A stretch of 64,000 bases of DNA from the NCBI GenBank assembly GCA_015179125.1, contig WHVA01000285.1, positions 62,001 through 126,000 of the forward strand. The letters are read 5' to 3'. Below the pieces are notes generated by a model. It did no database searches. It worked only from the letters and a program-made list of their open reading frames with translations, and had not been told where the DNA came from. Of this stretch, positions 1-64,000 are shown one piece after another (the stretch's first letter is position 1; the number at the start of each line of letters is the position of its first letter). The DNA comes from Gautieria morchelliformis (taxonomy: Eukaryota > Basidiomycota > Agaricomycetes > Gomphales > Gomphaceae). The translations under genes were made by a program, and so were the position numbers.

Positions 1-91
1 CGTTGAGGCTTGGTGCGCATACAGGTGATGCATGACTTGCAGTAGTCTTGGACCATCGTGCGGAGAAGAGGCCAAGTGTAGGTACGTCGGA

Positions 92-2310
92 TTATGTCAA
101 GGGTCTTGTTTTGGCCTTGGTGTCCTGAGAGCGGATGATCGTGGCTTTGCTGGAGTATGCAAAGTCATAGATCGTTGGTGTCCGGAATGTAGATCTGGGA
201 CTTGTAGCGGAGAAAACCGTCGGAATTGAGGGACCATCCAGGACTGGTTGGGTTATTGAGGTGGGTTGCAGAGATGGGGTCGGAACGAAGTGCGGAACGG
301 ATGTCGGAATGGAGAGACTCGGTGTCCATAATGATTGAGGCGTGGAGTAGTGGAAATTGCAATGCTGTGGCACGCATGGACGATTCCAGCTGCTCAGTTG
401 AGAATACTGGGTGGAAATTGTGTGGATTAACGCTGGCATAGTCGCTACTTCCCTCTTTTGGGTAGACGTCCCAACGTCTAGTGAGCACGTCGGGTTTTGC
501 TCCGGGCTTTCCGGGGCGGAAGCAGATCACCATGTTGAACTGTGAGAGATATTCAGACCAGCGGACTTGACGGCAAGTCAAAATCTTAGTAGTCGCGAAA
601 TACTCAAGGTTTTTATGATCCGTAACAACGTCAATCGGATAAGTTGGACCTTCAAGGTAGTGTCTCCAAATTTTGAAGGCTTCGAAAATCGCAAGTAGTT
701 CCTTATCGTGGACGTCATAGTTGAGTTCCAGGGCGGAAAAGGTGTGGGAATGAAAAGCGATTGGGTGAATTTCTCTGTCGTCGGGGGAAATGATTGAAAG
801 ATGGCGGCTAGCGCGTAGTTGGAGGCGTCGGTTTCAAGTACAAGTTGGGCATCAGGAATCCAGAGACCGAGTATAGGAGCCGTAGTGCAGGCCGCTTTGA
901 GGGCTTCAAATGCGGAACGGCATTCCGGAGTGAAATTCCCTGGGGCACCCTTCCTGGTGGGACACGTGAGCAGAACAGTAATGTCGGAAAAGTTATAAAT
1001 GAAACGCCGGTAAAAGTTGGCGAAGCCAAGGAAAGACTGCACATCCTTAACACGTCGGGGTTCCGGCCATTCTTGAACTGCCTTGACTTTGTCCTCTGCC
1101 ATGGTAAGACCTGTTGGAGAGAGGATGTAGCCGAGGCATTCGACCATGTCACGATGCCATTCGCATTTATCTGCTTTTGCATATAGGTGGTGTTTGCAGA
1201 GACGGTGGAGTACTTCGTGGACATGTTCCCGATGTTTTTCCGGTGAGTCAGAATAGATAAGGATGTCGTCAATGTAGACTAGAACGCATATGTCAAGGAG
1301 GTCGGAAAATACATCGTTCATAAAGCACTGAAAAGCGGTGGGAGCATTGGTTAGACCAAAAGGCATGACAACCCACTCAAAAGCACCGTAACGAGTGCGG
1401 AAGGTGGTTTTCCACTCGTCACCTTCGCGGATGCGGACAAGGTGATAAGCATGCCAGAGGTCAATTTTGGTGTAGGTCTTCACCCTGTGGGGAGTGTCGA
1501 GGAGGTCAGAAATGCGCGGAAGCGGATATTTGTCCTTCTTAGTGAGGGCATTAAGTCCGCGGAAGTCAACGCAGAGGCGGAGAGATCCATCCTTCTTCTT
1601 GACGAAAAGGACCGGGGCGCCGTGCGGAGACAGCGAAGGGTGGATGAAGCCCATGCTGAGATGTTCATCGACGAACTCGTGGAGAGTCTGGAGTTCACTT
1701 TGCGAGAGGGAGTAGATCGGTCCAAGGGACGGAGATGCTCCTTCTTCCAAATCTTTCTTCAAATCGTAAGGTCGATGTTCAGCATCTATCTTCAAATCAT
1801 AAGGTGGATGTTCAGTGGGTTTATCGGCTTTGGCCTTATTGAACACGTCCGGGAAGTCACGATATTCCTCCGGAACTGAGCTCATATTGACCGGAGCAGA
1901 AGTCGAGGCGGAACGAGCCTTGACCGAAGCCGAATCGGAGAGGTGAAGCTGCAAAACAGTCGTATCTTCTTGCCGTTGCAATACGCAGAAAGCGGTGGCC
2001 GAAACAAGCGCAATTCGAGGAGCTTCGAGGGGCGGAGGTGCTAAAGCGGGACCAGAGTGCGGAACTAAATCCACGAGCGGAGTTGCAGAAGAGGCCTGAG
2101 CCATCTTTGCGGATGATGTCGGAATAGACGGAAGTTGATCCGGGGTACGGAACTGCATCTGACCCAATGCCCAGTTAATCGACGGATTATAGTGGGTGAG
2201 CCAATTGTGTCCTAGTACAACGGAACAGCTAGCATCTAGCGGAGTAAGGTAAAATGTAACTTCATGGTTGTCCCCAGTAGTGAAACGGATAGACAGGTCC
2301 ACGACTTGGG
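92..2310 (-). pseudogene. Outer element pol: C-terminal protease, reverse transcriptase, RNase H (frameshifted)
   Basis: Reading right to left: a protease C-terminal segment with VVLGHNWLTHYNPSINW, a linker, then a complete reverse transcriptase with [32 protein letters not shown] and the catalytic YIDD box, followed by the connection segment (KDVQSFLGFANFYRRFI). RNase H begins with LETDASNYALAAI, then the frame is lost near base 810. It resumes in another frame with LTCRQVRWSEYLSQFNMVI and a linker heading toward integrase. A short in-frame duplication repeats PYDLK with different flanks (about 1750-1830) just before the RT domain. The RT core looks intact, but the frameshift prevents a full polyprotein. 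Confidence 0.9.
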
Positions 2311-2315
2311 AGATT
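2311..2315. repeat. Target-site duplication AGATT (left copy)
   Basis: AGATT lies directly left of the inner element's LTR (TGTAAGGG...). The same five bases lie directly right of its other LTR at 8530-8534. Five-bp duplications are standard for Ty3/gypsy integrases, so the pair fixes the exact ends of the nested insertion. Confidence 0.95.
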
Positions 2316-2807
2316 TGTAAGGGCAACCCTGGCTGGTCGTGGAGATCACACTACCACACAACTGACAAGGGGAAATCCAAAGTCCGTATAAATGAACAGA
2401 GCATACAAGAGAGGGGATTCTCACCTGACAAGGGGAAATCCAAAGAGAAAAGTCTAAGGACCCCCAATGTCAGCGAGCCCGTATTATACTACGCTGCGCA
2501 GCCAGGGACAACACTTGGCACCCGCCATCAACCCTGCATCTCCCTGACCACCCTGACCCTTGATCGACCCTTGATGCCACCTATTACGCGAGTCGCTTGA
2601 TTTCCGACACTGTTCCGAGAGTGGAAGTCAGAAATTGGAGTGGAACTGGCGAGGTGAACAGAACTGGTGGAAGTTCTCCCAGAAGCAGAATCATTTCCGA
2701 AAGCGGAGGCGGAGATGGAATCGGAACCGGAACCGGAGTCGGAAATGGAGTCGGAACTGGGTGTGGTGTCGGAACTGGAAATGGAAAACAGGGTGTTTCC
2801 CCTGACA
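2316..2807 (-). repeat. 3' LTR of the inner element
   Basis: 492-bp direct repeat of 8040-8529. The plus strand begins TGTAAGGGCAACC and ends CCCCTGACA. It contains two copies of an ACAAGGGGAAATCCAAAG motif, a stem-loop around 2425-2475, and a CGGAA-rich half (2595-2790). Confidence 0.95.
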
Positions 2808-2820
2808 TCACCCCCCCTCT
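2808..2820 (-). other. Polypurine tract of the inner element
   Basis: On the minus strand the bases AGAGGGGGGGTGA lie immediately before the 3' LTR (TGTCAGGGG...). A purine run at this exact place is the plus-strand primer of LTR retrotransposons. Confidence 0.8.
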
Positions 2821-2869
2821 AGCGTGCTGCGTCCTCGAAGCACAGGACACAAGGGATTGAAATGCCAGT

Positions 2870-3509
2870 GAGCGGATTCGGCGAGGGGCACCGGGGTGTG
2901 TCCTATAGAACTCACGGAGTTTGTCTGGAGCGGAAACATCTGGTTCCGGGACCCACGAATTCTCCTCGTACCCATACCCTTCCCATTTCACAAGGAATTG
3001 GAGTCGTCCTCGCACAAACCGGCTGTCCAGGATCTGTTCCACCACATAGTGCTCTTCCCCATCTACAATTTCCAGTGGAGGTGGCGGACGAGCCTTTCAA
3101 CCTGGAATTGGGTGTCCTCAAGCACAGGGAGTAACTTCACCACGTTGAAGACGGGGTGGAGGCGGGACATGGACATCGGAAGTCGGAGGCGGTATGCATT
3201 CCATCCAACCCTCCGTGTCACCGTGAAGGGCCCAAGGTAGCAGTGGGCAAGCTTCTGCGAAGGGCGTGTGGTGCGGATGTCACTTGCATCTAGATACACC
3301 TTTTCTCCAACTTGGTACTCTGGGGCAGGAACCCGGCGTTGGTGGTAGTACCTTGCCATGTCATCCTTGGCCTTCACAAGGGCCGACTTGGCTTCCGAAA
3401 GGGTGGAGTCCATGCGGTCCCGGAACTCATTGACCGTCTCGAGTCGGGAGTCAGCCTGGCGTGGCTCGAAGCCCATCCGCGGGTGTCGTCCGGAGTCAAG
3501 CATGAAGGG
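2870..3509 (-). pseudogene. Inner element integrase C-terminus and chromodomain (frameshifted)
   Basis: After the solo LTR the integrase resumes with PFMLDSGRHPRMGFEP and continues through a GPF/Y-type region (HCYLGPFTVTRRVGWNAYRL) to HPVFNVVKLLPV. A frameshift near 3105 and a TGA that fits a former CGA follow. The next frame carries a clear chromodomain (3045 to about 2880) with [29 protein letters not shown] and [12 protein letters not shown]. Chromodomains in this position target chromovirus integration to marked chromatin. As it stands the domain is not in frame with the integrase. Confidence 0.85.
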
Positions 3510-3514
3510 AGTCT

Positions 3515-3882
3515 TGTCAGGGTTCACGCATTTCCTTCCACAAGTTTCTATTTCCTTCCATGAGTTTCCGTTACCTTCCGTCAGTTTCCATAACCTTCCG
3601 TCACATTCTGTCACATTCCGTCACCTTCCATAACCTTCTACAAGTTTCCGTCTCCCCTATTATGTAAGCCTTGCCAGCGCTATAAGACTGTAGCCTGTGT
3701 GGTGGCGTTTCCTCAGCTTGATCTCTGAGGATACCCACTACACAGGCAAGTCCCCATGTATCTATCGTTGGTAGAGTTATAATCTGAGGATACCCACTAC
3801 ACAGTTGGTCATTGTCCTAGTATCGGCTCTTATCTCCTTGAGTATCTTTGGTTGTGGCTTTGTCATTAGTGTTGCCCTCACA
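3515..3882 (+). mobile_element. Solo LTR (368 bp) inserted in the inner element's integrase
   Basis: The sequence starts TGTCAGGG and ends GCCCTCACA, and is flanked on both sides by AGTCT (3510-3514 and 3883-3887). Removing it and one AGTCT restores integrase from HSATQQT to PFMLDSGRH. There is no internal coding, so this is a recombined solo LTR. Its ends resemble those of the host element (TGTCAGGG...TTGCCCTNACA), which suggests a related family. The first 150 bp are runs of TTCC and TTCCG. The 21-bp CTGAGGATACCCACTACACAG occurs twice (about 3726 and 3784). Confidence 0.9.
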
Positions 3883-5440
3883 AGTCTGTTGGGTGGCGGA
3901 ATGTACATGGTTGTTGTATTGGAATTCCGCCAGTGGAAGTAACTCATCCCAGTCATCCTGCCTCTCGTTGACAAAGAGGCGGAGATATTGCTCCAACTCC
4001 TGATTGACCCGTTCCGTCTGTCCGTCACCCTGCGGATGGTATGCTGTGGTGGTAGCCAGCTTTATGCCAAGCAAGCGGTAGAGCTCCCGAGTCAGTTCCG
4101 CGACAAACTGCGGACCTCGGTCGGAAACAACTTGCTTTGGGAGCCCATGCAACTTCCAGACATGTGCAAGGAACAGGTGGGCCGCTCCGAGGGCTGTGAT
4201 CGTCGTGTGCGTCGGAATGAAGTGGGACACCTTGCTTACCGAATCCACGATGTTCATGATTGCGTCATAGCCATGAGACTCTGGGAGTTCAACAATGAAG
4301 TCGACACTGATGGTGTCCCAGCGGGATTCGGGAATCGGGAGTGGAACAAGTTCTCCGACGGGCGGATGTCGTTGTGCTTTAGTTCGGAGACAAAGGTCAC
4401 ATGTCTTCACGTACTGTCCAATGTAGCGGGACATCTGGGGCCACCAGTAATTCCGAGCCACTAACTCCAGCATCTTCCACCTGCCAGCATGCCCAGCGAC
4501 CCGTGTGTCATGGTGCTGGGACACGATGCAGCGGCGGAGATCCGCCCCACCTGGAACGTAGACCTTGCCTCTGAAGTGGAGCAGTCCATCACGTTCTGAC
4601 CATTCCGCTGTCTGTACAGACCGTGAGTGCCCTTTCCGAAGTTCCTCCACTGCCTTCACCACCGACCCCTCCTTCTCTCCATTCCAGTACTGCCTCCGGA
4701 TATCCCGGAGCATTTCCGCTTCCACCCCAACTGCAGTCACTCCCTCTAGGGCACGGATTGCAAAGAGACTTGGGCGGAGCAGTGTCATATCTGCATTGTC
4801 TCCACTTCCGCTTCCATGATCTGCACGGCGGGATAGGGCATCGGGCTTGCCCATGGTGCGGCTGGGCCGGTGGTGGAGCATGAAGTCAAACCGGGACAGG
4901 TGTAGGGACCACCGTGCTTGTCGTCGGTTCAACTTCTTAGACGTGCGGAAATACTCGAGGTTCTTATGGTCTGTCCAGATCTCGAATGGGCATAGAGCAC
5001 CCTCGAGGAAGTGTTGCCACTCCTCCAGCGCTCGGATGATTGCCAGCATCTCCTTGTCATGGATCTCATAGTTCCGCTCGACTGGACTAAGGCTCTTAGA
5101 GAAGAAGGCAATCGGATGCCACCCCCCACCATCTTCCGGTGACTGTTGTGACAAGACCGCTCCAGTAGCTGTGTCGGAAGAATCCGCCTCGACTCGGTAA
5201 GGGCGAGAGTCGTCGGGAAAGATCAGGACCGGGGCAGAAGTGATCAGCTCTTTGAGTTTGTCGAAGGAGGCCTGTTCCGGCTCTCCCCACCGCCATCCGA
5301 CCTCCTTCTTGGTGAGGTCAAAGAGGGCACGGGCGTGGCAGGAGAAGTCCTTGATGAACCGCCGGTAGAAATTGACAAACCCAATGAAGGACTGGACCTC
5401 CTTCTTGTTCCGTGGCAAGTGGAATGGGGTACCGGTTCTT
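3883..5440 (-). pseudogene. Inner element RT connection, RNase H and integrase
   Basis: Reading from 5440 leftward: RT connection segment ([19 protein letters not shown]), RNase H with VEADSSDTATGAVLSQQ, EMLAIIRALEEWQHFLEG and WTDHKNLEYF, a spacer, the integrase zinc-binding HHCC region (HHDTRVAGHAGRWKMLELV ending CDLCLRTKA), and the DDE core (WDTISVDFIVELP, VVSDRGPQFVAELTREL, TAYHPQGDGQTERVNQELE). Reading stops at the solo LTR after HSATQQT. RNase H and integrase motifs are intact up to that point, so damage here is limited to the insertion and to the RT deletion next to it. Confidence 0.9.
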
Positions 5441-6880
5441 GATTGTGATCGCATTCAAGGCCCGGTAATCCTGCACAAGTCTGAGCGAGCCGTCCTTCTT
5501 CTTGATGAAGAACACCGGAGATGCCATGGGTGACTTGGAAGGGCGGATCCTCCCTGTACGGAGGTTTTCCGCAAGGAATGCATCGAGCTCTACCTGCTCC
5601 TTGGGTGACAGCGGGTAGACTTTGCAGTTGGTGGGCTTTGACCCCGGCTCCAACTCGATGGTGTGGTCCCACAGCTTCCGTGGAGGCAGGGCATCAAACG
5701 ACTCCTTGGAAAAGACATCCTCGAACTCCCGCAGGTACTCCGGAATTTCCGCCTCCGCTCTATCATGCTTCTTGGAGGCTTCAGCAAGGCGTTGTGAAAT
5801 ATTTCCGGTGGCGCAGATGTGTTCCGCTTCTGGCGGAAGGTTTACGTACAGCAAGCGCTCCCCTTCCGCCAGAGTGTCTTCCGGACCAAGTCGGATGACG
5901 TCAGAGTCGGAATCGGAATCGGAATCGGAATCGGAATCGGAATCGGAATCGGAATTGGGGGTGGGATCCGGTTCAAATTCCGCTTCCAAGTCTTCTTCTG
6001 CAAGCAGTGGATGGGGGCCAGAACGACATGTCTGTATGAGACGTTCGGTCTTCCGCTGCTCCTGGCGTTCCTTCCGCACTTCCGACCAGCACATGTGACA
6101 CTTGGCTGGACATTGTCTCATCAGTACCTTCCGAGTCTGCCAATTGATCTCCGGGTTGTACTCCTGAAGCCGGGTAAACCCGAGGATGATGTCTTGCTTC
6201 CCCAGGCTGGTGACTGCAAAGGAAGTGCGTTCTGAGTGCCCATCGTAGCGGAGAATTGTGTCTACTATCTCCGTGATGGACCCTGCCTCATTGCGGCTTC
6301 CATCCACATTGAACACCGGGATTGCACGTTGCAACTTCCGCGTGGTCAGTCGGTTCCGTTCCACATAGTCCCGGTCTATAAACTGACCAGTGGCCCCGCA
6401 ATCGACAAGGGCGGGTCCGGATTTGACTTCCGCCGTATCCGTCATCTGGATCTCCACCTTAATGACTAGTGACTTGGGGCCAGGGGTGGCAGCGACAACA
6501 TAGCGCTTCGGAAGGCATTTCTCCCAAGGGCGGATGCGGGATGGACGGGGTGTCGGATTTGGTTTTTGTGTGACTTTATCCGGTGGGTCTGTACAAAGTG
6601 AGGGGAGTGGGGGCTTTTCATTCTCTACTTCAAGACAGGCAAACCGGTTATGTACAAGGCGGCAGGGGCACACATCTCACCCGCTGCGCGTCACAAAATA
6701 CGACGCATCCTCCGCTTCCGGTGGATCATGTTCCACATTTTCGGAAACCTCTTCCGCAGAGGGCACTCCGCTTATGTCCGCAAGTGCGAGGAACTCTGGA
6801 AGGAGCTCGAGTTTCTCCTCTGTGGTCATAAGCCGGATATCAAAGGCTTGGGGGCACTCGCGAGCATAGTGGCCTGGTTG
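5441..6880 (-). pseudogene. Inner element zinc-knuckle half, protease and N-terminal RT (RT core deleted)
   Basis: In the same frame as gag. It begins after a TGA (6881-6883) inside the zinc knuckle with QPGHYAREC. A second TGA follows near 6680. Then comes an aspartic protease with [17 protein letters not shown] (DCG in place of DSG) and [18 protein letters not shown] Ser-Asp run is encoded by the hexamer repeat at 5907-5954. The RT starts with [20 protein letters not shown] and NRYPIPL, and then jumps straight to the connection segment. Finger-palm residues including the YxDD catalytic box are missing (about 550-600 bp expected), and the junction shifts the frame. Confidence 0.9.
5907..5954. 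repeat. Hexamer microsatellite (TCGGAA)x8
   Basis: Eight perfect TCGGAA units inside the inner element's pol. On the coding strand they give alternating Ser-Asp between the protease and RT. Each unit contains CGGAA, the pentamer that is in excess across both elements. Confidence 0.95.
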
Positions 6881-7852
6881 TCAACATCGGAAGCAGGTGA
6901 TAGTTCCGTGGCCTTTTCCGCGCATGCGGTCAACATCCATCGGGGCAGGGCCACTCTTCAAGGGAGGAGGGCTAGGGTTCCTAATAGGAGCAGGCGGAGC
7001 GAGCGTCGGAAATAATTTCCAGGTGGGGATGAATGTGCTTCCGGGTTTTGGCACAGGTGGAGTAGGACAAGTGGAACTGCGTGTCATGTTCCGGCTCGTC
7101 TCCACGAAGGCCTCATTTGCTTCCCTGTTCCGGGACACCCTCTGCACAGCTTGGTACCACCCTTTCAGGTCATCAAAATCCGGAGCTCCATCCCCAAGCA
7201 GCGTGACTTGGTTCTGGAGTGTCGGATCAAGTCCTCGTCGGAATTTGATGACGATCGTCTTGTCGTTGTCATACTCTGCAAGGTCGATGAGCTCCTGGAA
7301 GCGATCAATGTAGTCATCGACCGGATCCTTGGCCTGGTACCAGCTGGTCCCCTCGAGCTTCGTAAGGGCTGTGAGCTGTTCGTTTTTCGGGCAGAACTGG
7401 TTGGAAAATGTTTTCTCGAAGGCGTCCCAGTCCCGGAAGTAGTTCCCCTTGCCCTTTGCTTCATGTCGGATCACCTTGTTTGCAAAACAGGCTGCACGGT
7501 CCGACTTGAAAAATGACAATACCCAGTGAATCCGAGCCTGGTCGTTCGGAAAGAGGTCTCCGACAATTGCGAAGTAGATGCTGCATGTGTTGAAGAATGC
7601 ACGTCCCTTCTCCCGATCTCCGTCAAAGTCCGCCGGAGTTGCAGGTTTGACCTTTGCTAACTTCGCAGAGACCCTCTCTTCCGCTACTTCAGCTTTTCCG
7701 AAATCCAGATCGTCCAGCATTTCATTTCCACCACTTTGTGGAATATCTAACTTAGCCAAAATCGCTTGTAAGGCTGTTTCAATCGCGTCGGTCTTCATCC
7801 AGTTCCGCATCAGTTCCTCCTCCATATTCTGAAGACGATCGTCCGGATCCAT
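6881..7852 (-). pseudogene. Inner element gag
   Basis: The first ATG of the long frame is at 7852. The 323 codons cover a gag capsid domain with PADFDGDREKGRAFFNTC, WVLSFFKSDRAACFANKVI, FRDWDAFEKTFSNQFCP and DPVDDYIDRFQELIDLAEY. A proline-rich linker and the start of a CCHC zinc knuckle (CFRC) follow. The frame ends in TGA exactly between CFRC and QPGHYAREC. The knuckle therefore continues in frame behind one stop codon. The simplest reading is a CGA to TGA (or GGA to TGA) mutation; programmed readthrough is possible but unsupported. Confidence 0.85.
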
Positions 7853-8039
7853 GTCGGAAGGAGAAATATGGGACGGGATTTCCGGGGTTGGGAGCTCGAC
7901 GTAAGAAGAGGGGCTGTCGTATGCTGTGTGTGCAGAAGAGGTCGCGATCTCCGAGTCGCTATCTCCGATTCCGAACGCACCTATGGCGAATGCAACGCGC
8001 AGAATGACCGCCGGTCCTCTAGGGGAGAGACTTTTCTGT

Positions 8040-8529
8040 TGTAAGGGCAACCCTGGCTGGTCGTGGAGATCACACTACCACACAACTGACAAGGGGAAAT
8101 CCAAAGTCCGTATAAATGAACAGAGCATACAAGAGAGGGGATTCTCACCTGACAAGGGGAAATCCAAAGAGAAAAGTCTAAGGACCCCCAATGTCAGCGA
8201 GCCCGTATTATACTATGCTGCGCAGCCAGGGACAACACTTGGCACCCGCCATCAACCCTGCATCTCCCTGACCGCCCTGACCCTTGATCGACCCTTGATG
8301 CCACCTATTACGCGAGTCGCTTGATTTCCGACACTGTTCCGAGAGTGGAAGTCGGAAATTGGAGTGGAACTGGCGAGGCGAACAGAACTGGTGGAAGTTC
8401 TCTCAGAAGCGGAATCATTTCCGAAAGCGGAGGCGGAGATGGAATCGGAACCGGAAGCGGAGTCGGAAATGGAGTCGGAACTGGGTGTGGTGTCGGAACT
8501 GGAAATGGAAAACAGGGTGTCCCCTGACA
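8040..8529 (-). repeat. 5' LTR of the inner element
   Basis: 490-bp repeat, nearly identical to 2316-2807. Read on the minus strand it starts TGTCAGGGG and ends CCCTTACA, and is followed directly by the leader before gag. No primer-binding site matching a well-known tRNA 3' end was recognised just inside it. Confidence 0.95.
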
Positions 8530-8534
8530 AGATT
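8530..8534. repeat. Target-site duplication AGATT (right copy)
   Basis: Second copy of the five bases flanking the inner element. The first copy is at 2311-2315. Confidence 0.95.
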
Positions 8535-9781
8535 GCCGTGTTGGATGACCCATCGAAGAGGCGGAGCGGAATTGTCGGAATGTTGCGGGTTGGAAGCTTG
8601 TGCTTCAAAACAAAGTCAGAATCGAGGAAACAATGCGTCGAACCAGAGTCGATCAATGCTGTAAACGGAGGGGCGGAAATTGTGTCGGAAGTGAGCGGAA
8701 CTGAGAGGGAGTCGGAGGACGTAGTTGTTTCCAGAATTAGTCTTCTTCTTGTCTTTATCAGACTTCTTGTCCGAAGACTTGTCGCTCTTGCTCTGGGCAG
8801 AAGTTTCACGAGCGATCTCGGAATGTCTTTCCCAGTAGCGTGAATCGATGGATTGGGCTAAGTTGCGGAGGTCGGTTAGGGTGGCAGGTTTTCTGACGCG
8901 GGCAATTTCATCCTTGATCCAGGATGGCAAGCCCATGTAGAATTGACGTCGGAGTGCGGCTTCTCCCCATTGGACTCGAGGAGCAAGCTGCTGGAACGTG
9001 ACGATGTATTTAGCTATCTTATGAGTGTCTTTCATACGAAGCTTATCGAGTTCATTTTCCACATCGGCTTCCATATCAAATGGTCCAAAGTTGCTGCGGA
9101 GTTCAGAAATGAAATTGTGATAGTCGTCAGCCCAGTCGACAAGGGCGAACGGGTCCATGAGGGCAGGTTCAAAATAGTTGAGAGCCGTGCCTCGGAGATA
9201 GGAAAGGGCATAATTGACTTTTCATTCGTCGTCGGGAAAGGCGTCGGGATGATCACAGAAGTTGAGTTGAAGCTGCACCAAAAAAGGCTGAAGCTTCTTG
9301 GGGTTGGAACCGTCGAATTTATCTGGTTCGCAGACCTTGGTTTTGGGGCATGGAGCTTGGGCCGGGCACTGTAGTTGGCAGGCCAGCATGGCTATAGCCT
9401 GTGCAAGATCCGGGACTGGTGCGGGCGGAACTGGGTTGGCAGGAATCGGAGGTGGAGGACCGCCTGGGGGACCGCCTGGGGGCCGCCATGAGGGCCGCCT
9501 CCTGGTGGAGGTGGTGGTGGTGGAGCTGGGCGTCGGAATGACGCTGCTGTTTGTTCGCCGCTGCTGCTCGACGAGTTTCCATCATAGTCGGGATTGTCGT
9601 CGGGATTGTCATCAGGAACTTCTTCGAAGCGTTGCGGAATGGCGTCGGAAAGCTCATCGTCGGCACGAGAGCTGCTGGAGGGTTCCGTGTGCCTTGGTGC
9701 TGCGGATCTAAGGCTGCCAAAATAAGAGAGAGCTTCGACAGCTCCTGCTCGAGCTGAAGTAGCTGTGGTATGAGGAGGCAT
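8535..9781 (-). pseudogene. Outer element gag and N-terminal protease (frameshifted)
   Basis: Gag starts at ATG 9781, only 33 nt inside the LTR, with an acidic, serine-rich and then proline-rich N-terminus. Frameshifts occur near 9400 and 9200. The capsid-like part (9158-8720) includes DYHNFISELRSNFGPFD, ENELDKLRMKDTHKIAKYI and QFYMGLPSWIKDEIARV, ending in a Lys/Ser/Asp-rich tail. In an overlapping frame the protease begins, with the active-site block FTALIDSGSTHCFLDSDFV and IPLRLFDGSSNTAI. At 8534 the reading is cut by the inner element. On the far side (2310 leftward) the protease continues with VVDLSIRFTTG. Confidence 0.85.
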
Positions 9782-9814
9782 AGCGATAGTTATCAGGTGG
9801 AAATCAGATAATAC

Positions 9815-10576
9815 TGTTACGTATCGGAATTCCTGGAGGTCGGAACTGGAAAGGACAACGGCTTCATCTTATGTGTTGCGCCCCTGAAGAACTACCATCC
9901 TAAGTATTTCAGGATTGACTTGCGGATATTGGAGAAGGCGGAAGTCGGGAACAGAGTACTGAGAGTCGAGGTTCGAGGGTCGGAGAACAAAGGTCGGAAG
10001 AGGCGGAAGAGGCGGAAGAGGCGGAAGAGGCGGAAGAGGCGGAAGAGGCGGAGGACAGAGGGTCAAGAGTAGAAGGAGACAAGACTAGCAAAACTCGCTG
10101 TGCTAAGAACAGGAGACAGTGCGAAGGGAATCATGTATCGAAGTCGATTATCTGATTGCAGAAACGGAGACATACATGAGGGGTTTTATACAAAGAGCAG
10201 AAGCAACAGGTAATGGTATGGTACTAAGCAAATTCCGGAGAGTGCGGGAATCAGATAGACATACGGGGCAAGTAACTAATGCGGAACAATGGGATGACAA
10301 GGGGGTGCAGGGTAGGGTAAGTACAATGGCAAAGAACAAGGCGAGTAAGTACAATAGGCATCGGAAGAAACGGAATTACGGAAATGGTATCTTGCTGTGT
10401 TCAGGGTCGAGTACAGGGGCCAGTATCTGGAGGTGGCCAGGGTACTGAAATAACAAGGGTTGAGGTAGAGGGTTGCGGATGGTGCGGATGTTGCGGAATA
10501 GAGTTGGAGGTGGTGCGGAGGCTGTGCGGAAGTGGTGCGGATGTGGCGGAGATGGTTGAGCGGAACAGTCGTAACA
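9815..10576 (-). repeat. 5' LTR of the outer element
   Basis: The plus strand starts TGTTACGTATCGG and ends CAGTCGTAACA, so the ends form the inverted TGTTAC/GTAACA typical of Ty3/gypsy LTRs. The left end lies 33 nt from the gag ATG, as expected for a 5' LTR of a minus-strand element. The second LTR is outside the window, so the length of 762 bp rests on the terminal motifs only. It holds six units of CGGAAGAGG at 9995-10048 and many CGGAA words. Confidence 0.75.
9995..10048. repeat. 9-bp tandem repeat CGGAAGAGG x6
   Basis: Six perfect units inside the outer element's LTR. Each again contains the CGGAA pentamer. Confidence 0.95.
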
Positions 10577-10586
10577 AAGGACCAAA

Positions 10587-11043
10587 CAGCAGCTTGCTGC
10601 TGCCGTCGGGTGCTTTTCAACCAGCCAGACTTTGTTGCACAAAAGCTGGCACTATTTGAGCTTGTTGAGTCACATGGTCATTTTGCCTTTTTTTATCCAA
10701 AGTTCCATTGTGAGCTAAATTTCATTGAGCAATGCTGGGGGTATGCGAAACTACATTATAGAATGCTCCCTCCTACAAAAAATGAGGCATAAATGGAGAA
10801 AAATGTGTGGGAATGCCTTGATCATGTGGATCTACTCAAAATGCGCCGGTGAGTGTGTTATTTACTTGCATAAAGGAGTGCTAAGTGAGACTGCACTCAG
10901 ATATTCCAATCGTGCCACTTGGTTCATGGATGCATATAAACATGGACTGAATGGTGTACAGGCAAGTTGGGCCAACCGGAAGTTTCATGGGCATAGAGTA
11001 CTACCAAAGTCAATAATGGAGGACTTAGATCAGGCCCCAAAGT
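10587..11043 (+). pseudogene. DDE transposase remnant (C-terminal catalytic part)
   Basis: The reading CCCRRVLFNQPDFVAQK, FYPKFHCELNFIEQCWGYAK and YRMLPPTKNEA resembles the C-terminal part of DDE-superfamily transposases common in Agaricomycetes; the E of CELNFIEQ would be the third acidic catalytic residue. A TAA (10790-10792) follows NEA, after which the family pattern resumes (EKNVWECLDHVDLLKMRR). A GT-AG intron at 10849-10900 (52 bp) then joins RR to YSNRATWFMDAYKHGLNG and KFHGHRVLPKSIMEDL. The 5' part is missing: the outer gypsy LTR begins immediately upstream, so the element probably landed inside this gene. One stop plus truncation make it a pseudogene. Confidence 0.75.
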
Positions 11044-11173
11044 AATATACCATAGCTACTAGGATGTCCTACCAAAATTTGAAATTTCCATCCTGAGCAT
11101 TTTCGCTGCCTAAACCCTAACCTTAAGCTGACCAATGGGCGCTTAGAGGGTGCGCGGTTTATACTGCCGCTAT

Positions 11174-11560
11174 CTTACAAAAACACGCCTTGAGGCCTGC
11201 ATATATGTTACCCTGCACGGACTCTTCCTCTGCTGGGCTGATCCCACATGATCTATGGTTAGGGCATCCCACAAATGCATCCTGGCCATATGAACACCTA
11301 AAGGGGTTGTGTCGGGAAGATGATGGGCCAGTGATGAACCATCACACCGGGTAGAGGATGTTGATCATGTTTGATGGTGTGCCTGCTGGCGAATGATGTG
11401 AGCAGCGAATGGTCATTTGGCAAATGTGGCGAAGGGTGAATGGAGTGATCATAGAGGACGTGTGGTCAAAGGGTAGGGCGAAGCCGAGCAAACACGGAGG
11501 AGGGGTTGTGGAAGGGAAAACAGGGGTAGCTGGGTGCAAGAAATCTTCGAGTCGTGACAA
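11174..11560. repeat. Degenerate LTR-like repeat, copy A
   Basis: About 385 bp, clearly similar to copy C (13202-13588). Shared words include CTGATCCCACATGATCTATGG versus CTGATCCCACATGATCTATGG with TTGATC, CATCCCACAAATGCAT and GTCGGGAAGATGATGG. It ends GTCGTGACA, like the CA end of an LTR. Many point differences show age. Confidence 0.7.
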
Positions 11561-11803
11561 TCTGGCCATAGGAACATCCAAAGGGGGTTGAGCCGAGGAG
11601 GTGATAGGACCAGTGATGAACCATCAAGCTGGTCAAAGGACATTGATCATGCTTTTATGGCGTGGCTATGACGAATGATGCAAGTAGCAAAAATCGTTCA
11701 GTGAACTCGGCGAAGGGTGATTGGAGCGAACATAGAGGTGGAGTGATGAAGGGGAGGACAGAGCTACTGGGTATAGGAAATAAACACGTCATGACACAAC
11801 CAT
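11561..11803. repeat. Degenerate LTR-like repeat, copy B (5'-truncated)
   Basis: Directly follows copy A and repeats its second half: GGCCATAGGAACATCCAAAG, CCAGTGATGAACCATCA, TTGATCATG, ending AAACACGTCATGACA as in copy C. The tandem A-B arrangement with the RNase H fragment next to it suggests a collapsed old LTR element. Confidence 0.6.
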
Positions 11804-11815
11804 CCATTCAACTGG

Positions 11816-12442
11816 ATGCCTCTTCTTGACAAGTGCCTTCATAATATAAAGGCCCTGGCTTGTGAGGCCCCAATCCTGCATCCAGTTGATGCACAGAGTG
11901 CAAATCCTATCTGGGTGATCACCGATGGCACAAAGTCAGGCGTCAGTGCAGTCTACGGCCAAGGCCCTGACTGGAAGACTTGTCAGCCGGCTGGCTTCTT
12001 GTCAAAGAATTTCAGTGTCACACGGCGGCACTACCAGACCCACAAGCATGAGACAATTGCAGTGCTTGAGGCTCTCATAAAATTGGAGGACAAGCTTCTA
12101 GGGCGAAGGTTCACCATAGTCACAGACCACAAGGGTCTCAAATACTTCGAGACCCAAAAGAGCCTATCTGACTGCCAGGTCAGATGGTGGGAGTTCCTAT
12201 CCCACTTCAACTTCAACACCATTCACGTTGACAGTGTGGAAACAAAGTGGCAGACTGCCTGTCATGATACTACAAAAGTGACACGAGTGATGACAGTCAC
12301 CCGGAGCACGTTTGCGTTAATGCAGACATGCATCTCAGCCCGGACAGTCAGCTTGTTGCCACTGACCGATACATTGAGCTGTAAATGGCAGCAGCAAGGC
12401 ATTCCACACACCTTGCAGAGAAAACAGAGGCATGGATGCTAG
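11816..12442 (+). pseudogene. Ty3/gypsy RNase H fragment
   Basis: An open frame with RNase H hallmarks: VITDGTKSGVSAVYGQGPDW, PAGFLSKNFSVTRRHYQTHK with HETIAVLEAL, VTDHKGLKYFETQK and CQVRWWEFLSHFNFNTIHV. It lacks RT upstream and integrase downstream, and the frame degrades after about residue 145. It is a different lineage from both nested elements. It sits on the plus strand between LTR-like copies A/B and C, which fits one old, mostly deleted plus-strand element. Confidence 0.75.
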
Positions 12443-12720
12443 AGTCTGCCACCTTGAACAAAGGCTCATCCAGAGAGCCTGGAAACAACATCATGTTGGA
12501 TAACAATGACAATGACATCCAAGTCACTGCAGCAGGCAATGACGGCACATCACTGCATGGTAGCATTGAAGAAGGCATGGACCTGTCAAAGGTCTTGCAC
12601 AGCGCATACTACAAGGAGTCTATAAGGGAAAACTAGGCAGATGCTGTACACTCAAGCGGCGAACTGGTGAAGGGGGATCCAAAGTAAGATAGAGAACTAT
12701 ATACAGGACATAGACATACC

Positions 12721-12770
12721 TGGCGAAGGGGGATCCAAAGAGAAAACTCTAAGGAACCCCTTCGCCACCT
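12721..12770. repeat. Stem-loop in the diverged LTR
   Basis: TGGCGAAGGGG pairs with CCCCTTCGCCA across a loop of about 26 nt. The equivalent place in the inner LTR (about 2425-2475) can form CTGACA(A)GGGG with CCCC(CAA)TGTCAG around a similar loop. Confidence 0.7.
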
Positions 12771-12785
12771 AACTACGACTATAAG

Positions 12786-12826
12786 CAAACTCGGGCATGC
12801 TAGCCCGATCACCAAATGCCCGAGTT
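12786..12826. repeat. Inverted repeat AACTCGGGCAT / ATGCCCGAGTT
   Basis: Perfect 11-bp arms with a short spacer, inside the diverged LTR. It could form a hairpin in RNA; no function was recognised. Confidence 0.8.
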
Positions 12827-12969
12827 ACATAAGCAATCATGCCAGCGATAACAGGGCTGGACAGATAAGGAAGGAATGATGTCGGAAGGGGCCAGAACAG
12901 GAAGGGAAATAAATGGAACACAAGACAAAAGGATGCTAAAGGCTAGGAGAAGCTCAGGGGCCACCAACA

Positions 12970-13030
12970 ACACGCTGCGATAATGCAGTGTGCGATAATG
13001 CACAGTGCGATAATGCGTGCGATAATGCAC
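12970..13030. repeat. Short tandem array of GCGATAATGC
   Basis: Four copies of GCGATAATGC joined by short variable spacers (AGTGT, ACAGT, GT), near the right end of the diverged LTR. Confidence 0.85.
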
Positions 13031-13201
13031 AGTGTGTGATTGGTGTTCCCCTGACAGCTAGCGAATAGGAAAGAGGCCGTCTTGAGGCAGGGTTGGATAG
13101 GGGTGCACAGTCAAGATGCAAATAGATGAAATGTATATGCAATAGAGGAAGGGAGGAGTGCGAACATGAAACAATGGAGAGGAAGAGGATAAAGGTACCC
13201 A

Positions 13202-13588
13202 TGTAAGAAAACACACCTTGAGACCTGCATACACGTTACCCTGCACGGGCTCTTCATCTGCTGGGTTGATCCCACATGATCTATGGGTAGGACATCCCAC
13301 AAATGCATTCCGGCCATACAAACACCTAAAGGGGTGGAGTCGGGAAGATGATGGGGCCAGTGAGGAACCATCATGCCGGGTAAAGGAGGTCGATTGTGTT
13401 TGATGACGTGCCTGCTGGCGAATGATGCGAGTAGCGAATGGTCATTCGGCAAATGTGGCGAAGAGCGAATGGAGCAAACATAGAGGAGGAGTGGTGGAAG
13501 GAAAGGGCGAACTCAAGCGAACATGCAGGAGGAGCAGTGAACGGGAAAGTAGGGATAGCTGGGTAAGGGAAATAAACAGGTCATGGCA
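13202..13588. repeat. Degenerate LTR-like repeat, copy C
   Basis: Starts TGTAAGAAAACAC, ends GTCATGGCA. Similar to copy A along its full length. With copies A/B it brackets the RNase H fragment, as the two LTRs of an old element would. Confidence 0.7.
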
Positions 13589-13907
13589 GGTGGCTGATAG
13601 ATCTATTTATTTAATATTCATTTACATGTACCAAATCATGAGCCTGTGCCATGGTAATGTCCAGTGAGCCACATTCTGACCCGGTCCATGTCTTATCTAA
13701 TGATAGTACTGGTCTGGCTGACGACCCTAATATCCACGACCATGGGATTATTCATTCACATGGCAGAATTATTTTCGAACGATATGGTGTATTTACCAAG
13801 TCTAACATGAAATCATGACGACTGTCCACGTCCAGCCCCTCCGAAAGAACCCGCCCTGCAAAGGAAAGGGGCTCGTCAACGACGGCCTTTTAAAGTCACA
13901 TGTAAAC
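13589..13907. other. Intergenic region, boundary between repeats and genes
   Basis: About 320 bp between the last repeat and the 3' end of SGT2. No gene, RNA or repeat was recognised. It holds the SGT2 3' UTR. Confidence 0.6.
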
Positions 13908-15028
13908 CTACAGCTCTCGTAGACTAGGATCGCTCATTAGTTCTTCCATAGATGGCATTCCACCCCCTGACTGCATACGATTCATCTGTCATGCGCTGAA
14001 TTAACCACCATCATCATAAAATCCAATAAATACGCACCATGCCAGCAAGTGCTGGATTCTGCATCAGCCGTTCCATCCCACCGTTTGCCATCAAGCCCTG
14101 TGCCATTTGCATGATAGCTGGGTTGTTCATCATGCTGGAGATGTCAGGCATTCCACCAGCTCCTCTTCCCATCCCACCAAGCAAATTAGCCATTCCGCTG
14201 AGATCTGGCATACCGCCTCCTTCGGCCGCTGACCTTGAGGTTACCTCATCGCCCTCGAGCGGGGGTGGGGACTCATCAGTGATGTGAGCTTCAGCTTGTT
14301 CAAGGCCGGATTTCAGATTAACATTATTTGGCTCTAATGCCAGTCCTCGCTGAAACGCCGATGCTGCCGCATTGTAATCTCCTAAAGAATAGTGGGCATG
14401 CCTGCATAACAAATCCAGAGGTTAAATAGTCGTACAGTGTACATTACACGCGGTCCTTACCCTAGTCGTGAAAATGCCTTGACAAAATTGGGATCGGTCT
14501 CGATGGCTTTCTCTGCATCATCAACAGCCTTCTGATGATCGCCTAAAGATGAATGTGCCGCTGCACGGTTTGAATAGTAGACAGCATTGGTGGCATCTGA
14601 ACTGATGGCCTCCGTATACGACTTAATCGCTTCTGCATATTCCTTGCGAGACATTTGGGAATTTCCAACTTGCTTAAGCTTTTCTGCCTGAGCTTTGTTC
14701 ACGCCTGGAGATTCAGCCTTTGGAGGAGCAGACGCTTCAGCGGCCATCTTGACGTGGACATCGAATATAGACTGAAGGTTGGCTGGCTTGATACTAAGCC
14801 GTTCTCGTTGTTGCTCATTTGAAGGGTCGACGCCAAAGGCTTCACCGATCGACTGGGCTAGACAGAAACAACGTGTGGTGGACGACATGCCATGTCGAAC
14901 GTGGGACGCGGGTACTAACCTGCTACTTCGACCCCTTCCTTGTCTTCTTCCTTGACAGTGCCATCATTCATCGACTCTGACAAGAAATCTAGTATCGATA
15001 ATACAAGACGCTGCTTTTTATCGGCCAT
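13908..15028 (-). CDS. SGT2: Small glutamine-rich TPR co-chaperone (Sgt2/SGTA)
   Basis: Exons 14920-15028, 14461-14857, 14038-14401 and 13908-13985 give 315 residues. The N-terminal dimer domain starts MADKKQRLVLSILDFL. The central part is three TPR motifs (KLKQVGNSQMSRKEYAEAI, NAVYYSNRAAAHSSLGD, HAHYSLGDYNAAASAFQRG). The C-terminus is Met/Gly-rich (PDISSMMNNPAIMQMAQGL, ending MPSMEELMSDPSLREL). In yeast, Sgt2 hands tail-anchored membrane proteins to the Get4/5-Get3 pathway: the N-terminus binds Get5, the TPRs bind Hsp70/Hsp90, and the Met-rich tail holds clients. Introns are 52-62 nt. It shares a 143-bp divergent promoter region with PCM1. Confidence 0.93.
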
Positions 15029-15171
15029 GGCTGGTTGAAGGACCTGATAAGTAAAACGCGTACTTTGAATGTGTGACCTCGGAGTACGCCGTTGTCCTGC
15101 GCGTCTATAACACCGTCTCATCCACAACCTTGTGCGAGGCTTGCAACCCTTTTCTTCGTTCTCCATCAATA

Positions 15172-17096
15172 ATGGCCTCCCTACCAGTTGGCCCAATTTC
15201 TCACTTTTCAGATCTGCATGTCAAGCCTAGTAGCATCAAATACGCTTATGGTACCGCTGGTTTCCGAACAGAGTATGTTCATCGATTGTCTCTTGGTTGA
15301 AGAGCTATTCACCTACCATCAGAGCCAAATATCTAGATTCAGTTCTATTCCGCGTTGGAGTCATAGCTGCACTCCGAAGCAAAAGACTCGATGGCAAAAC
15401 AATCGGTGTAATGGTCACAGCGTCTCATAATCCAGAGCCTGTAAGGGTTCATTAGCAGGCATGGGTGGTTGATGTTCGTTTTGTCTAAAGAGCTAATTTG
15501 ATAGGACAATGGGGTGAAGCTCGTAGACCCGCGGGGAGAAATGCTGGAAAGCTCTTGGGAGGCTTACGCCACTTCATTATCAAATGCGCCCACTACTGCT
15601 GCTTTCGTTCAATCCCTCGAGGACCTTGTTGCTAGCCAAAAGATAGATCTGTCACGTCCAGCTCGCGTTATATATGCGCGCGACACAAGGCCATCCGGAC
15701 CAGCACTCGTTGCTGCTCTCGAGGACGGGTTGAAGGCCATGGGCGCCGAGGCTAGGAATGAGGGTGTTAAAACCACTCCGATCCTTCATTATCTGGTCCG
15801 ATGTGTGAATACCCGAGGTACAAGGGACGATTATGGAGAAGATAGTGAACAGGGTTACTACAAGAAACTCAGCAACGCTTTCATAAAGCTGCTGGTATGT
15901 TTTTTCCCTTCATGGTGTTGAAGTAACGCTTCACTCTTTTTCTTTAGTCTGGAAAACGATCGTCCATGCCACTTGTCGTCGATTGTGCGAACGGGGTCGG
16001 ATATTACGCAGCCAAAGCCATGCATCAGTATCTCGGATCCACCCTAGAAATAATTCCTCACAATACTGCCGTCGATACCCTGGGGACTTTGAACAATGCG
16101 TGTGGCGCAGACTACGTCAAGACATCTCAGCGCCTCCCTCCGTCTCTGGTACCAGTTCTCCAGCCGGGTCAGCGAGCTTGCAGCTACGATGGCGACGCCG
16201 ATCGCTTAATCTACTATTACTTGGACGAACGTAGCCAGTTCCACATGTTGGATGGTGACAAGATCGCTGCGCTAGTGGCTAACTTCATTGTCGAGTTGGT
16301 CAAAGGCGCCGGTTTGGAAGGACAGCTCGAAGTCGGCGTCGTCCAAACTGCATACGCTAATGGAAGCTCCACCAAGTATCTTTCAGACGTGCGTCCACGC
16401 TGATAGTTGGTTCTCTGGAAACTGATATGTTGCACAGAGGCTTCCAGTGCAATGTGTCAAAACTGGGGTGAAAAACCTTCACCATGCAGCCGAAAGGTAC
16501 TCCGTTGGTGTCTATTTTGAGGCGAATGGACATGGCACTGTGCTGTTTTCGCCTTCAGCCATGGCTCAGCTTGCCTCACACCAGCCGTCGACACCAGCAC
16601 AATCCACCTGTCTTAACCACCTTGTGAACCTTGCAAACCTTATTAACCAAACCGTCGGAGATGCCCTCTCCGACATGCTCCTCGTAGAGGTTGTGCTGGC
16701 ACACAAAGGTTATAGTGGCTATGAGTGGGACTCCACATACACGGACCTCCCTAACCGGCTTGTCAAAGTGGTCGTCAACGATAGAAACCTCTTCCAAACA
16801 GAAGATGCCGAGCGCCGGTTGACCAGCCCGCCTGGTTTACAGCAGAAGCTCGACGAACTTGTCAGAAAATACGACGGAGGCAGGTCATTCGTCAGGCCCA
16901 GTGGGACAGAAGACGTTGTCAGGGTCTACGCCGAAGCTACACTACGTCCACAAGCTGATGGTGAGTAGCGCGTTTGACGACGATGCACATGCTAACAGAA
17001 TCCTATGTATCCGAAGAATTGGCCTTCAAGGTTGCCGGTTTGGTGTACGATCAAGCCGGAGGCGACCCGGCCAAAAAACCCAGAGAATTTTTGTAA
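15172..17096 (+). CDS. PCM1: Phosphoacetylglucosamine mutase
   Basis: Converts GlcNAc-6-phosphate to GlcNAc-1-phosphate on the way to UDP-GlcNAc, needed for chitin, N-glycans and GPI anchors. The start [12 protein letters not shown] leads to [12 protein letters not shown]. The active-site serine loop is [12 protein letters not shown], the metal loop is [10 protein letters not shown], and the C-terminal phosphate-binding loop is [15 protein letters not shown]. Introns follow the first exon (acceptor before [12 protein letters not shown]), the SHNPEP segment, the FIKLL segment (acceptor before [16 protein letters not shown]), KYLSD, and PQAD. The end PAKKPREFL with TAA is at 17094-17096. All catalytic loops are intact. 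Confidence 0.93.
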
Positions 17097-17277
17097 TCTG
17101 GCTGACGGGTGAACAATAGAATTCGGATGTAGATATACTTATTATTTTGGGATGATGAAACTGAAGAGCATGGAATAATTGTATTGTGAAGCCGCGAGCC
17201 ACAGCCGCGGAAGCAAATGACAGTTCGACTCACCGTCTCAAGCTCTCAAGCAGGATAAGAGGCGAGACTCTAAAGGA

Positions 17278-18845
17278 ATGTGTCGGTTTGTGATATACAA
17301 AGGCACGCAACCCGTCCAACTATGCCATGTGCGTCCAGATATTCAAGCACCGTAGAAAGACTGGCAAGCTGAGATCCATCGTAGCTTTTAACACGACCCG
17401 CACATTCCATCATCCGTCAGGCCTTTGATCCAAGACTAAGGCTGGACCACCGACGCCCTATCAATGGTGATGGATTTGGTGTTGGTAAGACATTCGTATT
17501 TTAAGCGAGCACAGGTTGCAATTGTCACTCATCGAGCATTGACAAGGGTGGTATGATTCTGTGTATGATCCAGAACTTGGCATTCAGCCGTGCATATTTA
17601 CATCCGTCACCCCGGTATGTTCGTGCTCGCCCAATTTGTCAGCTAGTCTAACCTTTATTGTGTGAAGGCATGGAATAATGATAACCTAACCAGATTGGCA
17701 GAGAAAATAAAGTCTCCCCTTGTCTTGTAAGAATTCTAAGTTTGTCATTATTGGAGTTCGCTTTCTATCGGTCTGTTCCTTTTCAGCGGTCACGTTAGAG
17801 CGTATACATCAGGATCCCTATCTCTTGATAACTGCCATCCATTCGCATTTGGAAAACTGATGGTGATTCTTTGTCTAATTTTGATATTTCCCCATCGATA
17901 ACTTGGCCAGTTTATGCATAACGGAGAAGTTGCTGGATTTGACAAATTTAAGCGGAAACTGCAGATTAGCCTCACCGATGAAATATTCTCTGTAGTCAAA
18001 GGGAATACCGGTACGTAGGGCGCGGTTCTTAACCGAATGCCACTATCGAAGACGCTGTACCCTAGATTCGGAATGGAGCTTTGCGCTATTCCTATCAAAG
18101 GTGGGACGTATGACAACACGCGGCTGCGTTTAATGATTATGACAGTTAACCATAGCTTCCCGGCATCCATGCAACTCATTTCACATCCGAAGTATTAAGA
18201 AATGCAATGCGAGAAACTATAGCATCATTGAATAAGTTTGCTCGGGATGCGGACATTTGCGAGGTATGTAAGGCCCGGGTGGGAAGAACAACCAGCTTAC
18301 CGGAAATTATATGCAGCCCAGCCTCCTCAATTTTGTTGTGAGTGATGGAGAAAGTGTCGTAGCAACACGGTATATTTCTTCAAAAGTACACGAAGCTGCT
18401 TCCTTGGTGAGTCATACTTTGTATACTGTCTCACTTTTATAATGAGCTCGTGTTAGTGGTATTCTTCCGGGACGTCATTCGACGAGTACGCAGAAGGCGG
18501 TCATTATCGCATGTCCAAATCAGACAAACGAGAAAATATCATCATGGTTGCAAGCGAGCCTCTCACGTTTGAGAAAGGTAGGAGACATAATTTTCTACTT
18601 GCATATTTTCCTCAGTGGTCGTCGTTTTTTTGCAGCGGACTGGATGGAAATTAAAACTAACACGATGGTCGTCATCACGCCAAAAATGGCAAGTATATCA
18701 TTTTTGAAGACCTGTCGTGGTTCTAACTTCTACTGACTTCTAGAATATTTTACAAATACCCATCATAGACGAATTCCATGTACCACCTTCAGATCCAGCG
18801 TCACAGACTAGAGGCACCGGTTTCGCGGCGGAGAAGGGGTTCTAA
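17278..18845 (+). CDS. DUG3: Glutamine amidotransferase-like subunit of the glutathione-degradation complex (Dug3)
   Basis: Twelve exons: 17278-17328, 17385-17484, 17547-17614, 17668-17726, 17787-17862, 17911-18010, 18066-18100, 18156-18263, 18317-18406, 18457-18577, 18636-18688 and 18744-18845, for 320 residues. MCRFVIYKG places the class II amidotransferase nucleophile at Cys2. Family motifs follow: HSIIRQAFDPRLRLD, RRPINGDGFGVGW, GHVRAYTSGSLSLDNCHPF, FMHNGEVAGF, GNTDSEWSFALFLSK and SEPLTFEKADWMEI. In yeast Dug2-Dug3 splits gamma-glutamyl bonds of glutathione and Dug1 cleaves Cys-Gly. The last intron (18689-18743) has a GC donor (GCAAGT). Because the exons are so small, automated annotation could easily miss or break this gene. 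Confidence 0.9.
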
Positions 18846-19145
18846 TAGGTCCTGAGCTCGGGAGAGTGTTTGGCAGTTGTAAAGTAGTTATACTGAGTCG
18901 ATCAGGCTAATGGGGTTTCATCCGACTACTAGTAGAATGATATATAACCCATGACTGAGTCCTCTATGTCGCTGTAATCAGCCGGATCCGAGTCGATCTT
19001 GGGCCTAAATATCAACACCTACTCCCTATTTTAGACTAAGTGGAAAACAAGCAGTTCAGAAGGTCTTTGGAGTCGAAAGACAACTGGAAGTAGATATACT
19101 TATGTACACTTGTGGGCGAACCGTCGAGGGGCTCCATCGACTGCG

Positions 19146-20456
19146 ATGGTGAACTTGTTCCTTTCGACCGCGTTTCATTCTGCAAGACTTGGGACTGTTC
19201 TGCAAATCCTCATTTTCCTTCCATTAACATTGTCTACAATATCCACGTCAGCCTTCCTCATATTATCGTTTCTCCTTTCCGTCCATTCTGTAATCCATGG
19301 CACCCTGATTTTGCTCTGGGGTTCGGAGTCACTATCATTTCTGCAAGTTCCAGTACACCCTTTCCTGCTCCTCGTCTGCTTCAACTTGTTCTCTTCACAA
19401 CAAGCCGCAAGTTCGTGGTTGCTAACCGCGGCGGAGTGGTGGGGACAATGCCTGAGGCTTTTGACGCCTATTTTTATTGGCTTGGAGGGCATTTCGAGCC
19501 TTCTGGTGGCCCAAAGTTGGGGTCAAAAGTCGAAAGATCTTGCAGCGAGGGGTGAGGAGTGGCAGTTTACTCTTCTCGTGGCAGCAGCGGCTGCATATGT
19601 GGGCTCTGCGACCATCATCGTCTTAGTGAGTAGTGCTGTTGCTTGCCGACCTTCCTTAAAACTATGTATTCTCAGGCGTACCCTGCTGCTGCAATTTCCC
19701 CCTTCTCAGCGAGTTTGCTCGGAGCCAGTGTCGCAACACTCATCTTCTTAACCTTGATCGGATTTGGCGTCCGACGGACTAACGTCATTGAGTCAGCTGG
19801 TTTAGCCCTCTTCCTTGCCTACAACGTATGGCTCTGTGGCTATGATGGGTCGTTCCCTTGGAATACATCATGGAATACCTCGGCAGCTTCGTACTAGTAC
19901 GTGCTTGTTGTCGGTGATGTATTTGACATAAAATGATGTGATTCCGCCAGCGCACCCTTGCTATCCAACATCCTCCCTCATTTGCAAACATTGATATCAT
20001 TCATTACTCACACTTTACCCAAACCCTTGCTAGCATCCTTACTCTATCGCTTGATCATCCTTCACCTTGCCTCGCGGATTCTTCCGAGTATTGGCTCCGA
20101 TGCATGGGATAACGACGTTGGAGTAGACGGTGGTTGGGATGGTCGACCTGTATGGCGCACAACCACCGTTATCTCCTGGGTCCTACTGATTAATGTTCAC
20201 AGACTTCGCGCCTTACTCGAATTCTTCTGACTTACCGGCAATTCATCTTCATTACGGTATATTCTCATCTACTATGTTCGTGTCCTCTCATTCCTCATTT
20301 CTGACAATCTCATTGATCTTTTATCAAGTACTTGATCATTCGTCACAAGTGTGGTGGCGCTGGGCAAACATTTTCTTCACCTTGGCCTTGTGGGCACTAG
20401 AACTACTAGTCAGCTCTGGCGATGATGATATAGGCAAGGAATGGAAGGTCGAATAA
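19146..20456 (+). CDS. ICE2: ER membrane protein Ice2
   Basis: Five exons (19146-19625, 19676-19896, 19951-20149, 20203-20275, 20329-20456) give 366 residues. The protein is almost all hydrophobic segments, about eight to ten predicted transmembrane helices. Family blocks are AARGEEWQFTLLVAAAAAYVGSA, split here as EEWQFTLLV and AYVGSATI, then GFGVRRTNVIESAGLALFLAYN, LTYRQFIFITVYSHLL and DHSSQVWWRWANIFFTL. In yeast Ice2 acts in cortical ER inheritance and in coupling lipid stores to membrane synthesis. The third intron must be removed for the RQFIF block to read; unspliced it ends in LLEFF. It converges on LTP1, with 79 bp between stop codons. Confidence 0.85.
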
Positions 20457-20535
20457 TTCACGTTCGCTCTTTTGGCGGGAGTTCACTTTCAAACTGAAGC
20501 CACAAAATGATGGAGTCCACAGTTCCTCTTGGTAT

Positions 20536-21294
20536 CTACACTGCACTCGTTGTGTGCTCCGGCGTGTGTAGTTGATCTAAAAAGGAATTGGAATATCTCA
20601 AACATTGCATGTACGCCTTCTCGAATCCGTCCTACGTTGGATGTTATCTCAATATAATGAAGCAGCAAGACAGTCTAGAAACGCACAATACCCCCGTAGT
20701 ACGGGTCCTCAATAGACTTTCCGTCATCATAGGATCCCCAGAGCCGTACGGTGGCAGTGGCATCTGCAGGCTTCATCCGCTCTAGGTTGGCCAGGTTGGC
20801 CTTATCTGCTGCAAGTATGTGTGTGAAGTTGCGAAAGTCTCCGGGCGAGACCTGTTGGGCTGCATGGGAAATTGGGGTACCATGCTTCCGGCACGTTTCC
20901 ACTGATCTGGGAGGTCATAGGTTGAGCCTGGGTATATCAGATATGTACTTGGTCACTACCTTGGGTCTGGCTCTAGCTCACATCATGATCGGATGGTCAA
21001 TCAAAACTGCAAAGAGTGAAGGTTGACCACACCTTCGCCGACATGATATCCGGCGGTACCAGCGCTATCTAAATAAGCCCTTGATGGTTTTGCATATAAC
21101 TCTTAAGATGTCGCCTAGGAGACATACTTGCCTACTTTGATATCCAAACCGCGCTCTTTGACTTGATGCGCTAGAACTGCCTCACCCATTGGTGAACGGC
21201 AAATGTTTCCTGGAATGCAAATCAACGTCACCTTTGTCTCCTTGATAAATGACGGCCTACCCAGGCAGACGACGAGGACAGATGCGGAAGGCAT
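20536..21294 (-). CDS. LTP1: Low-molecular-weight protein tyrosine phosphatase
   Basis: Six exons: 21261-21294, 21132-21209, 21033-21068, 20960-20972, 20687-20906 and 20536-20631, giving 158 residues, the usual size. The P-loop is VVCLGNICRSP (C-x5-R), followed by DSAGTAGYHVGEEPDPRS, and the general-acid loop is EDPYYGGIDGF. Exon 4 is a 13-nt micro-exon encoding EPDPR across its two splice sites. The second intron has a GC donor (GCAAGT). Start 21294 (MPSASVLVV) is preferred over an ATG 33 nt upstream that would overlap the CACGTG element. The start codon is 41 bp from that of the divergent SH3BGR-like gene. Confidence 0.9.
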
Positions 21295-21335
21295 GAGGAG
21301 GATCAGAGCATGGTCACGTGACGACATCACCCACC
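21295..21335. promoter_or_regulatory. 41-bp divergent promoter with palindrome GTCACGTGAC
   Basis: The start codons of LTP1 and the SH3BGR-like gene are separated by only 41 bp. GTCACGTGAC (21313-21322) is a perfect 10-bp palindrome around CACGTG, the core bound by bHLH factors such as Cbf1 and USF-like proteins. Transcription starts probably overlap the opposite gene. Confidence 0.5.
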
Positions 21336-22262
21336 ATGCCGTCACCACCGATACAAGTCTTCCTAACAACGATTGCCTCTCAGCCAAGCCTAAGGCAGCG
21401 ACAAGGTTCTTGATATACTGCATTGGACTTTCTCGTGTTGAGCCCGTGTTGCTGCAGAGTACATCCTACGAATATTGCAGGTTCGCAAGGTAACCTTTAC
21501 GTCGTATGATCTGGCCTCCGATGAGACCGCTAAAAAACTATGGAGGAGGAAAGCGCCTCCAGGTGTGTGGCCATTTTTTCACGAGGTGTAAATTGCCCAT
21601 ATATTTGCAGGGAAGCACGAGCTGCCTGGTATTCTTGTCGGCGGACGGTTCCCAGGCGTAAGCCTTCGAAGCCCGGTTCGAATTACGCAAGTTTAGGCTG
21701 ACTGTTTGTGTCATGTCCACTAGACATTTTCAGAATTGTGGGTTAGCATGTTTGAGTCCCAGGTTATATTTTCTAACACATCTATAGTGAAGAAGCCGTT
21801 GAATACAATGAGCTATCGACCTTTCTACGTCTGAATGAAACCTGGGACGAAGACGTAGATGGCGATCGCCCCGCGCCGCCAGTACAGCCAGTTGGTGTCC
21901 CCGGCGCATCTTCTCCAGCACAGATGACAAACCATAAACCATCGTTCGCCGCTTCTCCGTCTCCTCTCAAATCGAAGAATAAAGGGCAAAGTGAACAAGA
22001 GTTCGATGTAGGGACCGAACTTGTGGGCTATGGGCTCCAAGGTGTCAAGGTGACCGATGACGAATTACGGGAGCTTGTGGAGGAACTCGGGTTAGATGGA
22101 GCAGACGCCGGCGAGCTTGTGAAAGGTCTGGGTAGTGGTGGAAATAGCGAGGGTGTCACGGAAACTCTTGGCACAGAAGCTAAATCACTCGAGACTGAGG
22201 CGACAACCAAACAGGAATTGGTCAAAGAGTCCAAAGATATCACTCAGGATAAACATCATTAA
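21336..22262 (+). CDS. SH3-binding glutamic acid-rich (SH3BGR)-like thioredoxin-fold protein
   Basis: Exons 21336-21405, 21458-21562, 21611-21657, 21724-21737 and 21788-22262 give 236 residues. The N-terminal 90 residues form a glutaredoxin-like fold: IQVFLTTIASQPSLRQRQEYI, VTFTSYDLASDETAKKLWRRK, LPGILVGGRFPGTFSEFEEAV and FLRLNETWDED. The redox CxxC is absent, as in SH3BGR proteins. The C-terminal half is disordered and acidic, with a repeated glutamate-leucine pattern. Exon 4 is only 14 nt (ACATTTTCAGAATT). The catalytic or binding role in fungi is not known to me. Confidence 0.75.
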
Positions 22263-22473
22263 GATGTTTGGGGAATGCGGTTACCCCAGCCTTTTGACCA
22301 TACTACTTATCTCTTAGTCTTTAATCATAACTTCAGTAATATTGCCTGAGATATTGATCAGATGCGGTGCAGGCTCAATCAGAAAAACTGTAAGAGTTTC
22401 CCTGGAAGGGTACTGATCAGGAACGTACAATTGTGGCAACCAGTCTAAGATCAAGTAACTTAAATTTCCATAA

Positions 22474-23802
22474 CTATAACTTTCCTTCGCCCCGTGGTCG
22501 CATGCTCACCAGGGATCCGCCATCGAGAGCGATAGTGGCTCCATTCACATACGCGCCTGCGCGACTTGCTAGAAACAAAGTGGTGCCCGCGACATCCTCC
22601 GGTGTACCAATTCGTTGCAATGGCACATTGGCTTTGATTAAGTTCCCAGCGATCCGCAGAGTGTGGGCCATCACTACAAATATTGGTGGTAGGTTAATTG
22701 CACCAACATTAAATCTAGGAGACTAACTTTTGCTTTCAAACGGGCCTGTGCATGGTAAGATCAGTAACTCGTCGATAAAGTAAGATAAAGTCCATTTACC
22801 ACAAGCAATGGTGTTGCTGGTGATACCTTCGTGCCCTAATCGGCCTGCTAGGTGACGACTGAGTTGATGAACTGCTGCCTAACACAACCAATGAGCAGTA
22901 GCAGCAAGATTGAATATATGCGTACTTTCGACGCCGCATAGGAGTAGGTATGACCGCGGGGTACACGCTCGCCTTCAACAGAACCAATCTAAGTTGAAGA
23001 TGTTGAGAACCACAATAAGTAACTCCGTTAAAGGTAGCAGCGACACACATTGATGATCCGAGCTGGGTCTTTGAAGCTCGGCCCATCCTGTCCACCTTGG
23101 AGGGCAGCCTCGCGCAACAAGGGTAAACACAATTGCGTGAGAGTGAACACCCGCTGAACGTTTAAGGTGAGAATTTTTGCGAATGCAGCATCCTGAAGGG
23201 TGGCCGTGAATTATTACGCGGCGCAGCTCTCGGGTAGCAGCTGGTAGCATACCGGATGGTCGTCTACGTCGTCACCCCACGTGGCGCCGGCGTTGTTTAC
23301 CAATACATGCAGGGCTGCGTACCATTTGCGAAGTTAGTGTGTTGAAGCCTGGAGGGATTAAGCATATGCCTTTCTCTTGGGACTGGAGTTGGTCGACCAA
23401 GCGACGGACTTGTTCAAATTGCTGCAAATCCGCAGGCACAGATATGCATTTCCCCGGACCCAGTGCTGAGAGCTCATTTGCCGTGGCATCGCATTCTTTA
23501 GCAGTGCGTGAGGATATGTACACCTATACAGATCGTCAATGCAACTTGAATATAATGACCATGAGCTATTCCACCTTGCAACCATTCTGCACGAAGCCCG
23601 TAGCGATCTAGCAAGAAGGAATGGTGTTCGTGAACTGCTCGGAAAGACGTACTTCAGTCCACTCATACCATTTTACCTATACCGCGAGAACCACCGGTGA
23701 CCAAAACAACCTAGAGAACCGTTTGTCCAAGTTATCAGCTGTATAAGCACTATTACATACCTTGTCCTTGACATTGAATAAAGCTTCCAGTCTGAACGCC
23801 AT
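22474..23802 (-). CDS. Short-chain dehydrogenase/reductase
   Basis: Ten exons (23761-23802, 23669-23710, 23575-23607, 23370-23523, 23253-23314, 23049-23192, 22926-22988, 22800-22878, 22728-22745, 22474-22673) give 278 residues. The Rossmann motif is LVTGGSRGIGKM, then LVNNAGATWGDD (NNAG), and YSYAASKAAVHQLSR holds the Tyr-x3-Lys pair. The tail has RIGTPEDVAGTTLFLASRAG and NGATIALDGG, typical of classical NADP-dependent SDRs near beta-ketoacyl reductases (RhlG-like). The substrate cannot be told. Exon 9 is only 18 nt. The fourth intron appears to use a GC donor (GCATAT), needed to keep the frame into ALHVLVNNAG. Confidence 0.85.
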
Positions 23803-24232
23803 CGCGAGGGACTGATCCAGTAGAGTATATACCGGTGGCTTACACAAACTAAAGCTGTTAGAAGTACTGAGTTGTATATGTATGCCGGAGAAGCGGTCAG
23901 TCCAATAGCCGGCACCCGAAAAGGGCGGCAGGGGTTCAGCTGCTTACAGTCACGCGAGAGCTCCTCGACAAGTGCATGCAGCTAATCTACAAGACCCGTC
24001 TAGCTACATTGACGGACTATCTAGGTTCACAAATCGCGTCGCCTCTCAAAGGGAGGTCCGGGAAAACACCTCGCTCGGGACTGCCTTTCACTATACTTAG
24101 TCTGGTAGCTGTAACGGTTGGATTAACCAGAAGATCACAGTACTGATTGTGGTGCACTGTGGACACTGTTTGTGAATCATCACGTGACCTGTTTAAAAAA
24201 CGCGTCCTCATATTTCTTAACCTTCTTCCATC
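23803..24232. promoter_or_regulatory. Divergent intergenic region between the SDR and the kinesin
   Basis: 430 bp with no convincing gene. ATCACGTGACC (24178-24188) lies 45 bp before the kinesin start codon; it is the same CACGTGAC word seen in three other promoters of the window. Confidence 0.4.
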
Positions 24233-27200
24233 ATGGCATCTAGAAATACCAAGGCGACAGCAACTCCAGCGACTCGCTCTTCCGCGCGAGCCAAGGTCCC
24301 TACAGACCGTCCTCACACCGCCAGGGCAACACGTGCCGCAAGCAAGACCAAGGATACCACGCACGTAGTTGACCCAGTGGCAACACCCGCGAGAAAACCA
24401 CTGTGGAATCGTGATAACGCCCTCTCTACACCGATAGGCACAGTTAAAAAACCTGTGCCTCCTAAGACCAAACTCAAGGGCCTGAAGGTAAGGAAAGACA
24501 CAGAAGATGTAGAATTGGAGGCTATCAAGGTGTTTTATGGTTCTCTTCAAATGCGTGGAGTACTTACCGGAAGTGCCTTCAGGCGTTCCTTCGCATCAGA
24601 CCACAGAGCTCCGAGGAACCCACTTCGACTCCATATCTATCTGCCCTGTCGAGTACAGCCGTGCAAATGACTGACCCATCCCCATCTACTTGCCGCCTTC
24701 GCCCTGTATCCACCCATTCTACATACACATTCTCCAAAGTCTTTCTTCCAGAAACTCAGCAAGCAGAATTCTTTACCCATGCCGCTCTTCCGCTGGTTCG
24801 CGACTTGCTAGAAGGACAGAACGGTCTTTTGTTTGCATACGGTGTCACCAACTCGGGGAAGACATATACTATACAAGGTGGGAGCGGTAAAGGGGAAGGC
24901 GGCTTGCTGCCGAGAACGCTCGACGTTGTATTCAATAGTGTGGATGGCTTGCACAGTGATGCACCGGTATGTGATGTAACAGAGGCTAATAGTAGCTTAC
25001 TGATGCTGCAGTAGTTCCGACCAGTCCGTTTAGCTGGAGTGGAGTATGATGGCGAAGCGCTGGCTAGTGCACGCTCCAGCCTCGCTCAGCTTGACGCTTC
25101 TCAAAAACCTTTTGATCTCCCCGTAAACGCCGACCAAAGTGTGCTGGCCAGCGTCATCGCTGAGCAAATAGATACTGAGGACAGAGATGAGACTAGTGAG
25201 CATCCCATACTATATCGGGCGTTTTCTCAATTCCCCCTATAGTCATCAAAGTCGATCGAAACTATGAATACTCCATTTGGCTATCATATGCAGAGATTTA
25301 CAATGAAAAGGTCTTTGATCTACTTGGCGTCTCATCTTCTGAACCTTCGTCGCCCGAGGCCCATATCCCTCACTCTACGTCAACATTTGGCATTCCGCGC
25401 TCTTATTCAACCATCGGAGGGTTTACGTCCTGTGCTAACCTAGCAGCCTTGGCTAATGCTCCGAGCTCCACCGACTTGAGCAATCCTCTGCTGGTCAAGC
25501 GCAAGGCCCTTGCACTGAAAAACGACCCTGATGGAGGTAAATATATTGCTGGCCTTCGGGAAGTCAGAGTGCGCAATGCAGAGGAGGCAAAGGCCATAGT
25601 AAGAATGGGTCAAATCAATCGACGGGTGTTTGGGACCCTCGCCAATCGCACCAGCAGTCGGTCACACGGAATATTTACTCTTAAGATTATGAGAGTACAC
25701 AAGGGTTGCCCCAATGTAGGCTTTCGCGGCTCAGATTGCAGATATATTAATCGACGCGCCCCTAGGACTTGGAAGCCATCCAGACTGCCCGTCTCTCCAT
25801 CGTTGACTTGGCAGGTTCAGAGCGCGCCAACAATACACATAATACAGGCGAACGCCTCAAAGAAGCGGGTAACATAAACAAGTCTTTGATGGTCCTAGGG
25901 CAATGTATGGAGGCTCTCCGGATGAATCAGAAGAAACTTGCGACCAACCCCACAAACATCAAATTGGGACTTGTGCCTTTTAGGCACTCCAAGTTAACAG
26001 AATTGTTCCAAGACTTTTTCGTGGGTAATGGTAAAGCCGTGAGTTGCTCAGATATCAATCTCCTGACTCATTACGAATCGCCGGTGCTCTAGGTGATGAT
26101 TGTAAACGTTAATCCGTTTGACACCGGCTTTGATGAGAATTCGCACGTCATGAAATTCTCAGCGTTGGCCAGAGACGTCAGCACTACCACTCACAAGCGT
26201 ATTCCTCCGTCGTCAATTCCTCGCCTTGCTCCGAATACAAACCACAGACAGGTGACTATTTCCACTGGGGGTAGAGCAGGGACGAGAGTCACCGAGACTC
26301 ACTTGGAGGTGTTGGAAGGTGAGTCATAATCTCTTGTGTCTTTGGTCAACCTCTCACCTTACTCTAGAGGACGAAGAGATCGACGAGGATGATGACTCAG
26401 AGCCGGGCAATCCTCTGGTTGACGCATTATTTGAACATGTGGAGGAATTGCGCGTTCGGGTAAGTTCCACCACGACAGTCTTAGGCCGCACTGGAGACTC
26501 ATGAGTATGCAGCTCTTTGAATCCGAAATGAGATGTGCGCTAATAGAGTCAGAGACAAGGGATGAGGTCATGAGGGAAATGGAAGACCGGATGATGCGCA
26601 TGGAGCGTATGTTCACCAAGAGATTAATGAACGAGGTAAGTCTACTTTTTTTTTCCCTTTTTTGTCTGATTTGTCATGCACTGATGCATTTTAGCTGGAA
26701 GAGAACCAGCTTAAGACAGACAGAAAGATCGACATGCTGCATCAAGCTGGCCTGATTGGATCAGTTGCCCGTCACCCCGAGAAAGACCTCGATGATCTGG
26801 AAGATGAGCTAGGAATCGAGGAAAGTCTGGTCAGTCAGCAGATGGCCTTGTGTAGATAATTGTCTGAATCTCTGTTCACCAGGTCGTCGAGTCTGACAAT
26901 GAAGTCGGCGACACTCCACTGGGTCCCGTGTCAAATAGCGTCGGTGACAGTCTGGCGACATCGTCATCATCTTCGCCGTCCGAATTGGATTCGCCTCTGG
27001 CAGGGAAAGTTCGACCTCGTCTCGGCGTCAGGGACGTTGACTCCAGTGGCGATATTGGTTTGTTTGATGACGCGACAGAAGACGAGGCAGTTTCCACAGA
27101 ATACTCATCTGCGGATGAAGACATTGCAGGCAAGGAGTCTCGGGGTATGACTACTGGAAGCGAATCACCGGAAGATGAAAGTGACGGGTCTGAGTGGGCT

Positions 27201-27697
27201 CCGGATGGTATGGACGGGAGTGCCAAAATAACCAACGCATTAATAACTTCACCGTCGGAGCCAGCCACGGTCAAGAAAGTCATACGTGGTTCAAACATGA
27301 ACATGGCATCTCCTACTTCACCTCTGCAGCACAAGACCAAAGCGAGGACTGGCGAGCTCCGCGGCCCAGAAAGGCGCATATCTTTTGATAACCTCTTTGA
27401 GGAAGGCTTGACTGATAACCATGAGGATTCAACAATCATTATTCCCAACAAACATGCCCGTAAGGCTGCATTGATGCATGCCGGACAGGGCGCTGAATAC
27501 GTGCCTCGTCCCGGGGGAAACGATGATATCCCCAAAAAGAAGAAGCGGTAAGCAACATGCTAGACTTGTTCTGAAGCTGTCGATTGAAATTCCTGCGCAG
27601 CACCCTGGGTAGAAAGGCGGTGGTCACAGAGGAAGAGATCGATGCAGTTACTCATAAGGTCGCGAACCTAATAGGGGGACAGGGCAAGGTAGTGTAA
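24233..27697 (+). CDS. Kinesin, probably kinesin-6 family (KIF20/KIF23, Klp9-like)
   Basis: Eleven exons, 24233-24529, 24583-24966, 25015-25195, 25243-25715, 25766-26038, 26093-26318, 26368-26459, 26513-26635, 26695-26829, 26883-27547 and 27601-27697, give 981 residues. The motor domain has P-loop GVTNSGKTYT, switch I NRTSSRSHGIF, switch II DLAGSERANNT, and NINKSLMVLGQC. A long insertion between the motor strands (about residues 220-300, starting LDASQKPFDLP) is typical of kinesin-6. After the motor come a short acidic segment and a coiled coil (VMREMEDRMMRMERMFTKR). The long disordered tail carries SP/TP sites and ends near a KKKKR nuclear signal. Kinesin-6 motors bundle antiparallel spindle microtubules at anaphase and cytokinesis. 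The subfamily call is less certain than the family. Confidence 0.85.
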
Positions 27698-27959
27698 GGA
27701 GAATGACCAAGGGGAGCAAATGATTCACCATACGTTATATTCTGTCTCGCGATCTTGCATGATAATATTTTACCTGACTCCGGGTGTGTGCAAGGTAGAT
27801 TGTCAAAAATTAGCACCAACCTTTGGTGAGTGGCACTAAGTTACCGCACCAGTTTAGCCGGCAACTTATACTTTACGACGGACGTCACGAAAGCCGTGTA
27901 TCACTGAAAAATGCAGACTCTGATATGGCACGACATCGTCTAAGTGATTCAAGAAACCT

Positions 27960-29327
27960 CTAGATAGCATCCCACTCCTCGACACTCTTGTAAAATTCAT
28001 CAACGAGACGCCTCTGGGCATCTCGACCTTTTTCAGTCTTCAATATCGAGCGAGGCAGAGGTCAGAGAAACAATAAATTAGCACAATACACCAATAAATC
28101 GATGACAGGCGTTTACTGACAGGCGTATCCGCGATGGCTCTGAAATATTCAGGAGATTACGCCAGTAAGACTCAGACCGATTACACCACACGTACCTTAT
28201 TACAATGTACTTTCTCCCCCAGAGAATTTCATCCCAGTCGGTAAACTGGGAGGGGTCCTCGTCACGATGGGCGAGGAAGAAGTCACGGGAACCAGTAACA
28301 TAACACCCAGCTTCGAGAGCGATCACAATGCCCGCCTGCGTGACATCAGTGATTTCGTACCTGATACACATGCCGTAGAGAATTTATGTGCTCACGCAAA
28401 CGTCCCAAGGCCAACATCCGATTTCCCTGAGGCATGGTAAGGGTGCCTCCCAATTTCCAACTGAATAACGAAACGCGCACCAGTAAACATCGAGGCCTCC
28501 CTGGGCCACACAACCATAGTTCAATGCAGCGCTGCCTATACTTCTGAGACTATGCGCCATTTTGCCGTTTGGAATTTCTTTTCCATCACCAGCTAGTCTT
28601 ATAAAAGAATCTGATTTGCGGGTCATGACCGAAGAGCTACGGTCGGACCCCCATTCTACGCCCAAGAGGGCTTGCGAAAGAGAGGGGAGAGGTCTCAGTT
28701 TAGCCAGAGGGAGTGGGATGGGTTGAGGAGAAGAGGGGACAGAAAGGAAGGCTCCCTGGCCTTTCAGCCCGTAGTACTGCAGAGTGAGTACATTAGCCTA
28801 TCTTCCGAGTTTGTAAGATGCCAGTAACCATTTGATCCAGGAATGGGTTGTATATGACCCCGAGAACGGGTTGTTTTTTGTAAATTAAACCAAGGGATAT
28901 GCAGACAAACGGAAAACCATGCACGAAATTCGTAGTGCCATCTAAGACAGCCTGTCATGAAGAACGCTATGCTTTGGAAACACCGGCCTACCTATAGGGT
29001 CTACACAGAAGGTGGGCTCGTCTGTAAGAGGTGGCCGGCTTCCAGAGGAGAAGGATTCTTCTCCTATGCTGTAGGAACTCAAGAGGCGCGACTCAAGAGG
29101 ATCAAGGTATCTCACAAGTTAAAAGCAGGCCAGGTTTTGGCGATTTCGCTCCTTACGAGTTCCTCCACTTTTACGTCCCATTCCGTCACCAGGTCGACAG
29201 AGTTCTTTTTCTCATCCACATTGCCCTCTCGAAGGATTGCTGTGGAACCTCGCAGGATTAGTTCACCGGCTGACCACGCAAGCTTTTTAGTGAAATCGAG
29301 CAACGTTGTCAAGTCCTGGGCTGCCAT
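27960..29327 (-). CDS. Inositol monophosphatase
   Basis: Starts [18 protein letters not shown]. The metal and substrate motifs are [14 protein letters not shown], then GEESFSSGS, and CVDPI joined over an intron to [12 protein letters not shown] (DPIDGTTN), followed by [11 protein letters not shown]. Further on are [27 protein letters not shown] and GCWPWDVC joined to [11 protein letters not shown]. The last exons read RKYIVIR, AIADTP and [19 protein letters not shown], with stop at 27960-27962. It releases myo-inositol from inositol phosphates (Mg-dependent, lithium-sensitive family). Not all internal introns were resolved; the segment near 28430-28480 is the least certain. The start codon lies 40 bp from the divergent MTQ2. 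Confidence 0.85.
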
Positions 29328-29367
29328 GAGGCGGAAATCGAAATGAAGCTGGTTAGTAATTGACGAA
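29328..29367. promoter_or_regulatory. 40-bp divergent promoter (IMPase / MTQ2)
   Basis: Only 40 bp separate the two start codons. The stretch is AT-rich with TTAGTAATTG and no clear TATA box. Both 5' UTRs must be very short or overlap the opposite gene. Confidence 0.45.
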
Positions 29368-30351
29368 ATGATTCCCACTCCGGACCTCTCACATCTCACC
29401 CGTGTAGATTACGAACATGTTTATGAACCAGCCGGTTTGCATTCTCAATTAATATTATCTAACAGGAATATCAATCGATGGCCGCTTTTTCAGAAGACAC
29501 CTTCATACTGCTCGACGCACTGGAACAAGATGCAGCCGAACTGCAATCGTCACGGCCTCTTATATGTCTAGAGATTGGGTAGCGTCACCACCCTAGTAAC
29601 TTGCTGCCCATCTAAAATATCCATGCAAGGTCTGGCTCCGGCTGCGTCTCTGCATTCTTAGCCAAGATTCTAGGCTCCAAGGCTTGTTGTCCGTAAATCT
29701 GTTTCCTGGCTCGAGCTATCTTCCATTCTCGACCCAACAGTATTTCTCTGCACGGATATCAACTCGTATGCGTCGCGCTGTACCTTGGATACAGGCCATC
29801 AGAATAGAGTGAATTCTCGAGTTCAGGGACCAACAACGAATGGAGTTTAACCACGTCCTTACAGGCTGCTCTCCAGCCAGTCGTGGCTTCCCTCGCCGAT
29901 CCCTTTCTAGAAAGACTAGGGCATAACGTCGATGTGTTGCTTTTCAACCCTCCCTACGTGCCCACTGTATCGCAAGACTGGCAGTCTGCGCAGTTTGGCA
30001 AGAGTTTGGAAGGCGCGTGGGCAGGTGGCACCGACGGCATGCAGCTCACAAACGAATTGCTGATGAACGTCAATGTAAGTGCGTCGCATTCCCTACTATC
30101 CCCTTCGCCAAACCGTTTTCTGCGAAGCATCTTCTTTCCCCCCGTGGTAGATTTTATCTTGTCGCTCTAAAAGCCAATGGCATAGAGAACATACAACAGA
30201 GAATGCTGGCATTTGGGTTTGCAAGCAAGGCACGCAAGTATGTTTTTCGCATGGATTTGACTGCTCACGAAGTGGTGGCTTTCAGATTTGTTTGCAGCGT
30301 CGCGCAGGACGGGAGCATTTGTTCGTTATACGATTTCAGAGGATGCCCTGA
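29368..30351 (+). CDS. MTQ2: eRF1 N5-glutamine methyltransferase catalytic subunit
   Basis: Class I SAM methyltransferase of the HemK/PrmC group that methylates the Gln of the GGQ loop in release factor eRF1, together with Trm112. It starts MIPTPDLSHLTRVDYEHVYEPA and goes over an intron to EDTFILLDALEQDA. SAM motif I is LEIGSGSGCVSAFLA; the acidic strand is CTDINSYASRCTLDT. The catalytic NPPY is in VDVLLFNPPYVPTV. It ends RRAGREHLFVIRFQRMP with TGA at 30349-30351. Exon joins are in frame; the last intron seems to need a GC donor after FASK. About 230 residues, normal for Mtq2. Confidence 0.88.
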
Positions 30352-30413
30352 AAAAAACAACCCCACGATAGAAAAACCCGCTCGTACAACAGATATATTT
30401 TTGTGGTATCTCT

Positions 30414-32189
30414 CTACCACATGAACCTCCCGACACCCGGTCGTTCGGCATACAAAAAGATATGCATGGTCCCCCAGTTGATAGACACATACCATAAGCC
30501 TTCGGCAATGATAGCCCAAGTGGGTACCTCTACAACTTGAGCACGCAGCAGGACGTAGGGTATCAAGAAGTATCGCGGCTCGAGAAGGGGAGTTGGTAAA
30601 AGAGCCGGAAGAACTGTCAAGGGGAGGACTAGCGTTTGCAGTAGCGTTTGATCCTTTCCTGCGCATTACGTTAGCGTATTTGAGCTTGGTCCACGCGTAT
30701 GAGATTACCTATACGCAAAAACCAGGCCCATGCACAGGCCAGGTAGCCTGGAGCCCAAAGGTATGGTACCATGGGGTGTAAACCAAAAACTCGTTTCCAT
30801 ACGTAGAACGTGTAGTGTCGATTATCCGATAGAAGGAATGGGTGGTGGATACTACAACGACATGTCAGTGGTTTATGACCGACGACTGAAGAGAGAACAT
30901 ACGTGAACTTGTGGATAGTCAGCACCATCCCAGCGAGGAGGATTAAAGTCATTGCTAGTCGTCTGGATGGTTATTTAGAATACCATCAAGCTAGATGTGC
31001 CTGCCGTACCTACTAGAACCGAACATGCGGTGTCGAACGTCTCGTAACAATGCCAGAGGTCCGCCATCATAGCTCGCAAGCACAGGCCAAGCAAAGGCTG
31101 TTGCAAATGCCACGAAATAATATACTTGGGGAACATGGAGAACAGGAACATGATTTGATTTGTCCCCTGGCATCACAGAATGTCAGTAGTCACTTCTCCG
31201 TGTCGTATTCTAAACATACCAAGAACAATACCGCCATTATAAAAGACAAATACCATAAAAGCGATCAAACAGAACAGATATGGTACTGACGCCACGAGTA
31301 TCGACGGTAACACGGCGGGTAGGCTCGTGAGTATCCTGAGAAAATCAGCTTTTGTGGGATTAGTTCGACTCATGCCAGCGAGGACGGTACACACTTGGAC
31401 CGGCTTCCAATGCCGGCGGGTCGTATAACTTCGGCCGTTGGACATCACTTTGAAATCGGAGGATCATAAGTTGACTGATAGCAAATGCATAGAAAACCCA
31501 AATGATGTTTGTCTGACGGAACACGCAGCTAAGAAGCCCGATCTATATTCTTTCTGTCGGTTGGATTGCTACTTGGCAGGTCGAATTTGTGGACTTACGA
31601 GTCCCGCTGAAACATGGCGCCCTTTAGTTGCAGCTACGACGGTGGCCAAGACAGATGCCAGACTGGGTATATCCGTATAATACAAGAAACCAAAGAACCA
31701 AGCAATTGGAAATGCAGCCAGAACGGTATCCTCTAGAGACGCGATAAGCAGGGAGCGAGGGGCCCGCACTCGGAGATGAAATGCCCTCAGATGACTTAGG
31801 AGTAATGGGAGCGACAGGAGAGTCAAGAGCGGAGTAAGGCGAAGAATAGCCATGTTGCATTTCAACATAAATATGCGGCTAAGGATGATGCTGAGCAGAT
31901 ATCTGTTTCGAATAAGGGAGTGGACTAAGTTGTCAAGAAAGTAATACGTACAATCCCGGAGGTGTAGTTATTTTTGAGTCCCATGTTGACCATTCGCCAC
32001 GACAGTAGGCTTGTGCTTGTGGGACATGAAATGGCTCATCCTGTGGGGTGTAAGATGCCATACAGGAATAAAACAGCGACCGACCATATATGGTTGCAGT
32101 ACGAGAGAATTGACCTCTCTGAGGACGACAACATTGGTAACACAGAATAAGATGAAGTATAGCGGACTGGGCGAGTTAGCGGTGAACAT
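30414..32189 (-). CDS. ALG10: Dol-P-Glc:Glc2Man9GlcNAc2-PP-dolichol alpha-1,2-glucosyltransferase
   Basis: Adds the last glucose to the lipid-linked N-glycan precursor in the ER lumen. Exon 1 (start 32189) ends VLQPYM and joins over a 45-nt intron to [13 protein letters not shown], the conserved luminal motif of this GT59 family. Downstream blocks are [19 protein letters not shown] split over an intron ([24 protein letters not shown]), [29 protein letters not shown] and the end [15 protein letters not shown] plus [11 protein letters not shown] (stop 30414-30416). Many hydrophobic segments fit a 12-helix protein. Internal exon edges were only partly resolved. It ends tail to tail with MTQ2, 62 bp apart. 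Confidence 0.88.
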
Positions 32190-32292
32190 GGGACTTTATA
32201 GTTCCGCGACCATGGAACAGTATGACTATGACATCATCTCTGAAACTCCTGCAAAAGGCAGCGAACAAGTCGCCTATGGGCAATGTATAACC

Positions 32293-33183
32293 ATGACTGC
32301 TTTCTTAAAATTTTACCAGAAATCTTTCGATAATCGCCCTATATTTACTCTCATCTGCACCAATGCCATTCTAAACGCCGTGGGCGATGCAGCGGCTCAA
32401 GCTGCCCAGATAACTGTAAATGTTCTCAGAGTTCTTATTGAAATTCTTTGATAGTGACTTCACGCTTGTTAGGTAGGCAGGCGCGACCCGCACACGATGC
32501 CGATACCCTCGTCCTATTACGACCCAGTTCGTACGATACGGTTTGCTGTCTTCGGTGCTACAATGGGTAAGCCATCGTCTGGTTGCAGGCTGATTTCTGA
32601 TAATTATAAAAACGAGGCCCCGTCATTGGGAAGTGGATGAAAGTCTTGGAACTTCGATTTCCCCTGCGCAGTGTGACTCGAAAGCCCAATCTCGCGGCTA
32701 TTGTAAAGAGCGTGGCAAGCGACCAACTCATTATGTGAGTTCATAGCTAGCTAATCACGTATTCCACCTACTTGATCTGGTGAGGTCAGGGCGCCGTTAG
32801 GAGTGAGTCTACTCCGCTTGTGGATTCTACCATTGGCGTTGATCCAATGTGCAGCTAGTGGTATTTCTTGGATCTATGGGGATCATGGAGGGACGGACGT
32901 CCCAGGAGATCAAGCAGAAATATACCGAGCTATACGCGTCTGCGCTATTAGCCAACTGGTCCATTTGGCCCATTGCACAAGTCAGTACTCCTTCGTCTGT
33001 CCGCGGCTCTTCTGATCTGTGCATCAGTTGGTAAATTTCAGATATATGCCTTTGGCATATCGAGTACCATTCCAATCCACGTGCGGTATAGTGTGGACGT
33101 TATATTTATCGCTGTTGAACTCCAGGTTTGTACGCTGCGCACATCCGTCTAGCGCAGCACTTACTGCGGCGAGTCCAGCGTGA
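32293..33183 (+). CDS. Mpv17/PMP22 family membrane protein
   Basis: Starts MTAFLKFYQKSFDNRPIFTL, then NAILNAVGDAAAQAAQ, a classic N-terminus for this four-helix family. Later exons read DPVRTIRFAVFGATMGPVIGKWMKVLE, here quoted in parts, with YDPVRTIRFAVFGAT and GPVIGKWMKVLE. ASDQLIMAP, GIMEGRTSQEIKQKYTEL and LLANWSIWPIAQLVNFRYMP complete the signature (NWxxWPxxQxxNF). Yeast Sym1 is the inner mitochondrial membrane member; peroxisomal members also exist, and the compartment is not decided here. The end after LYLSLLNS may be one exon (stop 33181-33183). An upstream in-frame ATG at 32190 is possible but abuts ALG10's start. Confidence 0.8.
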
Positions 33184-33457
33184 ATACTAGTATTGACTTG
33201 AAGCACGCGGAGGATGTCCACGCACTGTCATCCGAGTGCCCACAGCGTGCGGTCAGAGCATGATAGTATTCCTATTTACCTGAGCTTCAAAAGGTGATCC
33301 TTCCTAGAGTAGAAGTAAGAGTCTGAGCGCCGCGGGGCCACTTCAACGACTTTCCAAATCGAGGCCCGGGCCGGGACGTGCCTATATACGCGAACTTGAA
33401 ACAAAGGTGTCGTGATAAGCGTCTAACGCTACACCTCACGACTACTGAGCTGCAACC

Positions 33458-35593
33458 ATGCCGTCTCAAATAGGCACCCCTACACGACCCTCACGTTTGA
33501 AACGAGAATCTTTGACTATTACACGATCTGTTGGGAAGGCTCTTGCAGATGTTATGAACAAGGACAAGGACTCGACAGCAGGAGTCTCGTCCAGTACCGA
33601 GTCTGAGCCCACTGCCAGCACCGGGTCCCCTGTAAAGACAAGAGCAGGAGGAGGGACGAAGCCCGCTCTGGCGACAATTCGAGAGAAGGGTCGAGCAGGC
33701 AGGCCGTCTCTTGACACCCCTAGAGGCAACGGCGGGAGCGACAAGACTATCGACAACTCTACACCGAAACTCACGAAGCGAACTCCACCACCTTCGAAAC
33801 CTATTACTCGCTCACACATTACCGTAGCATCTCCGATTTCCGGCGAGAGTCATCCAAAGAATCCGATTGGGAAACCCTCTAAACCACGCACGTCGTTGAC
33901 GTTGCGCAGACTCTCTTCGGCTTTGCAGCCTAAGCCAGGTCTTCCTCCTTCAGCTTTGCCAAAGTATAGGCCGAAGTCCACCACTGAGTCGCTTGGCACT
34001 GTTCGGTCTGGTACGAGGAAAAGGCTCAGCGACTGGGATGCAGACAAAGGCGAGAAAGACGAAGGAAGGATTGATGATGCTGACAGCTCTGATGACGACG
34101 ATTTCGTAACCGTCGACCGCCCCATTAGCCCACTCCCACGTCGTGCAGCCCGAAAGACAATTCTACCCGCTTCGCTCTCTTTGACCGCTTCGACTCCACA
34201 GAAGAGTGGAAACGTCTTACATAAAACGGCCAGTTCCTTGTCTTCTACTCCTCCCCGGGCTTCCAAGACGGCTAAGACGTCTGCGTCTCCTATGACAAGG
34301 CTGCTGTCCAGCCAGCCCCGTCCTGCCTCCGTCAGCTCCCAGCGAGCCACTCCTGTCCAAAGTCCGCGAGAGGGCCCCTCCTCCTCCCGCGTCAGAGCCA
34401 CTCCGTCCACTCGTCCGGTACGACGACGTCCTGCTCTCCCAGACTCTCCTATATCCAGCAGTAGCAAACTTGAGACCTCCCCTGGCACTCCATTTCACCT
34501 CCCAGAGACTACTGGCAGCTCGCTGTTGTCTCCCCCTATCAGTCCATTTTTGGACGGTGTTAGTATTGATAGCATCGATGCAAATGACGTGTCGGCGTTG
34601 CTACCCAGTGTTGTCTCACCCACCCAACCCACACCAGCCCCCTCTCGCACCATTCGTGAGGCGCCAGCGCAGGCTGTTTCACGCAACCTCAATATCTTTC
34701 CCAAGGACGTGAATGCTCTTCCTCCACAGACTCCAGTCTCATCTCGATCTCTCAGCACATACACAACGGACCCTCGCCAGTCAGTCCTCTCATTGCGGCA
34801 GTTCCTAGAGAACTCGGGTGACCTCGAGCACCTTCTCTCCCAGCCTCTCCCTTCTATCTTGTCGCCTGATGCGCGCGAGCGACTACTGAGTTTCGGATTT
34901 TCACCCGATGTACCATCACCCCCCTTTTCCTCAGCCGGAATCAGGCCCGAGCCACAAACCCCCAGTCCAGTACCGGATGGACACACATATACCTCAATCT
35001 CTCAGGTCCTATTCCCCACTGTACCTGCCCAGTCTTCAACTGGACGGCCACAAAATCTTACGCCGGGTCCCGCCACTGAGGCACAGACTCACACCGATCT
35101 CGATGGTGATGTGATGGAAGCCCTCAGGAAGAAGCTCACTGCTGCCGAAAATCAGCGCATAGAACGTGATGCAAAGATCGAAAGTCTAGAGACACAGTTG
35201 TCATTCTTGAGGGAGGCTCGGGAGCGTGAGGCTGCCGAATTATCGATGCAGGTCACGGATCTAGAGGCGAAGCTCAAGGAACTTCTTTGTGATCGGGAGC
35301 AGGAGGCCGAGACGCGTACAAGCGAGATAGAGGGTCGGCTTCGTCAAAAGGATGTCGAGTGGGAGCAACTTGTCACCACCGCAGTAGCGCAGGTGCAGGA
35401 ACGTGATCGGGCAGACCAGGAACGTCTTTCGAACATGAAACGGCGCCAAGCGAGTATACACAGCGCCGTAGCAGCCTGGGAGAACGCAAAGGAGATTGCT
35501 TGCAGCGAGCTAGAGCTCTTACGCTGCAACAAACGTTTCCTGGAGGTGACTCTAGCAGGCTTGGATATATCCATGCATCAATTTCGCCAGTAG
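33458..35593 (+). CDS. Serine/proline-rich protein with C-terminal coiled coil, function unknown
   Basis: Single open frame of 711 residues. Residues 1-500 are disordered, rich in Ser, Pro, Thr and Arg, with many S/T-P sites and an acidic patch DADSSDDDDFVTVD. Around residues 450-490 a conserved-looking block (RQSVLSLRQFLENSGDLEHLL) precedes a predicted helix. Residues 550-711 are a long charged coiled coil (MEALRKKLTAAENQRIERD, then LEAKLKELLCDREQEAETR). The family was not recognised. The layout resembles cytoskeletal, spindle-pole or kinetochore linkers, but that is inference. It is convergent with SPC7, with 90 bp between stops, and is notable as a 2.1-kb intronless gene among intron-rich neighbours. 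Confidence 0.75.
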   Translation: MPSQIGTPTRPSRLKRESLTITRSVGKALADVMNKDKDSTAGVSSSTESEPTASTGSPVKTRAGGGTKPALATIREKGRAGRPSLDTPRGNGGSDKTIDNSTPKLTKRTPPPSKPITRSHITVASPISGESHPKNPIGKPSKPRTSLTLRRLSSALQPKPGLPPSALPKYRPKSTTESLGTVRSGTRKRLSDWDADKGEKDEGRIDDADSSDDDDFVTVDRPISPLPRRAARKTILPASLSLTASTPQKSGNVLHKTASSLSSTPPRASKTAKTSASPMTRLLSSQPRPASVSSQRATPVQSPREGPSSSRVRATPSTRPVRRRPALPDSPISSSSKLETSPGTPFHLPETTGSSLLSPPISPFLDGVSIDSIDANDVSALLPSVVSPTQPTPAPSRTIREAPAQAVSRNLNIFPKDVNALPPQTPVSSRSLSTYTTDPRQSVLSLRQFLENSGDLEHLLSQPLPSILSPDARERLLSFGFSPDVPSPPFSSAGIRPEPQTPSPVPDGHTYTSISQVLFPTVPAQSSTGRPQNLTPGPATEAQTHTDLDGDVMEALRKKLTAAENQRIERDAKIESLETQLSFLREAREREAAELSMQVTDLEAKLKELLCDREQEAETRTSEIEGRLRQKDVEWEQLVTTAVAQVQERDRADQERLSNMKRRQASIHSAVAAWENAKEIACSELELLRCNKRFLEVTLAGLDISMHQFRQ

Positions 35594-35683
35594 TATTGAA
35601 CAGGTGCCTTGCATTTGATCATGACAAGAAGTATATAGATACAGCTCATAATAATGTATAATAGACAGGATCTTGCACGTCCC

Positions 35684-38600
35684 TTATGAATAGCGACTTA
35701 CGACTTCCATGCATGCATCTACTAGACAAGCATGATTCTCTGCTGCACTGGCCTCGGCCAGTCTCGTCCTAAGAGCTTCGCCGACGATAATTGGGCTGTG
35801 CGTGGGTGTAAGTAAAGGCTTTCAATTAATATGAGCGACTTACTCAGCCTTTCCGTACGCAATGGCCACATCGAATTTCAGTAAGTCCATTGACAATGGC
35901 CAGCCATTCAATAATTCGCTACCAATGTGAAAGCTTATGAGCGCTTTCGAAGTCTTCCTGAACAAGAGCAAGGATGCTGTAGCCTTGAACCCTTCGGCGT
36001 CATCGACACCGGATCCGGTTGGCATTAGCTGGAAGGAAAGAGGGTACTTGATGACGATGAAGTTAAGCTGCCAGCGCAACTGTGCATATGCCGCCCAGAA
36101 ATCCGTCAGGCGTTGCACAATCTTATGCAGGGTGAACATTAAGCTTAAAGGATGCATAGCTAAATCTAACTCACCATTCGAAGCGTCAACTTGTCGTGAC
36201 TTTGGATCGCCCTGCGGCGTGCTATTCGATACATGAGTTCTGTGACTAAAGGGAAGTCGTCACTGATGTGAGATTGATCTTCAAAAGGTACAATATCGAG
36301 TGTCTCCGGAATTGGCGAGTATCGGCGACATGGTATGGACACTCGATACTTAGAATCGTATACAAATTCAACCATTTCGGCGCTCAACTGTACCGCTCGC
36401 CAGAGGTGGAGGTCTTGCAGGTTATTTAGCTCATCTACACATTGGACGAGACCTGGGTAAATATATAGTCATAAAGGGAAGAAAGTAGGTAGCCCACCAC
36501 GTAGTCTGAAGACTTCAGCACGCGTGCTAGTTTCCTGTATATCCATCTGTCGCTGGGCTGTCGTGATCGCGGTCTTCGCATCGCGTGCTTGGTCCTCCAA
36601 ATCTTCCAGTGTCTCCTCCAACCTCGCGAGCTTGGTGTTGCCATCCGCAATATCAGTCCGATACACATCTAGCTCCTGTCTTTAGAACAGATCAGTAGGA
36701 GTTTACTGAGAAGGACTCTTCACCAACCGTTGTTCTGCGATCGTCGCCTTCAGCTCCGACAGGAACGTTTGGTCACAGTTCTCGATCTCAGCCACCGCGG
36801 CCTTTTCCCGTTCAAGCTCTCGCGTGATTTCCTCGAACTCGGTCCGCAGGCCTGGCAAGGTCTGCTCTGCACGTGTAGCTATGTCTACAAGCTGACACTC
36901 ATCCTACAACTCGGTAAGTAACGACGGGAGTTGTATCAACGGGAAAGCGCTGCACTCACCGCGTCTAGGTTGTCCAATGCACGCTCGGCGTTGGTCAGAA
37001 GACCTTGCACCCAGCCGCGCTTCCACTCGTACCAGCTCGCCTTTGCGGAGAGAATGGTATGTGCCTTGATGAGTTTGAGGACATACTAATCTACATGTAA
37101 ACATGAGCTCTCCTTCGGACGATAAATCAACGCACCAATATCTGTTCTCTATCCTCTTCAGAAGCGGTTACGTATTCGCGAAAAAGGAAGGGTATATCTT
37201 TCGCGGCATCCTCTTCGGTTTCTCGATACTGAGCTTTATATTTGTCAATCGCAGACCGGATGTCGTTAACGATCTGCAGAAGAAAGAATGGTGACAATAG
37301 GCAACAAAAGAGTCAGGAGCACCTTACCCATGATATAGTTTCTAACTGTGAGACATCTACCGTCATAGCTACGGCATAATCAGAAAGGGAATACGCCTCT
37401 TCTTCACCTGAGACACGAGTTTCATGGTTATGCTGAGATCTCAAAGTCCAAGTTCACTCACTATCATTTGACTCTCGTCGCTGGAGCTGCGAAGGATGTA
37501 CAGTGGAACGACGTGGGCACGTCATATCGTCCATGAAGCGAATCCCCGTCATGGTGAAAAACTGGTCGACAGAGATGGGTGCCTACGGGATAAATCAACA
37601 AAGTCAAACTCGCGCTCTGCATTATCTGTGATAAATGATAACTAGCCAGGGCATCTTCCTGTGGTATATCTTCGCCATGTACGGTTGAGGTCCACTGCCC
37701 TGCATCCATGTTTTGTTGCCCCTGTGTCGCAGAAGGTGATGCCATCTTCTCCGGGTTATCTTCAACAATCTTCATAGCGGCATCATCTGTGGCATAGACA
37801 GGTGGGAATGGGTCTGACGCTCGTTGCTGTTTCGTCGCCGGAGAGGCAGGGGAAGGAGACCCGTGTGTAGGACTCGGAATTGCGACCGACTGTCTGCTAG
37901 ATTCACGTGTACCAGAGACTTCTCCATTCTGTGCATTCGATGCATTTGATAATGGAACTTCCGGTGTACGATCTGTTGCTGACACGGTGGACTCCGGGTT
38001 GGGTGATACAGGACGAGCGACTGACTGACGGCCTCGTGGTCCCGATGTTGACGCAGAGGGCGGTACTGCTTCAGCATATATATTAGGTCCGGCAAGGCTC
38101 TTCCTGTAGTAGCCTGAGGGACGTCTGGCTTTGGTCGGAAGTCCCTTGCTTGGTGATGCTTGGCTTGCGAGTGTTGCTTTGGGGGTGGGAGGCGCCACGG
38201 AGACGGAAATTCTACGAGTAGATGACTCGTTAGCAGCGACGGCTCGTCTTTTATTTGGGCTGGTGGACTCGTTAGCAGCCACGGCTCGTCTCTTATTTGG
38301 GCTGGTGAACTCGTTAGCAGCCACGGCTTGTCTTTTATTTGGGCTGGTGGACTCGTCAGCAGCGACGGCTCGTCTCTTATATGGACTGGTGGACTCGTTA
38401 GCAGCGACGGCTCGTCTCTTATTTGGACTGGTGCCTGTTGAGCTGGGTCCGTCTTGGACAGAAGCGGTGAGAGGTCGTTTCAGAGGTTGATGCGGGGGTG
38501 CGAAGGCAGCCGTGAATTGCTTGACGGGCTGTTTAGCGGGCGATGTTGGACGAGAAAAAACAGGCTTCGCGGGAGAGGGTGCGCGACCGCGACTTGCATT

Positions 38601-40198
38601 GGCTGACCCCGGTGTGGGCGGTACAGATGATCTGTGAAAGGCTGGGACGGGCAGCATGGAAGCAGACGAAGAGGGAACAAAGGGTGCAGGCTTAATGGTC
38701 GCAGGTGCCGCAGTTGACGGGTTCAATGGTGCTGGGGCTGGAGACATTGAGATGGGCGCGCCGACCACAGACGTTGCGCTCATCGTCACGTCGCCCGTAT
38801 CATCCATATCATACTCGGGTGCACTGAAGCTCCCCATGAGATTTGTTACGTTAACTGTACGATCTCCTGCGTCCACGCCGTCGAAACTGTCCTCAGTGCT
38901 TGTGAAGCTATCTTCAGCGCGGTCATCCACTGGAGGCTGTCCCCCTGTGCTGTTCCTGACCGCCAATAGGCGCGTTACTGCAGTTGACACGTCCATATCG
39001 ACCTCCCCGTCTTCACTTGCAACACCATCATCATTCTCCGGTTTACTCCCGTTTGCAATGGCCTTCAACGCTTTGAAGGCGTCTGTCTCAGGAGGGAGGG
39101 GCCGATCGACAGAAACAGTAAATTCTTTCGCCTCCGTGCCAGCCTCAGATGGGGGAATAGTTATGGAGGAGCGCATACGCGACCTGCGCCGGTCTTTGCC
39201 GCCAGCTGCTAACATGGTACGTCTTCGGGAGACTATACCAGGTCCGAAGTCTCCCGTAATAGACATATCCCCTTCGCCTTCCTCGCTGTCTACGTCCTCA
39301 TCCGAGTCATGGACAGCATTATTTTCGTGGGGGTTTCCTTTCTCTATATGCGGGGAAAATGACGGGATGGTGCCAGGTGGTGGAATGTCATCTGCGGAAA
39401 CATCCATAGACTCCTCTCCCTCCTCTTCGTCGTTGTGATAAATAGGGACACTAGAACGAGGCCTATGACCTACGCTGGAGGGCCGCGAGGGTGACTGTGT
39501 CCCATGAGCAAAGCTACTCTGTGAGGATGGCCCTGGTTTACTTGAAGCAGCTTGGGGAGAAGAAAGTGGAGGGGGAACATTCTCATCGGAGGGCGCGGAG
39601 GCAGAAGAGGACGAGGCCGGGGAAGAGGTTGGTGAAGAAGTAGCGTGTATGTTTTGGTCGGCCGCGTCGAAAACGCTGGGCAGCACGTCTCAGAGATATA
39701 CATATGAGAGCCCACGCACGTGTAACGTACCGAACGTGTGCATGCGCGGCGAAACTGACTCTTCGCCCTCCGAAACTCTTGCGCGACTGGTTGTCGTGCA
39801 CATCGGTGCGGAACTCGGACACCGTGGCACTGCTTATATTTGCAGTCATGTCTGTATCATCCGGACTGGCATTTGGCGAGATGTTCTGGTTGGCTTGCAC
39901 ATCCTGGGTTGCGTCTGGTGTCTGGTCAGCTTGATTGGAAGGTTTGAGTATGCCTTTGGTTGGACGCTGCAAAGGCTGAGTAGGACATGGCAGAGGTGTT
40001 CGTGGATGTACGCACCAAAAGTGAGCGACGCCGGGCGGCAGCTGTCTTGAGATTCTCGCCAGGAGCAATGCTGTGTGCACGTTTCCGCGTCACAGGTGCG
40101 CTGGTAGGCAGGGCGGGACCTGTACCTCCCGCGGCGAGAGATTTGCGAGAACGAGGGGAGCGATCAAGGAGCGCGGTCAGCTTTTCAACAGGCGCCAT
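35684..40198 (-). CDS. SPC7: Kinetochore protein Spc7/KNL1
   Basis: Starts MAPVEKLTALLDRSPRSRKS; an intron joins RRRSLL to RPTKGILKPSN. The PP1-docking RVxF motif is present as GGRRVSFAAHAH. Degenerate MELT-like repeats, which bind Bub3-Bub1 when phosphorylated by Mps1, are suggested by GDMSITGDF, EVDMDVSTA and TGDVTMSAT. A tandem array of TSPNKRRAVAANES units follows (38210-38440). The Spc7 C-terminal region begins PISVDQFFTMTGIRFMDD, continues through coiled coil (37300-36440) and ends with an RWD-type domain (EMVEFVYDSKYRVSIPCRRY, then LSDFWAAYAQLRWQLNFIV), stop at 35684-35686. Introns in the C-terminal part were only partly resolved. It bridges the Ndc80 and Mis12 complexes and hosts the spindle checkpoint. 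Confidence 0.88.
38212..38440 (-). repeat. 42-bp minisatellite in SPC7 coding sequence (5 units)
   Basis: Five tandem units encode variants of TSPNKRRAVAANES (TSPYKRRAVAADES, TSPNKRQAVAANEF and so on). Differences between units are mostly single bases, so the array is young or homogenised. Each unit carries S-P-N/Y-K followed by a basic cluster. Confidence 0.9.
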
Positions 40199-40309
40199 GG
40201 CATACGGGAGGCAATGTGGTCAAAGTCGTAAGTGTGAAACAATTCGCGTAGAGTAAACGCGTGTCACGTGACCATAGCCACGCCGTCTACCTCGGCTTAG
40301 TATTGGGCC

Positions 40310-40570
40310 ATGGAACAGACATCTAGACCTCCCATCACACCTCTATTCCCAGTGGAAAAGTCATCATGTTATGAAGAATGTGTCCAGGTCGTCCCACAAC
40401 GACGAGAAGCCATAGCCTTGCTGTATGGGCCGCATCGCTCCTTCCAATGTTACAACTTGATGACCGCGCTGAACATCCTGCTGCCTCAAGGCGACCTCTA
40501 TTGCCGCCTGAATTTCTTGGAGAAGCTAGAAGGACCAGACGAGGCTTGCCCCCTGGGCGATGATGCTTAA
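40310..40570 (+). CDS. Small open frame, function unknown
   Basis: 86 codons starting MEQTSRPPITPLFPVEKSS, head to head with SPC7 and 47 bp after a GTCACGTGAC element. That promoter position favours a real gene, and introns may change the end of the protein: a second frame (40378-40563) stays open over the same stretch. No family was recognised. Confidence 0.3.
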   Translation: MEQTSRPPITPLFPVEKSSCYEECVQVVPQRREAIALLYGPHRSFQCYNLMTALNILLPQGDLYCRLNFLEKLEGPDEACPLGDDA

Positions 40571-42176
40571 CTTCCTGTCCAATTTAGACCTGGGGACTTG
40601 TCCCAAAAATATGCAATTCAGCCCTATCAAATATTTGCATCACTGACCTGGGTGGCCGATGCCATAGGGCGATGTACGGATTCGAACGCGTGTTTTCTCT
40701 AAGTCCCACAAAAGGCCCCACGAGTCCTTTTGGTACACATTCGAACGACCATCTTCGATTGTGCAACTATATAGGACGGTTCGAGTCTACGTATTTACTA
40801 AATTTTAATATTTTACTTCAGGCTCGGGGACAACCAACTCGAAGCTCGAGGGTCGACAATTCGAAATGTGGCACTGGGAGTACCATTTTCTCTACTTACG
40901 GTAAGTATTCGTCATCCCTGGAACAAGGCGTGAAGAGTATTCCACTAAAGCGTGTGACATACGATTTTGTTAGATATGATTGTCAACCTACTGATCCCCT
41001 AGAGTATCATAGAACCAAACTGGATCATCGGAGGACAACTGGGCCGGCAAGGACTCGGACATAGAGGCATGATATGTGAGCCTACTGGGAAGAACTGGAA
41101 TTGAGGTGATACCGCACACTTTAAGATGGGGGGGTGGATCAAGCCCCAGGATGGAAAGACGAGCGTGAGAGTCCCCGAAGCGGATCGCGCGTTCCTCCAG
41201 CATGACGTGTGGGTCTGAGCTTCAAGAGGCCTTCTACGCCCTATACCCCCTTTAATGACGCCCGGCTTCCTCGAGAGGCTCACCCACGGTTGGCGCGAGT
41301 TATCCTCCAGGTACGTTCGAATTCATGCTTACAAACGTCCCAGTCGACCCATCTTCATTCAGTGGGAAGTAGCTGTCAACTTACCGATTTGTGTCTCCAT
41401 TTCCTCTGTGTTGGATGTGTATGACGCCCACGCAACTAGCCGATGATTCGCCGTTCTCCTTCCAGCTGAACGGTCAATTCACTGAGGCCCACCCCCGCCT
41501 GCTGACCAGCAGAAGATAACCGATTTCACCTCAAGAGGTCGGCGCTTGCTAAATATATAAGAGGCGATTTATACTTAGAGGGTTGCTGATAGCGTATTCT
41601 ATTTAGGTGAGCATGGTCATCGACGGAGCTTGTTCACGAAGGGTGTCATGATTCACGTTCCGCAGTAACATGCCTCGCTGTATTTCCCAACGCGGCTTGG
41701 TACCTTGGGATAGGCGTCTTTAACGCTGGTAACGTCCATGAGTACTGAGTATTAAAAGGCTATACAGGAACCTAGGACAATATGAAGAATTCGTGCTTTC
41801 TGAAATCAGATGGAACCTCCAGGTGACAAGCGGTACAGCTGCTGCAGACAGACCTGGGCCGGCAACCTCGTGCGCCGGGAAGGTCCAATCGCGTTCTGTC
41901 ACGTCAGATCGGGGTCACGGTCACACTCGGTACAAGAAATCCACGTGATTCTCGAGGTAGCTACAAATCCGCACAATAAAATTTACTAATTAAAGTTGCC
42001 AGCGACCATGCGCCCTGCCCATAAGGATATGGATATGGAGATCGTCCACGGTGTGTTCGGTGAACACACCGGAATACCATGAGGACCTGGAGGGGGGCAT
42101 TAATGGCCGGGCCAGGAACAGGAGTGAGACATACGTTAAACGAATGTGGTTAGCTTGAGTCTGCGGGGTCTGCTCT
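40571..42176. other. Region without a supported gene
   Basis: About 1.6 kb. Short open frames on both strands (for example 41255-41446 plus) show no family resemblance and no consistent splice structure. The sequence around 40676 has a tRNA T-loop-like TTCGAATCC but no acceptor or anticodon arm. A diverged gene or repeat remnant is possible. Confidence 0.5.
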
Positions 42177-42737
42177 CTACCAGTCTGCAGGCTCTGGCTC
42201 TGGCTCGCGTTTCCAGTCTGCTCTTTTCCAGTCTGCGGGCTCTGGCTCCGGCTCGCGTTTCCAGTCTGCCCTCTTCCAGTCCGCAGGCTCTGGCCCTCGT
42301 CTCCAGTCTGCTCGTTTCCAGTCGGCAGGCTCTGGCTCCGGCTCGCGTTTCCAGTCTGCCCTCTTCCAGTCCGCAGGCTCTGGCCCTCGTCTCCAGTCTG
42401 CTCGTTTCCAGTCGGCAGGCTCTGGCTCCGGCTCGCGTTTCCAGTCTGCCCTCTTCCAGTCCGCAGGCTCTGGCCCTCGTCTCCAGTCTGCTCGTTTCCA
42501 GTCGGCAGGCTCTGGCTCAGGCTCGCGTCTCCAGTCCGCAGGCTCTGGCCCTCGTCGCCAGTCTGCTCGTTTCCAGTCCGCAGGCTCAGGCTCGCGTCTC
42601 CAGTCCGCAGGTTCTGGACTCGGCCCACGCTGCCAATCAGCCGGCCTGCGAACTTGCGGTTCTGCAGCCATTGGCGTGGGCAACGCGGCGGCACTGCACA
42701 GCAGTGATAATAGGAACACGCTCGCGGTGACGTGCAT
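42177..42737 (-). CDS. Secreted multi-copy peptide precursor with 20 ADW units (Kex2-type)
   Basis: 186 residues, no intron needed. ATG 42737 gives a signal peptide (MHVTASVFLLSLLCSAAA), a short spacer LPTPMAAEPQVRR and then only repeats: 20 Ala-Asp-Trp units, the last ending directly at TAG. Eighteen of the first 19 are followed by KR or RR, the Kex2 processing signal; the first is followed by QR. Units are preceded by nothing, EP, GPEP, EPEP, EPEPEP or GPSPEP. These are X-Pro dipeptides, the substrate type of Ste13/DPP-IV-like aminopeptidases. A 30-residue higher-order block repeats about three times almost unchanged. The predicted product is the tripeptide ADW, possibly modified. The signal peptide and PTP spacer match the next gene. 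No modifying enzyme gene was seen nearby. Antisense open frames over it are by-products of the repeat. Confidence 0.85.
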   Translation of the reverse strand: MHVTASVFLLSLLCSAAALPTPMAAEPQVRRPADWQRGPSPEPADWRREPEPADWKRADWRRGPEPADWRREPEPEPADWKRADWRRGPEPADWKRADWKREPEPEPADWKRADWRRGPEPADWKRADWKREPEPEPADWKRADWRRGPEPADWKRADWKREPEPEPADWKRADWKREPEPEPADW

Positions 42738-43354
42738 AGTAATCCGTCGCAATTCGAGTAAGATGGTGATAATTAGTGCCGCGCGAATGCCCTGCGTTCG
42801 TTGTCATGTACTACGTATAGGCGTTCTTATATGAGTGTACCTCTATAGCTGCTTTTCGAGACTCCAAGACATGTAACAATAAACAGGGGGGCCAGGTACT
42901 CGATTGTGGGCGGTGCAGCCAAGGACAATTAGCGGCTCAAAGACGGAGCGGACTAGGCACCAGAGGAACCAGTGCGCTAAGGCGCTCGGACAAATGTCTT
43001 GCTGTAAAAAGCGATGACTGTAGGGTTCGTATGACGCAGGCGTGCCACATGGGCGAGGCAGTGATGGAGCGGCAGAAGCAGAAGCAACTGCAAGGGAAAG
43101 ATTTTTCTTGTCGACCTCTCACGCCCTAGGCGCGCCGGCAATCCAGCGTATCACATCTAGGGACCATGTTTATTCGCATAAAACACGACCAATACCAGTA
43201 CACAAAAAATCATGACAACGCCATGATTGTGCTATAACAAGACGAAGATGGGGCGGGAGGAGGATGCACGTCCGTGCATGCATAATATCACCAAAAAAAA
43301 CAGAAACAGTAAAGAATGTGTGTGCACCGCGGAACGATCTGGGTATACAGACCG

Positions 43355-43981
43355 CTACCAGTCGGCGCGCTTCCAGTCGGCGGGCTGTGGGCAGGGATAG
43401 GTTGAGCACCGTGTCGACCAGAAGCATACAGAGACTTACTTGGCGTTTCCAGTCGGCCGGCTCTGGCTCACGCTTCCAGTCGGCGGGCTCTGGCTCCCGC
43501 TTCCAGTCGGCAGGCTACGGGGGTGGGGTAAGCTCGTCGTGGACATGAAAGAGGTACGAAGCAACGCGCCTTGGGCTCGCGTTTCCAGTCGGCGGGTTGC
43601 GGCTCACGTTTCCAGTCGGCGGGCTGTGGGTCACGTTTCCAGTCGGCGGGCTGTGGGTCACGTTTCCAGTCCGCAGGCTCTGGCTCCCGACGCCAGTCTG
43701 CACGTTTCCAGTCGGCAGGCTGCGAGAGGGAGGGGTGAGGGGGAAATAGACAACGGCGAGGAGAACCATGGTACCTCGGGTTCACGTTTCCAGTCTGCGG
43801 GCTCACGCTTCCAGTCTGCGGGCGCACGCTTCCAGTCTGCGGGCTCGCGAGGAAGCTCGAGCTGCAAGATGGGGTGAGAAACAGGCTCGCTGTGCAGGAC
43901 AGCGAGGAGACGTACGGGGGTGGGGGCGGCAGCGACGAGGAGAAGAGATAGTAGAAGAAGGGCGATCCACTTGAGGGCCAT
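43355..43981 (-). CDS. Secreted multi-copy peptide precursor with 14 ADW units (Kex2-type), paralog
   Basis: Exons 43775-43981, 43570-43719, 43440-43514 and 43355-43384 give 153 residues. MALKWIALLLLSLLLVAAA is a signal peptide; a spacer with APTP and ending LELPR follows. Then come 14 ADW units, each but the last followed by KR or RR, with spacers EP, AP, EPEP, DPQP, EPQP, EPKP and QP. The last exon encodes PADWKRADW and stop, so it ends in a bare ADW like its neighbour. Three phase-0 introns, each exactly 55 nt, all fall between X and P of an X-Pro-ADW unit. The middle one has a GC donor. Without splicing the frame fragments, so automated annotation may miss the gene. It lies in tandem with the first precursor, 617 bp ap. 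Confidence 0.85.
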
Positions 43982-44263
43982 GGCAGAGCTTGGGATGGGG
44001 CTTAGATCTGTGAGAAGGAGACCATCTGTTTTTGTATCCCCCATGGGTTCCCAAGCATGTGCCTACAAAAACGCAAACAAGGAACCAGGGCAGCCGCCAG
44101 CCTGCGGGGAAGATTAGACGTTCCCACGCGCTCGTCGCCGTGCTCGGCGTTACTTCGCCACCCGATCCGCGGGGTTACGTCACCGTGTCCAGCGATCTTC
44201 TGTCTTCGGTTAGCGCTGTTTGGTCCGGCATCTTTTAGGGTTACCGGCTGCTCGTCGTCTGCC

Positions 44264-46247
44264 ATGGCGAGCTCGAGCACACCCCGCCCCTGGACAGCCC
44301 AGGAGGACGCCCTCCTCAGACACGCCGTCGCTGAGCACGGCGACGAGCCTGGCGCGTGGAAGGCCATCGCCAGTTGTGTCCCCGGCAGGTCGAACAAGGG
44401 CTGTCGCAAGGTATGTCGCTCCTCGTCTTTCTAGCGCAAACTGACAACAACATCTACAGCGCTGGCTGCATTCCTTGTCCCCCAGCATACGCAAGGTGCG
44501 TCTCTCGCCGCCCCCGCCGTGCCTCTCTAACCTCCCTCCAGACGCCATGGACCCCCGCCGAAGACGCCCTCCTTCTCAAGCTCTACGCCACCCACTCCCC
44601 CCCGCGTTGGTCCCTCATCGCCAAAAGCATCCCTGGCCGCACAGACGACGCCTGTTCAAAGCGCTACCGCGAGGCTCTCGACCCCCTCCTCAAGAAGGAC
44701 GGCTGGACCTCCGACGAGGATGCCAAACTCATTCGTCTCACCGCACAGCTCGGCAGCAAGTGGACCCAGGTAGGCCAGCAAATGAGTCGCAGCGGCCTCG
44801 GCTGTCGCAATAGGTCCGCCTCCCCAGCTCGTGGTTTTTCCATATCTCATCTCCATTTCTTTGCAGATGGCGTCTCCTCGAACGCAAACGGCGTTCCAGG
44901 CACTCTCACGCCTTCGTGCCCCATCCCCACGACGACTACACGGCTCTTCATCTTCCTGATCATTCTATCCCTACGTCATCGGCACCTTCCGTGCCCGACC
45001 ACCCAGACTCTACCCCGCAAGTGCACGCCACCTCGTTCTCCGAGGGCGTGCCTATAGCCCCACCTCTGACACGTCCTCCTCCGTGTACTATTTGCACTGA
45101 CTCGTCAGTCAGCGGCGCCCTCGCCGACACTCTTCTAGAGTCTCCTGCCTCTGCATCAATTAATCCCCAGCATATTTCCACCCCTCACTCCCCACCTCTG
45201 CACGATCCCCCCCAACCCCCCTTCCGTCCCCTCCGTCGCCCCAAGACCCATCTTCAACCCTTCCTGACACACACAACACAGAAAATTCAGGCTCTCGTCC
45301 CGTGGTCTTATCCGAACCGCCTCAAGATCCATGGGCAGACCCCGCCCCCGCATCCCCAGTGCCAGACGAGGTGCCAGACGAGGTGCGATCCTCCGTTCCA
45401 CCACGTAAGCGTCCCCGGCTTCGGGGCGGTCCCGCGACGGAGCAGGGCCTCACAGAGCTCACCCGGCTTTCGTCCCATCTCCCTGCCGATCACGAGTCAG
45501 TTTAAGTTCGATTAAAAAACAGGACCCTCCGCTGACTTACTGATGTGTTTTTTTTTCGTTGCACACAGCCGCGCTGTCCTGGCGTACGCATGTGGACACA
45601 CAAGCTGTTGGCCTGGGTCCACCGGCCGCGGCGACTCATGCTTTGCGACCGCATCTGAATTGGCCGGGCATCGGCGGCTTGCGCACCCAGTGGATCAAAG
45701 TCCCAGCGAGAGCGGGAAAGCCTACCGGTGTGCACTGCAAGGCTGCGGGAAGGCTTGGAAGGTGGATACAAACGATTACGTGCGCAGTCGCAATAACAAA
45801 CTATTTTTGCAGAACATCAACGGTATACAGTATCACCTACAAGTGTATGTATTACCCACCAATCTTAGACGGTTTATTTCTTATCGAGCGCCACCTCACT
45901 GGTTCCAGATCAAAGGCACACTTCAAAACAGCGCTCAGCCAGACCCGAATGCCATCAGATGCTGCTGCCGCGCCGGCGGAAGGAGACACAGAAACGGACG
46001 CAACACTGACACGCAAGCGGAAGGAATACCGCTGTCACCTAGATGGCTGTACGAACAGCTACAAGCAGCGCACCGGCCTCCAGTATCATCTCGCCCATGT
46101 ACGTGTATCATGTTGTGCTGCGGCGTGTCCAACGTGGCCATCATTCATCCGACGTTTCATCAGGGTCATTCTGCCAACGTTGCACAGCTCGACGTAATTC
46201 CTCCAGCCTTGATGCGAAAACTTAATGAAGGAGTGTCCGAACATTAA
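44264..46247 (+). CDS. Three-repeat Myb protein with C-terminal C2H2 zinc fingers
   Basis: Exon 1 44264-44410, exon 2 44460-44495, exon 3 from 44542. Myb repeats: PWTAQEDALLRHAVAEHG and AWKAIASCVPGRSNKGCRK plus RWLHSL; TPWTPAEDALLLKLYATH and RWSLIAKSIPGRTDDACSKRY; GWTSDEDAKLIRLTAQLGS and KWTQVGQQMSRSGLGCRNR joined to WRLLERKRR. A proline-rich disordered middle contains an unresolved frame change around the C runs at 45210-45230 (intron or indel). After an intron ending 45570 come fingers: ACGHTSCWPG with HRRLAH, YRCALQGCGKAWK joined to NINGIQYHLQ, and YRCHLDGCTNSYKQRTGLQYHLAHGH. The last two resemble Sfp1-type fingers. The single-gene reading rests on continuous splicing and could instead be two genes. 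Likely a nuclear DNA-binding regulator, 0.3 kb from the peptide precursors and transcribed divergently. Confidence 0.65.
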
Positions 46248-47158
46248 CAGATGGCGGCTGCTTGTGGCGACGCAGTCATTGCAACGAGGATCAGCTAACT
46301 TTGCGATTCGCACGACGAGCCATCACTGCGTCCAGTCAGCACTCCTAACTTTGGCGTCATATCTTAGCGGCGGTTACGATCGGTGGCGTTAGATGGCCCA
46401 AGCGATTCTGGAATGAGCCCATCAGGTGTCGACTAGATATAGATAAGTCCAAAACGTGTTTGCCGGCCGTGCGCTGTTTCTGCTGTTTTTGGATTACGCG
46501 CTCTTGGTGAGCGAGAAATGTGGACAGCCGAAATAAAAGAGTTTCGTTCGACCTCAGCTTTCATGCACTGATTGATCGAGAGTATACACTTTGTGGATCG
46601 AGATTCCGATCGCTGGCAGGGTCGGTATACAGTATTTAAGCACTATTGAGCAAAAAATCTGTATCGGGGAGATCAGACGAGGGTCTTCCATCATAAACCA
46701 GATATATTCCAATCCAGGGTCGTTGTGTCGGGCATGTAGGCTGAACAAAAAATTATGCACATGGATAGCGAAATCAGGCTTTCAGATGAAGGTCTCCCAC
46801 CACGAGTCCATCCCCGTGAACGCTTGTATGACATAGTCACAGCTTACTCACAAGGTTGCAGCGAAACATGAATTTTCGCTTCATACCACGGTGTGTGAAC
46901 CTTACACTAACCCACACGACAATCTAACCGGTTCCCCGACGTTGCGGAGACGTTACCGATCTGCTGTATGCCATGTGCCTTTTGCGGGCATATCTCCAGA
47001 CTCGGAGCACATCTCCCGGCACGTACAGTGTAGGCACAAGGTTTGTCAATGTTATTACTGCACCTATGTAGGTGTGGGATAAGCCACCTGATGCATCGGC
47101 TTGAAGTAAGGTGATTACCCAATCTAGTAATGAGCCGTCACATGTACACGTACATATC
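46248..47158. other. Region without a supported gene
   Basis: About 0.9 kb between the Myb gene and TIM10. Short frames (for example 46591-46836 plus) have no recognisable family. No repeat or RNA gene was identified. Confidence 0.5.
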
Positions 47159-47601
47159 TCATAGACCAAAGGACGGTGTTGAGCCCCCGCCAGCAGCTGC
47201 GTTTGCCCCAGCCGCTTGCATTCGCTCTCCTACTTTTTTGTTGACCTCGAAGAACTTGGCCACGCATCTGTCGACGCAAACGCTCTCGCCCTTGTTCAGA
47301 TCCGGCTCTGCATAGCGGCTGGCGACGCATTTGTTGTGGCAGGACCTATGCAGAACACCAAAAGTGCGCGTTAGTGCTGCGCTGCCTTCCACGTGGTGGG
47401 GTCAAAAGGCTGACGAAACAAGCCGGTTAAAAACGTCTGTCACCATGTCAAGCCTGGATTGGACAACATCAGTACCTTGGCGACGAAACAAGTGCAATAA
47501 TAAACACACTCTGCCACAGCCATGTCGATCTGAGCAGAATTTATCGACCCAGAGGCTCCCTGTCCCCCAGAGCCGCCACCGATACCGAATAGAGACGACA
47601 T
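47159..47601 (-). CDS. TIM10: Mitochondrial intermembrane-space chaperone Tim10
   Basis: Three exons (47510-47601, 47415-47453, 47159-47345) give 105 residues. After a Gly/Ser-rich start, QIDMAVAELDMVTDVFNRLV leads to the twin Cx3C motifs CHNKC and CVDRC, the signature of small Tims. The end is AKFFEVNKKVGERMQAAG and a Gly/Ala tail. Tim9-Tim10 hexamers carry hydrophobic precursors across the intermembrane space. The middle exon is 39 nt. Sequence between the Cx3C pairs (VASRYAEPDLNKGESVCVDRC) fits Tim10 better than Tim9. Confidence 0.9.
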
Positions 47602-47796
47602 GGAAGAACTTTTACGTTTGAAACTCAGCCGAGTCCGCCCCATGTATTGTATTTCGATGATGTACTACTGGTAAGTAAAGTATCTTCTCGTTCACAAGAA
47701 TGGTCATATGGTGCATCATCTATATGTCAAGTAAAAATTGGTTTGATGCGAAGTTCATCCTCTCCAAACTTTGTGTCATGAATGATTTGATCAACA

Positions 47797-49548
47797 CTAC
47801 TTCCTCCAACCTGATTCTTGGCCAAAACCATTAATACGGCTCCCTACAGCCAGTATCTCTTCTTCTCGTTTCCCTTCTTTCTCCCATTCAATGACCAATT
47901 TGCAAAGTCCATCTAAACTTGTAAAGGGGGCCTTATAGCCGAGTCCACCCTCTTTTGGCGACTTGCGTGCTCTAGAGTCGTCGAATATCAAATGGATTTG
48001 GGAGAGACTAAACAGAGACGGTTGCAAGAGGAGAATCTCTCCCTGCGTGTACCATTTGTCAGATATATCTGCACGAAGGCACTGGGTCACTGACCTTGAG
48101 TTGCGGAAAGATCCATGATATAAACGGGTGTGAAAACCGCAAAAGATAGTATGCCTCGATGACATGAGCGAACATCAGCATCAACACAGGGGGTAGATCT
48201 TGGAACTTTGTGTTGATCGTCAGCGTAGTCAGTGCAGTGTAAATGTCACCGAATGCGATGGGGGGGTTGGGATCAGAAACATTGAAGGCCTGCCCTCCGA
48301 TATCTGGCGTTCCACTGGAGGTGTTTGCGCCCATCTCCAAAAGACGCTGCTCATACAGAAGATGCGCAAGTGAGCAATTCTCAACGTAGATGAAAGACTA
48401 TCTCTAAGTAAGGATCTGAACCCTGGGATGAGCTAGAATCCCTAACCTGTATGATATTTCGAACCCAGGTACTGAGAGAATCGCAAATTAACCACAGTCT
48501 GCTTCGACCAACTTCTCAAACGACGTACTAGTTCTGCTGCCGCACTAGGTAGGCACCTGCAAGAACATCTCCACCGGGGCCAAACACGCCGTTTCCAGGT
48601 CGGATGCAACCAGTGCGGAAAAAACCACCACATGGAAGCAGCGTATTGTCGGCCTCACGGACCAGCCGTTCCGCTTTAGCTTTGCTTACAGCATAATTAG
48701 CAAAATAACTATTATGTCTCGGTGGAAGTGGGGCGTCATCATCCAGAACCTGAACAAAGTATTTAGGGGATCTTTGCCAAGGCCATAACCAAAAACGCGT
48801 CCGCTGAGTTGTCACAGAAGCAGAGGAGGTATAGACCAATATGGTCGCGCCAATGGCACGGCAGGCTGCGATAACATTTCGCGATCCTTTGACGTTAACG
48901 TGATCTGAGAATGGGAGCAGTGATTCGACACGTTCCCAGAAGCGTATATTGGCAGCTGTGGGCAGCAGCACACTGTCAGAGGCTTCAATGCAGACGATGC
49001 GCAAAAACGAACTTGCCAGAATTGAATACGGTGACAGGAATATCGCTATCGTCTGCATCTGGCCACGGCGCACTGAACGCCGCCAGCACGGCGTCAGCAT
49101 TGCTGACGTCCGTCTGGTGGAAGGCAGCCTTTGACCCCGGGCCAGTTGTGAGGTCCTGGCGAGTGGGTGGTCGAATATCCACAATTCTAATGCGCCGAGG
49201 ATCCTCCCCGCGAGATATTAGTTGAACCACGATCCAGCCTGGCAATGAGGACCATGAAAGTCGACGTGCAGGCGGTAAGTATAACCATACTTGTACATGT
49301 AACATACCTGCAAGAAATCCGGCCCCACCCACTACAATGTACCGACGACCAGTTTTGGGGGGCAAATCAACGGAGATGGGGTCTTTGAGAAGCCGTTCAT
49401 AATTTGCAATGATGGTGGCCTGGTCAAACCTATTGGGGGTGATGGTGTGTACCTCGTGTGGTGTGGATAAAAGCGCACGGTTCACATGAAGCAGATAGAG
49501 ACCTAGCAGCGTAGCGGCAGCAAAGATACTGACCCACTGAGTATCCAT
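47797..49548 (-). CDS. 3-beta-hydroxysteroid dehydrogenase-like NAD(P) protein
   Basis: Starts MDTQWVSIFAAATLLGLYLL, a membrane anchor. The Rossmann motif is RRYIVVGGAGFLAG; further blocks are VDIRPPTRQDL, HQTDVSNADAVLAAF, DHVNVKGSRNVIAACRAIGA and VYTSSASV. The catalytic Tyr-x3-Lys is in YFANYAVSKAKAERLV, followed by TGCIRPGNGVFGPGGDVLAGA. C-terminal exons read AFNVSDPNPPIAFGDIY and LGYKAPFTSLDGLCKLVIEW, stop at 47797. It belongs to the extended SDR group with Erg26/NSDHL. A sterol substrate is plausible but ergosterol Erg26 itself usually lacks this N-terminal anchor, so the substrate is open. Several small introns were not mapped exactly. Confidence 0.8.
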
Positions 49549-50161
49549 GTAGATCAGGTGCTGACCTCATGTAAAGATATGCAATGTGCTGTCTCCACCA
49601 ATAGCCTGTAAGTATTCATACAACATGACCAACTTGAGCAGCTTGCAGCACTCCCACGAAAAATTGGTCATCTGATTTGTCACGTGAGTTGTTCGTGCTC
49701 TGTCAATATTTCCTTCTGTCCTCTCGTCTCTCGTCTCTCGGATCGCTATGAGTTATATAAGTCTCCGGGAAACACGACCTATCGTAATCTGATTTTTTAT
49801 TCATCGAGTTTCTCGGTCTTTGCAGGCACGTAAAGGAACTGTCAAGTATAAGAGCTTGACTATCTCGAGCTTGTCATGTCATCAGCAACCGAATATTGTC
49901 TGTCTCACCACCCTCTCCGACGAACATGTGACCAGGAAATGTCCTTGTCAAAGGTTTACTATGATAGCGACCCTACTTTGTTGATTCCAATGTTCCTGAC
50001 GATCACACGGACAATATGGAGATTATTGGCGGCTACCCGCCGGAGTTGCCTCAGTCGCTGCTTTCTTTCTTCACGCCACCGTGACAGTTACGCGGCTCCT
50101 GCTAAAGTCGCCTCGGCTTGGCTTCCGTGACGCGTGACAGGTAATTTGAGTACTTCATTTT
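49549..50161. other. Intergenic region upstream of UTP4 and the reductase
   Basis: TTGTCACGTGAGTT at 49678-49691 is another CACGTGA element. A short frame at 49876-50130 and an alternative reading DNMEIIGGYPPELPQSLLSF near 50010-50084 hint at a small unrecognised exon, but no full gene model could be built. Confidence 0.4.
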
Positions 50162-53121
50162 ATGACCCCTTCTACTGTCTCTGTGCACCGTTGCCGGTTT
50201 GTAGATTACAACCCCACTGCTATCACAGCAATCGCCTTCCCTCCATTGCCTCTCCCACCAGTGAAAGGTAAAGCAAAGGAAACGGGAGCCTCTCCCCAAA
50301 ATTTTGGCGTATTAGCAGCCGGTCGCGCAAATGGCAACATAGAACTACTTGAATGGAGTGGGATAGACCGCCAAGCCCAAGCATCGCAAGCTTGGGTAGC
50401 AAAAAAGGTGGGCGAGCCAAGTTAGGTTTTTTGAGAAATTCTATTGAACCCGGCATGGTAGGTTTTACCAGGCCCAGTGCCTTCCAAAGTCGATAGCCTG
50501 GTTTTCACCTTACGTTCGAGGAGATGCGATTTCTATGATGTTCCACAACTGAAAGACCTCCGCCTTTTCAGTGCTGGCGGTGGAAGTGAAATTTTGGAAT
50601 GGGATCTTGAAAGCGGAGGTATCGTCGTAAGTCTCTCCCTTTTTTCTTGTTTGAAGGCAGCACGTTTAGCTACTATAGCGCTCCATCTCTTCGCAAGGGG
50701 GCTCCGTCTGGTCCATGGCCGCCAATCCTTCTTCTACATTACTTGCTTTAGGGTGCGAGGACGGGTCTGTCCGAATAATCTCGCTGGGTGACGACAGTCT
50801 GACGCCTCATCGCCGCTTCGATCGGGTCAAGTCACGACTACTATGCATTGCATGGGGCCCACCTATGAAGAAAATTCCTCCTCGTCGTGAAGCGGGAGAG
50901 GATTCCTCGGAAGAAGACGAAGATGATGGATGGACAGACACATGGCTTGTCGCTGGATGTTCGGATAGCAGCCTGCGAAAGTTTGATATCTCCTCTGGAC
51001 GTGTTCTGGATAGGATGACAACCGATAAAGCAAGGGGCGAGAGGACTCTTGTTTGGTCCATTGGCGTATTAGGGTAAGTTTCCACTTGTATTCTCGGATA
51101 ATAATGACTTTAGAGGAAGCGATGGAACTATTATATCCGGGGATTCACTAGGATCTGTAAAATTCTGGGATTCGAGCACGTGCACCCTACTTCAAAGTTT
51201 TCAGACGCACGGAGCGGATGTGTTATGTCTGGCAATTGGGCCTGTATGTGGTTTTTGTGGCGACAGCCTATTTCTTGTCCCATATTTAGGTTTTATTCAC
51301 AGGGAGGGAAGTCTGTATACACGTCGGGAGTGGACCAGAAAGTGTGTCAATTCTCCAAGGTACCCATTGCGACAGCCCCCGGCAATCTATCGACAGCTAC
51401 CTCGTTTCACAGCAAGTGGGTGCACACTACTTCCCGACGGCTCCACTCTCATGACGTACGCTGTATCGGGATCTGGCCCCCTTATGTTCCCCTCATCTCC
51501 AACCATCGTTTGCCAGCTTTGTTGTCCAGGACTGCTGCCCCCATACTAGTGTCCGGTGGCTTGGATATGTCGCTCGTCATTTGCCCATGTGCATTACCCT
51601 CCCCGGATCTAGACGCTGTTAACCCGTTAAGGTCCGGTATTGTTTCCACCTTCGAAGATGCGTATCACCAACGTCTGCCGTATACGACTGGGATGTCGCC
51701 TAGTGTCCAAGTAGCACGCGAGGCCAAACTCGTGTTATGTCGACGAGACACAGGCCTTACCATTTGGAAAATCAAAAAGAACGCCAGTCCCGGGGAAGTT
51801 GGGCTCACAGATCTCGAGGCATCTGTAAATGACCAGGGGGATGGCTGGGAAAAACTAGTGGATATGCAGTTGAAAACACGCACTAATCTGGTTGCATGTG
51901 CTATTGCAGACGATGGAAGTTGGGTATCCGCGTCCGATCTTTACGAGACAAAGCTCTTCCGCCTCATTCACGTTAAAGTAAGGGTGCTTGATTATTCCTG
52001 AGAATTCAAACCGCTAATTTGCTGTTCAGAATGAGGTTCGACCTAAGCGGGTTAAGCTTGCAGGTGAAGCAGGCTTTACTGCTGCAGGGGCCACTTCCCT
52101 GCTGTTCACCAGCGATTCTTCGAAATTGATCGTTGGTGCTTGTATGGGAAGTTCGCTTGTCATGGTTGTTGACCTCAAAGGAGAGAGCAACAATAGCCCT
52201 CGGGTATTGCGGAGTTTTGAGCAACACCGTATGCGAGATGTCGTCGTCGGTGGGAATACGAACAGAGCGATGAAAAACCTTCCGGGATCTTTCGACGCCA
52301 ACGGGGAGGTTCATCACTCGGAAGATGAATCATCTGAGGGAATTGGCGAGATGACACACTTGCATTCATTCAGCGCACCCTCAGTGGCATCCACGATCAC
52401 CTGCATGGCCACTAGCATGGATGGGCAGTGGTTAGCTTCGGCCGACACGCGTCACCGTATCCACGTATTCAATCTTGATTCTGTCCAGGTACTCATTTCG
52501 TCTTTTGTCACGTCCTCGTCGCTCATAAGGCCTCACTGATAGCATCACTGCGCTTTGCCTACATTTCCGCATGCGGTCGCATCACTGTCGTTCGATCCGG
52601 GCTCACCAGGTACTCTCATCGTTGGCCTCGTGAACAATACTCTTCAGGTATTTGACGTCGAGGCGCGACAATTTCCCGAGTGGTCATATTCTCTATCACA
52701 AACGTCCTCGTCCCCATTCAGTCATCTACATGACCCTTTACTCGGAATCTGTTTCGATCCTGACCTCACATCAGGGTTCGATGCGGACGTCGGCCGGCGG
52801 GCACTCCTTTGGGGATCCAGTTGGATGTGCAAGGTGAAACTGGGAGCACCTTGGGGTTCAAGTAGCTCCTCAAAAAAAAGACGCAGAGAGAGCAGAAGGC
52901 TCTCGTTGGCGGCTGATGCTGAGACCCAAAAGGGTGCCGATACGAACCCCGTTAGCTGGAATGCTGAGAATGATCCTAATTTCCGTCTTGTGACACGATA
53001 TCGGCCCCTGCTACTGGTGGAATATCTGGGACCAGGCGAGCTCTTGGTGGTGGAACGACCACTGGTAGACCTTCTTAGCACCTTACCTCCGGCGTACTTC
53101 AAGGCCACGTATGGCTCATAG
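50162..53121 (+). CDS. UTP4: SSU processome WD40 protein Utp4 (cirhin)
   Basis: Starts MTPSTVSVHRCRFVDYNPTA. WD-type blades follow throughout: AAGRANGNIELLEWSG, LFSAGGGSEILEWDLESG, SVWSMAANPSSTLLALGCEDGSVRI, AGCSDSSLRKFDISSGRVLD, IISGDSLGSVKFWDSST, VYTSGVDQKVCQFSK, LVSGGLDMSL, and late blades LIVGACMGSSLVMVVDL and WLASADTRHRIHVFNLDS. An acidic loop GEDSSEEDEDD and a basic stretch SKKRRRESRR are present. The C-terminal end is LLVVERPLVDLLSTLPPAYF. Utp4 belongs to the t-UTP/UTP-A complex that binds nascent pre-rRNA and supports rDNA transcription. Introns are short; the order of blades fits a tandem beta-propeller of about 850-880 residues. Confidence 0.88.
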
Positions 53122-53376
53122 CGGTGTATTGGTACATAAGGTTTGTGCCCGAACAGTGTCTTTACTTCAGTTCACCATTACTTCCGTAATTGATTGCCTG
53201 CATATATTGGTTGATTCTGATTAAAAGACAAAAATGATTAATTGGCGCTTGATCACGAAAGGCACTCGCCTCTGAGTTACAGATTATATACCCAAGTTCA
53301 AAGTTCAACTGTATTGGGCTCAATAAGCAATCATACATCACAGAGAGCTTACCTTGCGGTAATAAAATGACAAATA

Positions 53377-55138
53377 CTAAGTGTCAAGGTCTTCCCATGC
53401 GATCCACCGATCCTCTTCCTGGTCATGCTGGTCGAAAAGCTTGGAATAACACGGTTGACCAGGGGTGTTAAAATGTCGGTAGGGGTTTGAAGGCTCGAGT
53501 TTGGCGCCGCAGCGGTAGCAGAAATGTTGACTAGCCAGGGAAGGTCGACAACCCATGAGTATTAAAATTGACTACGTGTGAACTCACCGGCATTTCGAGC
53601 AAGTCATCTAACCACCAACTTCAGCACAATAAAGTAGTCATCAAAAAAAAAACATACATGGTTGCACCCCGCATTCTTTTGCTGAGGAAAGACTTTATGT
53701 AATTTCATGAGCGGTAAGAACAGTGACAAACTTACGACATGGACTTGACAACCAGGACAGCTGCAAGTCGTCTTTCAAATAAGTTGAGATAAGAGTAAAT
53801 AACAAACGGTCGTACGTCATAGTTTCCTTCTCCATCCATGTTCGGTTTAACTGTTCCTCCCGGAACTTGGCTACCAGTTTCAAAACATTGGCCTTTCCAT
53901 GTCGCTTTTCGATAGTTGACCGCTCTGTAGAACCCTCTGGGTACTGAAGATACATTTGAACAAATTCAGCTGTTGTAAGGAGGGAGCACGAGGTATGTGG
54001 ACCATGCCACGCGCGACGGCAATACATGCAGAACGCAAAGCCGCATTCGCATAATCTGAGACGATCCCACTCCGATGGGCGACCGTCTTCTGCAGGTGAT
54101 GGGGGTAAGACTGGTTGTTGGCAGGAGACCACTGGGCAGTGAATAATCGTTGGATCTTATCATACTTGAACATGCGCATATATACACCCGGAAGCAGTAG
54201 CTTCGTACCTTGTTCCACCTCCCGCTTTCGCAGGAGTAGCTGCCATCGTACGACTTCCTCGGCCGATACGACAGCTTTAACATCCTCGGTAGACGCCTGT
54301 CTATCCTCTTTAACGCAGTTGGGATCAGGACAACCAACTCGCGCGACATCGCCCTCCTTGATGCAATGCCCCCAGAAACTGCCTAAGCAGTCACGACAGG
54401 CGACATGAGAACAGGGTGATAGAGAAATGCAGCGGGTTCCAGGAAGCCGATTGAGACATATAGGACAGCTGTGAGTTGCGGCTCGGAAATGGGCGTCAAG
54501 GACAGACGCATTGTGCGCGGCGAGGGTTAACCAGAGGACCCGTGGCGTTGAACTTGCAAGACTGCACAGCAATCACTACAGTGTTAACAGTACAAGTCAG
54601 AATAACTATGGTTTGACATTACTTGATGGATGTTGGACTCGAATATAGGAATGAGAGGAGTTCTCCGTTCCGTATGTGATCCATCCATATACCAAGCACA
54701 TTTTCCTTGTCCCATAATGCAAATAGCCTGTTCTCGAGTATTTTGAGGGTATCAGCAGAGAGCCAATCATGGAGAGATTCCAGCGAATGGATGATAGGTG
54801 GTTGTTCGAGAGGATATGTGGGCGGGAGAAGCAACTTCAGAAGAAGTGGTGGGAGATGAGATACACTGACGGTATACACTATGTTCGCGCTATTATGTTC
54901 CACGATGTGGACTGGAGTAGGCTCTGGCAGCTGAACGGCAACTTGGAGAACGAATTGCTCGCCGTATTCTGGCCGCTCGGATGGCAAAAAATCAGGATAC
55001 GTAGACTGTAAATGATGATATCGGATGCATCTAATAAGCTCAGCCAGTATGGAGAAAACTGTTCACCTGTAGAGCCAGCCACTCTTGTTCCTGCGATTCT
55101 CTACATGATTCAGAGCACAATTCGTCAGAGGGAGCCAT
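53377..55138 (-). CDS. RBR-type E3 ubiquitin ligase (RNF14/Itt1-like)
   Basis: Starts MAPSDELCSESC. The N-terminal RWD domain spans QSTYPDFLPS, LLLKLLLPPTYPLEQPP and a helix (ADTLKILENRLFALWDKE). RING1 is CPICLNRLPGTRCISLSPC with HVACRDCLGSFW and CPDPNC. IBR: CPVVSCQQP, then LCECGFAFCMYCRRAWHGPHTSC. RING2 is CSCPGCQVHVEKNAGCNHMTC, then CHFCYRCG, with the expected catalytic cysteine in GCNH. The order RWD-RING1-IBR-RING2 defines the RNF14 group; yeast Itt1 is the counterpart. The tail DQEEDRWIAWEDLDT ends at 53377. The pieces are spread over several exons with 45-60 nt introns. It is divergent from URB2, with 90 bp between starts. Confidence 0.85.
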
Positions 55139-55228
55139 TACGTCCCAACCATTACATAATACTACAGTACAAAGTCGATAAGTAGACGCGATAGACGCCG
55201 AAACTGCCCTCGAAGGAAATTGTCATAC

Positions 55229-58200
55229 ATGGTCCAAACCCATGATTCTGAGGACTATCTGCACTCATCGCAGTCGTTCGTTCGTGCGCTCAAGTCGAGC
55301 ACAGATCCTCCTCGCGAAAATGGGCCTACTAAGATTCAGATTGCCCGCATGGGATGGGATTCACGCACTCTTTACGTGCCTCGCAAGGCTGGCTTGATCG
55401 TGGAGTGGATGTTCACTAGGTTTCATAAGGAAAAATCGCGTAGGGGGTGCGCGATAAATGTTCAATTACTTGAGCGCACTCTTGACTGACCTGTCTAAGT
55501 CACGAGAATCCTTTGCTTGACATTGATCACTGGTCTTTACTTGCTGATATTGTCACCTGTCCAGGTGACACTCAAATCGAACCTATCATTTCCCAGACCT
55601 CAATTCCGACTCTGGTCGCCTCGTTTATCGGATTGTATCCCACTATTCCTGCCGATACACGCAGCCGCCTTCTTAGTCCTCTCCTCCAAGCCCTCGGCGT
55701 TTTTTGGCCTATTGCAATGCAGCGAGTAGGTTTGGACGCATTAGCTGAATGTCTTTGGCCATCACTCGCAGTCACAGATCAGCTTAGCAACGATGTCGAC
55801 ACCGATGGCTTGGTCGGTATACTCACCATCGTGCTTACTGGGTATCACACTGCGTTTGAAAATGCAAATTCTGCTGCTCGGAAAAAGGTTAGCAAGCCAG
55901 CAGCATGACATGATCACCCTATAGGTCTAATTTCTTCAGGCATATACCGCAATCTCTCAGCACCAGCTTATTCCATGGCTGAGCGCTTTGCATTGTGTTT
56001 CATCCACGCATCCTCTGCATCGTCTCTTATATTCCGTTGGCACAGACATACTTTACAATCCAGATTCCCTTCGCGCTTTTCTAGAAACTAACCCCAATTC
56101 AAAAGCCAATAGTGACATTTATGCTACTCTTTTTGGCACTTCCACAGCACATGACCGAACAACCCAGACTTCCCTGCGTAGGCTGCTTCCAGATCTCTAC
56201 AGAGACTATATTCTAGCTCTACACAAGCACCGTTCTTCCCTGTTCGCATGGACCCCCGTAGGGCAACAAACACGTGAAAGTATTCGTCTTGCGGCTCTGC
56301 GCTTTGGAGTCGAATGTTTGGGATGGCTAAAGGAGACAGAAGGAGAGGAAATACTGGAATCGATTTGGGAAGCAACGGTAGAGATCTTACGACTGACGGA
56401 GAAAGAGGCGCTTTTTGATATCACTGAGAACGGCGCTCACATCTCAAGGTTGAAAAAGGTAGCTGAAGATGCTCTCAAACATTTGGATTGTGCATGGGAT
56501 GGTGTGTTCACACTTGTTGAAACCGCCATTTTTGACTCAATTTTTATATTTTATGTCATTGAGACTCGCAGTCTCCGCTGGCCACACTTGCATTAGACGT
56601 GTTCTCCTGCCTTCAGCGTATACATCCTGAGCTCAGTGTCGAGTTCATTCCACCCATATTGAACCGCCTCGTAACGGTACGCTCACGCACTTTGCTTTCT
56701 CTTCTTGCCAAATAACTAGTTATAAGGCTTCGCCTGCACTTGATCGCCCTGTGTGGACCTTCCTCAGCCAGCTCACGTCTTACCATTCCAAGACTCGGAC
56801 GTTACATACCCTTATATCGCTCCTGCTCTCTGCATTAACCGCCTCCTTCCCTTTTCTTCACTCCGCTGATCCACGGGCCACTTATATCATGTGTGCACGC
56901 TCACCACTTTTGTCCTTGACATTCATGGATGAGCTCACCACTGCCCTCCGCACATATGTCACACCCGGACAGGCGGACGATATTGTGCGATCGGTCGAGG
57001 CGGCATTGGAAAGCTTCCTTTGCCTCCGAGAGGCTTCCCAAGAGCCAGAGCGGAAGCGTCGAAAAGTGGGCTCGAATGACGAGAATGCCCTCCAAGTCAG
57101 CGGAAACAGAGACACTAGTCAGTGTGTCATCAAGTTTGCACTTGTGGTCCGCTTGGGGACGACTACGCTAAGGACAGTATTACGCAAGAGGGCGGGTAAG
57201 GACGCGATGGAAAGGGCGAAAACATGCTTGTCAAATCTGGATGCACTGATCTCGAGGTCATTACGCACTATCTTCCATTCAGAGGGTGCAGCCGGTGATC
57301 CGAATGCCATGATCCGAAGAAAGCGATCGCGATCGGAACATGTCGATGACTCTCAGTGGACGCGTCAATGCCAGGGTTCGACTGTTTTAAGGTTGTGGTA
57401 TGAACTATTTGCAGGGAGTGACCCAGCATGGAGGACCATAGACGCGGGGGAGAGTTGGGTTGCCACTGCGACTTTAGATCAACTGAGCGACGCATTTAAC
57501 ACTTGCATGGATCAAGACGAATTCCCTGAACTACACGTGGAAATTGTAAGTCACGATAATGAGTGTCGAGGGTAACTGACATCATATGCTAGGGTCGCGT
57601 ACTATTTTTCCGTAGAGCTACGTATGGTCCAGAGTTAGACAGGAAAGAGTGGCTAGCATATGACACCATTTTGGGCTATGTCGAGGCGAACCTTCTCGTG
57701 GGCGACACATGTCCGGCGAACTCGGATTCAACCCAATCTCGTTCACCTTATATCACCAGACAACAGAGTGCCCTTGCACTGTGGCGCTTGATGTTAGAGC
57801 GGCATTTATCAATCATAGAGTGAGTTTGGTTATCCTGCCGATAAAGAGCACTTGACTGAACCTTTATCATAGTCTGCACGCATCCCAGCAGCAGCTTGAT
57901 CGCTTCGCCCGTCTGATGATTAGGGTTCAAGTCGATCTGCTCCGTAGTGGACAAGACCAACCTCCATCTGCAGCACTTATCTTGCAGCGCGCGTTTACTT
58001 CTGCAAGTTTTTGGGAGTGTGGTAACTTCCGATGTGAGTGACTGCGGTCAGTTTGGATCGAGTTGTATACCGACTTTGCCGACGCGCTGCTTTAGTGAGG
58101 ATGCTCTCGGCCTTGGACAAGCAGACGTCTGTGCTCGGATCAGTGGACGCTCAAAAATGGTTGTCCGCTGTTAGCGCTGAGTCGAGCAGTTCCTTCGATG

Positions 58201-60465
58201 CACTCTCCAATGCAGGCAATGTGTCATTAGTTGACGTCGAAGCTGGACTAGGCGTATATAGTTTACTCCACCGCTTCCCACCTGAATACCTCTCGAGGGC
58301 TTCTAGAGTAGACCTGGCCACAAAAGCTCTGAATGCAGACATCCTTATCCGAGGGTTCAGTCCCAATAATGACCCCACTTCGCAAGGCAACGTCGAATGG
58401 AGAGCCATCTTACGCTCTTTCATTGTCAAAGTGGCAAAGCAATCCCCAATGAAATTAATTGAAGATATGGTTAGTCCACATTTGCAATATTTTAACACCG
58501 CTTTGTTCAAGAAGGTAACTCAAGGCATCAAGTCCTGAATGGATGGCATATCTCACCCTTTCGAAATATGGACCTACCGAGCCCAGTCTGGTATATACTC
58601 AAGCTACTCTAGATCTATTGTTTTTCATTCAAGCGTACGCTATCATTTTGACCTTTGCGATGCGCTCCCTCATAATAAATGCCAGTTCGGCAACACGGGA
58701 CGCTATCAGAACAGAGGGAGCCTTGCTTATCAATGTGCTAAACCACTTCTTACAATGTAGCCCATATTCCAGTGGGTATATGGGTAGCCAGCCATTGGCC
58801 CATCGCTCCCTACTACAATTTATCAACATGCTTGTGCGAGAATCCAACGTGCCCAGGTAATTTCACGATGTGTAATAACGAATACGACATCTATTTACGA
58901 CAGATCCTAGCTTCCAGGAATCTGTGCTATCACTGATCCGACAATTGTGTCTTAACCTCGAAGCACCGCTGATATCAGCAATCGAGACGATGCTCGGTCA
59001 GCCTACAGCTGCTGACTTTCTTGCTTCAGAGTGGATAATCGATGCCTGGCAGGCTCTTCTCTCTCTCAGACATCGATTTTCAATACGTCGGTATCCCTCA
59101 TTAGGACTACTACAGCATACTAAAATGCTCACACAGCGCCACCTGTGGAAAGATATGGCCAAAGGCTTCTGGTTGAAGCAACGCGTATTATAGGCTCTAG
59201 TACCTCTGAGGCGCTTCTCATTCCCGACAAATTTCGCGCGGCCATGCTCTCCCTTCTAGTTACAGAAGGCCAATTATTACCAAAATTTGACTGTCGGTCT
59301 GTGTTGAGTATTACGGCAGCATACCTCCACTTGACCTTGCCGAATATACATGGTCAGTGATACATCCTTCGATCTGCTTCGCTCAAGTTATGATTAACCC
59401 TCATTAGAGACTGCCTGTGATATTCCTATCAGCCGTGCCAGCGAATCATTTTCTGTTGCACAGTATGAATGTGCGTTGGGCCTTGTGGAAGAAGGGTTGA
59501 AGGATAGTCCCGGAGACCAACCCCAGCTCATTACGCTGATGCGTTTGTCAACTCTTTTCATGCGGGAACCCCCCGAGCGTAAGCATACTTGCGAGGCGGT
59601 TATAGAGAAGAACTCTAACATGCCGAACAGGGACTTCTAAACTCTCACATGAGCATGTGTCACGATGCCTACGAATATTTTTGGATCGTCCGGTATTCAT
59701 GGACTGTTCATCAAAACTCACCATGAAAATCGTGGACTTCGTCCAGTTTCAGTGCACCGAACGAGTAAGATTCATTCCCTGATTGACAGACGTTTTCTAA
59801 CATGTTCCTGAAAGGCTGCGTCGCTCAATGCCTTAGATGTCGCCTGCATATTATCTATCGTGTCCAAATTATTAGTGGGATCCACGGACCACGAAGAGCG
59901 TTCATCCCCTTATATTTTCCAAACAATCGTTACCGTCCTGAGTGCCCTAGTTCGGTTGCGTCGAGATCTGCTGGCCCCTCTCTTACCCCAGCTGTGCGTG
60001 GTCTTGCGACAGCTTATTTTCTTGATCCGGGGGGTTCGCCCACTTCTCGGTATCAAGCAATATCGCATCGTCGCAGATACTTTTCCGAAGTGGATCTACC
60101 CCATGGATACCCTCAAAGAAGCGGAGGCGGGATCATTGGGACGTCTCTTGACAGCCTTTACCACAAAATCTTTCGTTCGCAGCCACAATAGCGATTTGCA
60201 GAAAGCGGATTCGTTGGCCCGGCCTTTCGTCCGACACGCTCCCTATGTCCTATTATCCTATCTTGAAATCATGAACGACCCTCTGAGTGTGTTGTCCGTC
60301 AGCATTCGACGCGAGCTAGAGCCTGGTCTTTTTGCATTATGCACCATGATGGGAGAGTACGGGCGGGACACGCTAATGGTTCAGTCTTTGGACGTCGGGG
60401 GCAAAGCAGTGCTTAAATCACTTTGGAAAGAATATGACAAGCAGAAATACATCGGTAGAGGCTGA
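55229..60465 (+). CDS. URB2: Ribosome biogenesis protein of the Urb2/Npa2 family
   Basis: A very long, mostly alpha-helical protein over many exons. It starts MVQTHDSEDYLHSSQSFVRA. Helical repeat-like stretches include LLDIDHWSLLADIVTC, IPADTRSRLLSPLLQALGVFW and RESIRLAALRFGVECLGWL. The C-terminal Urb2/Npa2 domain is well preserved: SPYIFQTIVTVLSALVRLRR, RHAPYVLLSYLEIMNDPLS, ELEPGLFALCTMMGEYGRD and VLKSLWKEYDKQKYIGRG. In yeast, Urb2 works in early 60S assembly with Urb1/Npa1 and Rsa3. Low overall conservation makes the middle exons uncertain. It is the second ribosome-assembly gene in this block after UTP4, with only the RBR ligase between them. Confidence 0.8.
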
Positions 60466-60490
60466 ACTGTATTTATGGACGGCTTCGTTA

Positions 60491-62008
60491 TCATGTCTTG
60501 GGCTTACCCCGGACTCTAACGTATACGTCCCTGTAGTCGGTGCTAGGTCTGTCGGCTCCCCCTTCTACAGGGGGTTCTTCGGTTGACCCGTTTGGTTGTA
60601 TCGCCTTTTTCTCATCAGCCATATTCTTGAGGAGATTTATGAAATCATCAACAGCTTCGGGACTCGTCTGGATATGCACGACCAGTCGGGATCCACCAAC
60701 TTTAATAGGATCGGGTAGGAGGGCAGCCCGTTCCATTATCTCCATGTAATCCAGTCCGATGGGGGTCGGGTTGTAGAAGACCTGCAGGTCAACTACTAAG
60801 CATATGCAAGCAGATTCGAGGTAAGAAACCTTTACCATGCACGTCTCCGCCGGAGAGGTAATGCCAACCCCTATATCTTGAAGGCCTTGTTCGAGTTTTC
60901 TTGTTAAGTCGTGTACGCCTGGCAAGAGCTCGAAGTTATGTGTAAGAGCATATGCTGCGGCACCAGCTAAAATGCCAGTCTGACGCATACCCCCTCCAAA
61001 AAGTTTCCTGAGCCATCGCGCGCGGGAAATGAATTCAGTGCTTCCGACAAGGCATGAACCTACAGGTGCGCCTACGTTATGAGACGCAGGATGAGTACGT
61101 AAACACGCATTGAGGAAGCAGTCCAAACCTAGGCCTTTGCTGAAACAGCAGCTGATAGAATCGAAAGGGTCACAAAGTTCTGAAAGTGATGTTCCTGTCT
61201 CTGCAGCGACGTGCCAGATACGGGCGCCATCCAAGTGCATACGGATGCCTTCTGACCTGGCCAGTTCAGATATCTTGAGAATCTCATCCTGAGGGATTAT
61301 ACACCCAAGGATGGTATTTTCTAATGCAATTACCCGAGTTGGAGCACTGTGTGACCTTTAACAGGTGAACAGACGAGGTTACACCAGATCACCAACAAAT
61401 GGACATCAGAGCCTGTTATAACATGTTTCTCAACATCCAACAATGTTAAATGGTGACCTGTTTCTGAGGTAAGGCTTGACCGACCGATTGGAACTGTAAA
61501 ACCTACCGTTGGAGGGAATAACAGCTGTGACAGCAGCTTGAGAGTGATACGCGGCCCCCCCAGCCTCATAGCTTGGGGATACCATCAGACACAACATACA
61601 CTTGCTCTGGAGTTTCACTTGCCTATTGATATGGGAGCGGATATCACACAAGACCGAATGTGGAGGTTGCGTGAGATGTGCTCGGAGAGCAATCTGGTTT
61701 GACATAGACCCAGACGGGACGAAAAGAGCGGCTTCTTTGCCAAATAATCGAGCAACGTGACTCTCCAGGTGCAGTGTCGAAGGTTCTTCATAAACGTCGT
61801 CACCTAGCGAGGCCAACGTTGCGTAGGCGTACATTTCCTTGGTAGGGACTAAATAAATGCAAGGTTACAGGTCCAGAAATGGATACCCTTTCAAAATATA
61901 ATAGCAATACCCGTTACTGTATCAGCTGGAATTCGTTTGTAAGACGACATCAAGCAAGGAACACAGGAGGAGCTCACAAATAAAACTTCTGGAGACAGCG
62001 TGGGCCAT
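60491..62008 (-). CDS. GLY1: Low-specificity L-threonine aldolase
   Basis: PLP enzyme that splits threonine (and allo-threonine) into glycine and acetaldehyde. Start 62008 gives MAHAVSRSFI, joined over an intron to SDTVT and then VPTKEMYAYATLASLGDDV. The next blocks are VARLFGKEAALFVPSGSMSN, EAGGAAYHSQAAV and MHLDGARIWHVAAETG, then SCCFSKGLG joined to APVGSCLVGS. The lysine of SKGLGAPVGS binds PLP. LFGGGMRQTGILAGAAAYAL and RLVVHIQTSPEAVDDF complete the fold. A C-terminal extension after ADEKK is variable and ends in GKPKT. Upstream in-frame ATGs could extend the N-terminus. It converges on URB2, 25 bp between stops. Confidence 0.88.
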
Positions 62009-62228
62009 TGCCTCAGTGTCCACAGGTCGAAGGTTGACATCGACCTTGACTTGTTGCGCAATCTTGTCTCTCGCAGTTTGAAGACTGGGCATACTAGCTT
62101 GAGAGTGAGTGGAAACAAACACTAATGTACTTCTCAGACTCACCATGTCTATATTATGACCGAACGGCAGCCGGCTCTGAGATTTCCACTCCGCTTTGAG
62201 ACTGACCTGACCTGATACCGACTTACAC

Positions 62229-62621
62229 ATGGGAAACGTATGTGTTCAAATGGGACATATTCGGTTCACCTCTTCCCTTTTAACTCGTTTTATAGGGTGC
62301 CAAAGCTCAACAGAAACGAGAACGAGCAGGAAAGGGTGGCCCTAAGGAAGCCAAGAGCTCGTTGAAAGTCAACGAGCAGGCCAGAAATATACAGTGCACA
62401 GTCTGCAAGCAAACGTTCGTGAGTATATGTTTCACTGTAGTTTGTATATTGTTTACATACGATGTCGTAGTTGGTGACCACGCGACAGCCAGCGTAAGTT
62501 TGGACTCAAGCAATCACTTGATGTTGTATTTACAAGACTTCCCTCCAGCCTTGAGGAGCATGCATCCAACCGACACTCGAAGACCCTTGATGTTTGTTTC
62601 CCTACCTTTGGGAAAGCATAA
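62229..62621 (+). CDS. Small zinc-binding protein (At2g23090/SERF-associated family)
   Basis: Exons 62229-62237, 62296-62418, 62471-62493 and 62537-62621 give 79 residues. The first exon is 9 nt (MGN) and the third 23 nt. The protein reads MGNGAKAQQKRERAGKGG, NIQCTVCKQTF, LVTTRQPALPSSLEEHA and SNRHSKTLDVCFPTF. The pattern C-x2-C...H-x4-H and the basic GAKAQQKRER start are typical of a small family conserved in fungi, plants and animals, of unclear function. The model depends on the two tiny exons; each restores the family reading exactly. Confidence 0.85.
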
Positions 62622-62984
62622 CTCAGCATCCCGTTATCGTTCATACCTGGGCTAGTGGCACCGACTTGCGACATAGAAACGCGCTGCTTTAACGCACGCA
62701 GTATGGATTTTTCTTTAGCTGCTCTAGAATGTTGTCGTTTGTTCTGGTGAGGATTGTTGTTACATGTTAGCCTTGCATGGCGATTACAGTCTAGACGTTT
62801 GAGTTCTGGGGCCATCCCTCAATTTCTTCGCTGGTATACCATGCATGGTAGAATTTCTCTGAGGACAGTCATTGCAATCGCTGCTGGCTTCGCTGGGGCA
62901 ATGTATCAGTGTGGCATAACGCCACAGCACCATGTGCATATCAATGTCCTTTGATGTCCTATGGAAGCTCGACCCCCACAGGAA

Positions 62985-64000
62985 TCACCCGCCTCTTCGT
63001 AAAAGCCACCACACTCCAATACCCATACCGAAAAGAATGCCGATGGCGCGCAGTACAATTACGACAACCAGTGCCTTGCGTACAGCTGCATAAAAAGCGT
63101 TCAAAGCCGTGCCGGCCCAGTTTATCCTAAGGTGATATAGTAAGCCCCCGAGTCCTGTGGTGAAACACCTTACGCACCGTTTGTCGTTGCTGCCACCAGA
63201 CACTACACTAGCTTCCCATCCGCGCACTACATCGCGGTATCGCTTACCGAATACCCTAAGCAGCATGTCAAACAATGCTCAAAACACGAATACATGTTCA
63301 AACCATATCCAGAAGTTAACATCCGGGTATGAAAATCGCGGAAATACAGAACTGACAGACGGAAGTCTCAGCACCCGGGGGGGAAAGGGTTGACTATTCC
63401 ATGAACACGCACGTCATTGAAGGAGCTGAGGCAAGTCCCATGACTCCATCACTGTTGTCTGAACAATGCGTGATAAAAGGGCAGTCGGAAAGCGGCCCAG
63501 ATGCTTGCTTACCTCGAACTAACGGTGCATGCATGCACACAAGCAGGTCGAGAGTCATTCCGAGAGTCAAACCCCAAAGCTTCAGTTCTCTGGGCCGTCG
63601 TATGGTGCTATCCTGCTCCTGGCGTTTGGGTTCTTGTTTCATGGGACGGTCCAAGATGAGTGCCGAAAACTGCATGCTTCCGACAAGGACGCGAACGAGA
63701 ATTCTTATCCACGAATGTCGAGGAGCCATGCGAGAAGCGACGTCCACAGTCACGTTAGAGAAAGTGGGGTCCTGGATCGATAATTTCGAGAGGGGAATCC
63801 AGTGGAGTGTGGTTTCCACAGGGGGATCAGTCAGTGTGTCTGCCGGAGTTACCTGGAGAAATACTAGCGCAACACAGGCTGAGCAGTCTGATCGTATAGA
63901 ACTTAAACAGGCAAACACACCAAAGGGTGACAAGATCATAAGAAGCCGTTTACCAAGTGAGGTAGTAATCTCTCTGTCGTCGAGCTGTCCGACGCAAATG
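62985..64000 (-). CDS. Nudix hydrolase, coenzyme A diphosphatase-like, 3' part (5' end outside the window)
   Basis: Only the C-terminal part is in the window; the Nudix box would lie beyond 64000. The segment VALVFLQVTPADTL, TTLHWIPLSKLS, NVTVDVASRMAPRHSW, RILVRVLVGSMQFSALIL and LKLWGLTLGMTLDLL matches the region downstream of the Nudix box in Pcd1-like enzymes, which cleave CoA and oxidised CoA. After introns come SAPSMTCVF, PRFSYPDVNFWIW, VFGKRYRDVVRGWEASV and finally INWAGTALNAFYAAVRKA with a strongly hydrophobic end (LVVVIVLRAIGILFGMGIG), stop at 62985-62987. The last exons look like an added C-terminal membrane anchor. Joining them to the Nudix part is by splice sites and reading, not proven. 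Confidence 0.6.

Follow-up and report, generated by a model that had tools for sequence, protein, structure and literature searches.

Le Marquer et al. (2019, PMC6339444) introduced the name KEPs for Kex2-processed repeat proteins, and a second survey gave their number as 7878 (Umemura, 2020, PMC7329392). According to the text of the first, KEP repeat motifs can be as short as three residues, and basidiomycetes have KEPs with a STE13 signature and, as a separate finding, a conserved XSDW motif. The closest described systems are the -AADW peptides that Vogt et al. (2022, PMC9769878) detected by mass spectrometry in Lentinula (SGTGEASAADW) and in two Pleurotus species (MSGVAADW, SGVAADW, and LSGVAADW); a 2023 review restates this finding (PMC10417677). 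The text of Vogt et al. thus gives a precedent for maturation by Kex2 plus a STE13-type enzyme to -AADW and -PSW peptides, and it also reports pyroglutamate in Coprinopsis KEPs. (Its remark on STE13 motifs concerns the Pleurotus KEPs and not Lentinula edodes KEP 2599.) In the same study, knocking out six C. cinerea KEPs gave no phenotype, so a signal role is only putative. Given the -AADW peptides, the STE13-signature KEPs, and XSDW, the preliminary description of this locus was wrong to state that no comparable basidiomycete peptide had been described. We found no ADW-only KEP in our literature searches or in the text of three KEP surveys, although the supplementary tables and figures of these surveys may already list one.

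We analyzed a 64,000-nucleotide stretch of the Gautieria morchelliformis genome (the window), which contains two genes, g1 and g2, that are separated by about 0.6 kb and lie on the same strand (Table 1). Units of the form [X-Pro]n-Ala-Asp-Trp-Lys/Arg-Arg form most of both proteins. KEPs have at least three repeats that are separated by KR, RR, or KK and that make up at least 15% of the protein. Here, 20 units in g1 and 14 in g2 are so separated, and the ADW residues alone account for 60 of 186 residues of g1 and 42 of 153 of g2. (That the core ends in (A)DW in 34 of 34 units follows from how the units were counted.) By eye, both N-termini are hydrophobic with an AAA-type site, and that of g1 (MHVTASVFLLSLLCSAAA) resembles a signal peptide. 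Neither protein has a Pfam match at E = 0.01. We conclude that g1 and g2 are probably paralogous KEPs with a STE13 signature. The preliminary description had given the same coordinates and counts and had noted that both proteins end in a bare ADW and a stop; all of this holds, for g2 by way of the four-exon model.

Table 1. Features of the window, with positions counted from its first nucleotide.
Feature	Position	Strand	Content	Basis
g1	42737-42177	-	single-exon KEP gene, 186 aa, 20 ADW units, ends in ADW-stop	read from translation
g1 repeat array	42180..42644	-	([XP]0-3-ADW-K/R-R)n	coordinates via translation
g2	43981-43355	-	four exons, 153 aa, 14 ADW, ends in bare ADW and stop	gene model
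g2 exon 1	43775..43981	-	signal-peptide-like start MALKWIALLLLSLLLVAAA, leader, 3 ADW units	by eye
g2 intron 1	43720..43774	-	55 nt, GT-AG, phase 0, PADW directly after	
g2 exon 2	43570..43719	-	6 ADW units; 3' end is 43558 with the 43-nt GT donor	
g2 intron 2	43515..43569	-	55 nt, probable GC-AG; alternative 43-nt GT-AG, 43515-43557	
g2 exon 3	43440..43514	-	3 ADW units, ends in KRQ	
g2 intron 3	43385..43439	-	55 nt, GTAAGT...CACAG, GT-AG	
g2 exon 4	43355..43384	-	PADWKRADW-stop	
phosphoacetylglucosamine mutase	16447-16965	+		Pfam
Urb2/Npa2	59860-60462	+		Pfam
beta-eliminating lyase	60494-61240	-		Pfam

ADW stands without a spacer in 10 of the 34 units (8 in g1 and 2 in g2, among the Trp-ending fragments). 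The STE13 signature consists of XA or XP dipeptides that come directly after a Kex2 site; here, 18 of 19 fragments of g1 and all 13 of g2 carry only X-Pro pairs or no spacer. In-silico Kex2 cutting followed by the trimming of X-Pro and X-Ala gave ADW from 18/19 and 13/13 Trp-ending fragments, respectively. (Unit 1 of g2, which is preceded by Pro-Arg and not by KR or RR, is not among the 13.) Across the 9 distinct non-empty regular spacers, Pro occupies every second place (within-spacer shuffling, p about 8e-7; parity alone, 0.002), but these values, which leave out the two irregular spacers P and PADWQRGPSPEP, are only indicative because tandem units share ancestry and are not independent.

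The preliminary description had given the spacers as empty or as X-Pro runs, and so as even in length, in 33 of 34 units, with the first unit of g1 as the only exception. Empty or even X-Pro runs are indeed what we see, with qualifications at a few units. Unit 1 of g1 is PADWQR, in the context RRPADWQR, and its odd spacer breaks the rule; unit 2 of g1 has an even spacer (GPSPEP) only if there is a cut at QR, and without it the fragment is PADWQRGPSPEPADW. The remaining qualifications are the Pro-Arg before unit 1 of g2 and a KP dipeptide of g2 that depends on the choice of intron 2. We prefer the 55-nt GC-AG form of this intron because introns 1 and 3 are also 55 nt, and the spacer is then EPKP; the 43-nt GT-AG form would give EPKARCFP, which is still even. 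The odd first spacers of g1 and of a homolog, P0010 (RRPADW), count against a simple X-Pro rule. As both arrays open with RRPADW, the odd start of g1 may reflect conservation rather than decay. In the gene model, all three introns of g2 are in phase 0 and immediately before PADW, and they have the same length, as if an intron had been duplicated along with the repeat.

Comparing g1 to g2 codon by codon gives firmer support than the shuffling statistics do. At the ADW codons, pS is 0.59 and pN is 0, and at the Pro codons, pS is 0.81 and pN is 0. At the X codons of X-Pro, pN/pS is 0.55: the residue drifts. This pattern and the regularity of the spacers support the earlier claim that selection acts on both ADW and the X-Pro register. 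Neither a protein search nor a DNA-pattern search of the 122-Mb assembly found further arrays of this kind beyond g1 and g2. The degenerate DNA pattern (for three DW-basic units in a row, with GAC in the first) matched at 23 places, all within g1 or g2. Single hits would mean little because the reversed control matched 10 times.

These genes resemble Pleurotus KEPs 1091723 and 1439342, which also have Kex2 repeats, X-Pro/X-Ala STE13 motifs, and a C-terminal -ADW, but the Pleurotus core has a five-residue front, MSGVA, while the cores in the window are ADW alone (PMC9769878). The P. pulmonarius homolog in our searches (P0003) has only a few units, compared to 20 and 14. Lentinula edodes KEP 2599 likewise has Kex2 repeats and a C-terminal -AADW, and its peptide was detected in fruiting bodies, but its core is 11 residues long and it has 7 repeats, according to the text of the same study. 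The XSDW motif KEPs of Basidiomycota (PMC6339444) share a short conserved core that ends in DW; compared by motif and not by sequence, they have Ser for Ala and one more position. Since KEPs, STE13 signatures, and -AADW peptides have all been described, g1 and g2 belong to a known kind, at its short extreme. Also, the proposed combination of Kex2, Kex1, and Ste13 with dipeptide spacers is that of the ascomycete alpha-factor precursors. The core of alpha-factor is far longer than ADW. A search of the assembly for STE2 was empty, yet no control gave a hit, so this is not evidence of absence.

To find homologs, we ran three protein searches; in two of them, scoring was limited to the candidates with the most words in common (7994 and 7991). 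They yielded 25 proteins, and we kept 20 as KEP-like. (We dropped P0006 and P0009, which have other -W ends; P0007, with one ADW unit; P0008, with no Trp-ending fragment; and P0025, a PF00011 protein.) DW closes most Trp-ending fragments in 17 of the 20 (the exceptions are P0014, P0022, and P0023), but this share is inflated and partly circular because the queries contained DW repeats. In a near group of four of the homologs found, ADW alone is the main core after in-silico maturation: P0001 (11/11 Trp-ending fragments), P0010 (5/6), P0016 (2/3), and P0002 from Ramaria rubella (4/7). P0002 (K439DRAFT_1610884) has units such as EPADWKR, ADWKR, EPEPADWKR, and EPSPADWRR behind a signal-peptide-like start. 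Compared to g1 and g2, it has fewer units and includes ADS and AQW variants, and its model seems to retain introns: two of its three misses hold an apparent retained intron, and the third is AQW. The model of P0001 seems to keep an intron at the site of g2 intron 3, and its tail, in a shifted frame, is compatible with ADWKRADW-stop, in which case it would share both its last intron and its end with g2.

The wider group includes Pleurotus pulmonarius (core MSGVAADW), Stygiomarasmius (VFRSADW, 5/9), Volvariella (GSGSADW, 3/3), Collybiopsis (GMRTADW, 1/4), Hohenbuehelia (PDW, 3/6), and Sanghuangporus (cores ending in KDW, 5/5). In P0011 from Leucocoprinus leucothites, each of the 8 ADW units has a spacer of three residues (EPQ in 7 and EAQ in 1), and for this reason bare ADW would not be expected as the product in Leucocoprinus. 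Our maturation script trimmed the QADW of this protein on to DW, but the units suggest a Gln-blocked tetrapeptide version of the core. Perhaps the N-terminal Gln becomes pyroglutamate, by analogy to Coprinopsis, which would give QADW instead of ADW. Ramaria, Leucocoprinus, and Sanghuangporus represent three different orders of Agaricomycetes, and Ramaria rubella belongs to the Gomphales. Homologs with odd-length or non-Pro spacers, or in which ADW is not the conserved part, were among the findings that the preliminary description had named as refuting its reading, and this check partly goes against it. In the wider group, spacers and fronts can indeed be odd or lack Pro (EPQADW in Leucocoprinus, GSGSADW in Volvariella, and -KDW in Sanghuangporus) and what is conserved is the C-terminal (A)DW; the near group keeps ADW. 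Judging from the predicted cores, it is DW at the C terminus, and often ADW, that is widely conserved, and the near group is special in that nothing else would be left after trimming. The uniform tripeptide is thus a predicted trait of the near group and not of the whole family.

The 122-Mb assembly also encodes proteases of the relevant kinds. (We counted protease and UstYa matches exon by exon, so gene counts are lower bounds.) A kexin gene on contig C372 has S8 and P domains with the Asp, His, and Ser motifs; one of its exons matches Kexin from the PDB at 2.2e-72, and there is a C-terminal hydrophobic segment (by eye). A DPPIV/Ste13-like gene on contig C3 has three DPPIV_N matches (66151-67231), a Peptidase_S9 match 0.7 kb past them (67894-68043, 2.5e-6), and an N-terminal hydrophobic stretch (by eye). 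A search of this locus found no unbroken GWSYGG or D.NVH motif, and the open reading frame that bears SYGG has no Pfam match. By eye, GIWGW and SYGG flank a plausible short intron and HGSGDDN comes after; if this intron is real, the enzyme may be intact. Finally, Peptidase_S10 has 13 matches at 1e-5, several with stops inside the matched span; we did not assign any of them as Kex1.

We think it likely that g1 and g2 are a KEP pair whose products are processed by Kex2, Kex1, and a dipeptidyl aminopeptidase (DPAP) to a linear secreted tripeptide, Ala-Asp-Trp, that would act as a signal or interaction peptide. We infer the expression of these genes, their splicing, and the cleavages, secretion, and role of their product from sequence. 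The precursors would enter the secretory pathway, where kexin would cut behind KR or RR and probably behind PR too. A Kex1-type S10 carboxypeptidase would take off the basic ends, and a DPAP of the DPPIV/Ste13 type would strip the X-Pro pairs and halt at Ala-Asp. The output would be up to 20 + 14 copies of linear Ala-Asp-Trp outside the cell. For the spacerless units, Kex2 and Kex1 would be enough to free ADW, and the remaining units would need the DPAP. The predicted convergence of these two routes is the strongest internal argument for ADW as the product. The specificity of the DPAP matters, as strict X-Ala trimming could turn PADW or QADW into DW. The units and the in-silico maturation support this layout of a secreted precursor, with Kex2 cutting and with DPAP trimming that would halt at ADW, much as originally proposed. 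Overall, the observation is real, the pattern is conserved and probably functional, and the product is most likely a linear secreted tripeptide, that is, the C-terminal motif of the class without the variable front.

An alternative is that there is no DPAP trimming, so that Kex2 and Kex1 would free a mixture (ADW, EPADW, EPEPADW, EPEPEPADW, and GPEPADW) whose X-Pro front is kept, for example as protection. X-Pro ends withstand general aminopeptidases. In support of such mixtures, the -AADW peptides have heterogeneous ends (MSGVAADW, SGVAADW, and LSGVAADW; Vogt et al., PMC9769878). This seems improbable because both the residue at X and the number of X-Pro pairs vary but Pro and the register are held, because 10/34 units have no spacer to keep, because a DPPIV gene is present in the assembly, and because the text of the same study reports removal of the STE13 motif from C. 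cinerea KEP 490115 in Pichia.

The genes could instead encode a secreted repeat protein of a structural or repellent-like kind, or they could simply be a drifting tandem array that has no peptide function. Tandem arrays do grow readily (the array in g1 has a 90-bp period with 96% matches), and the peptides of one KEP, Rep1 of Ustilago, attach to hyphae (PMC6339444). But nonsynonymous differences between g1 and g2 are zero at the ADW and Pro codons while synonymous differences are high, which led us to reject an array free of selection. Also, similar units occur in Ramaria and other relatives, and the tail of P0001 is compatible with the same ADW-stop end, so we view this explanation as very unlikely. 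A modified or cyclized dikaritin-like RiPP, in which Trp or Asp is cross-linked after Kex2 cleavage, could also have this layout, as ustiloxin-type precursors have the same signal peptide and Kex2 repeats (PMC7329392), and UstYa has three matches in the genome. However, these are only on contigs C509 and C291, which makes a linear unmodified peptide likelier than a dikaritin, and an exon-wise search (a lower bound) found no UstYa/DUF3328 match on the 145-kb contig that carries the precursors (C321); we rejected a cyclic product for this reason. The core also lacks Tyr, a tripeptide leaves little to cyclize, and precursors of toxic cyclic peptides are reported in the text of PMC6339444 to be without the STE13 signature. 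Modification or cyclization is therefore very unlikely, and a linear ADW remains our preferred product.

Several other features of the window deserve mention. A Myb-domain gene at about 44264-45057 (plus strand) is divergent from g2 and lies just upstream of it, with a shared stretch of under 300 bases. On the minus strand at 38224-38433, five copies of a 42-bp unit encode KRRAVAANESTSPN; we rejected this array as a second KEP as it lies inside a 740-aa open reading frame (37464-39686) with no visible signal peptide and with MELT-like and RVSF-like motifs near the array, which resemble those of the kinetochore protein KNL1/Spc105. This open reading frame has no Pfam match. The remains of a Ty3/gypsy-like retrotransposon cover 578-9158 (minus strand), of which 3820-5454 encodes RNase H and integrase domains and the rest is assigned by eye, and they contain TCGGAA-type and other short tandem arrays. 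The beta-eliminating lyase in Table 1 is, we assume, of the threonine aldolase type.

Mushroom-forming fungi have many Kex2-released peptides without a known role. Here, the predicted core is cut down to three residues that elsewhere are only the tail, which suggests which part of these peptides carries the information. ADW would be the counterpart of the conserved C terminus in a class of KEP peptides from Agaricomycetes (-ADW, -SDW, -PDW, and -KDW). A more speculative possibility, which we hold only tentatively, is that Agaricomycetes share a class-wide family of secreted peptides with (A)DW as the minimal end that binds a receptor and that this lineage makes a bare tripeptide hormone, with over 30 copies in two precursors. 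If so, then the fronts, which vary among Pleurotus, Lentinula, Volvariella, and others, would serve as species-specific addresses attached to a shared signal. ADW, compared to DW, AEW, or the longer -AADW peptides, would be a cheap synthetic ligand for finding a receptor or a response.
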